64,000 nucleotides of DNA, taken from Sipunculus nudus. Lineage: Eukaryota > Annelida > Sipuncula > Golfingiida > Sipunculidae. The stretch spans positions 5,831,464-5,895,463 of the forward strand of contig CM049320.1 in the NCBI GenBank assembly GCA_026874595.1, in the 5' to 3' direction. The notes beneath the pieces are model-generated. The model had not been told where the DNA came from. It made no database searches and was given only the letters and a program-made list of their open reading frames with translations. The translations under genes were made by a program, and so were the position numbers. Position 1 is the stretch's first letter. The number at the start of each line of letters is the position of its first letter. Below, in pieces: positions 1-64,000 of this stretch.

Positions 1-1315
1 TTGTACAGATCACCCATGTAAGACTCGACACCTCTGAGATTGATTGCGCGAAACAAACATCTCCTATATCTAATATAATAGCTAGACAAAAAATTGTAAT
101 AGTAAGAATATGTGATGATCCCAAAGTATAAATTGTGAAATATTTCTTTTAAGATCCAACCAAATTCCTTGGACGAATTGAGGGAGCTGAGGGCTTATCT
201 AATCCAACCGTATGACAACCGTATAGCCCATATCACACTGGTTAATTCATTACTAGTTTAGTACAGTCTGAAGATAATTTTACCTGAAGTTAGAACATGA
301 ATAGACCAAAGTACTTCCTATATCCGGTCCGATGTTCCAATACGGCAAGACCAACATTTCTCAACTGTACTAGACACTTGGTTTATTATCTGCACACTGA
401 AAGTCTCCATAGAGAACCTAAGATTACCCAGGACCGTAGTGTGACATCCCACCACTGGACCCAGTGATCTGAATCTTCTACACAATTTACAATATTTGAA
501 ATCGACTGATGACCTACGGAAAATAAACGGCAAAGTAACAGCGGCAAAGGAGGATTGTCAGGAGCCGGGCGCGAAAGCTTGTGAGTGTTCTGTCACAAGT
601 AAAGTATAACCATAAAATCCGCATACAGCATAAGCAAAGTGTTCTACACGGGTTTTAAATATGTCATTTTATTAACTTTTTAAGGTTCTGTCACAGTAGA
701 AGAAGATAATGGCGTTTTTTTTAAATTAAACTGAAGTGAAACACGTTCATTTTTTCACCAGTCTTATTAAGGAATAAACAAAGAAGACAGATATAATATA
801 CATCGCCGTGATAAAATGTATAATCATTTTTATTTTATATTTAATTATTTAATTAATATATATCTCTCGCTAGGATGTAAAGTAGCGCTAAGTTATCACC
901 TTATAAATAACGTATAGAGATAAATGTATGTCGGCAATGCATTTAACAACTGCAGGAAGAAATAAAGTGAATTAGGATGCACGAAGGTTTTATGATTCTG
1001 GCCTGGCACTTAATGGCAATGTAGATACGTTTGCTAAACAACTCTTGCTTTTCCGATGGTGTCAAAGAGGAATGAACTGCCAGTATATCTGTCCCATGGT
1101 CCTAAATATGTATCTAAATAAACTAATTTGAAAGAGAGAGATATTTATGTCTATACACTTCTCGCTGGTTTTTGATATGTATTGTTCCACTGTTTCAGTG
1201 TAATCTAAAGTCAATTTTCTCTTTTCATGTATAAAATATACCAAGGCTAAATTATTTAAATACTCAATTCGACAAAAGTAGATTATACAGTGTTTAAAAA
1301 AAATGAAAAAAAAAC
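1..1315. other. intergenic, no recognised gene
   Basis: AT-rich sequence left of the inverted duplication. The open frames here (for example minus strand 318-533) match no family I know and lack convincing splice or promoter context. I see no repeat of note. Confidence 0.5.
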
Positions 1316-2431
1316 TAGCATACCGATCTAGGCAATGATGTGTATATCACAAATGGGTATCGAAGCTGGATTGAGGAGATTAAATTAGGAAATTATCATG
1401 ATCCTAAATGGGTAGAAACGGGGGTGAGATTGTAGGTATCTCGGAACAGCAGGCTTACAGCTATCTACTAGACTGAAACCTGGTTCCAGTAGGAGGTATC
1501 ATTTAGATATGTCTGTGGAAAATATGACGGTCCTACTCAAGACCCTTTATTACTATATAACAGAACCTATCTTGCTTCGATTAACTTTTAGTTCTATTAG
1601 AGTGTTAAATCCACAGGTCACAATATAATATCCTTTGCCTGTTAACTTATGTATAGGCAATTAAAATATCTCATTAAAGAATAGGTCATGGGATTATTGC
1701 TGACGTTATCTATCTCCTTCAGATAACGGAAACCTTAGAACATGTATGATGGTATTTTGTGAGGCTTTTGAAATTTAAATTTTATACACACGGATAGGGA
1801 AATAAATCAAAAGTCACAACCAGTTATTAATATATTTTAGTTAATATCTGATGCTTTCACGAGATTTCCTAGGTTATTTTCAGGAAAACCTTAGAGTTAT
1901 ATATAGCTCTTTCATATATTTTCAGGTCCCTGGACTATTTGCCCATCATGATATGATATATAAATTGATAATGTTGCATTAGTGCAAACATGTCCTATCT
2001 TGCTTTTGTATTTTTGTTATTCGAACGTTTAAGGAATAAGCGATAATACATTTACTTACAGGAACCATCAGTTGATAATACAATCAAAACATGATATTGC
2101 ATCAATACCTTTTTATTCATGAATTATCCAAGGACGCAGGATTATGAAAATCAGAAATACAAGTTAACAACAACACAGAAAATAATATGCATTTTAACAT
2201 ATTTGTGAAATAAAACTGTTCTCATTATTAATTTTATGTAAAATTATTGTAACCCGAAGTGATTATTAATGACAACATGAGTTCAATTATTGTCTTCCTT
2301 AAAATGTTCATTTACAGTATATTATCTGGGCGATTCAACAAAATTTATATGTGGTATGTGTGCTTTTTCTTCTTTCCCTCTCTACACGTTTGCAAGTGAG
2401 AGGGCTTGTTCCCACTTCACGATCTTTACAT

Positions 2432-5400
2432 CTATGCGAGGCAATCTGAAACAAGAAATCCATACTTTAGCATAATGGACATAACTAGGTTGCATTGTCC
2501 ATGGTAGGAGGAGAGAGTGATTACGGAGGCATGTAAGAGTTGAAACTAGTATGTCCTTGTTTGAAGGAAAGTGATAAGCGTTATGAGACCAGTTTGTTTC
2601 GGTCCGTATGTGAAATATATTTGACTTGATGATTAAATATATATTTTCTAAAAAAAACCGCATACTTTCATCAAGAAATGCTAACAGGATAAATAGGTTT
2701 GCAGTGGTAATCTTGATAAATGCTTAAGGCACTTTAGCACGGAAGATACGAAGTGCGTGTAAAAGTAAGAATAAATGTGATAGCTACCCTCTCCGATATT
2801 TTCGGCATACGTCTGCGGATCAGCACAAGCATCACCAATGTACTCCGACTCAATGTCATCCAGATCAATATTATCCCGTTCACCGGCTTTATACGCGATA
2901 TTAGCAGCATAATCCGTGCATTCACCACCTGACTCGGTGAAACACTGGAAGACTACAAAGTACTCATCCGTCACTTTCAGGAAGCGAATTTGGACAGCTG
3001 AAAGTAGAGTTAGTTGATTTCAGTAACGCTGTTTCTGGATTCCCCGTTTAGTCTATATCTTCTTCATACTTCACCTATATACTTTCATATAAATTGTTTC
3101 CTTTAAACAATTTTGGTTCGGTCAAAGTTTGTTTTACAAAATTAGAAATCAGGATACGGGAATGTTCATACGATTCATCATTTACCACCTAATCAGATTT
3201 CTTGATGTAGTTTTTGCTCAACGCAAGGAACTCAGCTTTTCAATACACTCTGTCTGTGTTTTCCGATCATATTGTGATAACAAATTAAGCTGGTTATTTT
3301 GTTTAATGTCACAATCACAATTAATGTCAGAATTTGACCCCTTATATTGTTGTATGTTTACACATGATGTAGCCCGTACGAATTCTCTTCTGTTGTTCTT
3401 GGTCTTCAATTAATCTGTGTGGACTTTGGCTTTACAGTTAAAGGGGAAGAACATTTATTTCACTGTATAAAGTATAAATGTACTCTCTTTTCGCTTTCAT
3501 TACAAGAGTTATTATTGGATATTACAAAATTCATCCAATTAATTAATGAAATGGTACTCCTCTGTTTTGGCTTACATTTAAAAACAAATAACAAAATAAA
3601 ATATGTTTTTGGCTCAAATATTTTAGCCAGTTTTAATGATCAACACCTAAACGAAAACTCATTCCTAATTTTTATAAATTATACAATTGTATTGCTGATT
3701 ATTAGATCCCGGCATACATTATCTGGTATGATAAGTTAAACATGTATCTCACATTGTTTTATTATCACATTGTTTATATTTCTTTCAGGAAGGTATTAAT
3801 TCTGATGTCTAATAATGACGATATAATATATAATGCTCACTTACTCCCGCCCACAAGGTACGTTCCTTCATCATTGCCCGGTGCCAATAAATTTGGTAAA
3901 CCTAAAACGCATGGGGTGTCACCGTTATTTCTGAAAGCAAAAATTTTCATATGTGTTATTATCAGTGTACAATATAGACAATACACACATATAAACATCC
4001 ACACATAAGTATATATATGTATACTATATTATTCATATTACAATTCCCTCAACGTTTCTTTTAATAATGTTTATATAAAACGCTGCACAAATTAGTGTCA
4101 AAATACCCAATCAGATATTCTGCTATGAATTAAATGTGATTTAGTTGAAATAAAGGTGTAAATGCTGAGATATTGGATACCTCATCTTAGAGGAGACTTT
4201 ATGATTAGCGAATTGGATTACCTTTCCTCATACAGTCCTGGATAATAAACATCAGTATATACTCACGTGTATGACTCTTTGTAATACAGGTTGCCTCCAT
4301 TTCGGTAGACTGTGATGATAAAGTCATATTCAGCAGGTGTGAAGGTCTGGTAATAGCGCCAGCTGACCCACTGGCCGATCAGCTGATAAATTTGATCATA
4401 AGCATTATTGGAAATTTGTCCGTATATCTTACGCAGTTGGAAGAATTATATACATAAACCTATAATACTTCATTATATACATAATTTAACATAAAGGAAA
4501 AATTATATATTATATATAAAGTCTCAAGCAATATTTAAGCCTGGATATCAATCGTTGAAAGGAAATTGTGTTTATGATTTTTTGTTGAATACAAAAAAAA
4601 TCTTCCGAAATCGATTCAAAAAGTTTTCTTTCAAGCACACCAAATCCAAGAACATGACAAATGTATAGCAGTATCAGTATATTTGAATTATCTTTAAATA
4701 TTTATCGCTGTTGATTGAAAGAAAACTTCATGCAAACCTTGTCTTCATTAAAGTCTTCATCCAGGGGAACATTATTGGTGATACAAGTGCCAGCTGCGGG
4801 TGGAAGAGAATATATCAGTTGATTGCAATAGGCAGGCATTTAAAAACAACAATGCTTGCTCATCAGTTCGAATAAAGATACCTGGTTGTTAAAGAAATAT
4901 TTCTTCGTCTATTGCAAATTGAAATAATTATGCAAACGTTTTTAAGTTTTGTGCCTGTTTTATATCTATTGCCAATTTAAAAAATTAAAATCTGGATCTG
5001 TACAACATACTCGACCTGACTCAAATGAGGTTTCAAACTTCCACTTGTTTTACTGACTCAAGAAATTCTCATGGGGAAAGTTTACATAGAAAAAACAGAG
5101 GTGATCTTGGAGAATCTTATGAGCAAGCGTGCTTTACGAAATGTTTATGAAATCCATTTAACACCCCGTATGACATCCGACAGAATCATGCTTTTTAAAT
5201 AATAAAGGCATCCCAAGCTCACATTGGGACTGGAATTACATTAAATAGGGCACACAGGTGGTTTTACTTTTACATTCCCAAATATGAACTAGAACACATT
5301 ATACTGATCATAGGAGCTTATAATAATGGTCCAGGCTTCAACTAGAATATCTCAACATAGGTTAAACATAGCTGGGGATAGAAAACTATGTAGCAACATA

Positions 5401-6139
5401 CTATCCATATTGTCGTCACATCTACACACCTAAAACAGGGCAAGAAGCTCTTTCTTTACAGACAGATTGAAGAATAGTATGCAATGATGTCAATAACTAT
5501 AATTTTTCACACTTTACAAGCCTGTTAAGTCTTTCTCTCTTAACTGCGCCTATAATTCCGCAACATATGCTTGAGCATCTTCTAGTAAAAAGTGGCGATA
5601 TCTTAGAGTAGTCAAAACACTAAATTAACAGATTCAGAATGATAATTTATATGTGATCAACTGATGCAGTACACATATGATCCTACTCAGCCCGCACTGA
5701 AGGTTATGCAGGTCTGAGGATATTCATCGGTGTTATGGCCCATGTTATATGGTTGATTACACACCCAGGACCTGCCGTTAGAAAACGGATTAGGTTGAGA
5801 CCAGAATAAATAGAATGTCATGAGAGAAGCGCTACCGCCCTTTTGTTTAGTCATAATCCTAAATGGAACTCTGCAGATCTAAATACTTAAGATTCAGAAA
5901 AAAATGGAGGCGGTTACCTCAACTAAAAATTTGAAAAAGTCACTCGAAAAATTAGATTATTAAAACAGTTGCCAAAGAATCATAATTCCTCATTCATTTT
6001 TCTGATTATTCTACCCCGACGTTATACATTTGATAATTACTTTCCCTTTCAAAGAAATTGAAAAGTTACCTGAGGTAGGGCGGTTGATGTAGCCTAAGAG
6101 AACCAGGGCCAACCAAAGCACTTTTCTTCCTCCAGTCAT
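2432..6139 (-). CDS. secreted lipocalin-like protein, intact copy (six exons)
   Basis: Coding exons on the minus strand are 6139-6070, 4793-4738, 4382-4267, 3930-3845, 2997-2788 and 2445-2432. They total 552 nt, or 183 codons plus TAG, with GT/AG borders and matching phases (1,0,2,1,1). Residues 1-23 form a signal peptide (MTGGRK, then a Leu-rich core). The mature protein starts near AGTC. The lipocalin hallmark G-x-W is GQW at residues 45-47, preceded by a DEDFN segment. A second motif, TDEY followed by FVVFQC (119-128), matches the lipocalin TDY region. Six cysteines (27, 88, 128, 136, 167, 181) could form three disulfides; the last exon encodes only DCLA and stop. Lipocalins are extracellular beta-barrels that carry small hydrophobic ligands; the ligand here is unknown. 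I start exon 3 at LIGQW because it restores the usual spacing and has a good CAG acceptor. The paralogue at 16444-20130 is broken. Confidence 0.82.
5690..5940 (+). mobile_element. 5'-truncated tRNA-SINE (3' half) in intron 1
   Basis: It shares the 3' body of the full SINEs at 26877-27300 and 34659-35095: the 'tcggtgttatg' block, 'gattacacacccaggacc', 'aactctgcagat' and the tail 'atggaggcggttacct' followed by an A-rich end. The tRNA head is missing. The same fragment sits in the mirror position (16665-16910), so it was present before the inverted duplication. Confidence 0.75.
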
Positions 6140-6226
6140 GATGAGCAATGTTGTGGTTGAGAATTAACTCTGAAGCTAGTGGTCTACACAAACTGAGCAG
6201 ATCCAACTACCTGCTATCCGGCAGTT

Positions 6227-6336
6227 CTTTTATAGACCAGTCGTTCACGTCATATGAGGAAGGCGTGGTCTAATCCAAATATAAGGAATGAGTGACAGGT
6301 GGCTGTAAAGACAGGTGAAAGGTCAACGTGACGTCA
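6227..6336 (-). promoter_or_regulatory. lipocalin promoter: TATA box and CRE
   Basis: Read on the minus strand, TATAAAAG lies at 6234-6227, about 90 bp before the ATG at 6139. A perfect CRE palindrome TGACGTCA lies at 6329-6336, about 100 bp further upstream. Both elements and the sequence between them are almost unchanged in the other copy (16247-16356). This conservation is far above that of the introns and suggests function for CREB/ATF-type factors, which is an inference from the motif. Confidence 0.72.
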
Positions 6337-6695
6337 ATAATTCTTAACGTTGATAATTTTACATTGTTCATAGTGTATATAAATTTATGTATACATCTAA
6401 ATTACTCAATTTATATGGGCTAATGCACCCATAATTGAATCTTAACTGACCCAGAAAGATAAAACATTTTTATTAAGGATTGTCTTTCAAAATCAATAGT
6501 TATAGCTTTGACATCTCAGTTTGTGAATATCATATGGCAATGATAAATTATTTGAAACAGATAAATACACGGGAACAAACAGCTGCTAAAACACATTTGT
6601 GTTGTATCAAATTCAGTCTGCAAATGTATTTCGTCGTTTTAACATCCCCCCTAATTTCTTACGTACATTCAGAACATGTTGCAAGCTATTCATGT

Positions 6696-6698
<3 letters not shown>

Positions 6699-6766
<68 letters not shown>

Positions 6767-6792
6767 ATATATATTTATATTTATATATATGT
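6699..6792. repeat. (TA)n microsatellite
   Basis: A nearly pure TA run with a degraded tail (atgtatata, atttatat). It is missing from the matching place in the right arm, so it expanded after the duplication. It creates spurious YIYIYI open frames. Confidence 0.95.
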
Positions 6793-8640
6793 CCGCGGAA
6801 TTGTCATATTCATAAATTTGAGTATCAAACCCGATATTTGATGTACAAATTCAAATTGCTATTAATAACTGATATAAATTTCGAACTTTTAAATTTACCA
6901 ATATGAAGAAATTTGCCATTCACAAAAAAAAATTCAGGTTAATCCAGCAAAAATTAAAAAGTTTAATCTATATAGTTACATGATACCGAGCTTTCGTGAT
7001 CAAATGACGTTAACATTTATAAATTCTTGTAGCTGCAGCACCGGCCTTTTGTCTCCATTCACGTTTATATATTATTAAATCACTTTTAAACAAGGTGAAC
7101 GAGCCAGGACATTGAGGTAGCTAATGAAATCACCAGAGTTTAAATCATACAACAAAAAGGCGAAGCTTTTCGGCTTATGCCCGCATGTCGCAGTCAATAC
7201 CGCAAATGAAACCAAAATGTTACATTTCAGTCAATCATGTCAGTGCTTAGTGTTGTACGAAATAGAAATATGTCTTTTATTTCACCGAGTTAAGCATTAG
7301 GACATAAAAAGCCAGCTGATGGCATTCTTCTAAAAAAATCGGTCGTTTTAAATAGTTATGTTATAATACAATTTCCATCAGCTTAGTCATTTTTACATAC
7401 ATTTTGTCTTTTAATGAACAAGAACAATGAGATCTAGAACAATGTGATGCAACAAGAACACCAAGGCCCATTCATCTTAACACCTCACACTAGTGCTTTT
7501 TTCTTTCAAAACCATTATTACCTGTTATAAAAACATATGGAGCATATTTCTCACAAACACAATCTGCCTGCTATGCACACGCAACAAGTAAGCTGAAAGT
7601 TGCGCATTTTATTGCAGCAGTGGTTTCATTTTATATGTTTGAGAAATCTAAATATTAAAGCAAATTGTAATAAACTTCATAAACCGTGTTCATATTTAGG
7701 TTTCCTTTTTGTACTGGACTATAAAATAAATATAATTCGTTCAATGTTTTGTTAATGCTTAGAGATTATTTCTCTTATTAATCCAGCAACTTTGCTTTAC
7801 ACAAGCTGAATGAGGCTTTGGCACAATTCACAACAGATAAGGTATGTGTTAAGTGAATGTAACGCTGATGGGAAAATCCAAATAGATTTCGACTGACCTT
7901 TTACATTTATGCATAAAAGGCATAATTTTTGAGTATTCATTTGAAAATATTTGTTAATCCAAAAATTGTGGTTTATATTTTTAAAAATAAGTATTGAATG
8001 TCAAGAACATTCAATTATTTCAAATATGATATCGTAAACACATTTCTTTTAATAGATATTTCATAGACGGGGGTTACAATATCAAACGAAAAAAAAGTCA
8101 TACACAAATAATATATTGCATAAAATATATATAAAGCCTTGGGTGGTCATTGTAAAATTATGAAACGTTTCCTTCTTGAAATTTGATCACACTTCAACCA
8201 TCTTTACCGGGCCTCATCATTGTATTGAGCTTAAAACTGTCACTTTTAATACCGGTGTTTAGGATTCTGACTGCTTCATGCGGTAGGCCTGACCATTCAT
8301 ATGTCATAGATTTCTAGTTTGTTGCTATTGGATTTCATGTAGGGTGGCACATCTCTGTGCTTATTATTACACGATGGCGCTTTAGAGTGAATGATGCTTA
8401 AGAAATTGGGGGTGCATAACGATCAGATTACCTTCATAAACACATTTTTATTAAGCATAAAATATAGTATCAGTCACCTGACTTAGTGTCAATCCTGTAT
8501 TGATGAATTCAACAGAGGAGAGTCATAATGGTTAGCTTTACTAGCATCGGAAACGAAACAGACAACGGATGCTTTTAAACCCGAAGTTATAGCTTAAATT
8601 ATTGCACATGTGATAAAAGAGACACTCGGGTACCAGCCCT

Positions 8641-9590
8641 CTGTTAGGAGACAACTGGTAATTGGGTCGCGACAGTGGCTCCACTAAAAGTTGATGATTT
8701 AGGGAAGAGCTAACACACCAAAACGGGACAAAAGTTTTGTACATAATAATAACCGACCGCAATATTTTAAATATAAGAAATATAACACAATGAATATGTT
8801 TGAATTTACAAATAAAACTATATGAACACAGGATGTAGGTAGCTGATTCAGTTTTAGCCCAAGGGGGCGTCATTTAAGGTCTAATCATCGTCAAACAACC
8901 TTGGTTTAATTTAGCTCTAGAATTTATATTAATAATAATTTTAGACACAGTGAAGTATTTATATTTAGAATCCTTAGAATATTCTCTATCAGATGATATA
9001 TATATTAAAAAGTGTAACAGTGTCCACTTTGAAAATTTTAAACTTGAAATGATTTAAATTTTTTTTTTAATTGGATGTATCTCAAAATTGGCATAGGGTA
9101 TGTATGTGGAAATAGTATCATTTGAAACTACATACAAATATCTCCAGGCGTTTTTTTGGTTATATATTTATTGTCTTTTTTTCATAATGAATTTTAAATT
9201 TAGAAAAAAAGTGTGATGTTAACAATACTTTTTTCGTTTAAATTACGTATTTCTACTACACTAAAAACGATATAGGAAAAAGAAAAAAACGCATTTTAGA
9301 ATACTTGTTGATTCACCTATATGCAAAATTTGAAGACTCTATATTCGAAGGTTTTTGAGAAATATCGCTCTGAAGACCGTACAGTCTCCTGAAATACTGT
9401 TTTGAGAAAACGGCCAAAAACTGTTTGGGAAGAGAAATTTCGTTTTGAGTGGAAAACAGGGATATAAGCGCAAGTGACAGTTGTATTTTTTCACTAAATG
9501 TTCCCATGAGAATCGGTTTCAATATATAAATTATAAAATTTAATGGTTTAACAATGTTAAAAACAGGATTTAATTAGGCATCATGACAAC
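8641..9590. other. spacer of the inverted duplication, no gene seen
   Basis: AT-rich with poly-T and poly-A runs. The open frames at 8541-8873 and 9313-9522 (minus) are not supported by family or splice evidence. Confidence 0.5.
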
Positions 9591-10500
9591 TGGAGAACTG
9601 TCAAACTAAAGTAGGCGGAGCTTACTGGTCCGAGGGGTCGGTCATCGGTAATCAGGTCATGGGCTACCGCGCCGGGGCACGCGTCAGGTGTGAAGTGACT
9701 GATAAGAACGATCACTCTGTTTACTATGGTCTCTCATTCAGACCACCATATACCCTAATCCAATTAATAGCTTCTCTCTCCCTCTCACAATTATATATGA
9801 GACACTACATAGCTAGCAGCAACTCTCTCTCTCTCATCAGATTTATTTACATCAGTCATATACGCGCTAAATCGTGCTGTGGCCGCCCTTCCTTTACCGA
9901 TCGCTCTTATAGCTAAGACTCCAGCGCAGTTCACTTCGCAAAATTTGTTAGCAGGCGACGTGGTGGTGTAACTTGGTGCCGCATTCCTCTCACAAAATTC
10001 ATTCGTGCAACGCAGTCCCATATTGCTGCACCACCCTCGGCGTTTATCTATATCCTCCACTAACGATAAATGGACCCTGGGAGAAATGTTATAGTGTATA
10101 ACAGGGTCAATATTACAGAAATAACAATCGGTAAATTCATATTTCTAGGTATATTCTTGGTGCCAGGACCATTATTGGGTGACACTTACATATTTTAGGG
10201 CAGTGACATAGACATTATTCGGCGACTGGAGGAGTACAGATTGTACAGTTAATTCTGGGTTAGGCGTATAGGGGGGACGTGTTTGTATTAATTAGTGCCA
10301 ATTAGTAAGTGCCGGTAATAAAGATAAGCTCTTTCCCGGCTGACTGATCGCGGCTTCCCCACGCCTGTCAATCAACCATTTGCCTAATACCACGAGCGCA
10401 TGGTTAACCAATAAGCAACTTACACGCTAACTCTCGCCGAGCTGACAGTTGGTCCTGTTTGCACCCCACGTGGGGTTGACATCTGAATTAAAATACTTTT
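9591..10500. other. GC- and CpG-richer block of unknown role
   Basis: It has noticeably more CpG than its flanks (gctaccgcgccggggcacgc near 9664, cgtggtggtg near 9960) and a (TC)n patch near 9770-9835. An 89-codon minus-strand frame at 9791-10060 starts with GTG rather than ATG and is not recognised. It could be a promoter-like CpG region or an inserted repeat. Confidence 0.3.
10430..10482 (-). CDS. possible short coding exon, unrecognised
   Basis: On the minus strand, TTTTAATTCAG is followed directly by ATG (10482). The frame reads MSTPRGVQTGPTVSSARV and ends at a good donor, GT followed by GTAAGT. No partner exon was found and the family is not recognised. It may be chance. Confidence 0.2.
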
Positions 10501-10990
10501 TTTTCTAATTAATACAATATAACCCCAGGAACGTGTTTTTGTGAAAAGATAGATATAGCAAACATCTATAAAACCAGATGCTTTCCAGAAAAATGTAATT
10601 TTCATGATTTTTGACGAAGATTATACCTTAAAGGCGTAAAGGAAAAAAAGGAAAAAGTAATAAATATACAGTGATTTGTTTGATTCTGATCTTTTGTAAG
10701 AGAAAATTCTCAATTTACTCACTTATAATGTCCTACATTGTAACTACCGTCCTCATTTGATGAACTTTTTTTCTTCTTGAAATTGTTTAGTTTTGGCAGC
10801 AGTAAAACAATTCAAGACGGTAGAACGAATGTATTTAGACAAAAATATTTAATTACATAATCCAAAGTTTTAAGTTCTTATAGTGGGGATGACGTTTCCA
10901 AACATGTGCACGGTGAACTCGCTAACTCCGGTGAACACAGATCATAGGTATCAATGAGCATGGTGGGTAATGATGGTGACTTCTTTTCAG

Positions 10991-11148
10991 ACCACCTTTG
11001 CGATAAGACCCCTTGTGGAATGCTTTACTACAAGTATCCATCTTTCGAACCAAGGTGTGATTGGATAATTATACCTGGAGAGGTGTATATTCAAGATGAA
11101 TATTCTGATTTTCTTATTCCTACTCCTGTACCTGGATTCCGAAGCTAA
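10991..11148 (+). CDS. possible Cys-rich terminal exon, unrecognised
   Basis: A strong acceptor (cttcttttcag, ending at 10990) opens into a frame that runs to TAA at 11146-11148. The peptide has a C-x-K-T-P-C motif, then LYYKYPSFEPRCDWIIIP, and ends in PVPGFRS. Three cysteines and several aromatic residues suggest an extracellular domain end. Upstream exons were not found. It lies between the two arms of the inverted duplication and is followed 22 bp later by a long hairpin. It may be an orphan exon left by rearrangement. No function is assigned. Confidence 0.35.
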
Positions 11149-11170
11149 TTGTTGTATGATTTTCAACTTA

Positions 11171-11248
11171 TGATTGAAAAAATATGAGCCATGGAATATA
11201 ACTTTGTTTTAAAAAAAGTAATATTTCATGGCTCATATATTTTAATCA
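11171..11248. ncRNA. 78-nt imperfect hairpin, possible small-RNA precursor or MITE remnant
   Basis: Arms 11171-11199 and 11221-11248 are complementary over about 28 bases with few mismatches and one bulge (core ATATGAGCCATG against CATGGCTCATAT), with a loop of about 21 bases. Size and shape resemble a pre-miRNA, but nothing shows transcription or processing. It could equally be a fold-back remnant of a DNA element. Confidence 0.3.
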
Positions 11249-11538
11249 TGAGATATTCTCAAACCTTTTCGATTGAAATGAAAAAAGTTCTAGGAAGGTT
11301 CAGCTTCATTGTTTTGCTTCATTCTTAGGAAAAACAACCGCGTTTACATAGTTTTGTAGTTTGAACATATGATATGTTAAAATGTTTGGTCTAAAGGAAC
11401 CATACAAAGAGCCAAGAGGTTTCTGATTTATGTTAACATTTCCAGGTATAATAAGCAATTATTAGAATAACTGTGTCTCTACATCATGTGTTTCAAGATC
11501 AATGAGATTTGTTTTTCATTTTTGTTCATATACTTTAT

Positions 11539-11540
<2 letters not shown>

Positions 11541-11599
<59 letters not shown>
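11541..11599. repeat. (AT)n microsatellite
   Basis: Pure AT dinucleotide run of about 30 units. Confidence 0.95.
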
Positions 11600-11602
<3 letters not shown>

Positions 11603-11837
11603 GAAAAACATCGTCCTTTCCTTCTTAGCTGACACCTTTTGAAACAATGTCAATATCAAACTTTGAACCAGTAGCGTATTCTCTCTATCTCTAGCCTCCG
11701 ATGCCTATGTAATTTTTAACCATTATATTATTATCGCTATATATTCCTATGTCGGCTTTCATCACCAAGTCTTTGAACTCGGAGGAAACCACATGTCCAA
11801 ATACCTGTGTGGAATGCTGAATGTTTTCCTGTGGCAA

Positions 11838-12160
11838 GGCATTGTGCTTTAACTGATAAAATGATTTATATGACATGATTAACTGAAAGGTAACATGATT
11901 GTTTCATTTGCGCCGTTAACGGCACCATGCGGGCAACAGCTCCGACCATTGGCTTTTTTTTCTATGATTTACTCTCTCGGTATATATTCAGTTACCGCAC
12001 CGCGCTGACTCGTTCTCCGTGTATACAACTGATAAAAGTATACATCTACCTAAACAAAAACCGAGACTACTTGCAATATGAACATTATTTGGCCACGAAA
12101 CGGGGATATTATGTTACTATTAATCTTATGAACATATTCGCACCATTAATCTTATAATCA
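11838..12160 (+). pseudogene. third, degenerate copy of lipocalin upstream sequence
   Basis: It aligns with right-arm 5' flank 15340-15720 in the same orientation. Shared blocks are 'catgattaactgaaaggtaacatg', 'gtttcatttgcg', 'catgcgggca', the 'atgatttaaactctcg'-like stretch and 'cacgaaa..gg.tat.atgt.act'. It is more diverged than the two arms are from each other, so it is an older duplication. No coding exon remains attached. Confidence 0.6.
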
Positions 12161-13757
12161 TTTGAGACTTTAAGGCAGGAGATGTTTCACGGTTTACTTG
12201 CAGGTGAAACATATCTCGGAAAAAATGGAAGCCCTTATCTCCACAAACATTAAAAAAAAATTGAAACATGCACTAATGTTTGTATACAAAGAAATTTTGC
12301 CAGGGTTGCTACTTTAAGAAGGCTGGAAGTCCACTTGAAACAATTTCGATTTAACCCCATTCATTTTTGCAAACTGATATTAAGAAATAGCCAATCTTAA
12401 ACACGATTGACACACATGTAAAAAAATGAACTATGTTGAAAATAATGAAATGAATCATAATAGTCAGTGAAAAACAAAAGTTTCATTTAAAAAAATGAAA
12501 TCTATTTGAGGAATATATAATCGTTTAAAAGGGTTACACATCTTATTTAAACATACCTAGAAATACATATAGTATATTTCCCCACCTGCGATAAGTTTCT
12601 AAAAAGATTATATTTTTCAGTTATTTCCTAGAAAACTACATATGGTAGAAACAATGATGGTACAAGCTTTAACTAATGATTGAGTATTCATACGTATGAT
12701 ATAATAATATATTGTATCAACTTTATTTCATAAAGTTCAAATGCTTTCGATTATTGTTTTATATTTATTTATTTTTTTATCTTTCACTGAGGCTAAAATT
12801 CATCATTGTCAATTTATGTTTTGCTGTCAAACATAAATTTAGCCTGCAAATGCTTAGGAGATTGTAGACAGTAGTAAAGTATAAATTTCTGTATGTGCAA
12901 AAAACTAAAATTCTTAACATAAATATATAATAATGGTATTTACGACAAAAAACATATGATAATATTCTCCAATTGGCATTTTAATATTTTTATTCAGATA
13001 TTTCACCTGAATGTATTTGTTGATGCGAATTCTCGAAATTAACAAAGTAGTGTAAATCTGTCACTTCACACACCAATCACTCAAATGACGCAAAATGTAC
13101 TTAGTGATATATAGAAGCAGGCATGATGATGTAAGTGCGCTATGCAGCATGTTGTCCGCTTAACAGCGCCGCTTTGGTAAATCAGCCCTGACAAAAGTCC
13201 GTTTCCTAAAATTTCAGTCATCTTGCATTGTGTGATATTGATTTAACTCTGATGGTAACTGCTTTATATAATTAATAATTTCTAATTCATAGAATTATTT
13301 TATTTCAGTAAATAAAACTGTTATATCTTTTCTGTCTGACAAATATTAGTCTCAAATAAAACTATGTAATGTTACCGAGATTAGACGAATTTGGAGCGTT
13401 TAAATACCCTGCCTACAAATTAGAGTCACAAGTGCCCCTTACAGTCCTTTTTAGAGTAGAACAGTCATCCAAATGATTATGTGATCATTATGTAACTTTT
13501 TAGATCATATTTGTAATTGTTTTAAGCGACATAAAGTATTTACCCATTTTCTTTTGAGCAAAAAAGAACCAGATAAAATGTAACTACACCATTTTGTTTT
13601 AGTAACCAACATATGCACAGTTGCTTTGTGTTTTATTTCACTCTTTGAAACATTAATGTGAAACCAATTTACGCAGTGATTTTTAGGAGATTATTACAAG
13701 CGCTATTTCATGTGACAATATAAATGACAATACACGCATTAAGGTAATCGATTACAG
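12161..13757. other. spacer, no gene seen
   Basis: Very AT-rich. A small fold-back (ATGTTTCAC / GTGAAACAT) lies near 12182-12212. Nothing else is recognised. Confidence 0.5.
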
Positions 13758-13968
13758 TACGCCAGCTGAACCACTGGCCTATCAGCTAAGAAAAGTTGAT
13801 TATAAATCAATTTGTGTCCGTAGTTCATGACAAATAACTTATGCAGTTGAACGAATTATATACATAATCCCATAATATTCCATTATATACATAATTTAAC
13901 ATAAAGGGAAAATATATGTCATATATAAAGTCTCAATCAATATTTAAGCCTGGATATCAATAGTTGAA
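13758..13968 (-). pseudogene. orphan lipocalin exon 3 start plus intron 2 piece
   Basis: On the minus strand, CTTAG is followed from 13785 by codons for LIGQWFSWR, matching the start of exon 3 of both lipocalin copies. Homology to intron 2 continues upstream to about 13968 (shared 'tttaagcctggatatcaa' and 'aaagtctcaa'). It breaks off inside exon 3 at 13758 and at 13968, where the right arm begins. The intron part is closer to the right copy (it shares 'catgaactacggacac'). Confidence 0.75.
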
Positions 13969-16246
13969 AAAGGGCTAGTACACAAATGTCTCTTTTATCA
14001 CATCTGCAATAGTTTAGAGCGATAACTTTGGTTTATGTACATCCGTTGTCTGTTTGGTTTCCAATTCTAGTAAAGCTGAACATTATGACTCTGTTAAATT
14101 CATCAATTGACTTTAAATCAGATGACTGGTACTATATTTCATGCTTAATAAAAGGTGTTTATGAAGATAATCTGATCGTTATGCATCCACAATATTTTTT
14201 TAACATCATTCACTTAAAAGAGCCGTGGTGTAAAAATAAGCACAGAGATGTGCCACTCCACATGAAAACCAATGGCGACTAACTAGAAATCGATGACAGA
14301 TAAATGATCAAGCCTACCACATGAAGCAGCCAGAATCCTAAACACCTGTATTAAAAGAGACAATTTTAAGCTTAATACAATGATGAGGCCCAGTAAAGAT
14401 GGTTGAGGTGTGATCAAACTTCAAGAAGGAAAAGTTTCACAATTTTTCAATGACCACCCAAGGATCGACTGCATTATATAAATTCTAGCCAAAATAATAT
14501 TTTTGTATGATTTTTTTATTGTTTTATAGTGTAACGGCCCTGTAAAGGAAATATCTTTTTTATCGACGATATCAATATTTTACAACACCATATTTAAAAT
14601 AATTGAATTTTTTTTCTTTCAACACTTATTTTTTATAGTAAAAACCACAATTTTTTTAATAACAAATATTTTTTTTCAAATGATTACTCAAGGATTATGC
14701 CTTTTATACAAGCATACATAAACTTATGTCAATTTAAAAGGTCAGTGAACAACTGTCTGGATTTATTCATCAGCGTTACATTTACTTAGCACATACACTT
14801 ATCTGTTGTGAATTGTGCCAAAGCCTCATTCAGCTTGTGTAAAGCCGAAGTTGCTGGATTAATAAGAGAAGTAATCTCTAAGCAATAACAAAACACTGAA
14901 CGAATCATATCTACAATTTATTTTATAGTCCAGTACAATAAGGAAACCTCGATATTGACACGGTTTATGTAGTTTATTACAATTCGCTTTGATATTCTGA
15001 TTTCTCAAACATGTATCATGAAACCACTGCTACAATAGAATGCGAAACATTTAGCTTACGTTTTGCGTGCGCATAGCAGGAAGGTTTCGTTTGTGAGAAA
15101 TACACTCCGAATGTTTTTGTAACAGGTAATTTTGAAAGAAAACAAGCACTAGTCTGAGGTGTTAAGATGGATGAGCCTTATTGTCCTTGTTGCATCACAT
15201 TGTTCTAGATCTCATTGTTCTTGTTCATTAAAAGACAAAATGTATGTAAAAATGTCTAAGCTGATGGAAATTTATTATAACTTAACTATTTAAAACGACC
15301 CATTTTTTAGAAGAATACCATCAGCTGGCTTTTTAAGTGCAACTGTCCTAGTGCTTTACTCGGTGAAATAAAACACATATTTCCATTTCGTACAACACTA
15401 AGCACTGACATGATTGACTGAAATGTAACATGTTTGTTTCATTTGCGGTATTAACTGCGACATGCGGGCATAAGCCAAAAAGCTTCACCTTTTTGTTGTA
15501 TGATTTAAACTCTCGTGATTTCAACAGCTACCTCAATGTCCTGGCTCGTTAACCGTGTTTACAAGTGATTTAATAATATATAAACATGAATTGAGGCAAA
15601 TGGCCGTTGCTGCAGCTTCAAGACTTTATGAATGTTCACGTCATTTGATCACGAAAGCTGGGTATCATGTAACTCTATAGATTAATTATTCTATAATTTC
15701 TGCACGATTAACCTTAATAATTGTTTTTTTGTGAACGGTTTTAATTTCTTCACATTGGTATATTTAACAAAGCTTCGAAATTCATATCATTTATTAATAG
15801 CAATTTGTATTTGTTAACCAAATATCGGTTTTGATACTCACATTTATTAATATCACATTTCGGCGGACAGAATTTATATAGATGGTGCATGAATTACTTA
15901 CAACATGTTCTGTAGGTACGTAAGAATTTAGGGCGGGGGAATGTTAAAACGACGATCCATCTGCAGAAAGAATTTGACACAACAAAAAATGTGCAGTTTT
16001 TTTGTTCCCGTGGATTTATCCATGTCAATTAATTCTTCATTGTCATATAAAATTGATATTCACAAACTGGAATATCAAAATGATTACTTTTCATTTGGAA
16101 AGAAATCCTTGATATAAATGCTTTTTTATCTGGATCAGCTAAGATTCAATTACAGGTGCATTTGCCCTTATAAATTGAGTAATTTAGATGTATATATAAT
16201 TTATATACACTATGAACAATATAAAATTATCAACGTTAAGAATTGT

Positions 16247-16356
16247 TGACGTCACGTTGACCTTTCACCTGTCTTTACAGCCACCTGTAACTCATTCCTT
16301 ATATTTGGATTAGACCACGCCTTCCTCATATGACGTGAACGACTGGTCTATAAAAG
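16247..16356 (+). promoter_or_regulatory. promoter of right lipocalin copy: CRE and TATA
   Basis: CRE TGACGTCA at 16247-16254 and TATAAAAG at 16349-16356, 88 bp before the ATG. It is the mirror of 6227-6336 and nearly identical, so transcription may persist although the reading frame is broken. Confidence 0.72.
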
Positions 16357-16664
16357 AACTGCCGGATAGCAGGTAGTTGGATCTGCTCAGTTTGTGTAGA
16401 CCACTAGCTTCAGAGTTAATTCTCAACCACGACATTGCTCATCATGACTGGAGGAAGAAAAGTACTTTGGTTGGCCGTGGTTCTCTTAGGCTACATCAAC
16501 CGCCCTACCTCAGGTAACTTTTGAATTTTTATGAAAGGAAAAGTAATTATCAAATGTATATTGTTTGGATAGAATAATTAGAAATGAATCAGGAATTATG
16601 ATTCTTTGGCAACCATTTTAATGATCTAATTTTCCGATTGACTTTTTAAAAGTTTAAGTTGAGG

Positions 16665-16910
16665 TAAACGCCTCCATTTATTTCTAATTCTTAAGCTAAG
16701 TATTTAGATCCACAGAGTTCCATTTCGGTTCATGGCTACACAAAAGGACGGTAGCTCTTCTCTCATGACATCCTATTTATTCTGGTGTCAACCAGACCGC
16801 TTGTCTAACGGCAGGTCCTGGGTGTGTAATCAACGATATAATATGGGCCATTACACCGATGAATATCCTCAGACCTGCATAACCTTCAGTGCAGCCTGAG
16901 TAGGATCATA
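16665..16910 (-). mobile_element. 5'-truncated tRNA-SINE in intron 1 (mirror copy)
   Basis: Same SINE fragment as 5690-5940, in the mirror position and opposite orientation. It shares 'tgtgtaatcaacgat' and 'gggtgtgtaatc' with it, and its A-rich end lies at the low-coordinate side. Confidence 0.72.
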
Positions 16911-18582
16911 TGTGTACTGCACCAGTTCATCACATACGAATTATCATTCTGAAACTGTTAATTTAGTGTTTTGACTAATATAAGATATCGCTACTTTATT
17001 TTCTAGAAAATGTTGAAGCATATGTTGAGGAATTACAAGCGCAGTTAAAAGATAATAACTTAAAAGGCCTGTAAAGTGTCAAAATTATAATTATTGGCAT
17101 CATTACATACTATTCTCGTATCTGTCTGTGAAGATAGAGCTTCTTGTCCTCTTATTATATTTGGTGTATAGATGTAAACGACAATATGGATAATATGTTC
17201 CTACATACTTTTCTATCGCAAGCTTTGTATCCCTTATGTTGAGATATACTAGTTGAATCTGGGATCAATTTATTAGCTCCTATGACCAATATAATGTTTT
17301 CTTGTTTATATATTTAGGAATGTTGAAGTAAAACTATTTGTGTGTCCTTTTGAATGTAATTCAAGTCCCAAAATGTAAGCTTGGATGCCTTTATTGTTTA
17401 AAAAGCCTGATGCTGTCCAATGTCATACGGGTCGCTAAACGGATTTCATAATAATTTCGTTAAGCACGCTTGCTTATAAGATGCTTCCCAGATCAACTCT
17501 GTTTTTCATGTAAAAATTCCCCATACGAATTTCTTGAATCAGTAAAACATGTAAAAGTTTAAAACCTCATAGGAATCTGGCCCAGTTTGTTATACAGATC
17601 CAGATTTTAATTTTTAGAATTTGCGATACATTTATATGAAACCAGCACAAAACATAAAAAGTCTGCATAATTATTTCAATTTGCAATACATGAAGAAATA
17701 TTTCTTTACCAGCCAGGTATCTTTATGCGAGCTGGTGGGCAAGCATTGTTGTATTAAAATGTCTGATTATTGTATTCAACTGATATCGTCTCTTCCACTC
17801 GCAGCTGGCACTTGTGTCACTAATAATGTTCCCCTGGATGAAGACTTTGATGAAGACAAGGTCTGCATGAAATTTTTCTTTCACGCAACAACGATTAACA
17901 TATAATGATAATTCAAATATACTTACACTGTTATACATTTGTTCCCGTTATTTCATGACTTTGGATATTTTGTGTTAAAAAAACGATTAAAATTAGTTTC
18001 TGAAGTTTGGTTTGTATTCAACAACAAAATACTGAAAAAAAAAAAATATTTCACCCATAGATATCCAGACTTTAAAATTGATTGAGACTTTATATATAAC
18101 ATATATTTTCCCTATATGTCCGATCAGAAATATGTATATAATTCTTCATACTGCTTAAGATATATATCATGAACTACGGACACAGTTACAATTTTGCTTA
18201 TAATCAACTTTTATAAGCTAATCGGCCAATGGGTCAGCTGGCGTTATTACCAGAACTTCAAACCTGCTGAATATGACTTTATCATCACAGTCTACAGAAT
18301 CGGAGGCAACCTCTATTACAAAGAGTCGTACACGTGAGTATATAATGATGTTTATTATCTAGGATCATATGAGGAAAAGTAATCTAAATCGTCAATCATT
18401 AAGTTTCCTCTAATATGAGGTATGTCCCAGCATTTACACATTTATAGCAACTGCTTTTTTTAACCACATTTAATTTACAGCTAATTTTTATCTGATTTGA
18501 TATTTTTCACATTATTTTGTGCGGCTTTCTAAATTAATATTATTGGTAGGAACGTTCAGGGAATTGTACTGTGAATAATACA

Positions 18583-18650
18583 GTATATATATATATATAT
18601 ATATAAATATATTTATACATATTTGTGTGTGTGTTGGGGGGGGGGCGGTT
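18583..18650. repeat. (AT)n, (TG)n and poly-G patch
   Basis: A short TA run near 18583-18604, then tgtgtgtgtg and a run of nine G near 18637, inside intron 3 of the broken lipocalin copy. It is absent from the left copy. Confidence 0.85.
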
Positions 18651-21325
18651 GGTATGGTATATATTTGTGAATGGTCTATAGTGTACACTGAGAATGACAC
18701 ATATGAAATCTTTTGCTTTCAGAAATAACGGTGACACTCCATGCGTTTGAGGCTTACCAAACTTGTTCGCACCGGGCAATGATGAAGGAACATACCATGT
18801 GGGCGGGAGTAAGTGTGCATTATATATAAGATCGTCATTATTAGACTACAGAATTCATACAGTCCTGTAAGAAATATAAACATAATGTGACAATAAAAAA
18901 ATGTGAGATACATGTTCAACTTATCATACTAGATGATGTATGCCGGGATCTAATAATCAGCAATACAGTTTTATAATTTATAATAATAAGTAGTGAGTTT
19001 TCGTTCAGGTGATCATCTAAAAACTTTTTAACCAAGTACTGATTATATTTTGTTATTTGTTTTTAAGGTAAGCCAAAACATAGGAGCACTTTGTAATATC
19101 CTTTAATTACTATAATGATGAGAGCGATAAGAGAGGACATTTATACTTTTTATAGTGAAATAAATGTTGCCTATAACTGCAGAACCAAAGTCAAGACCGA
19201 TTAAATGAAGACTAAGAAGACGAGCTAAATCACGCGTAAACATACAAAAATATTAGCGGTTAAATTGTGACATTAAATGTGATTGTGACATTAAACAAAA
19301 TTACCAGCCTAATTTGTTATCACCAAATCATCAGCAATTGCAGATACAGTGTATTGAAAAGCTGAGTTCCTTGCGATGAGCCAAAACTACATCAAGAAAT
19401 TTGATTTGGTGGTAAATAATGAATCGTATGAACTTTCCTGTTTCCTGATTTGAAAATTTGTGAAAAAAACAGACTGAGCCTAAATTGTTTACAGAAAACA
19501 TATAATATCAAAGTGGATAGGTGAGGTATTAAGGAGATATAGACTAAACGGGGAATCCAGAAACAGCGTTAATGATATGAATTAACTTTACTTCCAGCTG
19601 TCCAAATTCGCTTCCTGAAAGTGACCGATGAGTACTTTGTGGTCTTCCAGTGTTTCACTGAGTCAAACGGTGAATGCACGGATTATGCTGCTAATATCGC
19701 GTATAAGGCCGGTGAACGGGATACTGTTGACTTGGATGACATTGAGTCGGAGTACATTGGCGATGCTTGTGCTGATCGGCAGACGTATGCCGAAAATATC
19801 GGAGAGGGTAGGTATCACATGTATTCTTACCTTTACACCCACTTCGTATCTTCCGTGCTAAAGTGCCAAAAGCATTTATAAAGATTACAACTGCAAACCT
19901 AATTATCCAGTTTACATTATAGAATACATATTTTATCATTAAGTTCGAATAAATTTCACATACGGACGGAAGAAACTGGTCTCACTTTTCGTCAAGCAAC
20001 GGCGTATTGGTTTCAACTCTTACATTCCTCCATAACCACTTTTGCCTCCTACCAAGGATTATGTAACCTATTATAAAGTATGTCCATTATGCTCAAGTAC
20101 GGATTTCTTGTTTCAGATTGCCTCGCATAGACGTTAGGTTAGCGAAGTGGAAACAAATCCTCTCACCAAACGTGTAGAGAGAGAAAATAGAAAAAGCAGA
20201 CAAACCACATATAAATTTTGCTTATTTACCTAAATAATATGATCTAAATAAAACTTTAAGGAAGACAATAATTGAACCAATGTTGTCATTAATAATAACT
20301 TTGGGTTACAAAAATTTTACATAAAATTAATAATAAGAACACTTTTATTTCACAAACATGATATAATGCAAAATATTTCCTGTGTTGTGGTTAACTTGTA
20401 TTACCGTTTTCAAAATTCTGCGTCATTGGATATTTTCATGAATAAAAAGGTATTGATGCAAAATCATGTTTTCATTATTTTATCAACTGGTGGTTCTTGA
20501 AAGTGAATGGCTAGATAAAAGGCATCCCTTAGACGTTCCAATAACAACAATACCAAACAAGAAAATAAATTTTAGCACTTATGTTACACCTTCACATTAT
20601 ATACAAATGACGATGGGCAAAATGTCCAGAGTCCTGAAAAAATATGCAGGTCCTAAAGATCATTCCAAGGTTTTCTTGAAAAACAACCTTAGAGAACTCG
20701 GGAAAGCATCAGAGATTCACTGAACTATGTTAATAATGACTTTTGAATTATTTCCTAACCCATGTGAGTAAATTTTAGAATTCGAAAGCCATGCGAACTA
20801 CCATCATAAGTCCTAAGGTTACCGTTATCTTAACAAGATAGATAACGTCAACAATACTGCAAAGACCTATCATTCAATATTTTCCAAATACCTTACATAA
20901 GTTAACATGCAAAGGATATTATACTGTGGCTTGTGAATTTGTCATGCTAATGCTTATACATTAAGTCTAATGGGTGGCTTATGTTGGGTAAGCAGAAATT
21001 AAATTAGGCCTAACATAAATACTTGGATAGAACTAAAAGTTTATCATGGCATGATAGGTTTTCTTATTCAGCAACTAGGGGACTTGAGATGACAGTGATA
21101 TTTACCAAAGACATATATATATATATATGATAACTCCTACTGTAACCAGGTTCCAGTCTAATAGATAGTTGTAATCCTAATGCTAATAGGTATCTATTAC
21201 CTCTCGCCCGTTTCTTACCATTGAAGATCATGATTATATCCTGAAAGAGCCGTCACACAAATTAAGTCGATCCAGCCGCGATACCCATCTGTGATATAAA
21301 CATATTTGCCTATATCGGTATGAGG

Positions 21326-22326
21326 CTTGACAGTAGCTACAAATTGTACCGCTTGACACCAACATTTGTAGTCTTCATGCTGCACAAGAAATATGTTCCC
21401 AAACGTATTTTTACTGCTGACGTATTTGTGTAGCGTTTATAAGGATTAGTGATCGGCTTTAATCATAACGGACGAATCGGGAATATCCTCATGGAAACAG
21501 CATGCACGTAAGAAAACAAAAAGATTTATAGAGGAATTAAACAAATCATCAATACAAACACAAACCGAAATTGAAACAACAATCTCCGGTCAATTAGACA
21601 AGTATATGCACCGATTCTAATGACGATGAAATACTTCTGGTGGCAAACATGGAAACGACACTGACATCAGGCCTCTGAACAAGACCGGCGTCTATTAAAG
21701 ACCGGCGTTTATTTTTCTAGAACATTGTTTTGCCCAAGCGAGTAAATATGGCAGGCGACTATTTAAAGCCCCGCGTCTGAACCAGGAAATACGTTAAAAC
21801 TTTAACAGCGTCTTCGCTTTGCACTCAATGCAATGAACCACCAAAGGCTCTCTATATATCGTTTGCATATTACCTATAAATCCTTCATTTAAGTAACATA
21901 AATGTTGAGACTTATGTTACAAAGATAAAAATCCCTGGCTTACAACATACAGGTCAGTGTGCATTTTTATAAGAGTTTTTTTGTGTGGGGGTAACCGCTT
22001 CTGCTATTTTATGGTATCGGCTTGAGGCTATGTGATGGGGCGAAAGAATGTATGCTCTGATAGCATAATAATAAATTGTAGTAATTTTAGTCGGCCAGAT
22101 CAATTCTCGTATAAGGACGCCAAAACGTTTGAGTAAGAAGGGCAGATTTGAAATCATGTATTATAAATTATAAAGTGAACTATTTTTTAATATTTAAGAC
22201 ACATGAACATATTATTTAAAACATATTTTTCATAATATAAACATCATAATGGATTACACATTATGTAATATCCGAGATATTTTTTTCTCTTTCTCTCTTT
22301 CTTTCCTCTCTCTCTCTCTCTCTCCT

Positions 22327-22377
<51 letters not shown>

Positions 22378-24184
22378 TATAACTGCCATAACAATTTAGA
22401 ACCTGACAAGCAGCACTTGAATATCATTAGTCGTGTCTATTTTTTATCATTAATAATAAGTTTTAAAGTTATCAAACTTTGAATCATTAATAATATGTTT
22501 AAAAGTTTGATCAAAATTTCTTCTAACGACTAACCCTTTATACAGTAATACCGGCTGTCAGTTGCATCAATTTATTTTAGAATAAAAACAGAAGGTGTCG
22601 TTTATCTACAAGGATGCTGGAAATATCATGTCCTCTATTTGAGCATACATGTGCAGGGAATGACGTCATGGAATGGGAAATTTGGCGAGAACATCCATTA
22701 TCGAGAATATTCGTAAAATATCAGGCTTGTCAGGTCTAATTGTGCACATCATTTGCTAAAGAACAATTTCCTAAACCACATTGAATACATCTTACAGCAA
22801 CAAACATTGTTGATATGAATGTTTCATACAATGTTGAATTATCAGGACGCTTCTTTACGTCCCACGGTTTTCCTCATGTTGCTTAGGATTTAGTCAATGA
22901 ACTGTTCACCTGAGTCAAATCTTAATCGCTGTTCCTTTTTCCAAATAAAGAACACTTCCCTCATGTGGCCAGTACTATCTGACCCACTGCATCTGCATCC
23001 GAATGCCCTTCTCCGAAATTTGCTTTTATTTTTTTTCCTTGTGAACCGTATAGCTAACTCTATTTATATATATATTACAAAATGCAAAGAACAATCGTTG
23101 TTAAAAAGCAGTGCCATTTTACTGATAAAGAATTACTATTTTATTGAAAAACAGGTGGCAATATCAAAAGGAAAAATTTAAAAGGAAAAATTTAAAACAT
23201 GATATGATTTGGAAGAGATTTACAATTATTTTGGGTTAAAAATTTAATATAATTTTGGAATTTTATAAGTCATCTGACAAATCTGGTCAGATTTAGTTTC
23301 CTTTATTGATGAATACCATTTGTTACATAAGTACTTGGACATTCTTTACTTGATATACTCAGTATTTTGCATTTTTCTTTATATTATAAGTATGTTAAAA
23401 ATTAGCTTAAAATTGTTAATTAGGCATATTTGTAAAAATGCAATATCAAGTTCTTGTTCTGAAACGGATAAAGGTAAGGCCCAGTTTGCAATAAATAAGC
23501 ATACCATAGAAATGTAATATTCGATGTTTATCCATATAAATATCACTTTTTACTTTGTTAATTTTATGATAAACAGATAACGGCTTTAATAAACTTCACG
23601 TCTTGTTCCGCTAACAAAAATAAAAATGCATACTTTAAAGAAAATAGACGCATTTCTTGGTTCGAAAGTTGTTCATTTTGAGACGCAGTTATTCCCATTC
23701 TATAATAACTTTCTTTACTGTAGCCAAATTAATCTGTAATGTTACACATATTGCTCCATTTTGCAACATCTGACAAAAAAGACCTTTAACTCTTACGACT
23801 TAGAACGTGCGTTTTTTGTGAGCAAATTCCCAGCAAATCCAACAAAGCGGAAGACGCTTTTATCTTATTTACATTTCTCCGTGTTTCTGTTTTGTGCCTG
23901 AGAAATGTCATTCTCTACCACGTGAATTTATGTATTATATTATGCTTTTATTCGTTAAGGTTAAACAAACAGTGCAAAAGCTGTCACTGCAGTTTTCACT
24001 CCCCTGCCTTAATATCTAGAATTTGTTATGGAATTATTTTACCTTTACCCCTTCGGTACAGCGTTTTCTTATTTCCACTCAATTTCGAACATCTGGGAAC
24101 TGAACAATTCTAATATTTCATAGAAAAAAACAACCAAGCCATTTTACAGAAAATGTTTAAAGGTGTGCAAATGTGCCAGGAGAA
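21326..24184. other. intergenic, no recognised gene
   Basis: It contains a (TC)n-(AT)n microsatellite at 22287-22374 and a short direct repeat 'agaccggcgt' near 21680-21705. The open frames are AT-rich and unrecognised. Confidence 0.5.
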
Positions 24185-24965
24185 AACCACAGTGTGACGC
24201 TGATGAAGCTGGTGAAAGAGTGAAGTGAGGGCTTGGATGATCTCAAACCAACTTATGTTGAATGATGCGGAGACTGAGCTGTTTGTTATTGCACCGAGGC
24301 AGCATATTAGTGCCATCACAGCCTGTGGGCCTGTAATCGGAGATGCTTTGATCAGACCTGTAGAATATATACGTAATCTTGGAGCACTCTTCGATCAAAA
24401 CATGTGCGTGATCCCACAGATGAACGAAGTCTGCAGTTCAATTTACCACCAGCTACGTGAGGTTCGCAAACATCTCACTCAGGACGCATGCAGAACAGCC
24501 ATCAACTCATTTATGGTGTCCCGACTTGACTACAATAATGAGCTGTTGTGTTAACTACACAGAACCCAGATGCATCGTTTTCTTGAGGCTCAGAATTCAG
24601 CTGCACGTGTTATTACATATACTCGAAGCAAGGATCACACCGGGCTTCTGAAGTCATCGCAGAGGATACTAGTCAGTCAGAGAAAAAAGATTTATATGAT
24701 CCTGTTGCTGAAATTCAGGATTGGTCAGAACCTAACTTCCTCTCAAAGCTGCTATTAACCTATACACCGCTATGATGTCGCTTGTCCAATGACAAGGGTT
24801 TGCTTCAAATAGTCAACATTTTCAGAAGAAGTCGTGAAAGATCTTTCCAGGTAGCCGCCACCGCAATTTGAATACAATAAACCCAGACCTACGCCAGCCC
24901 TATTCACTACTGGCGTTCAAAAAGAAGACTACTATGTATGAGCAACATGCAGTAACTGAACAGCG
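24185..24965 (+). mobile_element. decayed LINE (non-LTR) reverse transcriptase C-terminal fragment
   Basis: Frames joined across stops and frameshifts read RAWMISNQLMLNDAETE, then RNLGALFD, then YHQLREVRKHLT, MVSRLDYNN, FLEAQNSAARVIT and R.KDHTGLL. This order matches the thumb and C-terminal region of CR1/L2-type LINE reverse transcriptases (WM..N.L.LN..KTE, LG...D, SRLDY.N.LL, Q.AQNSAAR). A stop follows NNELLC and the rest continues in another frame, so it is dead. The 5' part is missing. Confidence 0.8.
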
Positions 24966-26440
24966 CATAGATGTGTGTCCACATAGACTTCCGCTCTAGA
25001 AATATGTGACGATATATATGTGTGTGTGTGTGTGTGTGTTGGATCTGAGTCACTACCGCCGGTTTCGCCTCATCGGCTCAACAGATGACTGAAATTAAAC
25101 TGTTGCGTCAGTTTTTATTAATAATATTATCACTAGCTGTACCAGTGGAAAATCAACGGCTCTAACCGATCCATATTTTTTAAATGAGCTGATAGGGACT
25201 AAACGACGCATATTTTAATCCTAAGGGTTTTGCAGGAACTTTTGTCACGTGTTTCACTTATATGATATAAAAGATTACTTTTGCTAGAATTCTCCAGAAA
25301 CACCCTCCCCAAAATATCAGCACAGAAAACTATTCTATTGGAAAGAGACGTGAGGCATATACAGGGTGTACGAATTTTTAATTGAGACGTTTTTGCCCCG
25401 ATCAACAACATAGGTCCGACAGCTTCATTGCTTAGGAAATATCGTAGATATAACGATTGTATAAAGAAGCATTCTACCGTGAAATTATTAGAAAGATGCT
25501 TTGTATTAGTTGAAGCTCAAGCGACATCGTGAAACACGATATTTATTCAATGTAGTCAGTTGAGGGTATAGTTTAAGGCATGTTAACTGACACATGCTTT
25601 ATTTTTATACACAAGCATATGTCGTTGAGGTCTCTTGTATGCGAAACGTATAGCTGCCAATATGAAAAAGATAGGCCAAGAAAATATATTCCAACACTAT
25701 AAAATATTTGGTTTAAGAACTGTAAATTTTCATGGAATAGGCAGGTCTGGTGCAATACTAACAACTCTCCCAGATATAAAGAAAGAAAGGTTGATATATC
25801 TCAATGAAAGGATTTAGCAAAAAAAAACACTTCAGCCTTGGTTTGTTGCATTTACTATCAGCAAATTAACGCAAAATGTAATAAATAGATTTTGCTGAAA
25901 GTTTGTAGAGGGAGAGAGTAAAACTGCATCCGTAATCGATTACATTTTTGGAGGTAATCGGAATCACCATAATATATTTTTTTTCTTAGATGCCATAATC
26001 ACAATTCCACAAAGGAATAATTATAAGGAGCCATTCTTTGTTCCCGAGTAGAAGCCGCCCATGCGTATGCAGTTGTTCTGCAACTCGCCTCGTTAACCCG
26101 TTTTTCTGAACCATGACAATGTTTTACATGAAACGTGCACGTATGAACGAACGAGTTATAAGTTGATTGTGGCGGGGGTTTCAAAGTCCGCAAGAGATTG
26201 AGGACCCTTAGAATTGATTGCAATCCCCCCCCCCCCCCCCCCGGGCTTCCTTTTAAAAACAAACTTTTTTCAAACAACCAATGAATCGGCCGAACTATTA
26301 AAACCATGGTTATCATGGAAAGATACTCCTGAATGTATAAAAATCAACCTGTAAGCCTATAAAAGTGTGATTGTGTAAAGGGTCTCAGCTCTTTGTGTCC
26401 ACTCAACAGGAAAGTCCCTATTAAAAGATTCATGTGGACA
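24966..26440. other. intergenic with small simple repeats
   Basis: It holds (TG)n at 25018-25040 and a run of 16 C at 26227-26242. No gene is recognised. Confidence 0.5.
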
Positions 26441-26457
26441 CGTGTTCCGCGCTTTAA

Positions 26458-26760
26458 TTAAAAACCCAAATTTTTGACAGAGTGAAATTCCTTAACAGGC
26501 GATATAATGGAAGGGGATCAGTGGGGATTACAGGTCGCCTCCTGAAAAGGCGATAAATGTTTTGATGAACGTTTGAACTGAATGTTTTGTCAAACGCTGG
26601 TCACATCACATGCCAAGTGTTGACCAATCTGAAAAGCCCTCGCATTGAAAGCAGAGTCAGGTGGTCTTTGGATTAAAAACCTTTACTTCCTTCTGACAGA
26701 AAATTCCTTTTTAGGCTTTACAATGGATATAGTGGATGAATGGGGACTATAGCGGACCCG
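26458..26760. repeat. diverged tandem duplication, about 235-bp period
   Basis: The block 'ttaaaaaccc..gacagagtgaaattcc..atataatggaagggga' near 26458-26540 recurs as 'ttaaaaacct..tgacagaaaattcc..tacaatggatatagtgga' near 26693-26760. Function unknown. Confidence 0.45.
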
Positions 26761-26862
26761 CGCTATTGCAAGGAAATGCCTTTTGGGCAGGACATGCGCT
26801 CTGGCCACGGTCTCAACAGACCAGATAAAATCCCCGAGGAGCCTCCTGAAAAAGCGTCACAG

Positions 26863-27314
26863 GCGTTGAGGACCTTTTTTTTTTTTTAAAGATTTTTTTG
26901 GTGGAGGGAACCGCCTCCATTTTTTTTAATGCTTGCTTAACTAAGTCTATATACAACCGCAGAATTTCCATACCGGTTTCGGACTCCGTGACAGGGGCTT
27001 GCACACAAGGCTCTGGCGTCAACCAGGCTCGGTGATTCACTCCTGCGGGTCCTGGGTGTGTCTCATCCCCATTGCTGGGTCATAACACCGAGGAACCCCC
27101 GAAAGGCGCACTCGTTTGTGAGTGAAACCCGACTGTTGGGTACAGTCTCCCCACTGGGCCTGCAGAGCACCCACCCTGGGTAGGGGTCGACTGTGAAAAA
27201 TCTCACCGGCTCGGCTGAGATTCGAACTCACGATCTCCCGGCTTTGAGCCCTGCGCTCTACCCCTGAGCCACAGAAGCCGGTCGTATCTTGACAGTTTGA
27301 GCGTTGAGGACCTT
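26863..27314 (-). mobile_element. full-length tRNA-derived SINE with target-site duplication
   Basis: The body is 26877-27300 on the minus strand. The 5' tRNA-like head has an A box (TGGCTCAGGGGTAGAGC) and a B box (GAGTTCGAATC), as recognised by RNA polymerase III. The body is unrelated to tRNA, and the 3' end carries a stem-loop TGGAGG..CCTCCA followed by an A-rich tail. A 14-bp target-site duplication (AAGGTCCTCAACGC on the minus strand) flanks it at 26863-26876 and 27301-27314. The 3' stem-loop is probably the partner-LINE recognition site, by analogy with other SINEs. Confidence 0.9.
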
Positions 27315-30300
27315 GCTGCACAAAAGAAATAGGGGCACCTAATGGAGAAATATTAAACTTAATAATTATTCAGCTTAATAGGGCACAATCTTGCAAAATA
27401 AACAAACTTGTCCTTAGAAGATCGCACCACCGATACGTCTGAGGAATTTGGAGAGTCAAATCAGAACGGAAGTAGGTGAACCGTGGTCTAGAAAAAACCC
27501 AACTCCGTATTAATTATATAGATGCTCTGTTACTACACTGGAGCGCTGTGTGACATCGGAGGAAAGACTTCCTTCTCGTACATCATTTACCCATTAATGA
27601 GGAGGTGTTGTCTTGCGGAGGTATGCGCTCTAGTGAGTATCATTCGGATTGTTTTTTTTTTTTTTTTCATTTTACATGAGATAATGATTGATTAGGCTTT
27701 AGTAAGCTTTACCTGAAAGCATGAATGTTCCAGTGTGTTTACACGTCTGGGTATTTACATTTCATTGAATATGTTATCTTATATCATTAGTATTATTATC
27801 AAAGCTTTTTTTGTGGTAACTGCACTTACCTCAAGACAAAAACTAATATGAGTATCGGTTGACATGGAACCAGCATACTGAAAAGCATAAGAGTATAAAA
27901 AATACCCATAGCAAGATGAATCTTCCAAAGAAGACATCGGGACGTTCGCAATCATGTTTATTAGAGCCGTCACATTTTGCCCCAATATTCCTTGTACATT
28001 TTCTGTACATCCCTACTTGCACACACCGTCCAACTCATGTTGGTCTTCTACATTAGGTGATGCTCCTGTCATGACACAAACCGACGCCGCGATGACAAAC
28101 ACTGGTCCTGTGATTGAAATTATGATCATAATTTGATTAATACAAAATAACCATTAATCCATGTGTCAAACATCAAAACTTGTAATTTATAAATGTAGAT
28201 ATCTTATTAATGTTTATAGGCGGTGATACTGCTTTCATTAATGAATATTTATGGGATATATTTGAACTACACCACAGCTATCATTTTAAAGGAATATTAT
28301 TCAAGGATTTATTGCGGTAAAATCATTTTGAACAGTGTATGAGGCAGTCATGAATTATTTTTTTTCCAATTGAGACGTTATCATGATTATCATTGCAAAA
28401 CAGGTATATAGCTTTGTTGCTGAAGACCCTCAAATTATTCCAATAAAAACACATTTTGATAAATCGAGCCTTTACAAGTTGAGAGAATGAGTGCAAAACG
28501 TGACTAAGTACCAGATTTTGAAAATTTAGAAAACCAATGTAAAATATTTAGTTTATACTAGAAAACGTGACCCAAAAGGTCCCGATGCAAAGGAAGAGTA
28601 TATTGCCGCGTAACGTGTAACCAGACCCGTGAAGTAGCAACGTCTAGTGCTCGATACGGTGTCAATTATTTATATCTATGTGGTAACGCGCCAAGGTTAA
28701 GGTCAGCTTCGTCAGACCTGTGATGTGATGCTGCCGAGAATTCAATTACCACAGTTAGGGCAATGTACGGGTAAGTTAGGGCATCTGTCTGACGCTGATA
28801 GCAAAACTTGCCCACTGTCAGGGCCCGTTTCTGCGGGTTTGTGGAACAAACAGAAATGACAGTTTTAATAGTATATAGATCAGCGAGAGACAGAAATGAA
28901 AGGTTTTACTGTAGTTAGGAATTTGAAGAAAGAAAACAAAACAAAATGTAAAACTAATATGAAAGGCAGAGAATAAAGTAAAAAAATAAAAGAACTTATG
29001 TTTATAGATTAAATAGTTCGAAAACTAAAATAACGGACCACGTTCAAAAAGAATGTAAGTATTTACAATTGTGTTACAATAACCGTTGTTATTTGTCATA
29101 ACGTCCTCAAAACGTCTTCATAATGTCTATTGATGGACAGATTGAACAAACAATTAAAGAAAAGAAACCTGAAACCAAATTCCCCTTACTTGCGTTGATG
29201 ACTATCCATTGAAATGAAGTCATTGGTGGGTTTTCGTAAACAGACCGGCGGTATATGGTACATGCAGGGTCAACACAACGTTCCCAAATTAATTCCATTA
29301 ATGTTAATGTAACTGAGAATCTGTTTTTTTTTTGTATAAGTCTGCGAGGGATATGCGATTTCGATTATATCTAGACACCTTGATACGACAGGTTTATTTG
29401 GTTTGCACTTTATTCTATATAATTCATCTCCTATTCAACGTTGAAATGTTAATGAATTCACCGCCTTTGGACATCAACATCTTCAAAGGACTTCACACTG
29501 ACACAGTGGATCTACCAAACCACTATCTGTGTTGTTCAAGTGCTTACAAATAAGTCAATTCTGATAATAAGAAATACATCAGATGCTGTGAGAGAGAAAT
29601 GTGCCTTTTCCACAATTTGCCCCGGATGTGGTGCCATCTTGAGATGGGGACATATTCTCTCATAGTTCTCAAATTAGACAGGTAAGGCGCCACTTTCTCA
29701 ACAATTTTTCCATAGATTCTAAGCCAGTCTCCCATTGCCATAAGAAGGAACTGTAAAATGCCTAGCAGGTACGTATGAAAGATTGCTTTATTTACAATAA
29801 TAACATAATGTAGAAACAACGCGTTAGTCTGACCGAAAGCGAGTGCCGCGTATTGGGCTGTGGCGCCATCTGGAGACGACATTTCAAAGTACACACTTGC
29901 TCGTTTTCCTGAGGGCACAAACCGAGTGCAAACTCAGTGTTATTAGAATGTACTCTGAGGAGGTTATTGAGTACATTTAGACAGGTAATTTTTTAATGGA
30001 CATGAAAAAAAGTATTTTTTATCACTTTGTTAGATTTGCTTTACTGTCGTTACCAACATTTCATTTTCATACATTTGAACGTTATTCAGATAATAACTGC
30101 TCCAGTCTAAATTCTTGTGAATACCAATAAATGTCCCTTCCTATAGAGCTAAAATAGATCTATATTATAATTGATTGGGGCGATGATCACACTGGGCTTT
30201 TGTCATGGAACTCCTCTGTTGACCCACTTTATATATGTGCGTTTTTGTTCTTGAATTGTCGGGAATGATGTGTGTCCCTAAGGATGGATGTTCCTTTTTT

Positions 30301-30417
30301 TCTCCATTTATCAAAAGATATCTCAAATCATTTTTTTGAAGAGCTATCGCAGCGTCACCTGTCGGCAACTATGATTGTGTATCAGGAAAAAAGCAGCTTG
30401 GTAATCGGAATCAGTGC
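27315..30417. other. intergenic, one weak exon candidate
   Basis: It includes a poly-T run near 27650-27667 and AT-rich sequence. A 124-codon minus-strand frame at 29544-29918 lies in sequence with repeated 'agatggcgccaca'-like blocks and is not recognised. Confidence 0.4.
28013..28129 (-). CDS. possible signal-peptide or membrane exon, unrecognised
   Basis: A 38-codon frame from ATG (28129) reads MIIISITGPVFVIAASVCVM, then a polar stretch with NVEDQHELDG, ending at TAG (28013-28015). The hydrophobic start resembles a signal peptide or signal anchor. A possible donor GTGTGT follows the DG codons in phase 1. No partner exon was found and it may be chance. Confidence 0.2.
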   Translation of the reverse strand: MIIISITGPVFVIAASVCVMTGASPNVEDQHELDGVCK

Positions 30418-30540
30418 CTTAGGCTCTATGTATATTAATATTTTAGGCTCTTAGGCTCTATGTATATTTATATTTTAGGCTCTTATGCTCTATGTATATT
30501 TATATTTTAGGCTCTTAGGCTTTATATATATTTATATTTT
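30418..30540. repeat. 32-bp minisatellite, 3.8 copies
   Basis: Tandem units with the core 'cttaggctctatgtatattt', differing by single substitutions. The last copy is partial. Confidence 0.92.
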
Positions 30541-32123
30541 CTAAGACTCAAATATTCAGGCATTACAAAATGATTAGTTGTTCCTAGAACACCAATCAGC
30601 AATTTTTTTTCTATTAACAAAACAAAATTGTAAGTATAGTGTTTAAAATAAACGTATGCCTTACCTGTTGCTTATTGATTCACAAATTATCTGTATGCAT
30701 GTTAAAGTTCAGAGGTTTTTCATTATATTTAAACATCACCTTGTCGTGTTTAGGGTTAAACTGAACTGGTCTTAAAGTTAACAAATTGAAGGCTGGGAAA
30801 AGCCAGTAGACAAAAAATAGCGATATTTTTTGTTATTTAACTAAGATCTCGGCATACAGCACACTTGTCAACCCCAAAATAACTGTTAATCAGTAAACAT
30901 ATTCAGCTGCTAATAAATGACCCCTATAATTGTCCCTCAGGTTTAAATTAAAAGGGCCTAAAACCATAGTTCACGTCTATAAACTAAAGATAATCCCTTG
31001 AACCTTTATACAAATAGGACAGAAAACGCCGGTCCCACCGCCTTAGGTTGTTCGTTTTGTTTATATCCATTTTTTTTGTGGGAATCCCGCCAAAATAATG
31101 TAGACCCCTTCAACGTGGTAGCAAGACAGACTGATTAGATCGAGGGCCTTTTGCAACATGTGACCCTTCAACTTACCACCTTTGGTTCGTAAACATTGCT
31201 GTGTTGTTCAACGATTTAGGCACTATTAGAACTTATCTGAACCTGAAATACCCATAGTTCATTTATATGAAGGCCAGTGAGCCAGAAAACACATAAATAC
31301 TCTACAAGAGTTATATGAATAGCTGACTTTTGCTGACTTTTGCATACGGTTTACGACAAACCATACCAAGGATACAACTCGACAGAGATATAACATGCTG
31401 TACTCAAACCAAAGAGGCTTATAATACATCTGTAACCGTCTTTTCATTTGAAGGTCGGGAAGCAAAGTTTTTTAAGTCAAAATTAATTTCAGCGGAGGTA
31501 CGTTTAACAGGGATCTATCAATGCGGGAATAGTCATTTTTCTCTAGAAAGGGTCCCAATTGTCGCACGAGATCGAGGCTAATCACCCGTTCCCGCCCACT
31601 AGCACTCGTGAAGCAAACGACATAGTTTTTGTTTGACCAGCTGTTATATCACAGAGTAATAATGGCCTAACGAGAGATCCGGGCCTCTTACTTCAAGTAA
31701 TAATGGGCGGGAATGCATGAACAAACATGTCTCTATGGCCGCCCGTGGTCGACCCCGCTTGTTTTATCACCAGGCTTATGTCAGCTGGGCTGTTCCCGTG
31801 AAGGGTAACTATTTAACTTGTTGAATTTCGTCCAGAATACCACATGGCTTGACATTTGATTCAACCATCTTCCGTCTTATATATAATTAACCACTCATTT
31901 TCAAGGACCTTTGTCGGGGGCAAACGATTCAACAGGAAGTTTATATGTTTATATGTTTGTCTTGTATCAACAGATATTTATATTTATATTAAAAACGGAA
32001 CACTAGTACTTAAAAACACATCGAGGCACATCGTTTTATTACGAAATAATAAGGCTGGTACAATGCCCATTCAATATAAAGTAAAGAATGAATATATTTA
32101 TTAATATATATATGTATATGTAT

Positions 32124-32175
<52 letters not shown>

Positions 32176-33337
32176 TCTGCATATGTGCGTAGGTGTAATC
32201 CATGTGTATACGATTTATGTGCTTGGGTGCAAGGCATGTGTATATTCAGATTTACAGTGTCATTTACAATATTTCAGTCACCTTCTTTTATATCAGCCAC
32301 GTCATTCGTTCACTGGAATATTATTTATGTCCAAACAAGTCCTAATTGTCCGCACCGGATAACCCAGAGGAAGAGTTTTTATACTTTCACTTAATAACAG
32401 ATTATTTTGGTATTTTACTCTCCGCAAAGATGTAACCATTGGAATCAGCACATATATTCTACAAAAACTTCAAATGTTAGTGAGGGAAATGTTGAGCATA
32501 ATACTCATTTCTGAAAGGATAGAAATTTTTCAAAATTGTGCCACCAGTCAAACATTTGTAAGAAACTGTGTGGTCAACAATAGAAGAATAGTTGTCAATG
32601 CCGGGACCATAACGATCTATCTACCTTACTGATATCAGAATTACGTAGATATCCTTACTCAGGTGGAAAATAGAATACTTGCAGATTCAATAACACCTTC
32701 TTCAGTCTGTCCTGGAACTTTTTTTTCACATTGTGTTATCCCAATAAGCATTGTCTTTATATATTACATAAGCAAGTTGTCTTTATATATTACATTTATG
32801 GCTTCGCGGATTTTGCTGAGATCCGGCGTTGTTTACCTCTGCTTGCATTACTTCGATGTTTGAATCTTTATCAAATATAAGAGTTCTATGCGTAATCGTA
32901 TAAAGAATAAAGCCATCCGGTCACAAAAGCATTTGACATAGGTATAATTTGCATCTTGTTTCTGATCACACATTCGCTGTGTCTCTAAAGGCAGGAACCA
33001 TGTGACTATCACGTGATTTATATTTACATACAAAATACGCGTACAACATACAATTTGCACTTGTCTCAGTATGTTATGCTAATTATTTATGTTTTCGGCC
33101 TAATCCATATTTCCTTCATTTGCAGACCAACTTCAATCCATACGTATTGCTTAAAGGATACGAATTCTAGGCATGTTTTTCCTTTTCTTTGCCAAACGTC
33201 TAGCAGTTGATTACACAAAGTACTTCTCAAGCATAACGGAAGTGCATATTCCCACGTGATATGTCGTCATAGCAACATCGCAGCTTCTTACGGCCATTGT
33301 TTTTCGAATCTGGCGTCACACAGCCGTGATGTGTATA
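30541..33337. other. intergenic with simple repeats
   Basis: A (TA)n run lies at 32104-32172 and a short direct repeat 'gtctttatatattaca' near 32752-32796. An inverted pair (TTCCCGCCCA near 31590 and TGGGCGGGAA near 31705) hints at a small MITE. The plus-strand frame at 31330-31497 ends at a good donor (GAG|GTACGT) but no acceptor or family supports it. Confidence 0.4.
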
Positions 33338-33343
33338 TTTATT
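33338..33343 (-). terminator. candidate polyadenylation signal of the FNDC5-like gene
   Basis: AATAAA on the minus strand, about 310 bp after the stop codon at 33654. It is the first canonical hexamer I noticed downstream. Confidence 0.35.
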
Positions 33344-33653
33344 AAGAAATCTCAAATTACTATTTGCCTGGAGGAGGAATATTTCGCAGGAAGTTCATCC
33401 TTTTACTTCAGTGCATACAACGTGCGTTTGCTTGGCGTGTTTCTGCAACACTTATTCTGTACACTTCGTATGCATGCAGCTCACGACATTCAACATAGTG
33501 GTACTTCATACGCGTGTTCCTACTTAATACAAGTTGAGTTGGAATGGGTACGAAATGGGCAGTCGCCAAATGTGAAAGTAGTTATTAAGCTGCACTATAT
33601 TGCATCCATAATACCACCGATTCGGCCTCCGTTTGAGGATATTATACATAACA

Positions 33654-34318
33654 TCATACTTCTTCACAGTCCGTTTGATCTAACTGAAGCGTGGGTGCGG
33701 TGGCTGTTTTTTCGAGCGTAGGCGTTTCCTCAGCACCTACAGTACGTAGTTCCGGCATCGTGTGCATCCGATTAATACGCTTTTGGCGCGCAGACATCGC
33801 TCGCGACATTTCTTTGGGATAATTGTTGTATATAACTCCGTCACAGGGTTTTTCCACGACCTTGATACTTTCTATATTTTTCGGTGCGTGTTTGAACCGA
33901 GGCTCACGAGGCTGTAAAATTCTTATACGTCCCCACTTGTGCAAAAATAATCCTATCGCAATAACCCACGCTATCAGAGCCAGGGCTATAAGTCCAATCT
34001 CTCCCACCGAGATATGCATGTCTGGTGTCATTGTACCTGGAAATGACAGAAAAGAAAAATATATCTGTCGATATTCGTATCCGCAAGAATACACATATTT
34101 CAAGAATACCCTGTCAATCAATTTATTTTACAGACCTGTCAGATATATATTACAATTTTTTTTTATTTATTCATGAATAATTACAAAAATGGGTACGTTA
34201 TAAACTAACATGAACACAAATATATGAGCAAATTTTCCGGACAGGCAATATCTTGTCACTGTCTTTTGAATAAAGTAGGAGAAAAACAGAAGATCAGAAT
34301 TTCCTGCGGTTATTGATC

Positions 34319-34380
<62 letters not shown>

Positions 34381-36464
34381 GCCACACGTTTAGTATATTG
34401 TACAAATATCAGGGTATACTGAACGAATTTTTCGCGATAATGTCAGATTCGCATATATTGCTAATTTTAACTACCGTACACACAAAGCTAACCACAGTCA
34501 GTGAGTCAGTATTTAGTGGTGATCAAGCATTTTCGTTGGTTATACGACATGCAAATATTTAGTGTGTACTTTTATTAAAACAGAATGAATGATGAATGAT
34601 TTCGTGTTAATCTTCAGTAATTTTTTTAAATAATAGAATAATCAAACGGTCAAGATACGACCGGCTTCTATGGCTCAGGGGTAGAGCGCGGGACTCAAAG
34701 CCGGGAGATCGTGGGTTCGAATCTCAGCCGAGGTGATGAGGTTTTTCACGGTCGGCCCCCACCAAGGTTGAGCGCTCTGCAGGCTTAATGTGAGGGCAGT
34801 ACCCCACAGCCGTGTATCACTTACATACGAGTGCGTCTTTGGGAGGTTCCTCGGTGTTATGACCCAGCAATGGGGATGATTACACACCCAGGACCCGCAG
34901 GTGGGGCAGACACCTATCCTTGGTGACACCAGGATACAAAATAAAAATGATCGGAAGCGAGTGTTATCGCCCTGTCAAGTAGTCCCAAACCGAAATTGAA
35001 ACTCTGCAGATGTCTATAACTTAGATTTAGAATTAGATAAGTCAGCATTAAAAATGGAGGCGGTTACCTCCACCAAAAAAATTAGAAAAAAAACTGTCAA
35101 GATACCCTGAGAAACTGGGAGTTAAGTGTATGTGAAGAAGAAAGGGAGTACATGATAAATTCAAGATATTAGTAACCTTTATGTTCAAATAACAGGTTTC
35201 TCCAACCAGAAAGATGAAGGAAGAAAATCTATTTTCACGAGGCACCTTTTGTTCCTTTTTACATCTATGCGATAACTCCAAAACATAAAGACAGCGGACA
35301 AATGGAACGTCGTCTGGTGATGCTGTTGGGATCAATAGCAACTCTGCCAAGATTAGATGTATAGTGATCGCTGATGATAACCCGCCATCAGAGGTAGACG
35401 ATGGACCCTCAGACTGTTCGAAGTCAGACTGACTCACCCAAGAACATTGAAAGTCCTGGCCATAAATCCATGTAATTACTCAATATAAAACACCCTGGGC
35501 CGCCCTTTTGAATAGAGAAGACAAATCAGTAAGCTTTATCTTTCAGTAAGGTAATGGTTATTCGGCTGATTAATTGGTAAACTCCTGTTACAAACCGTCC
35601 GTTTGTCCTTGTGATTCACTGATTATATAAATTACCATTTTGCTTATTTCTAAGCCGAAACGATCTAGCCTCACCATTACAGTGACATTTCCAGGAATTC
35701 GTACAGAGCATTTTCGTCAGTTCTTTAGACACTAAGGATTTTATGGTCCCTTTCCTGGGTGTACATTACAGTACCATCCCCGGCAAATCCCCTTCAATCA
35801 AAATCAATCAAAAAGTCCTACAAAGTTGACATTGGACCAATAAAGTATATATCCTTTCAAACCGGATGTACTGTACCTTCAAGTGATATTTGCATTTAGA
35901 ATACTCATTTATAAAACGTTCATTTAAATAATTTTAAGGATTTGGTACATTTTTATTTTTATTAACGCTACAGGGTTTTAAGCAAACAGTAACAGTAAGT
36001 TTAAAAAATGAAAGTTTTACCCTTTTTAACTAAAAATGAAAAAAAAAAATTTTTTTTCAGAAAAAAATGATGGAGCGGAAAGCAAAAGTCGATTTGGTAA
36101 TCCTGTTCTTCAAGGATAGGTCCATGGCCAAATGGTTGTACTATCCTATGCAAGAGAATCCATGTTATCATTAAACCTGGAGGTAATAACCTAAAGTTCA
36201 GATGTTTGAGCAAATCTCTGAGAATTTTACCAATTTGCCTTTCAGGTCAGGGTATCTTTTAACATGCATTTTGCCCTTATTTGTGCATTATAATTGGAAA
36301 GGCGCAGTTGTAATTTATTTTTTTATGCCCATCACAGACATCAATAAAAACGTTTTTATGATCCTGAGTAAATAATTTAATGTAGTCGTATACTCATACC
36401 AAGGTTACAACATGTCATCCTTCCAATCATAATTCACTCATAATAATCATGTTATATACAAAAG

Positions 36465-36522
<58 letters not shown>

Positions 36523-38794
36523 CGAGATCGACTGTTTATGATTCAGCCTTGAAGTTAAAAAGGCTCAGTCTCTGATGACCCTGGTTTCTTGTCCTTTAAA
36601 ATATAGTTGGTCCCTATAGAGGGCACATTTTAAAATATTGGTAAAATATGCACTGTTTGAGACTGTTAGAATCGGGGACTTTCCTTTACGTAGGCCAACG
36701 TCTTAACCACTAGGCTTGCCCGCCGGGTAAAGGTCTGGTAAAAAAGAGAGGAGTGATTGCATGTTTTCTGGACAAAAGACTCTCTCTGAACTTTTATTAT
36801 GAAATTATGTTTTATAGCAAAATATAACAGGGCAATATTATTCTTTGTTTTGTTTTTTTTTTTATTATGGGAAAATACTGGAAGTGCTTTTCACTTGCGT
36901 TTTGTCCTGAAACACCAGATACGCGAATTACAATGAGTAGTAGAACTAGAAAATGAGTCAATAATGTCAGTAAGGAGTCACTTTCAAATACGGATAGGCT
37001 GTTTATTTATTGCTAATACAAGTATTAAAATCGCTATGGATTATTATTGACATATGACTTGAGGATGTGCATGTTTTATATAGAATAATATAAATGTTAG
37101 TAAGTCATTGTTTTTGGCTGTTCCCAACAAAATAAACACCGGCCACTCCAAGTCTCTCTAATATCAACATATTTCCAAGAACTCAATGTTAATGAAAATA
37201 TGACTGTAGAATGTACCTTCAACCTTTTAACCATACATAAAGTTTACTTAACTTTGATTTTCAGAACCAAATGGTTTTTTGTTTGCTTTGTTGCTTAAAT
37301 GGCTTTTATATAAAGTTTTATTTCCTAACTTTGTAAAAAAACTCCCCGTGATGCCATAACCTTATTAATGTTGTCAGGTGTCTGTATTCAGGGAGTTTTC
37401 TTTTCCCATATGATAAACACGTTTCAGTGGCCGAGCGGAGCATGACTGTTTTTTGGCAATGTAGAAAAAAAATTGTTTCTGGTCTGTCAATGTCCTGAAA
37501 CTGATACTGACCGAGGTTCTGTAAGACTTACAGTAAAGCTGAACAGCTTTCCATTTTCTATGCCGGTGTGATCACACGTGACTCTATGATATATTTTACG
37601 ATATATATTTGAGCAAAATTTATTTTAGACTTTCCTCAATTGAACTCTTCAAGAGAAATATCCTAACTCTTTATACCATAGTTAAGATTACAATCAGTTT
37701 CCTTGGTTGAAATGATCTGTTTTTCCAGTTTTCCAGGAGGTGTGAATAACTCTGTTTGCAATGTTACCGTTGGCATAAGCGAAAATACTATCGACCCACT
37801 ACCAAGGGATGCATATATAGGTAAATCCGTACGTAACAGATAAGTTATGATGGAATAACACCCTAGTCTCAGATATCTGCCCTGTAGCATTGTTAAAATG
37901 TTAGTCACCTCCCTGTATTTTGGGAAGCACATGTATTTATTAAGAAAATTAACCATACACCAAATAAATGTAAATTGTTCTTCGACAAATATAATGTTAA
38001 TTGTCCTAAGAAATGTAATATTATGGGGATTATGAAATATATAACTAATATTTCGATGAGACCAATCTAAGACATCCCCAAAGAATATAAATTTATTGTA
38101 TAACCTATACAACCTTTCCACTGTATCTGAAAACCTATGTTAAAAGTATTTTGTCAGGTCTTGCGCAATACCTATTTATGTGATAGCATGAATATTCAAA
38201 TTTACTTATGAATCTTAACAAATATCAAATGAACTAATCAATGTTATATGCACAAAAGCACAAGCTATATTCTTAATATAATACATCCATGTAATGAAGT
38301 ATTTAATACATTTTAATATAATGCAACAATTCTGTAATATGTGATTTACAACAATGTTGTTATATAATCAATCTAATTAAGGATTATATATATATATATA
38401 TATATATTTAATTTTAATATAAATTTTATGATAATTATCCATTTCATTATTGTACATATAAAAAGTATAAACAAACGCTTATATGCATAAATCTGATATG
38501 ACTTACTGTTTAATGTCCTGAACGTGACAGTGGCACTTCTGTTGCTCATACCGTAGATATTGAGTGCCACAAGAAACACTTCGTACTGAGTCAATGGACT
38601 GAGCTTTGCCAGCACCAAACGGCGTGTGAATTTATTCAATCCCGTCACCACCTTGGCCTGAACGACGCCTCCCATTGGCCAGTGGGTCATCTCCAAACCT
38701 GTGACGTCATCAGACTCTCGCACATCCCAAGATATCGTTGCTTCTCGCGGGAGCACACTGTCCAAGGTCAGATTGCAAGGAGGCGCAGGCGGTC
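33654..38794 (-). CDS. fibronectin III single-pass membrane protein, FNDC4/FNDC5-like (3' two exons)
   Basis: Exon A (38794-38507, 288 nt, phase 1-1) encodes one fibronectin type III domain: GPPAPPCNLTL, ISWDVRESDDVTG, LSPLTQYEVFLVALN, NRSATVTFRT. Exon B (34036-33654) continues in phase (A|GT, Ser) with VGEIGLIALALIAWVIAIGL as the membrane helix, then a basic Arg/Lys-rich cytoplasmic tail of about 90 residues ending TDCEEV and TGA. Acceptors (TTTCAG, TTCCAG) and donor (A|GTAAGT) are good. The SWDV-E-D-V-G string in the FN3 and the GE(I/V)-x-LI...W...LF pattern at the helix resemble vertebrate FNDC4/FNDC5, the irisin precursor family. Two N-glycosylation sequons (NLT, NRS) are in the ectodomain. 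The upstream exon with the signal peptide was not found. The family call is from memory of the pattern; the domain architecture is directly visible. Confidence 0.75.
34324..34378. repeat. (AT)n microsatellite
   Basis: Pure AT run in the intron of the FNDC5-like gene. Confidence 0.95.
34643..35105 (+). mobile_element. full-length tRNA-derived SINE in the FNDC5-like intron
   Basis: Same family as 26877-27300, opposite in orientation to the host gene. The head GGCTTCTATGGCTCAGGGG carries the A box, 'GTGGGTTCGAATC' is the B box, and the tail has the TGGAGG..CCTCCA stem-loop and A-rich end near 35090. The decamer GTCAAGATAC occurs both at the 5' end (34649-34658) and just after the tail (35096-35105). 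In the 27-kb copy this decamer is part of the element itself, so its status as a target-site duplication is unclear. Confidence 0.87.
35106..38506. other. intron of the FNDC5-like gene, rest
   Basis: It holds a (TA)n run at 36466-36519 and a degraded SINE head at 36660-36740. The minus-strand frames at 35048-35437 and 37663-38121 are not supported; the first overlaps the SINE tail. Confidence 0.5.
36660..36740 (-). mobile_element. degenerate tRNA-like SINE head
   Basis: On the minus strand, 'GCCTAGTGGTTAAGACG' is a good A box region and 'CCCCGATTCTAAC' sits where a B box is expected but is mutated. The 3' body is not recognisable. A distinct family from the 27-kb and 35-kb SINEs. Confidence 0.55.
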
Positions 38795-41159
38795 CTGAAA
38801 TACAAACGAAACGATTTAATTCTAATAAATCCTAAAATTATAAACCAAGCAGTTATTTCTTTGAGCTTCAGAGGTGGAAATGGTTGAAAGTGTAACGCCC
38901 ACGTGCACTCCTGGGGTGTTTATCACAGCTTCGTTTATTTGTGTCAGAGCAGGAATGTCTTGAATTACCTTTACCATAACCTGTGAATAGGTGAACTACT
39001 ATTTTGAAAAATGTTAATGACTTCTAGGGTCAACAAGTTTAATTTCGAGCCCATTTCAAGAACAGTGCTTATAAGTACAGGACTTCACACCATTAATGTA
39101 GTTATGTAGTGCGGCATGAGCCACCGGATGCCATGAATGTTAATTAAATTTAACGCGATCTTAAAGCAGCGGGGACTGTGGGGATTTTTTTAATATTGTA
39201 ACGATTATTGTTATGTTGTGGGATAAATCTATTTACCGGCAGTGCTTAACACCATCGTTTTGTTGCAAACAATATAAATGCTAACTACAATAAGTAAGAC
39301 CTGACGTTAAATAAGTAAGACCTGCCTGTAAATAATGTCTGCAAAATGTTAGACTCTTTTAGGATTAAGAGCCGTAACGTATGTGCTGAGTTCGTTATAT
39401 AATATACCGTGAATGCCTTTTTTGATTGCAAGGATTTCAAATTTGTGATATTCGCAAAATTCCAACGAAAATAAAACCTTCGTGAATACAAGGCCATTTC
39501 TGCTTCCTCCGGTTAACAATAATGTAATATATAGATATAGGCCTAGCTTCAGTGGCATCTCGCGTATATTGTGTCGGTAACAATACTGGCATAAATTTTA
39601 TAGTTCAGTAATTCAAAGACTGATAATATAAATAATACCAATACATCTGTACATCTGTCTCTATTGCATGAAGAATTTCCACCTGTTTAGTGTTCCCTGA
39701 ACTCTGAGTGCTACTGAGAAAAGTTTGAGTACATATCAGGTAACTGATATCATAACTTATATATGAATTATAAATTGTGTTACTGTATGGTAAATCGTGA
39801 AAATAAACCTGAAACACTGACGTAACACTTGAGAAATGAAAATCATTTTTAACCACAAGCACAGTATTCTTATTGTTATTCTACCAGAAGACTATATGGC
39901 AAAAAGCCGTTATATCACTCTAAACATTGACGATAGACGTCCCCATGATATCAAACTCTCTTTCTGCAGATATATTCTGGCCTGGACGCTGTTCATGGAC
40001 TACTTCCGCTAGATATTATAACCAGTCTGTTATATGGCTGCCGAATATGAAGTATGTCGATTTGAATATATGTATATTCATATCAATTCTAAACGTGTAC
40101 ATATATTTATTATATATAATATACAAATGATCGAATTTAAAAGAAGAATAAGGAACAGCACAAGCTGGGCTATTATATATATACAGCACAAGGATGTAAA
40201 TTGTAAACCGAAAGTAATATTACAAACTGAAACCCCATCAGATGGCGAAAACAATCGTAGTTCTGGACAGTGGAGATGGTTGTTCTATGCATACTATTCC
40301 AAGATACGGTCAGGAAGATTTGTTCACGTCAATATAGATTTGTACATCTGGATATAAATGAATCATTGGCAGGTAAGACGTCGTTAATAAGAGAAGAGTG
40401 TATATATATGATGATACACCTGTAACCTTAGCCACAGATATATCCCAGGGTTCCATGCGGCCTGTACGCCTGCTGACAGCTATCGACAGGTGAGTCACAT
40501 GTACAGACATAAAAAACATGCACCTATATATAAAGCTGTCGGTTTTCATCAGCTGGGGGCCGTCTGTACCGTCGGTTTTACCACCTTGTTCACAGAGAAA
40601 CCATGTTGCTTCACAGATTAATATTAACGCTGTCGAGGTAACACCATTACAGTATTGAGTCTTATTTTTAAAGCATTATTTAGTTATATCTGTCTTAAGA
40701 AAAGATGCGTTTGACAAAATGTAAGGGTTGATTTTTTTTTCAGTGGCATGAGACGTAATAATATTTAATATTCGATGCTGTACGTACTAAACTGAAGTGA
40801 ATCCTAAAGTGTATTCTCTTTAATATCAATAGAATCCTAGTTGGTAGGCCAACATGCTAATTTTTTTTACTTTCGGATGAATATTTAACTCATACTGTTC
40901 CTAGAATGTTCAAAATTAAGTCGTAACAACTGTGTCCATGTATCATGTGTTACTCGCGAGTTTAAATCGTACCTGTACTCTCCTCAGCTCTTTATCCAAG
41001 TCTACCCAGCTATAGAGGGGAAACTAGTTAATTATGATAGTCATATGAAATACAGTAATAAGACTTTATTTAATATGGATATGGTGTGTCCTATACAAAG
41101 GTTGGACATATATGAAAGAATGCCCAGAGGAATGTGTGTAAGAGTTCAATAAAAATCAA
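38795..41159. other. upstream intron or flank of the FNDC5-like gene, no exon found
   Basis: No convincing minus-strand signal-peptide exon ending in phase 1 was seen. The open frames at 40034-40357 and 40310-40549 are unsupported. Confidence 0.45.
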
Positions 41160-41947
41160 TTGTTGCATTGCCTCCAAATTTCGTATCGCAGTATATTGCG
41201 ATACTTCGTAGCGTATTGCGATACGTATTGCGATATTTTCCTTTTTATTAAATCTATAGGATAAAAGTGTGTTTTCTGTATAATATGTATATATATATAT
41301 ATGTTTATTTATATATATTTCTTATTTATATTATTATTATTGACAATTCTTTATCAAATTAAATATAATGTTTATAATTAAAGTTAATGCAGATCAGTTT
41401 ATTTCAGAATGAAATATTGCAAGATTACTTACTAAAGTACTGTTGACTGTTTTTAAAGCAACACTTAAATTCAAAGTCTTCTTTAGGCCTTAACATGTGA
41501 AAATAATTTGGCAATTAAAGAATTCTGAACTCTGGTTTAGCACAGAGGGACAGATCGCGTGCAAAGATACAGCCGTGTACACCACATCGGAATGCTGCCA
41601 ATTTTTAAACAAGAATGCTGTTCAGTTGACGCTTACTTTCTTGTGTAATAATAAGTCATCAAGCAGACATGCAAATTCCCTGGTATATCAGGCCTACTTG
41701 AAAATTCCCAACTAAACGTCTAAGGACGCGGTAGAGGCTTTCAATTTAAGCCTGTCAATTATCTCAATCCATTTAGATGTCTAAATTTGCAACAGAACCG
41801 TCCTTTTTACTTTTAAAAAATCAGTTTTAGGTACGTTAACAAAATATCGAAAAATATCGGTACATGTATTTGAAAACTTGATCGATATACACAATATGCG
41901 AATCAACATATCACGATATACCGATATATCGGTGATATCGCGCAGCC
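41160..41947. mobile_element. probable degraded hAT-like nonautonomous element
   Basis: The left end has three or four repeats of 'tattgcgatac' (41190-41235). The right end is rich in 'cgatata' and closes with 'gatatcgcgcagccc', whose reverse complement GGGCTGCGCGATATC resembles common hAT termini. The left terminus cannot be placed and no target-site duplication was found. Confidence 0.4.
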
Positions 41948-42155
41948 CATGTTGTAAGAAAGGTCGGTTCTTGCCGCCAAATTATAGGCGGTCGTAATTC
42001 TAGTGTATGACCCTCGTGCGGGATCGAGTACAGCAATCATGGTGGTAAAAAATCATTTTAACAAAAACTTGGAATAGTCATAAAGATTACTTACACAAAT
42101 TCGTGGGTTGTTATTATTTGGTATTTCCTAAGTCTCCAAGTTATCATCAAAATCC

Positions 42156-42160
<5 letters not shown>

Positions 42161-42216
<56 letters not shown>

Positions 42217-42223
42217 TTTTTTT
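42161..42223. repeat. (AT)n followed by T25
   Basis: AT run 42161-42198 joined to a homopolymer of about 25 T. Confidence 0.93.
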
Positions 42224-42715
42224 GCGTAAGGTTGCTAAGAGTCAAACCATCTAAGTAAATAGCCAACCAACAGATAAAACAAAACAAAAACACCATATAT
42301 AATTTAAACACCACATGTATAATGATGTGTATCCTGGTGGCCTATTTGCGTAAGGAAACATATCGAGAAGGGTGCATCGAGGGTTGATGGCCTGGGGCCA
42401 CCCGGTGTCCTAAAGCCACCAATCGCGACAGTAATCTGCCACCTGTACCATTTCATATCTGTGGTTCAGTACACACAACACTGACGTGATCAGTGAATGC
42501 CGCAGGCATGCTCCGGCATACTGAGAGATGTTTGTAAGGCGAGCAACATCAAATGAAATGAGTAAACAAGTGATGACCTTTGACCCAAACAGGTGTTCCT
42601 ACAGAACTATCCACACTCACTCGTGATGTATTGAGATATAGGGCTGGGTATACCAGTCTCAATATAACTATGCCTCACTCCCTCTCATATTGGTTATATC
42701 TCTTATGTAATATAA

Positions 42716-42718
<3 letters not shown>

Positions 42719-42756
<38 letters not shown>
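42719..42756. repeat. (AT)n microsatellite
   Basis: Pure AT run just before the 78-bp minisatellite. Confidence 0.93.
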
Positions 42757-42757
<1 letters not shown>

Positions 42758-42932
42758 ACCCCTCTGTATACAGTGATTCCTCGTTCATTTGCCACCCGTT
42801 CACTCGCCAATTGTGTCTCTATGTACACAAGACACTCTAAACAGTGTATACCTAGGCTATGCGAATTTATCCTATACTATTCTATAAGAAAGTTATTTCT
42901 GCTGATCGTGTATACAGTGTTGTTTCTATGCT

Positions 42933-43180
42933 GGAGTATTTTTCATGTCCTCTGTGAGTCATTCAGTTCAGTTTACAGTATTATGTTATGTACCCGGTAT
43001 TTGCATCTTTGGAGTATTTTTCTTGTCCTCTGTGAGTCATTCAGTTAAGTTTACAGTATTCTTTTATGTACCCGATATTTGCATCTTTGAAGTATTTTTC
43101 TTGTCCTCTGTGAGTCATTCAGTTAAGTTTACAGTATTATGTTATGTACCCGGTAGTTGCATCTTTGGATTATTTTCTTG
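42933..43180 (+). repeat. 78-bp minisatellite, three copies, frame-preserving
   Basis: Copies start at 42933, 43011 and 43089 (exact 78-bp spacing) with a few substitutions. Because 78 is divisible by 3, a 26-residue repeat (core SSVSHSVKFTVLCYVPG) stays open on the plus strand. No start context, splice sites or family support translation, so I call it a repeat and not a gene. Confidence 0.9.
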
Positions 43181-43531
43181 GTCTGGGTGAACAAGCTCAT
43201 GGATATTTCTGAAGGCAGACCCTTAGCGCATTAATTAAAATAACCTAAAACATAGATTTAACAAGGTTCAGACAACTCATTTTATCGGGCTTGCTATGTC
43301 GCAACATTCAATGAAACTTGTGTTCCTTCGGGCACATTGTAATATGCGTCATGCGAAACTGAATCATCGTTCAGTTATTTAATTCATCGTGCACTGCATA
43401 TATAGAAGTATCCAGTATGCATAGTAGTTTTCGTTATAGTGCGATAGATCAATCGACAGGGACTGACAGATGCGATTATCGATGGCTCTGACGGATATTG
43501 CGCCGTAAGTAATGTGTAAAGCAGAAAGAGA

Positions 43532-44010
43532 TTAAAGGGGCCCAATCACCTATAAAGCATGTTGAGATAACACGAAAAATAGTTTCTTCCCTTTAAGATA
43601 AATCTGTACCTGCCAAAACATTGCCTTGAAACCGTTTGCTTACTCCTGTAAAACAGTGTTGAAAACAGTGGACCGGGCGCGATGGCAGGTGTAAACATAA
43701 ACACAATGCGTGGGGCCATGTGCAGCGCGGAGCCTCAACACGTGTCAATCAGAAGATGCCCTCACTGACTTGGCCAAAAAAATATAATACATGTTCCCCA
43801 TGGCTGAAAAACCGCGTGTTGCCCCTATTAATCGGAACTCTGGTCACGCAGCCTTGTTATGGTAAACAAACACACGTGGACTGTGTTTACCAACACGCAC
43901 GTTCATAACAAGGTGTTTAACAGTCGTATGCGAGGAAAATGTATAAAGCAAAACTGAACTGATAGTGTGAAAGAATAGGCATAATATTGATCCTGATTAT
44001 GTCCCTTTAA
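43532..44010. mobile_element. MITE with TTAA target sites
   Basis: The body 43536-44006 has inverted ends: AGGGGCCCAATCA at the left and the reverse complement AGGGACATAATCA at the right. TTAA lies immediately outside at 43532-43535 and 44007-44010. TTAA duplications are typical of piggyBac-type transposition. There is no transposase inside. Confidence 0.65.
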
Positions 44011-44658
44011 GGTTTCCAACTGCGTGTATATACAGACTTGCATAAACGATTTATCATTACTTTATCCAAGGAAATGTGGAACTTCTGTAGCCTTTCTTTT
44101 TGTTTATTTTATGTTGTAGTCTCTACTGATGCATGTTAGATTGTACTCTCACCAGGTAGCTGGCCCGATTTGATGTTAGAGTATAACACATAGGTTTTTG
44201 GTTTATCGATATTTGAAAGTTAATCGATTACAGACTTGAGGTTTCCTAGAATGTCTTGAAATAAAAATACTCTGATTTCTCCCTGATAAAGTTTCAGTAT
44301 TGCATAATCATTTCGACTTAGACCAGTTGATACCTCTTTAGTTGTTGCACCGAACGTAATTAGTAAATACAGCGAAACTAAAACTCTAGGGCACGTATTG
44401 ATGCATATACATTTTGCTTTCACGAAAACAATCTATATTTCTTCACTAAAATAAATACTGTTTCGATATGTTCCAAAACGCTACCCGCTTTCTCTTTTGA
44501 ACCAAAATCAGTCCCTAAATTTCTCTTGATTTTAGGCATTTTTCTCATTTCTCATTTGTTAATGTTGGGGAAAAGATAAACTTATTTTCCATTAGTTTTC
44601 AGAATTTTAAGGTTTCCTGAGAACCCTTAAATAAGTCCATGGAAACAATATTTTCCTT

Positions 44659-44831
44659 ATTCAAATCAGTGATGTAATGCTGACTTGGACTAAATGACTG
44701 GAACTCGAAGAAGGTGGACTTGGACTTGAACATCAAAGGGCCCTGACCCGAACTTGGACTCGAGTATTCTGGACTAGGACTTCTCACTTGGACTCGGCTG
44801 TTGCGGACTCGATTGTATCACTGATTCAAAC
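44659..44831. mobile_element. 157-bp hAT-like MITE with 8-bp target duplication
   Basis: The body 44667-44823 begins CAGTGATGTAATG and ends CATTGT-type complement (reverse complement CAGTGATACAATC). The flanks are ATTCAAAT (44659-44666) and ATTCAAAC (44824-44831), an 8-bp duplication with one change, as made by hAT transposases. The interior is built of repeated 'gacttggact' words on the plus strand. Confidence 0.75.
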
Positions 44832-47800
44832 CACTATAAAGCCCGGATACTGGAGTCATGTACATGTAGCTATATACGTCTATGTTATTGGCATAAAACT
44901 CTGTATAGGGATACGGGCAACGAACTTCAATTGAGTGAGAAAAAAATTCATTGTGACCCTTGTCCCTAATTACCCTATCGCGTCATTGTCTCGGTACTAG
45001 TTAAAGAATCGCCTACGTAGACGATTAGTGAATGCACAAATAACCTCGTGACAGATCACAGGTACCCAGGTAATACCAGTTCAGATCATATCCACACAGC
45101 ATGGTTACTTGACAATCCCCTTTTTCTAATTTAAGTCGGTCTAGATCTTGATCTCTGCATTCTTTTATCTCGGCTTATTTTCAACTGAATCAATACGGGA
45201 CGGCGAGTAATATAAGACAAGCGTTTTGTTATACGTGGCGTCATAATCATTAGCTGCTTTATATGCACAGCCATACGTGAACACATACACGTTCAATCAC
45301 TTCTTCAGGTTCATTACTTAATTACAAAAGTCCTTGTGCTTGAAGAATTAAGACATAAACCAATTTAATTGGGAAAATTCCGACCGCCTTGAATTCAAAA
45401 GAAATAACAACTGATTTTGTATGAGTTAAAGTTTTATTTTTACAAAAATTCGACCCCATTTTACGAAGTCAAGATTTCTTATCACATAGTAACTAAACTC
45501 CCGCTTAATGGAGATTGCCGTGTTTAAAAATTAAAACTAATGAACAAAGCATGTCTTATCATGTTATCAATAAACTGTTGAAGGTCATCATTGTCCTGTA
45601 TAGGTTTTTGCTTAACCGAAATGAACTAAATCGTGAACCAAACGTTAACCTCATAACCGAGATTTTATGGAAATTCTAATATTATATGAAGCTTAGTTGA
45701 CCAGACCAGTGTTCTCCGGTTAATCTTCGATAATTTTTCGTTAAAGCTCAAAATTAGATAAATTACAACAGAATCTATATATTGCAGTGGTGACCAAATA
45801 TGGATTGAAAATAATAAGATTTCTTTATAAACTAAATCCACTCATAATTATGATTGCAGGTGGAATCCATCTTATAGGACTATTGTCGTGTACAGCTAAT
45901 TTTGTTTTTCGTTATGAATTGTTTTTAAGTTTCACATTACATTTGTCAAATTAAATAATTTAACAGAAAAAATATAGATTTTCCTTTCCAGTAGTGATGG
46001 ATACCTGATCCTCTAACAAATGTCCCTAATAAACTTTTTATCTATGAAATTCAGATCTATACATTCCAAGACATCGCTTCCTCACAATTAAATGGCTCGC
46101 CTACAGATGGACAGAGAGACAGACCGTAATGTTGCTAATTAATAGAAGCTCTTTATTTGACAGAGTGCCACACCTGTGTTATGGTTCGATCCTGACTGAG
46201 GTTATTAATAACAGAACTCAGGCATCGGACCGGACACGTTTCCTGACAACAGGAAAACAAGGTTTCCCTCAAAGGTGAAACTATCTTTGATCAGCCATTG
46301 ATTTGCTCGTTCAGTCGTTACTTTTAACGGTAGACTGGTTGCAAGCGAGAAACCTAGAAGCCTAACCTTTTAATTTGCACCAATTTAGCATTCATCAGCT
46401 TAATAACCAATCCACACAGAGCTTCAGGTCTTCTGCTTTGACCGGGCCGGTGTTTCAACATATAACGTGCATTCAGGTCTATCATATGGACCTTTGAGGA
46501 AGTGCGAATCTTACATCTCTTTCTTTATGAGAACATTTTCATGAAATAACTCAGTTACATTGCACTTTTCATGGCAGATATTTACCAAAAGTGCAGTGTA
46601 ACCGAAGTACCTTTTATGTTGCTTTTTTGTCCTTGTTATTTTATCATAAACATTTCCACTTGATCCGCAGTGTTGGGTCAAGTTCAAGGTCGGTCATGTC
46701 TCTAATTGTAGGTTAAAAGATTCTTACAAGGGCATCGACAGTCTACATGACTGTTTCCCCGAAAAGGGGCAAACATATCAGCATGAGAAAAAGCTAGACC
46801 TTGACCTTGTCCATACAGAAAAATGTCAGTATATATAAAACATCTTTCGAAGACAGGGCCGCGTGTGTTAGTAAAATTCTTTGTGAAGTCCCCACCCCGT
46901 TGATAGGACAGGTGTTTAAGGCTAGATCGCCAATAAGTTTTTTTTTATTATTATTTTACCAGACTAACAGGGGACAAATTTGAACCCGGTATTGTTCTTT
47001 TTAATTTATCTTATTTTCAAGTTCCTGAACTACAAAGCCTATCATATCATAAAATTTATTTCATCTAAATGGCTTTCGACGTGGACTGCTTCTGCTGACA
47101 GCTCTTCCTCTAATATACATTTCAATATTAATGTATCACTTAATTATCCTAATACCAACAAGGCTTGCTGAGCGACCGAAAACCTATTGTTCTGCTTTAA
47201 AGTCTACATATTAACATATCATAAAACAGGACAACTAGGTTTTTTTATAAATCGAGTCTACTAGTATAGAGCTAATACCACTTTACGGCACGAGTCAATG
47301 ACGTCGCGTGATTGATGGAAAAACAGGGCGGATCGAGATAACAGGGCACGCACGTACACTCTACTGACCCAAGTTCACGAGTTCCCGTCCAATTAACGTG
47401 ACACGTGACTTCATCGAGTCTCCTCTGAGCTATTGATCAAGCGTTTAACCCGCATCCGTTAAATAATTGCTTCGTGTTGCACCATGCAAATCGATCACTC
47501 TTGTTACCAGAATTTACCATAAGCGAAACAAGGCAAGGAAAAGACACTTTCACTCTGTGGATGAAACCTGATATAAACCATATACTCACAATGGCTGCTC
47601 TGTTGACTGTATAGTAATAAGACTCGGTCTTACGAAGCTGTCTCTCTGAAAACACGGTTTGAGGATTGTTTATAGAGCTATCTTTCTACGGATGACGCAC
47701 TGGTTGCCGTCGCCGAGAGCGTATGCGTTCATTCCCGTCTGTGTGTGTTTGTGTGTCAATTTTTGTCCACATCAGAACTGATGCAATCACGAATTTATTC

Positions 47801-48100
47801 TCAAAAAATTTTAGAGTATATTTATGGAATGGGCCAATGAAGAATTTAGATTAGATGTTAGTGTGGATTTTTACCTTTACATGGCGGAGGCTTGCATTCC
47901 GTACAATGCAGATTTCAAGTTACACGTGTTACTGTTTATTCAGTTACGATAGGTAAGTATACACCTCAGTAGTGTCGAGAATATACTGCGTTCAAGGACA
48001 AGTTTATAAACACCTTTCTGCTAATATTCTATCGTATACAATTCATGAGCAATTCAAGATCAGCAGATCAGCTGCTCGACTATTTATGATAATTCAATAA
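44832..48100. other. intergenic, no recognised gene
   Basis: AT-rich with occasional CpG patches. A CRE-like tgacgtcg lies near 47299. The frames at 46801-47171 and 47437-47655 are unrecognised. Confidence 0.45.
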
Positions 48101-48171
48101 AAATTAAAATAGTTTAAATGGTGTATAGTCTACGACTAGTCTTCTTGTTTTTGGAAGAGCCTCAGAGCAAG

Positions 48172-48262
48172 ATGGCGGCGTTCGCTCTAACATTTGCTTT
48201 CGTGTGTCATATAGGAGGTTACAAAGACCGCTTGTACGTGTCACAAGCCAATATGATGGGTA
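48172..48262 (+). CDS. possible first coding exon, unrecognised
   Basis: ATG in good context (aagATGgcggcg, ATG 48172-48174) opens a frame starting MAAFALTFAFVCHIGG, which looks like a signal peptide, then YKDRLYVSQANMMG and a possible donor GTAATT. An in-frame upstream ATG lies at 48118. No downstream exon was found, as repeats occupy the next 7 kb. Confidence 0.25.
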
Positions 48263-48461
48263 ATTCCGTTTTGATAGTATTTCCATGTACCCGAAATAAG
48301 TCTAGATGAAGACAAGGAATCTGTCGCTATAAAAACGACTGCTTTTCGATTCACGTCAAGTTCTTTTGATAAAATTAGATTTCATACAAGCGAGAGTATA
48401 CAGTATTCTGTTGCATGTTGTTTCCTGTCATAGCGCAAAAGGTGGAATTATTAAATAAAGA

Positions 48462-49991
48462 AAAACTATCCCTCCAAAACAGTATATAACCATTCAACTG
48501 AAGCATCAAACAGATTAACCAACAGGCTGAGATTGTGTCTGTATTAATATATCTTAAAATTGAGAAAAAAATGAGTAAACTTTAAAAAAAATACAGGTGG
48601 CTCCACCAGTCTGCAGAAACTAATAAAAACACTTAATGGTCAATATCCATGCAAAGATGCATGGTGGTCTCTGGATTAGTTGTTCAGATACTTCAGCTTT
48701 TGTATCAAATTTTCCATTATTCTGAGGGATACTTTGGAGTCCTATAGCTTGAAGGATATGGGTAACAGAGACCTAATTTCAGGTTTCCATAGACACTTTT
48801 CATGGGCCTCTTTGCATGACAAGAATGAAGATTCTAGGTCCAGTTGTTACAATTTGTACCCTGTTGACAGATAACCACATTTTTAAAGGTCTCAAAAATA
48901 GAGAAAATAATTCGTAAAAATTTGAAAAAAAAATAGAGGTGGCACACCCAGTCTGCTAAAACTGAAGGAACATGTCATGATCAATATGTATGCCAAATAT
49001 CATGAGCATCAGTGTTGTAGTTATTGAGATACTGGAGTTTTTGTATCAAATTTTTCATTATTCTGGGGGGTATTTTCGAGCCATACAGCTTAATGGATAT
49101 GGGTAACAGAGACCTAATTTCAGGTTTCCATGGAGATTTTTCATGGGTCTCCCTGTGTGTAAAGAATGAAGATTCTAGGTCCAGTTGTTATGACTTGTGC
49201 CATGTTAACAGATGTTCATATCTTTAAAGGTCTCAAAAATAGAGAGAAAAATTCGAAAAAAAGCCCGAACAAATATATGTGGTGCCACCAGGCTGCAAAA
49301 ACTGATGAAACATCTCATGATCAATATGTATGCCAAAAATCATGACTATCAGTGATGTAGTTAATGAGATATTTTTTTTTATGAAACTTTTGACAATTCT
49401 ATGGGGTTACTTTGGGGCCCTATAGCTCGTAGGATATGGGTAACAGAGACCTAATTTCTGGTTTCCAAGGAGACTTTTCATAGGTCTCTCAGAATGTCAA
49501 GAATGAAGATTCAGGGTCCAGTCTTTACGATTTGTGCCCTGTTAACAGATGTTCACATGTTTAAAGGTCTCAAAAATAGAGAAAACAATTCGTAAAAAAT
49601 CGAAAAAAAAACAGGTGGCGCCACCAGTCTGCAGAAACTAATGAAACATCTCATGATCAATATGTATGCCAAAAATCATGATTATCAGTGATGAAGTTAA
49701 TAAGATATTGAAGTATTTGTATGAAATTTTTTTCTGGGGGGTACTTTGGGGCCCCATAGCTCAAAGAATATGGGTAACAGAGACCTAATTCCAGGTTTCC
49801 GAGGAGATTTTTCATGGACCTCTCCGGATGAAAAGTAAGAAGATTCCAGGTCTAGTGGTTACGATTTGTGCCTTGTTAACGGACAGACGGCCGGATGGCC
49901 GGACGGCCGGACGGATGACGGACAAAGAGTGATCGCTATAGCTCAGATGACTTACAGTCATCTGAGCTAAAAAACTATCCCCCCAAAACAG
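48462..49991. mobile_element. 1.5-kb element with four internal 335-bp repeats
   Basis: Four diverged units of about 335-347 bp (landmark 'ggtgg.gccacca' near 48597, 48944, 49280, 49614) each carry 'gatatgggtaacagagacct' and 'gaatgaagattc'. The last unit runs into a (GGACGGCC)-like patch and a perfect hairpin (49940-49968). Near-identical 20-bp direct repeats beginning AAAACTATCC flank the whole (about 48462-48482 and 49971-49991). This layout recalls bivalve nonautonomous elements with internal tandem repeats (pearl type), a comparison from memory. Confidence 0.6.
49940..49968. other. perfect 13-bp terminal hairpin
   Basis: AGCTCAGATGACT, loop TAC, AGTCATCTGAGCT. It sits at the right end of the 1.5-kb repeat element and is followed by AAAAAA. 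It may be a rolling-circle or LINE-type 3' end signal. Confidence 0.85.
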
Positions 49992-51577
49992 GACTAAGAT
50001 AATAACCTGGAGTACGCCTATAGACTACTAATATGAAGACACATTTATTAAAACTGGCCAAGCAAACGCTACTTTTTTTAAACTTATATTGACTTTTTTA
50101 CTGAACATAATATCTTATCTTATATGTCTTAATAACTGCCTCACTATTATTATAAAACAAAACTTTCTTGTTATGAATATTCTTTAATACATTTATACGG
50201 CTTTATTTAATATTCCTACCAAACACATGGTAACAAAAAACATATGAACGTATAACATGATCGACCCGGTCAAACAACAGAAAATTAAATGAGTGTAAAG
50301 ATGGAAGACGCTAAAAAATTCCATATCATAATGAGTATTACAAACACGAGACATGGTTCCCTGAGAACCGAACCTGAGTTTTATTCAGATTGGGCACACA
50401 CACCACATATTTAATGCTGGCGCATTTTTGGGCGTTTTTTAGTTGAGTTGTTGATTAACAGGACATCATCACAATACAATTGATAACCGTGTATCTGCAG
50501 GACACTTAACGTCTAACCCCGCAAGACCGTGTCATGAAATAAAAGCCAAGAGGATAACACGCAAAATTAAAATGGAATCTATGGAGGCCAGTGTGGAAAA
50601 ATGATCATACCTGACGGGGGATAATCTGATGAATACACTGAACTGCCAAGAAGGACAAACAATAGCGGCTCACCTGTGAAAAAGCTTGTTTCAGCTGGCA
50701 TATCTACTAAATCCAGAATGTTGACACAGCCAGAACGCTGTATACAGAGGTGTATATGTACACGCGCCCGGCACGTTTGATGGACGCGCGTTGGGCTACC
50801 AGGTTGAAAACACCCAAAGTCCGATAGCAAATACGGAGGCTCCTCATCGGTTGCTACAGCGGCAGCTAACGCTGGGAGCCATTGGTGAATAGGTTGTCAT
50901 GACAACCGGATGCCGGCCGGTTTTACACGGAGTCTGATGCTGAGAGACACTTAAACGTAACTTGGAATACGACGCCTTTTAACCAATGCAGAGAAATTAG
51001 GGTTGTACAGGTTTATTAAAACGTCTATAAAATCTGATATTTCATCTTTGGATATAGATAAAGCACTGATTCCTCCATTTATTTTATGTGGATAATTAGC
51101 GTTTCTGCTGAGTCATATATCAATGCTGTTTTCATCCTCGTGTACTGCATCAGCCGTTTCTTGTAACGGTTATTCTAATTGTCTGGGCTCATTCACTGTT
51201 TCTAAACACCTAGGGGCAAGATAGTCTTTGTTGTATAATAATGAACGTGCTCCTAAAATAAATGAACTACCTTTTTTTCTGCGAAGACGCTTTAAAACAC
51301 ATGCATGTTACTTTTAACTGAAACAGGTTGCTGCATAAACCTCACAGTGGATAGAGTACATGATGACACGTGGTACTGTACTAATAGAGTGATCACCGGG
51401 ATGACGTTAAGACCTGCTTGTCAATATTAACGAACTGAATTATTAATACAAACATTGTAAAAACAATTAATTAAACAGCGAAATGTTAAAATTTGGGGTT
51501 TATATAATTCTATTTATCTTTAACCAGAAGAGTATACTAAACGCAAACAATATTTTAAATGATTATAAGTAAAAAAA
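49992..51577. other. intergenic with a CpG-rich patch
   Basis: AT-rich except for 50720-50960, which is richer in GC and CpG. See the exon candidate at 50674-50830. Confidence 0.45.
50674..50830 (-). CDS. possible 5' exon ending at a good donor, unrecognised
   Basis: A minus-strand open frame in a CpG-rich patch ends TTTTTCACAG|GTGAGC in phase 1. The only in-frame ATG gives MPAETSFFTG. The phase would suit the FNDC5-like FN3 exon at 38794, also phase 1, but there is no signal peptide, so the link is speculative. Confidence 0.18.
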
Positions 51578-54500
51578 ACCACTCCGCAATGACGACCACC
51601 CAGGTGACACAACCAGTCCGTAATTATGAGCACCACTTTCTTGATCACACCGAGATGACCACCCCGGAAACACCACCACTCCTCTGTGACGAACACTCCA
51701 GGGTCATAATCTCTGCGTCATGACCAGCACCTTCATGATAAACAATTCCGCCATGACCACCTCCCGGTAACATAACCACTGTGTAATAACCACCACCCCG
51801 TAATGACCACCGGCCCGGTAACATAACCACTACGTAATGACCACCACCCTGAAAATAAAACCACCACGTAATGACCACCACCCCATTAACAAAACCACTA
51901 TGTAATGACGACCACCCCATTATAACTACTATGTAATGGCGACCGCCCATTTATAACCACTATGTAATGACGACCACCCCATTATAACCACTTTTTAATG
52001 ACGACCACCCCGTTATAACCACTATGTAATGACCACCACCCCGTTATAACCACTATGTAATGACCACCACCCCGTTATAACCACTATTTAATGAAGACCA
52101 CCCCGTTATAACCACTATGTAATGACCACCACCCCGTTATTTCCACTACGTAATGACCACCACCCTGATAATAAAAACCACTACGTAATGACCACCATTC
52201 CATTAACATAACCACTATGTAATGCCCACCACCCCGTTATTTCCACTACGTAATGACCACCACCCTGATAATAAAAACCACTACGTAATGACCACCATTC
52301 CATTAACATAACCACTATGTAATGCCCACCACCCCGTTATAACCACTATGTAATGCCCACCACCCCGTTATAACCACTATGTTATGCCCACCACCCCGTT
52401 ATAACCACTATGTAATGACCACCACCCCGTTATAACCACTATGTAATGACCACCACCCCGTTATAACCACTATGTAAATACCACCACCCCGTTATAACCA
52501 CTATGTAATGACCACCACCCCGTTATAACCACTATGTAATGACTACCACCCCGTTATAAGCACTATGTAATGACCACCACCCCGTTATAACCACTATGTA
52601 ATGACCACCACCCCGTTATAAGCACTATGTAATGACCACCACCCCGTTATAACCACTATTTAATGACCACCACCCCGTTATAACCACTATTTAATGAAGA
52701 CCACCCCGTTATAACCACTATGTAATGACCATCACCCCGTTATTTCCACTACGTAATGACCACCACCCTGATAATAAAAACCACTACGTAATCACCACCA
52801 TCCCATTAACATAACCACTATTTAATGCCCACCACCCCGTTATAACCTCTATGTAATGCCCACCACCCCGTTATTACCACTATGTAATGACAACCACCTC
52901 CGATAAATAGCCACTAAATAGTGACGACCACCCCGTGAATATAACAACAACGCAACGAAGACCACACCGTTAACATAACCACTACGTGATGAAGACCAGC
53001 CCGTTACATAGCCACGAGGTAATGACGACCACCCCGTTAACATAACCACTATGCAATGAAGACAACCCCGGCTACATAACCACTACGTAATGACGACCAC
53101 CCCATGAACATAACAACAACGCAATAACGACCACACCGTTAACATAACCACTACGTAATGAAGACCAGCCCGTTATATAACCACATTGTAATGACGACCA
53201 CCCCGTAAACAAAACCCCTACGAAGTTATGACCAGCCGGTGAACATAACCACTAAGTAATGACTAGCACCCCCATGATTAACATTTCCGCCATAACCACT
53301 ACGAAGTTATGACCAGCCGGTGAACATAACCACTACGTTATGACGACCACCCCATGTAACATATCCACTCCGCCATGACGACCTTTCTGGTTACATGACC
53401 TCTACATAATGACCACCACCCCATTAACATAACCACTACGTTATGAAGACCACCCGGGCTTTAACATACCACTACGAATGACGACAACCCCGGTAACAGA
53501 ACCACTACGAAATGAAGACCATCCCGTTACATAGCCACAACGTAATGACGACCACCCCGTGAACATAACCACTACGTTATGACGACCACCCCGGTAACAT
53601 AATCATTACGTAATGAAGACCTACCCCGTGAACATATCCACTACGTTATGACGACAACCCCGGTAACAGAACCACTACGAAATGAAGACCATCCCGTTAC
53701 ATAGCCACAACGTAATGACGACCACCCCGTGAACATAACCACTACGTTATGACGACCACCCCGGTAACATAATCATTACGTAATGAAGACCACCCCGTGA
53801 ACATATCCACTACGTTATGACGACCATCCCGGTAACAGAACCACTACGTAATGACGACCACCCCGTGAACATAACTACTACGTTATGACGACCATCCCGG
53901 TAACAGAACCACTACGTAATGAAGACCACCCCGTGAACATAACCACTACGTTATGACGACCACCCCGTGAACATAACGACTACGTAATGACGACCAGCCC
54001 GGTTACATAACCACAACGTATTGAAAATCATTCAGATGTCATAACCACTCCGCCATGACGACCCCCTAGTTACATAACCATTCCGCCATGAGGTCCCCCT
54101 AGTTACATAACCATTCCGCCGTGAGGACACCCTAGTTACATAACCATTCCGCCATGACGACCCCCTAGTTACATAACCATTCCGCCATGACGACCCCCTA
54201 GTTACATAACCATTCCGCCATGAGGACCCCCTAGTTACATAACCATTCCGCCATGACGACCCCCCAATTACATAACCATTCCGCCATGAGGACCCCTAGT
54301 TACATAACCATTCCGCCATGACGACCCCTAGTTACATAACCATTCCGCAATGAGGACATCCCTAGGTACATAAACGCCCCGCAATGACTAAAACCCTGGT
54401 TACATAACTACTCCGCCATGACGACCACCCTGGTTATATCACCAATTATTTATTACGACCACCATGGTAACATAACCACTCAGTGATCAAAATCATCCTG

Positions 54501-55750
54501 GTTACATTTCTACTCCGCCATGACGAACATCCTGTCTACATAAACACTCCGCCATAACGACCACCCCACTTACATATCCATTCAGTTATTACGACCTCCC
54601 GGGTAACATAATCACTCCGCCATGAAGATCAACCCGATAACATAACTACTCTGCAAAGGCGACCACCCCGGTAACATAAATACTCCACCATCACGACAAC
54701 CCTAGTTACATAACCACCCCGCAATTACGACCACCCTGGTTATATAATCACTCAGTGATGATAATCTTCCAGGTAACAAAACAACTCTGCCATGACGACC
54801 ATCCTAGTAACATAACCTCGCAGTAATCACGACCACCATGGTGACATAACCACTAAGTGAAGACGACCATCCCGGTTACATATATCCACTTCAACATGTC
54901 GAATGCCCCCCTGATAAATAACTCTGCCATGACCGTCGCCCCGGTAACATCAGCATTCCGTAATGACGACCACCCCAGTGACATAACTATTCCGTAATGA
55001 CGACCTCCCCTCTAAAATAACTACTCTGCCAAGGCGACCACCCCGGTAACATATCCACTCCGCCATGACGACCATCCCTGTAATATTACCACGCCATAAT
55101 GACGACCTCCACTGTAACAAAACTACTCAGCCATGACGACAACTCCGGTAACATAACCTCTCCGCCATGACCACCACTCCGGTAACACAACCACTTTGCC
55201 ATGACCACCACTCCGGTAACATAACCACTTTGCCATGACCACCACCCCGGTGACATAACCACGCCGTAATGACGACCTCCCCTGTAACAAAACTACTCAG
55301 CCATGACGACAACTCCGGTAACATAACCTCTCCGCCATGACCACCACTCCGGTAACACAACCACTTTGCCATGACCACCACTCCGGTAACATAACCACTT
55401 TGCCATGACCACCACCCCGGTGACATAACCACGCCGTAATGACGACCTCCTCTGTCACTTAAATACTCCGCCATGACAACCACTCCAGTAACATATAACT
55501 ACTCCGCAATAACGACCACCGCTCTCACATAACTATGACCACCACTCCGGTAACATATAGCAATTCCGCCATGACCACCACGCCGGTAACATAACCACTC
55601 TACCATGACGACCACCCAGGTGACATTACCACTCCGCCAAGACAACCACCCCGGTAACACATCCACTCCACCACCACGACCACCCTTGTAACATAACCAT
55701 GCCGTAATGTCGACCAAACCAGCAACAGAACTACTCCGTCATGACGTCCA
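51578..55750. repeat. 4.2-kb minisatellite of 31-34-bp monomers with higher-order repeats
   Basis: About 125 head-to-tail units with the core 'accactacgtaatgacgacc' plus 'accccgtaacata'-type linker. Monomers are 31 bp around 51950-52880, 34 bp around 53000-54000 and 55000-55700, and 33 bp around 54031-54360. Higher-order repeats include an exact 100-bp step (52141 to 52241), a 170-bp step (53491 to 53661) and another 170-bp step (55131 to 55301). The long minus-strand frames rich in VVVMAKWLCYRSGGH are products of this periodicity and not genes. Confidence 0.95.
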
Positions 55751-57433
55751 TAAACATGATAAGGACCAGCAAGATTACAGAAGCATTAATTATTTAGCAA
55801 GCCAGTGCCAATCACCATTATTGCCTAAATGACAAATTGAAACGACAGAAAATATCACTTGATACCATGGGAATCGTTCAAAAAAGCTTCTAGTGAGGGG
55901 GATATTCCGTCACTTAGAACAGACGAAAGTAAAAATATTTCACTGTCATCTTCATCCCGGTGAAACAGATAATCGGCCACACACTTATTACCAAATAGTG
56001 CGGTTTGTCCTTGACATCAAGTGTTGATAGGTAATATTATCGTACATATGGCATTGAATTAGAAGATAATCGATCAAGATGTGAATTACAAGGCTGTCAT
56101 GGAAACCAGACAAGACATGAAAGTAAGTCAGACGAAAGATGTGATATATTAATCGAAATAGAAAGCCGCCACGGGCAGGTTCGCTTGAGGAGGAAACTTT
56201 GTCAACGCAACAGGAAGCATTGAAAAATGAGCTGCCGGGGAGGATCCGACCACGGGAGGCAAGGGAGTGCTTTCTATAATTAACCTGAAATAAGTAACTT
56301 ATCCCTGACGCTGTATGACAAGTGATAAACGGGTGGTATCTTCAACTGCTCCGACCTCTAGGTTGGTTATGTGTCACTGTAAATCACCTGTATTCAAGTA
56401 ATTGACAACGCAATCCTGTCCACAGTATTTAAACACACACACACACACATATAAACGTTATGTTATGTTTTAAGTTAACTAGGTTAGTATATATACAAAT
56501 ATAAAGTATTTAAACAAATACAAGTCTTTGAAAATAATACAAGCCTCCGCCTTTGGGGCATTAACTTAATCGACCCATATTCCTAGGTTCATTTGTGCTT
56601 AATTGACTGAACATTTTTGAATATTCCTGAATCCGGACCATGTAAAGAATCATCACAAAAAAAATGCTTCTTTCTTGGCCCATGCCCGAAATGCTCTGAA
56701 ATTTTTTCTTGAGATTCCATTGATGATTGCGCGAGATAAGTTATGTACAAGCACACACACACACACACAAACACGAATGAGAATGAACCCATAACCTCCT
56801 GGCGGAGGCAATAAGCCGTGCAGAGAATGTAATCGACATCAGTTGTATGTATGCCTGCGCATATCTTTGTCAATCCGACAAGATTTGGTCGATGATTACA
56901 GTTTATTTTTGATACAGGTAACAACCTTCATTTTTATATGCATAACCTTCAGTACATTTACAAGGATTATCTATATGTGTTACCCTTCGAGGTTTGCAAG
57001 CTTTGAACCTTCCTTATAGATATCGAGTATGTATCCCATTTTTTATCCTTGGTTAACTTACCCTGGTTAAATACACTGGTACGCAAAATGCTTTCTCTTA
57101 AACAGACCGGCAGTGCTTTCACACAGTCTGTCATTTTCAGTCCGCAAGCGTGGTAACGAAAAATGTCCCTTAACATCTGATTCCATAAACACTGATAAAG
57201 CTCGCTCTCGTTAAACCTCCCAGTTTATCTCAAGACTACTGGCACATATGCAAAACGGACGGAAACCTGCCGCTGTCAGATTTGAACCCACGTCTTTCGG
57301 TTTACCGGCTCAGAATTCAGTCAAGATGAACACTCGACCAAAGACGGGTTAGTCGACTGGTGTAATAAATTTACGAATATGCTCATAAATATAAGTGATG
57401 ACACTATGGCTCTAACTTTAAACTACGGCAATC
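55751..57433. other. intergenic with short (CA)n runs
   Basis: (CA)n near 56426-56446 and 56752-56769. A tRNA-like region on the minus strand near 57265-57345 (TGGTCGAGTG and GGTTCAAATC) may be an old SINE head. The frames at 56589-56924 and 56967-57176 are unsupported. Confidence 0.4.
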
Positions 57434-57836
57434 TTAAAGGTGTTCCTTCATTTTACAATTACCATCCATACAAACGGTGTTATTAAATAAAGCGTTCTCT
57501 TTCACATTATATACCGACCCTCCGAACTTATTGAGTTTTTCATTAAATTAACCGAAAAAATCAACGAAATTAGTTCCATACGGTATATGACAGGTATTCT
57601 TGAATCCTTCGGTGCTCGAATGTTTATTCAATCATCAGATAAATATGGTCGCCCACTTTGTTCCAGCGAACCAAGGCTTCTAACCATTACTCTGTATCTA
57701 TCACATCAAGCCTTAACTGGACCGATTTGCCAAAGAGAACGCCATTAATCTATTTGACATGGATGATAAGATTTATGTGAAGAAAATATAAAACATCGAA
57801 CAAGAACTGGGTCAAGTCCTACTATAGGTTAAATAC

Positions 57837-57838
<2 letters not shown>

Positions 57839-57920
<82 letters not shown>
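57839..57920. repeat. (TGTC)n-(TC)n microsatellite
   Basis: Tetranucleotide run of about ten units passing into a TC run, then a short TA patch. It lies in unit 1 of the triple repeat. Confidence 0.95.
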
Positions 57921-57925
<5 letters not shown>

Positions 57926-58736
57926 ATATACGGTTATGATTTTGCAAGAGAAATAACTATTTCGGTTTCTTAAAGCACTGAATCACGCATTTAACAGGAG
58001 AAATAAGTTGAAATTCAATTAAAAAAGTCGCCCAAAATTTGAACGCCACATTAACAAAATAGTACACCAAGGTTAAAACCTTTACCCGTCATCCTGGGCA
58101 CCTTCTAATGAAGGTCTGTGACAGGGTCGTTCAGAGGAAATGGACAAATAGCTTAGAGGGCTCAAAATAACGTGGTGTCCTTGAGGATCCTATAGGATTT
58201 ATATTAGTATGATAATAAAAAGTAAATTTTTTACATAAACAATATATGAACAAGTGTTGGACAGGAAAAGTATTAATGAAAGCTGTATAAAATTTTATTT
58301 ATAAAGGTAACTTTAACCATTTCATTGATTCTCCATTTGCAATTCATTTGCAAATAATCGAATTAAAAATTGGTATTAATTAAAACCGTCTCTTTCCCCT
58401 TGAACGTCTGTACTCCGAACTAGTTGAGTGTTTAATTAAATTGACTGAGAAATTTTCCTAATTTTTTCCTCAAGGAATATGACAGATATTCCTAAATTCT
58501 TCGGGGCTCCAATGCTTATTGAATTATCAGAGCAATTAATATTAGTTTGCCAGGATTTATTCCAGAGTATCGAGACCTCTAATAAATACTCTGTAATTAT
58601 TTCATCAGTCCTAAACTAGACCGATTAGCAAAGGAGAACGACATGTATCTATTAGACATGGATGATTCGATTCACGCGTAGTAAATATGAAATATGGAAC
58701 AAAAGCTAGGTCAATTCCTAAAAAAGATTGAATACA

Positions 58737-58741
<5 letters not shown>

Positions 58742-58815
<74 letters not shown>

Positions 58816-58850
58816 AAGCACAACCATGTGTATATATATATATATATATA
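58742..58850. repeat. (TC)n-(AC)n-(TA)n compound microsatellite
   Basis: TC run to about 58790, AC run to about 58814, TA run 58831-58850. It matches the position of the microsatellite in unit 1. Confidence 0.95.
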
Positions 58851-58952
58851 ACGATATATCTATATGGTTATAATTTTGAAAGAGCCATCAGTACTTTTAA
58901 TTGGAAAACTGAATCATGTATTTAACAGCTGAATTGATATTTTTGGTTTAAC

Positions 58953-59266
58953 TTAGATCATCCAGTGGGGGCGGTGGTGTAATGGTTAAGGTGCCGGGCT
59001 CGTGATCGAGAGTTGGTGAGTTCGAATCCCGGTCAGACACACACCGTGCCAAGACCCTTAGGCAAGGTCCAAACCGTAAGCGTACCTCTGGCCACCCACT
59101 AGTAGAAATGGGTACCAGTAAATACTGGGAAGGTAACCTGCGATGGACTAGCGTCCCATCCATGAGGAGTTTAACTCCTTAGTCGCTACCGAAACCGGGA
59201 TAAGCTCCGGCCTGATGAGCCATTAGGCTCGGGTGTAAAAGCCCAGCAGTCTTTTAGATCATCCAG
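58953..59266 (+). mobile_element. full-length tRNA-derived SINE, second family
   Basis: The body is 58966-59253 (288 bp), flanked by the 13-bp duplication TTAGATCATCCAG (58953-58965 and 59254-59266). The tRNA-like head has an A box (TGGTGTAATGGTTAAGG) and a B box (GAGTTCGAATCCC). The body includes 'ctgcgatggactagcgtccc' and 'accgggataagctccggc', which match my memory of the conserved Nin-type central domain of metazoan SINEs. A perfect duplication implies a young insertion. It lies in unit 2 of the triple repeat only. Confidence 0.9.
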
Positions 59267-60180
59267 CAAAATTTTACTGACATATTTTGAAAAGAGTACA
59301 TTAAATCGTCTTCCCATCTGCCTCAGTTTAAAGCGATTCTCTAATGGAGGCCTGTATCGGGGTCGTTCAAAGGGAAGAATGCAAAGAGCCTAGACGGCTC
59401 AAAACAACGTGGTGTTCTTGTGTCGGCGTCTCCCGAAGAGAGTGGGTTAAAAAGTTAAAGACAAGGCGATTAGAATACTGATCAGTCAGCAATTAACGAG
59501 TTATTTCGGAAAAATAAAGTGTCATGCGTTGTTAGAGAATGCATGTCTAATTATGAAAGAAAAGTATTTGTAAATACAATAAAAAGGTTTATATCTGAAA
59601 GGTAACCATGAAAGAATTACGGTAATTTTTGTTAATTCTTCATTAGCAATTACCTTCGAAATAAATGTTGTTATTAATTAAGCGTTCTCTTTCGCCTTTA
59701 ACGCATTCACCTCTTATCAAATTAACCGAAAAAAAATAAACTTATTAGTTCCACACGGAACATGACAGATATTCTTGGATTATTCGGTGCACAAATGCTT
59801 ATTCAATTATCTGAGTAATAATTATTAGTTCACTTACATTTGTTTAAGCGTACCGAAACTTCTAACCATCACTCTGTAGTAACAACAGCAGTCCTAAACT
59901 GGACCGATTTCCCAAAGAGAACGTATTCTACCTATTTTACATGGATGATCAGATTAATGTGTTGATAATACATGGAACAAACAACTGGATCAGAACATAA
60001 TTAAGCTTGAATACAGTAAGTCCAACTTAAATATATGACCAAAATTGTACCACCATATTTACAAATTACAGTACACCAAGGTTTTCATAAAAACCTCTCC
60101 CCGTCATCCCAAGATTTAAAGGGAATCTCTACTGGAGGTCTATCACGGGGTTCCGAGACGGACAAAGCCTTGATCTGTCA

Positions 60181-61478
60181 TATACATAGTAATTTAAATA
60201 ATCATAAAAATTAAAAATTTATTCATTATGAATTTATTCATCAGGGATGCGAATGGTAGAAGTAAATGGCGAAGTATAACAATTACACCTTACGGTGCAG
60301 TAGTAAAACATAGTATACTCACAGTGATAAGGCCCGCAAAAAGAATCATGGCTATCGTGATATGTCACATAAAATGCATGTACCACGAAGTCGTCCATTA
60401 TTGTTGAGATAATAGGGGCTTTTCCCGGGAGGACGGGAGGCTAAACGAATCGATGAGGGAATATCAATATTAATATTTGGGTCATTGGTAATATTTAGAT
60501 TTTTCAAAATATGGCCTATGTGTACAGTAAAAGTAATATGTGACAACATTTTTCACCTTATTTTTATTTTGGACCTTGACCAAAATCCCTAGGTCGTACA
60601 CTCAGAACACTCCCTATAATCGCTGAGTTGCAGGCGATCGCCGGGCGATCGCAAAAAAAATTAGTTCATTGTAGTAAATGTTACGTGTATTAAGAAGGAG
60701 TGTTGTAGAAGTATTAACTAGAAAGCGGTCAGACAAAACATATAAATACCTCAACCAATATTCTTGATTACCAGATCTGAAATATTACCAGTTTTGCTGT
60801 GTCACGTAAAAACAGGTAAAATATAAGGCCAGAGAAATGTGTCATTGTTCAACAACTGGATCACCGGTCACCACTGCCAAGGGCTTAGGCGGGCCATAAT
60901 ACGAATAAATGACCAAAAGACACCAATGAAAACTTAAACAACACATAACATGATAATCCAGATTACTCCCAGAACTAAATGGGGTGTTTCTTGGGTATCA
61001 CCCTTATCAACCGAGTTGCTGACAGTCTAATCACCTAACTCCGACGATAAAGCCATTATACCTCCTAACGTAGTTTCAATTAGGTTTGGAGCTGTTAAGA
61101 AACCGTAGAGCCCTGTTTTGGTATCTGGCATGGCCAAGCCTCGATCTGGGAGCGCTGACATCACATGGGAGAAGGGGTCATAGTCTATGTGACAGGCGAA
61201 GAAGTCTCAAGTGTGTTAAAAACAGCGCTGATTGGCATGTCCACACTTGGGATTGCTTGGAGCCCATCAAAACAAGGCCGCGCCAGACTGCGCAGCCGGC
61301 ATGGGAACCCGCAAGATACAAACCCTGTTAAAGATTACCCCTTGCTCTCATTTGTGTCTGTTTGTGTGTGCATGGGTGTATGATTTGCACGTTTTTTTTT
61401 CTGGGTATAACTGAGACCGAGGTTATATGAAAATTCGTATTTTGACTATTTTCAAATTTTCATACCACAGATGTTTAT
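60181..61478. other. intergenic, no recognised gene
   Basis: Two GCGATCGC octamers lie at about 60634-60652. A 72-codon plus-strand frame at 61165-61383 (MGEGVIVYVTGEEVSSVLKT) looks protein-like in composition but matches nothing I know and runs into TG-rich sequence. It may be a transposon fragment. Confidence 0.35.
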
Positions 61479-61965
61479 ATACGGAGCCCGGGAGACGACA
61501 TGGTGAAAAATATTTATTAATTCGTGCGCACGAATAACTAATCCGTGCGCACGAATTAGTAATCCGTGCGCACGAATAACTAATTCGTGGTCACGAATTA
61601 CTTATCCGTGCGCACGAATTACTAGGTGTGAAAAATATATTTCCAAGGCGGAAAAAATATTGATTAATTCCTGCGCACGAATTACTAATCCGTGGGCACG
61701 AATTTCTAATTCGTGGCCACGAATTAGTGACCAATGAGAACAGCTCTCTTATGTTGCTTGCTCAATGCTCATTGGCTACTAATTCGTGCGCACGAGTTAT
61801 TAATTCGTGCGCACGAATTACTAGCCAATGAGAAGCAAGCACACATCGACTAAGTCTAGGCACAGGCTGGCAGTTTCAGAATTAGTCATTCGTGCGCACG
61901 GATTAGTAATTCGTGCGCACGAATTAATAAATGTTTTACACCATGTCTTCTCCCGGGCTCCGTAT
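61479..61965. mobile_element. 487-bp inverted-repeat element with twelve palindromic units
   Basis: Terminal inverted repeats of about 57 bp start ATACGGAGCCCGGGAGA at both ends. Inside are twelve copies of a 21-bp unit centred on the perfect palindrome ATTCGTGCGCACGAAT, grouped 5, 3, 2 and 2 (61518-61625, 61665-61730, 61780-61821, 61885-61930). Between groups, AGCCAATGAG and its complement CTCATTGGCT form a second nested inverted repeat. No coding sequence. A MITE-like fold-back element is the most likely class; the target-site duplication is unclear because the flanks are TA-rich. Confidence 0.7.
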
Positions 61966-62586
61966 TAATATGTTTCCATCTACAAACTGCTCATATGGTA
62001 TTCGTACACTGCTCATGGGGGGGGGGGGGACATCACACTGCTCTTAGGACATCAGCACGTATGCTTGTCATGAGTTCAATATGGTCAAGTGTGTGTGTGT
62101 TTATCAAGCCGCATTTGGGGACCACCTTTTTTCTATGTCTGTGTATATGTAGCGTTTAGGCGAGTCCTAATGGTCACGTGGTGTCCCCATGGCACTTCCG
62201 GATGCAGACAGCTGGTGCCATATCATAATTCACTTGACATCACGAGGGATATATGTGTCATTTTATTCCACGAGGACGACCCACCGAGTCCTATTGCATG
62301 TATTTATATTTCAGATGGAATCGATATGATATAATGGCCGAACATGACTCCACATAAAATGTTATTTTCTGAGTAAACAGGGATTAAGCACAATTCAAAA
62401 GTCATCACTCTGGAAAGCATTGTTCTATAAAAACTGTAGCTTGCTCTTTGTGAGAGTGAAAATGTCATACTTTTTATCTGCAACTGTGGCCTGTTAACGT
62501 CTTTGGAATAATACAAGTACAAGAAGATTATTTTGCTTTTTTTCGTTGTTTGCCAGAACAGATCTGTTTACTTATAGTAGCCGCAG

Positions 62587-62646
62587 TTTGCAACCCTGAC
62601 GTGGATTGTGAATATTGTGGAGACGAGGGCTTCCAGGCCCTATCAG
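62587..62646 (+). CDS. possible 60-nt Cys-rich exon, unrecognised
   Basis: Acceptor gccgcag (ends 62586) and donor CAG|GTTATT bound a symmetric phase-1 exon encoding VCNPDVDCEYCGDEGFQALS. Three cysteines in 20 codons suggest an extracellular Cys-rich module. The donor is weak and no partner exon was found. Confidence 0.22.
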
Positions 62647-63196
62647 GTTATTATTTTTAAAAATGGCTTGTTAATCATGTTTTTCATGGCTGTACCTATA
62701 GTATGGACCAAGACAGATCTCGGCTGTAAATTATATATCAAGTACCGACTATTCTGTATGTACGTTAATGTTTGTATACTTTGTATTACGATAAAAATAA
62801 AAACAAAAAGAAAACAGGGCAATGTTTTAGCCTTATTTAGCTTAAAAGTATTATTCAGGGGTACCATATTTAAAAAATAAAAATAAATAAATAAATAACT
62901 ACATTTCACAATATCAGAGAAACAGAATTATTTAAAAATATGAAAATTAGTCTACATTTCACAACAAAATATTCCCACTATAAAGGTCTAGGCCAATCAT
63001 TGATTCCAAGCCAGCCTCAGTTGACAACTTATGACTGGATGGTGTCATCTTTGGAAAGAAGTTGGCGGAACAGACTACAGCTTCTCGCTTGATATGGTCC
63101 GGGGTGGGGGGGGGGGGCGGTTAGACATGTGACGCTAGTTTATCACGCCATCCTATTGTATTACTTTATGCTATGTAAAGGCATCTTGATATTGCC

Positions 63197-63328
63197 ATGC
63201 CTGACATAACTACAGAGAAACATGTAGGCAGCTTAAACGGTGAGCTGGAGACCAGAGAGCTGCAGGCAGAGGACATCCACGATGTGCTAATTTTCCCGGT
63301 GCTATATTCCACGAACACGGCTGATTAA
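63197..63328 (+). CDS. small ORF or first exon candidate, 43 codons
   Basis: ATG in fair context (ttgccATGc) opens MPDITTEKHVGSLNGELETR, then an acidic stretch with QAEDIHDVL and a hydrophobic end before TAA. An internal donor (AACG|GTGAGC) could instead end an exon after LNG. Composition is protein-like but the family is not recognised. Confidence 0.22.
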   Translation: MPDITTEKHVGSLNGELETRELQAEDIHDVLIFPVLYSTNTAD

Positions 63329-64000
63329 ATATAAGATCTAGGGCTTTACTTGGCACCTACATAAATGAATCAAAATTACATCCCTGCGGCCCCTGCAGCG
63401 AGCAGTTTGGTCAATTAAATCTTATAGGCTTTAAAGCAATGTAACACACGCGCGGCTAATCAGGTATCGATATTTTATCACGGAAATCAAACTTAAAGCC
63501 CCTTACAGTACATGCAGGAATGGCACCGTGTGGCTATTGGTTGTCACGGCCGTTCATGATTTTAGTTGTTTATTTTGTGTTTGAAAGAGTAATCTGCATA
63601 AAGTTCCCTCGGTGTCGCTCCAATTAGGAGGCCATGGTCATAATATGCGGTACAATACAAATACCTAGACATATACTGGAAAGGTCACAACTTACGTGTC
63701 CCAGCCAGACAATAAACAATATATAAGCACAATATATAAATTGAATATAAGCAAAAAGTGAAGCTTCCATCTTGAAGGTAACATCTTTAGTAAAAATGAA
63801 AATACGGTAAAAATGTTCTGAAAAGATAAAATCGTTCATCTCTAGACCATAATACAATACTATGAATAACAAAATGGAAAGTTAAAGGGAAATATGCAAG
63901 TATCATCGTATCTTCTTGCTCCGTCTATCTCTCTTATCTTCTTTATTTCTTCTGTAATTAAGGGGTATTTTCCTTCCTGCCACATGGGAAATTAACAGTC
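63329..64000. other. right edge, no recognised gene
   Basis: AT-rich. The minus-strand frame at 63624-63872 is hydrophobic and AT-driven. Confidence 0.45.

Follow-up and report, generated by a model that had tools for sequence, protein, structure and literature searches.

An old inverted duplication in Sipunculus nudus carrying one open gene for a predicted secreted protein and one interrupted copy

Results

Two collinear arms of about 7.3 kb stand in inverted orientation, separated by a 5330-bp spacer, in the window analysed here (64,000 nucleotides of Sipunculus nudus contig CM049320.1; Table 1). Self blastn and an arm-to-arm alignment bore out this arrangement, which an earlier sequence-only reading had described as collinear 7.3-kb inverted arms around a spacer of roughly 5.3 kb. 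The match lies well above chance: the top minus-strand block scored 2471 bits, and over 13971-21325 the arms were identical at 6056 of 7051 aligned columns (86%), with a further 574 gapped columns and the alignment ending at base 1320 of arm A. The inverted duplication is real and, since the arms differ by 14% and 90 indels, the event is old. The 995 substitutions comprise 463 transitions and 532 transversions. The span 1316-21325 is set by the outer arm ends, with coding parts at 6139-2432 (minus strand) and 16444-20130 (plus strand).

Each arm carries one predicted gene with six coding exons, and the two genes are divergently transcribed. In these sequence-only exon models, exon lengths are equal in both copies (70, 56, 116, 86, 210 and 14 bp), and introns start with GT and end with AG at all five sites in copy A and in copy B, with phases 1, 0, 2, 1 and 1. 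The intron 2 donor is weak in both copies, and the exon 3 acceptor ends in AAG in copy B as against CAG in copy A. The predicted frame of copy A is open throughout and yields a 183-residue product with six cysteines. The window as a whole holds 92 stop-to-stop open reading frames of at least 75 aa; of the nine searched in Pfam, two returned a family.

Table 1 Features of the inverted duplication, with positions in the window.
Feature	Position	Strand	Evidence
Arm A of inverted duplication	1316..8640	-	self blastn; arm-to-arm alignment
Copy A exon 6, carries stop codon	2432..2445	-	splice/ORF model
Copy A exon 5, T-D-E-Y motif	2788..2997	-	splice/ORF model
Copy A exon 4	3845..3930	-	splice/ORF model
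Copy A exon 3, G-Q-W motif	4267..4382	-	splice/ORF model
Copy A exon 2, G-T-C motif	4738..4793	-	splice/ORF model; weak donor GTTTGC
Copy A exon 1, start codon and signal-peptide-like segment	6070..6139	-	splice/ORF model
Copy A putative promoter/5' UTR patch	6140..6344	-	TGACGTCA at 6329-6336; TATAAAAG with 5' end at 6234
Spacer between arm A and arm B	8641..13970	no strand	self-comparison
Relic F2, diverged part-copy of upstream stretch	11871..12033	+	identity 74% (arm B) and 72% (arm A)
Relic F1, part of intron 2 and start of exon 3	13759..13969	-	blastn to 4357-4560; three-way alignment
Arm B of inverted duplication	13971..21325	+	self blastn; arm-to-arm alignment
Well-kept upstream stretch of arm B	15178..15569	+	windows 95%, 95% and 90% identical to arm A
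Copy B putative promoter/5' UTR patch	16239..16443	+	TGACGTCA at 16247; TATAAAAG at 16349
Copy B exon 1	16444..16513	+	splice/ORF model
Copy B exon 2	17805..17860	+	splice/ORF model; weak donor GTCTGC
Copy B exon 3, acceptor AAG	18218..18333	+	splice/ORF model
Copy B exon 4, in-frame TGA (codon 90) at 18748-18750	18723..18808	+	splice/ORF model; stop shown by tblastn
Copy B exon 5	19598..19807	+	splice/ORF model
Copy B exon 6, carries stop codon	20117..20130	+	splice/ORF model

Codon 90 of copy B is an in-frame TGA, which tblastn likewise displays as a stop; copy A has a sense codon there. As read from the assembly, this is a disabling lesion in the frame of an intron-containing copy, as in a duplicated pseudogene, and copy B does not encode the 183-residue product. 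The sequence-only reading of two six-exon genes thus holds for exon number, equal exon lengths and divergent orientation, and fails for copy B beyond codon 90. No other coding lesion was seen in copy B: frameshifts were absent and GT/AG was kept at its five introns. Because copy B carries no further coding lesion, fixed loss looks no different from a wrong base in the assembly or a null allele that still segregates. Selenocysteine insertion at the TGA was rejected, as an Rfam search of 17700-21400 returned no SECIS family among its four matches up to E 5, including the region 3' of copy B; at gathering level Rfam returned nothing in the whole window. Skipping of exon 4 around the stop was likewise ruled out, since loss of an 86-bp exon would shift the frame.

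Identity between the copies ranges from 79 to 86% in introns and from 91 to 97% in exons 1-5, and the 14 bp of exon 6 are identical. Coding dN/dS between A and B is 0.15 (bootstrap 0.07-0.29), with a dS of 0.21. Downstream of the TGA we counted 7 nonsynonymous and 12 synonymous changes, giving a dN/dS of 0.15, the same value as before it. Under neutrality of the post-stop portion ever since the duplication, the branch of copy B alone should have gathered about 19 nonsynonymous changes there, scaled to the distance over all introns pooled (2552 of 3017 positions identical), and the probability of 7 or fewer is 0.002. This bound on timing is loose, as up to about 65% of the history of copy B could be unconstrained (P 0.08). 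The low dN/dS, both overall and after the stop, implies that copy B spent part of its history under constraint, and the TGA is probably younger than the duplication.

Lipocalins carry a G-x-W motif near the N terminus, a second T-D-x-Y motif and, as a third, an arginine following the last barrel strand; their genes place an intron just before G-x-W, and in vertebrates the phases run 0-2-1-1. In copy A, LIGQW at residues 43-47 matches the first motif and VTDEYFVVFQC at residues 118-128 the second, while Arg150 follows AYKAGE in a register relative to the third motif that sequence alone does not fix. The lipocalin order of G-x-C, G-x-W and T-D-x-Y...C arose in 1 of 200000 composition shuffles, for a pattern picked post hoc. 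A phase-0 intron lies two residues ahead of G-x-W, introns 2-5 follow the vertebrate 0-2-1-1 series, and by eye the first 24 residues resemble a signal peptide. PMC3695081 describes tick lipocalins as retaining intron positions and phase.

Similarity searches gave no such signal. Pfam returned no family for copy A up to E 1 and none up to E 10 in three queries, the latter limited by HMMER filters that discard most weak matches; the control, E. coli Blc, matched PF08212 at 4.5e-45 and PF00061 at 4.7e-08. PDB sequence searches up to E 10 returned two matches and one match, none of them a lipocalin. In the shuffle test copy A reached z 0.44 against Blc and -0.01 against bilin-binding protein (control pair, z 12.7), and hhalign aligned it to Blc at a probability of 0.1, albeit in the G-x-W register. 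A fold was modelled for the 69-aa exon-5 piece only, as three strands followed by a helix, a fourth strand and a second helix (pLDDT 63.7); none of its 77 PDB matches reached E 0.001 or better, and the best 50 of the 77 held no lipocalin.

Within the spacer, blastn found resemblance to the arms at two short relics only. F1 (211 bp) is separated from arm B by a single base. Three-way alignment gave identities of 172/198 for F1-A, 158/190 for F1-B and 152/183 for A-B, and from their similarity we infer that F1 is about as old as the arms. F1 may mark a breakpoint or a third copy. A search for a target-site duplication flanking the unit of F1 and arm B yielded just a five-base ACAGT match near both ends, unremarkable given the two 30-base flanks compared. 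The second relic, F2, is an older relative of part of the upstream stretch; upstream stretch and F2 contain short open stretches only, with no frame common throughout. Neither relic, nor the copy B stop, appeared in the sequence-only reading.

The putative promoter patches of A and B are identical at 202 of 205 bases, and 16239-16530 matches arm A at 285 of 292 positions without a gap. Both TGACGTCA and TATAAAAG also occur elsewhere in the window. Patches of high identity are short, namely the putative promoter with exon 1, the upstream stretch and, besides these, a handful of single windows, and the identity profile shows no long homogenised tract along the arms. The proneness to gene conversion previously proposed for the arms is accordingly not evident in a pair that has accumulated 995 substitutions and 90 indels.

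Discussion

We consider it quite probable that the locus arose when, long ago, a single small gene for a secreted protein was duplicated together with its upstream region as an inverted segment, and that one duplicate then decayed in the ordinary way. A 7.3-kb block would have been copied and placed in reverse beside the original, with F1 left at the block edge by a template switch during duplication or as the remnant of a third copy. Both genes would then have been expressed from TATA-type promoters under purifying selection, until copy B was disabled by a stop removing the second half of the protein, unless copy B instead represents a null allele or a base error in the assembly. The locus does not differ in kind from other cases in which a segment was duplicated in inverted orientation and one daughter copy was interrupted; such cases share collinear inverted arms, a common upstream region, and one open and one prematurely stopped copy. 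F1, lying at the edge of arm B, is useful for marking the breakpoint.

Assembly is known to go wrong by producing false inverted duplicates, and two haplotypes could in principle have been joined head to head. We rejected such an artefact as very improbable on the basis of the 86% arm identity and the 90 indels: 14% substitution with that many indels over 7 kb does not fit two alleles, and neither a 5.3-kb spacer matching the arms at two short relics only nor a relic adjoining the breakpoint resembles what two alleles would leave. It is less far-fetched, though unlikely, that both copies are functional, the TGA being either a wrong base in the assembly or a rare allele carried by the sequenced animal. 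The equally low dN/dS on either side of the stop, the absence of frameshifts and the retained GT/AG splice sites would suit such a gene, but a lone TGA is nothing unusual as a first lesion in a duplicate, and the AAG exon 3 acceptor of copy B is perhaps a second weakening.

The near-identity of the putative promoter patch could reflect selection or conversion. That gene conversion between the arms homogenised it seems somewhat unlikely: its 141-bp difference-free run exceeds anything in 1000 column shuffles (longest run, mean 34 and maximum 59) and its gap-free identity fits conversion, but the shuffles take no account of selection, which alone could preserve a patch covering a TATA-like box and exon 1. 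A 69-bp run (15186-15254) likewise beats the shuffles and adjoins the stretch with an old spacer relative. A fuller scenario, in which F1 is a templated insertion from a replication template switch, appears quite improbable. Replication would have copied 4357-4560, jumped, and then run from 8640 back to about 1316, making arm B plus F1 the daughter unit; conversion would have kept the promoter patch alike while the coding sequence decayed, and copy B may persist in the role of a promoter or an RNA, not of a protein.

The probable product of copy A, as predicted from its sequence, is a secreted binding protein that is lipocalin-like and held by disulfide bonds. Of the lipocalin-like identity proposed earlier, the motifs and the intron before G-x-W lend it support, whereas Pfam, PDB, shuffle, hhalign and exon-5 fold comparisons lend none; motifs and gene layout make a lipocalin reading plausible. 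Like lipocalins (PF00061/PF08212; ApoD, bilin-binding protein, bacterial Blc), copy A is small, begins with a signal-peptide-like segment and has the motif order; unlike them, it has no detectable profile or pairwise similarity and no clear third motif. That its product is secreted without being a lipocalin agrees with the negative searches, but the motif order (post hoc choice of pattern notwithstanding) and the vertebrate-like intron phases make this rather unlikely. Lipocalin-domain proteins, also from invertebrates, are reported from mollusc shells in PMC10543319 and PMC9365450, the former stating that the roles of lipocalin-domain proteins in molluscs still need characterisation.

The two-gene reading thus gives way to a single open gene plus a copy interrupted by a stop, within an old inverted duplication that preserves a breakpoint scrap. 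A lipocalin identity for copy A would mean that Pfam fails to recognise this member of the family, which would bear on the number of overlooked invertebrate-type lipocalins.

Arms of the inverted duplication and their gene models

In a self-comparison of the window, collinear minus-strand matches joined 1607-8640 to 13971-20940, and global alignment widened these arms to the limits listed in the table. Arm A and arm B, the two halves of the duplication, have the same base in 6056 of 7051 aligned columns (85.9%) over 13971-21325, where 574 columns are gapped. Substitutions between them amount to 463 transitions and 532 transversions, and indel events number 90. Where the alignment is forced past the arm limits, identity drops to about 45-70% with many gaps; at the 1316/21325 end the outermost 100-150 bases are only about 69% alike, which makes this end less sharp than the other. 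Because alleles are not normally this divergent, the distance between the arms speaks against their being an artefact of assembly or of joined haplotypes. The sequence-only reading had described the duplication and its inverted orientation correctly, and a gene model pointing outward was predicted in each arm. Its suggestion of gene conversion along the arms is unsupported at this level of identity and with so many indels.

Coordinates of features in the window
Feature	Coordinates	Strand	Remark
Arm A	~1316-8640	minus	
Arm B	13971-21325	plus	
Spacer between arms	8641-13970		
Copy A exons	6139-6070, 4793-4738, 4382-4267, 3930-3845, 2997-2788, 2445-2432	minus	predicted gene model
Copy B exons	16444-16513, 17805-17860, 18218-18333, 18723-18808, 19598-19807, 20117-20130	plus	predicted gene model
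F1	13759-13969	minus	relic fragment in spacer
F2	11871-12033		relic fragment in spacer
Palindrome	11167-11252		86 bases, imperfect, in spacer; possibly a small transposon relic
260-bp repeat	27042-27300, 34642-34901		inverted pair, 86.6% identity
Weak match	34847-35090		overlaps the 34642-34901 repeat; 67.6% to 5723-5938, copy A intron 1
Exon-like ORFs	33657-34127, 38376-38831	minus	hits to Pfam DUF4808 (4.9e-14) and to fibronectin type III (4.1e-07); may be parts of a single membrane-protein gene
Tandem array	48556-49880		341-bp unit, 3.9 copies
Minisatellite	51753-55750		~4 kb, unit ~31-34 bp, strong GC skew
Tandem repeats	61514-61930		21 bp, TAATTCGTGCGCACGAA-type unit

The models in the two arms, copy A and copy B, share exon lengths (70, 56, 116, 86, 210 and 14), GT starts and AG ends at all five introns, and a weak intron 2 donor. 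The predicted frame of copy A is open over 183 codons. Copy B carries TGA at codon 90 (18748-18750), a sense codon in copy A, and the stop is also visible by tblastn with the copy A protein; the reading as two intact genes does not hold for this sequence. Counting the stop as a mismatch, 170 of 183 residues are the same.

Constraint and timing of the copy B stop

Identity between the copies is 79-86% in introns 1-5, 91-97% in exons 1-5 and 100% in the 14-bp exon 6. With codon 90 of the 183 excluded, the Nei-Gojobori estimates were dS 0.21, dN 0.031 and dN/dS 0.15 (codon bootstrap 0.07-0.29), and the ratio is 0.15 both 5' of the stop (6 nonsynonymous, 10 synonymous changes) and 3' of it (7 and 12, respectively). 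Scaled by the pooled intron distance (2552/3017 identical), a copy B neutral since duplication would be expected to gain about 19 nonsynonymous changes 3' of the stop on its own branch alone, and a total of seven or fewer has P = 0.002. The timing bound is loose, as a copy B unconstrained for 65% of the time still gives P 0.08. On this basis the duplication probably predates the stop, unless the stop is a segregating allele or a base error.

A near-identical putative promoter patch

Upstream of the start codon, 202 of 205 bases at 16239-16443 are the same in both copies. This patch contains TGACGTCA (16247) and TATAAAAG (16349); these words occur in the window at 4 and 8 places in all, respectively, and so are no proof by themselves. 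The longest difference-free run between the arms, 141 bp (16290-16430), lies here, while the longest run in 1000 column shuffles averaged 34 and never exceeded 59; only one other run, of 69 bp (15186-15254), surpassed that maximum. Selection on a core promoter would explain the patch, as would gene conversion, and two copies cannot separate them. Another well-kept stretch, upstream of the patch at about 15178-15569, has 150-column windows at 95%, 95% and 90% identity, and F2 is an older relative of part of it (74% to B, 72% to A).

A predicted lipocalin-like product

The lipocalin label given by the sequence-only reading is favoured by motif order and intron layout. The copy A protein has a hydrophobic start followed by GTC, IGQW and VTDEY...QC, ordered as in lipocalins; this pattern, written after seeing the protein, occurred in 1 of 200000 composition-shuffled sequences as well as in bilin-binding protein, a known lipocalin. 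Intron phases are 1, 0, 2, 1 and 1, with the phase-0 intron two residues ahead of G-x-W; over introns 2-5 (0-2-1-1) and in this position, the layout would agree with that of vertebrate lipocalin genes. Homology searches did not bear the label out. A Pfam search that detected a control lipocalin assigned the copy A protein to no family, PDB sequence searches returned no lipocalin, and hhalign to the E. coli lipocalin Blc gave probability 0.1, albeit in G-x-W register. Pairwise scores against Blc and bilin-binding protein fell in the shuffle range (control pair, z 12.7), and the exon-5 piece alone gave a weak fold and no significant match. Intron positions and phase are reported to be kept in tick lipocalins (PMC3695081), and exon-intron work is mentioned in PMC8420045. 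We treat the predicted protein as lipocalin-like rather than as a member of the family.

A breakpoint scrap and the proposed history

One base separates F1 from arm B. F1 holds part of intron 2 and the opening codons of exon 3, matching copy A (4357-4560) at 82% and copy B at 74%, gaps counted. With gaps excluded, a three-way alignment gave 172/198 for F1-A, 158/190 for F1-B and 152/183 for A-B; among 177 ungapped columns, two-against-one sites numbered 16 for F1=A, 11 for A=B and 9 for F1=B. By these identities and site counts F1 and the arms are of about equal age, F1 being perhaps nearer to copy A.

We propose that an ancestral gene for a small secreted, cysteine-containing, putative binding protein would have been expressed from a TATA-type promoter, and that a 7.3-kb block comprising the gene and its upstream region was then duplicated in inverted orientation. 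Both copies would have stayed under constraint for a while, copy B later acquiring its present stop. F1 may be filler copied in during the duplication, or it may be left over from a third copy of the gene; in the former case, arm B would be the daughter. The whole case is ordinary duplicate evolution plus a nice breakpoint mark.
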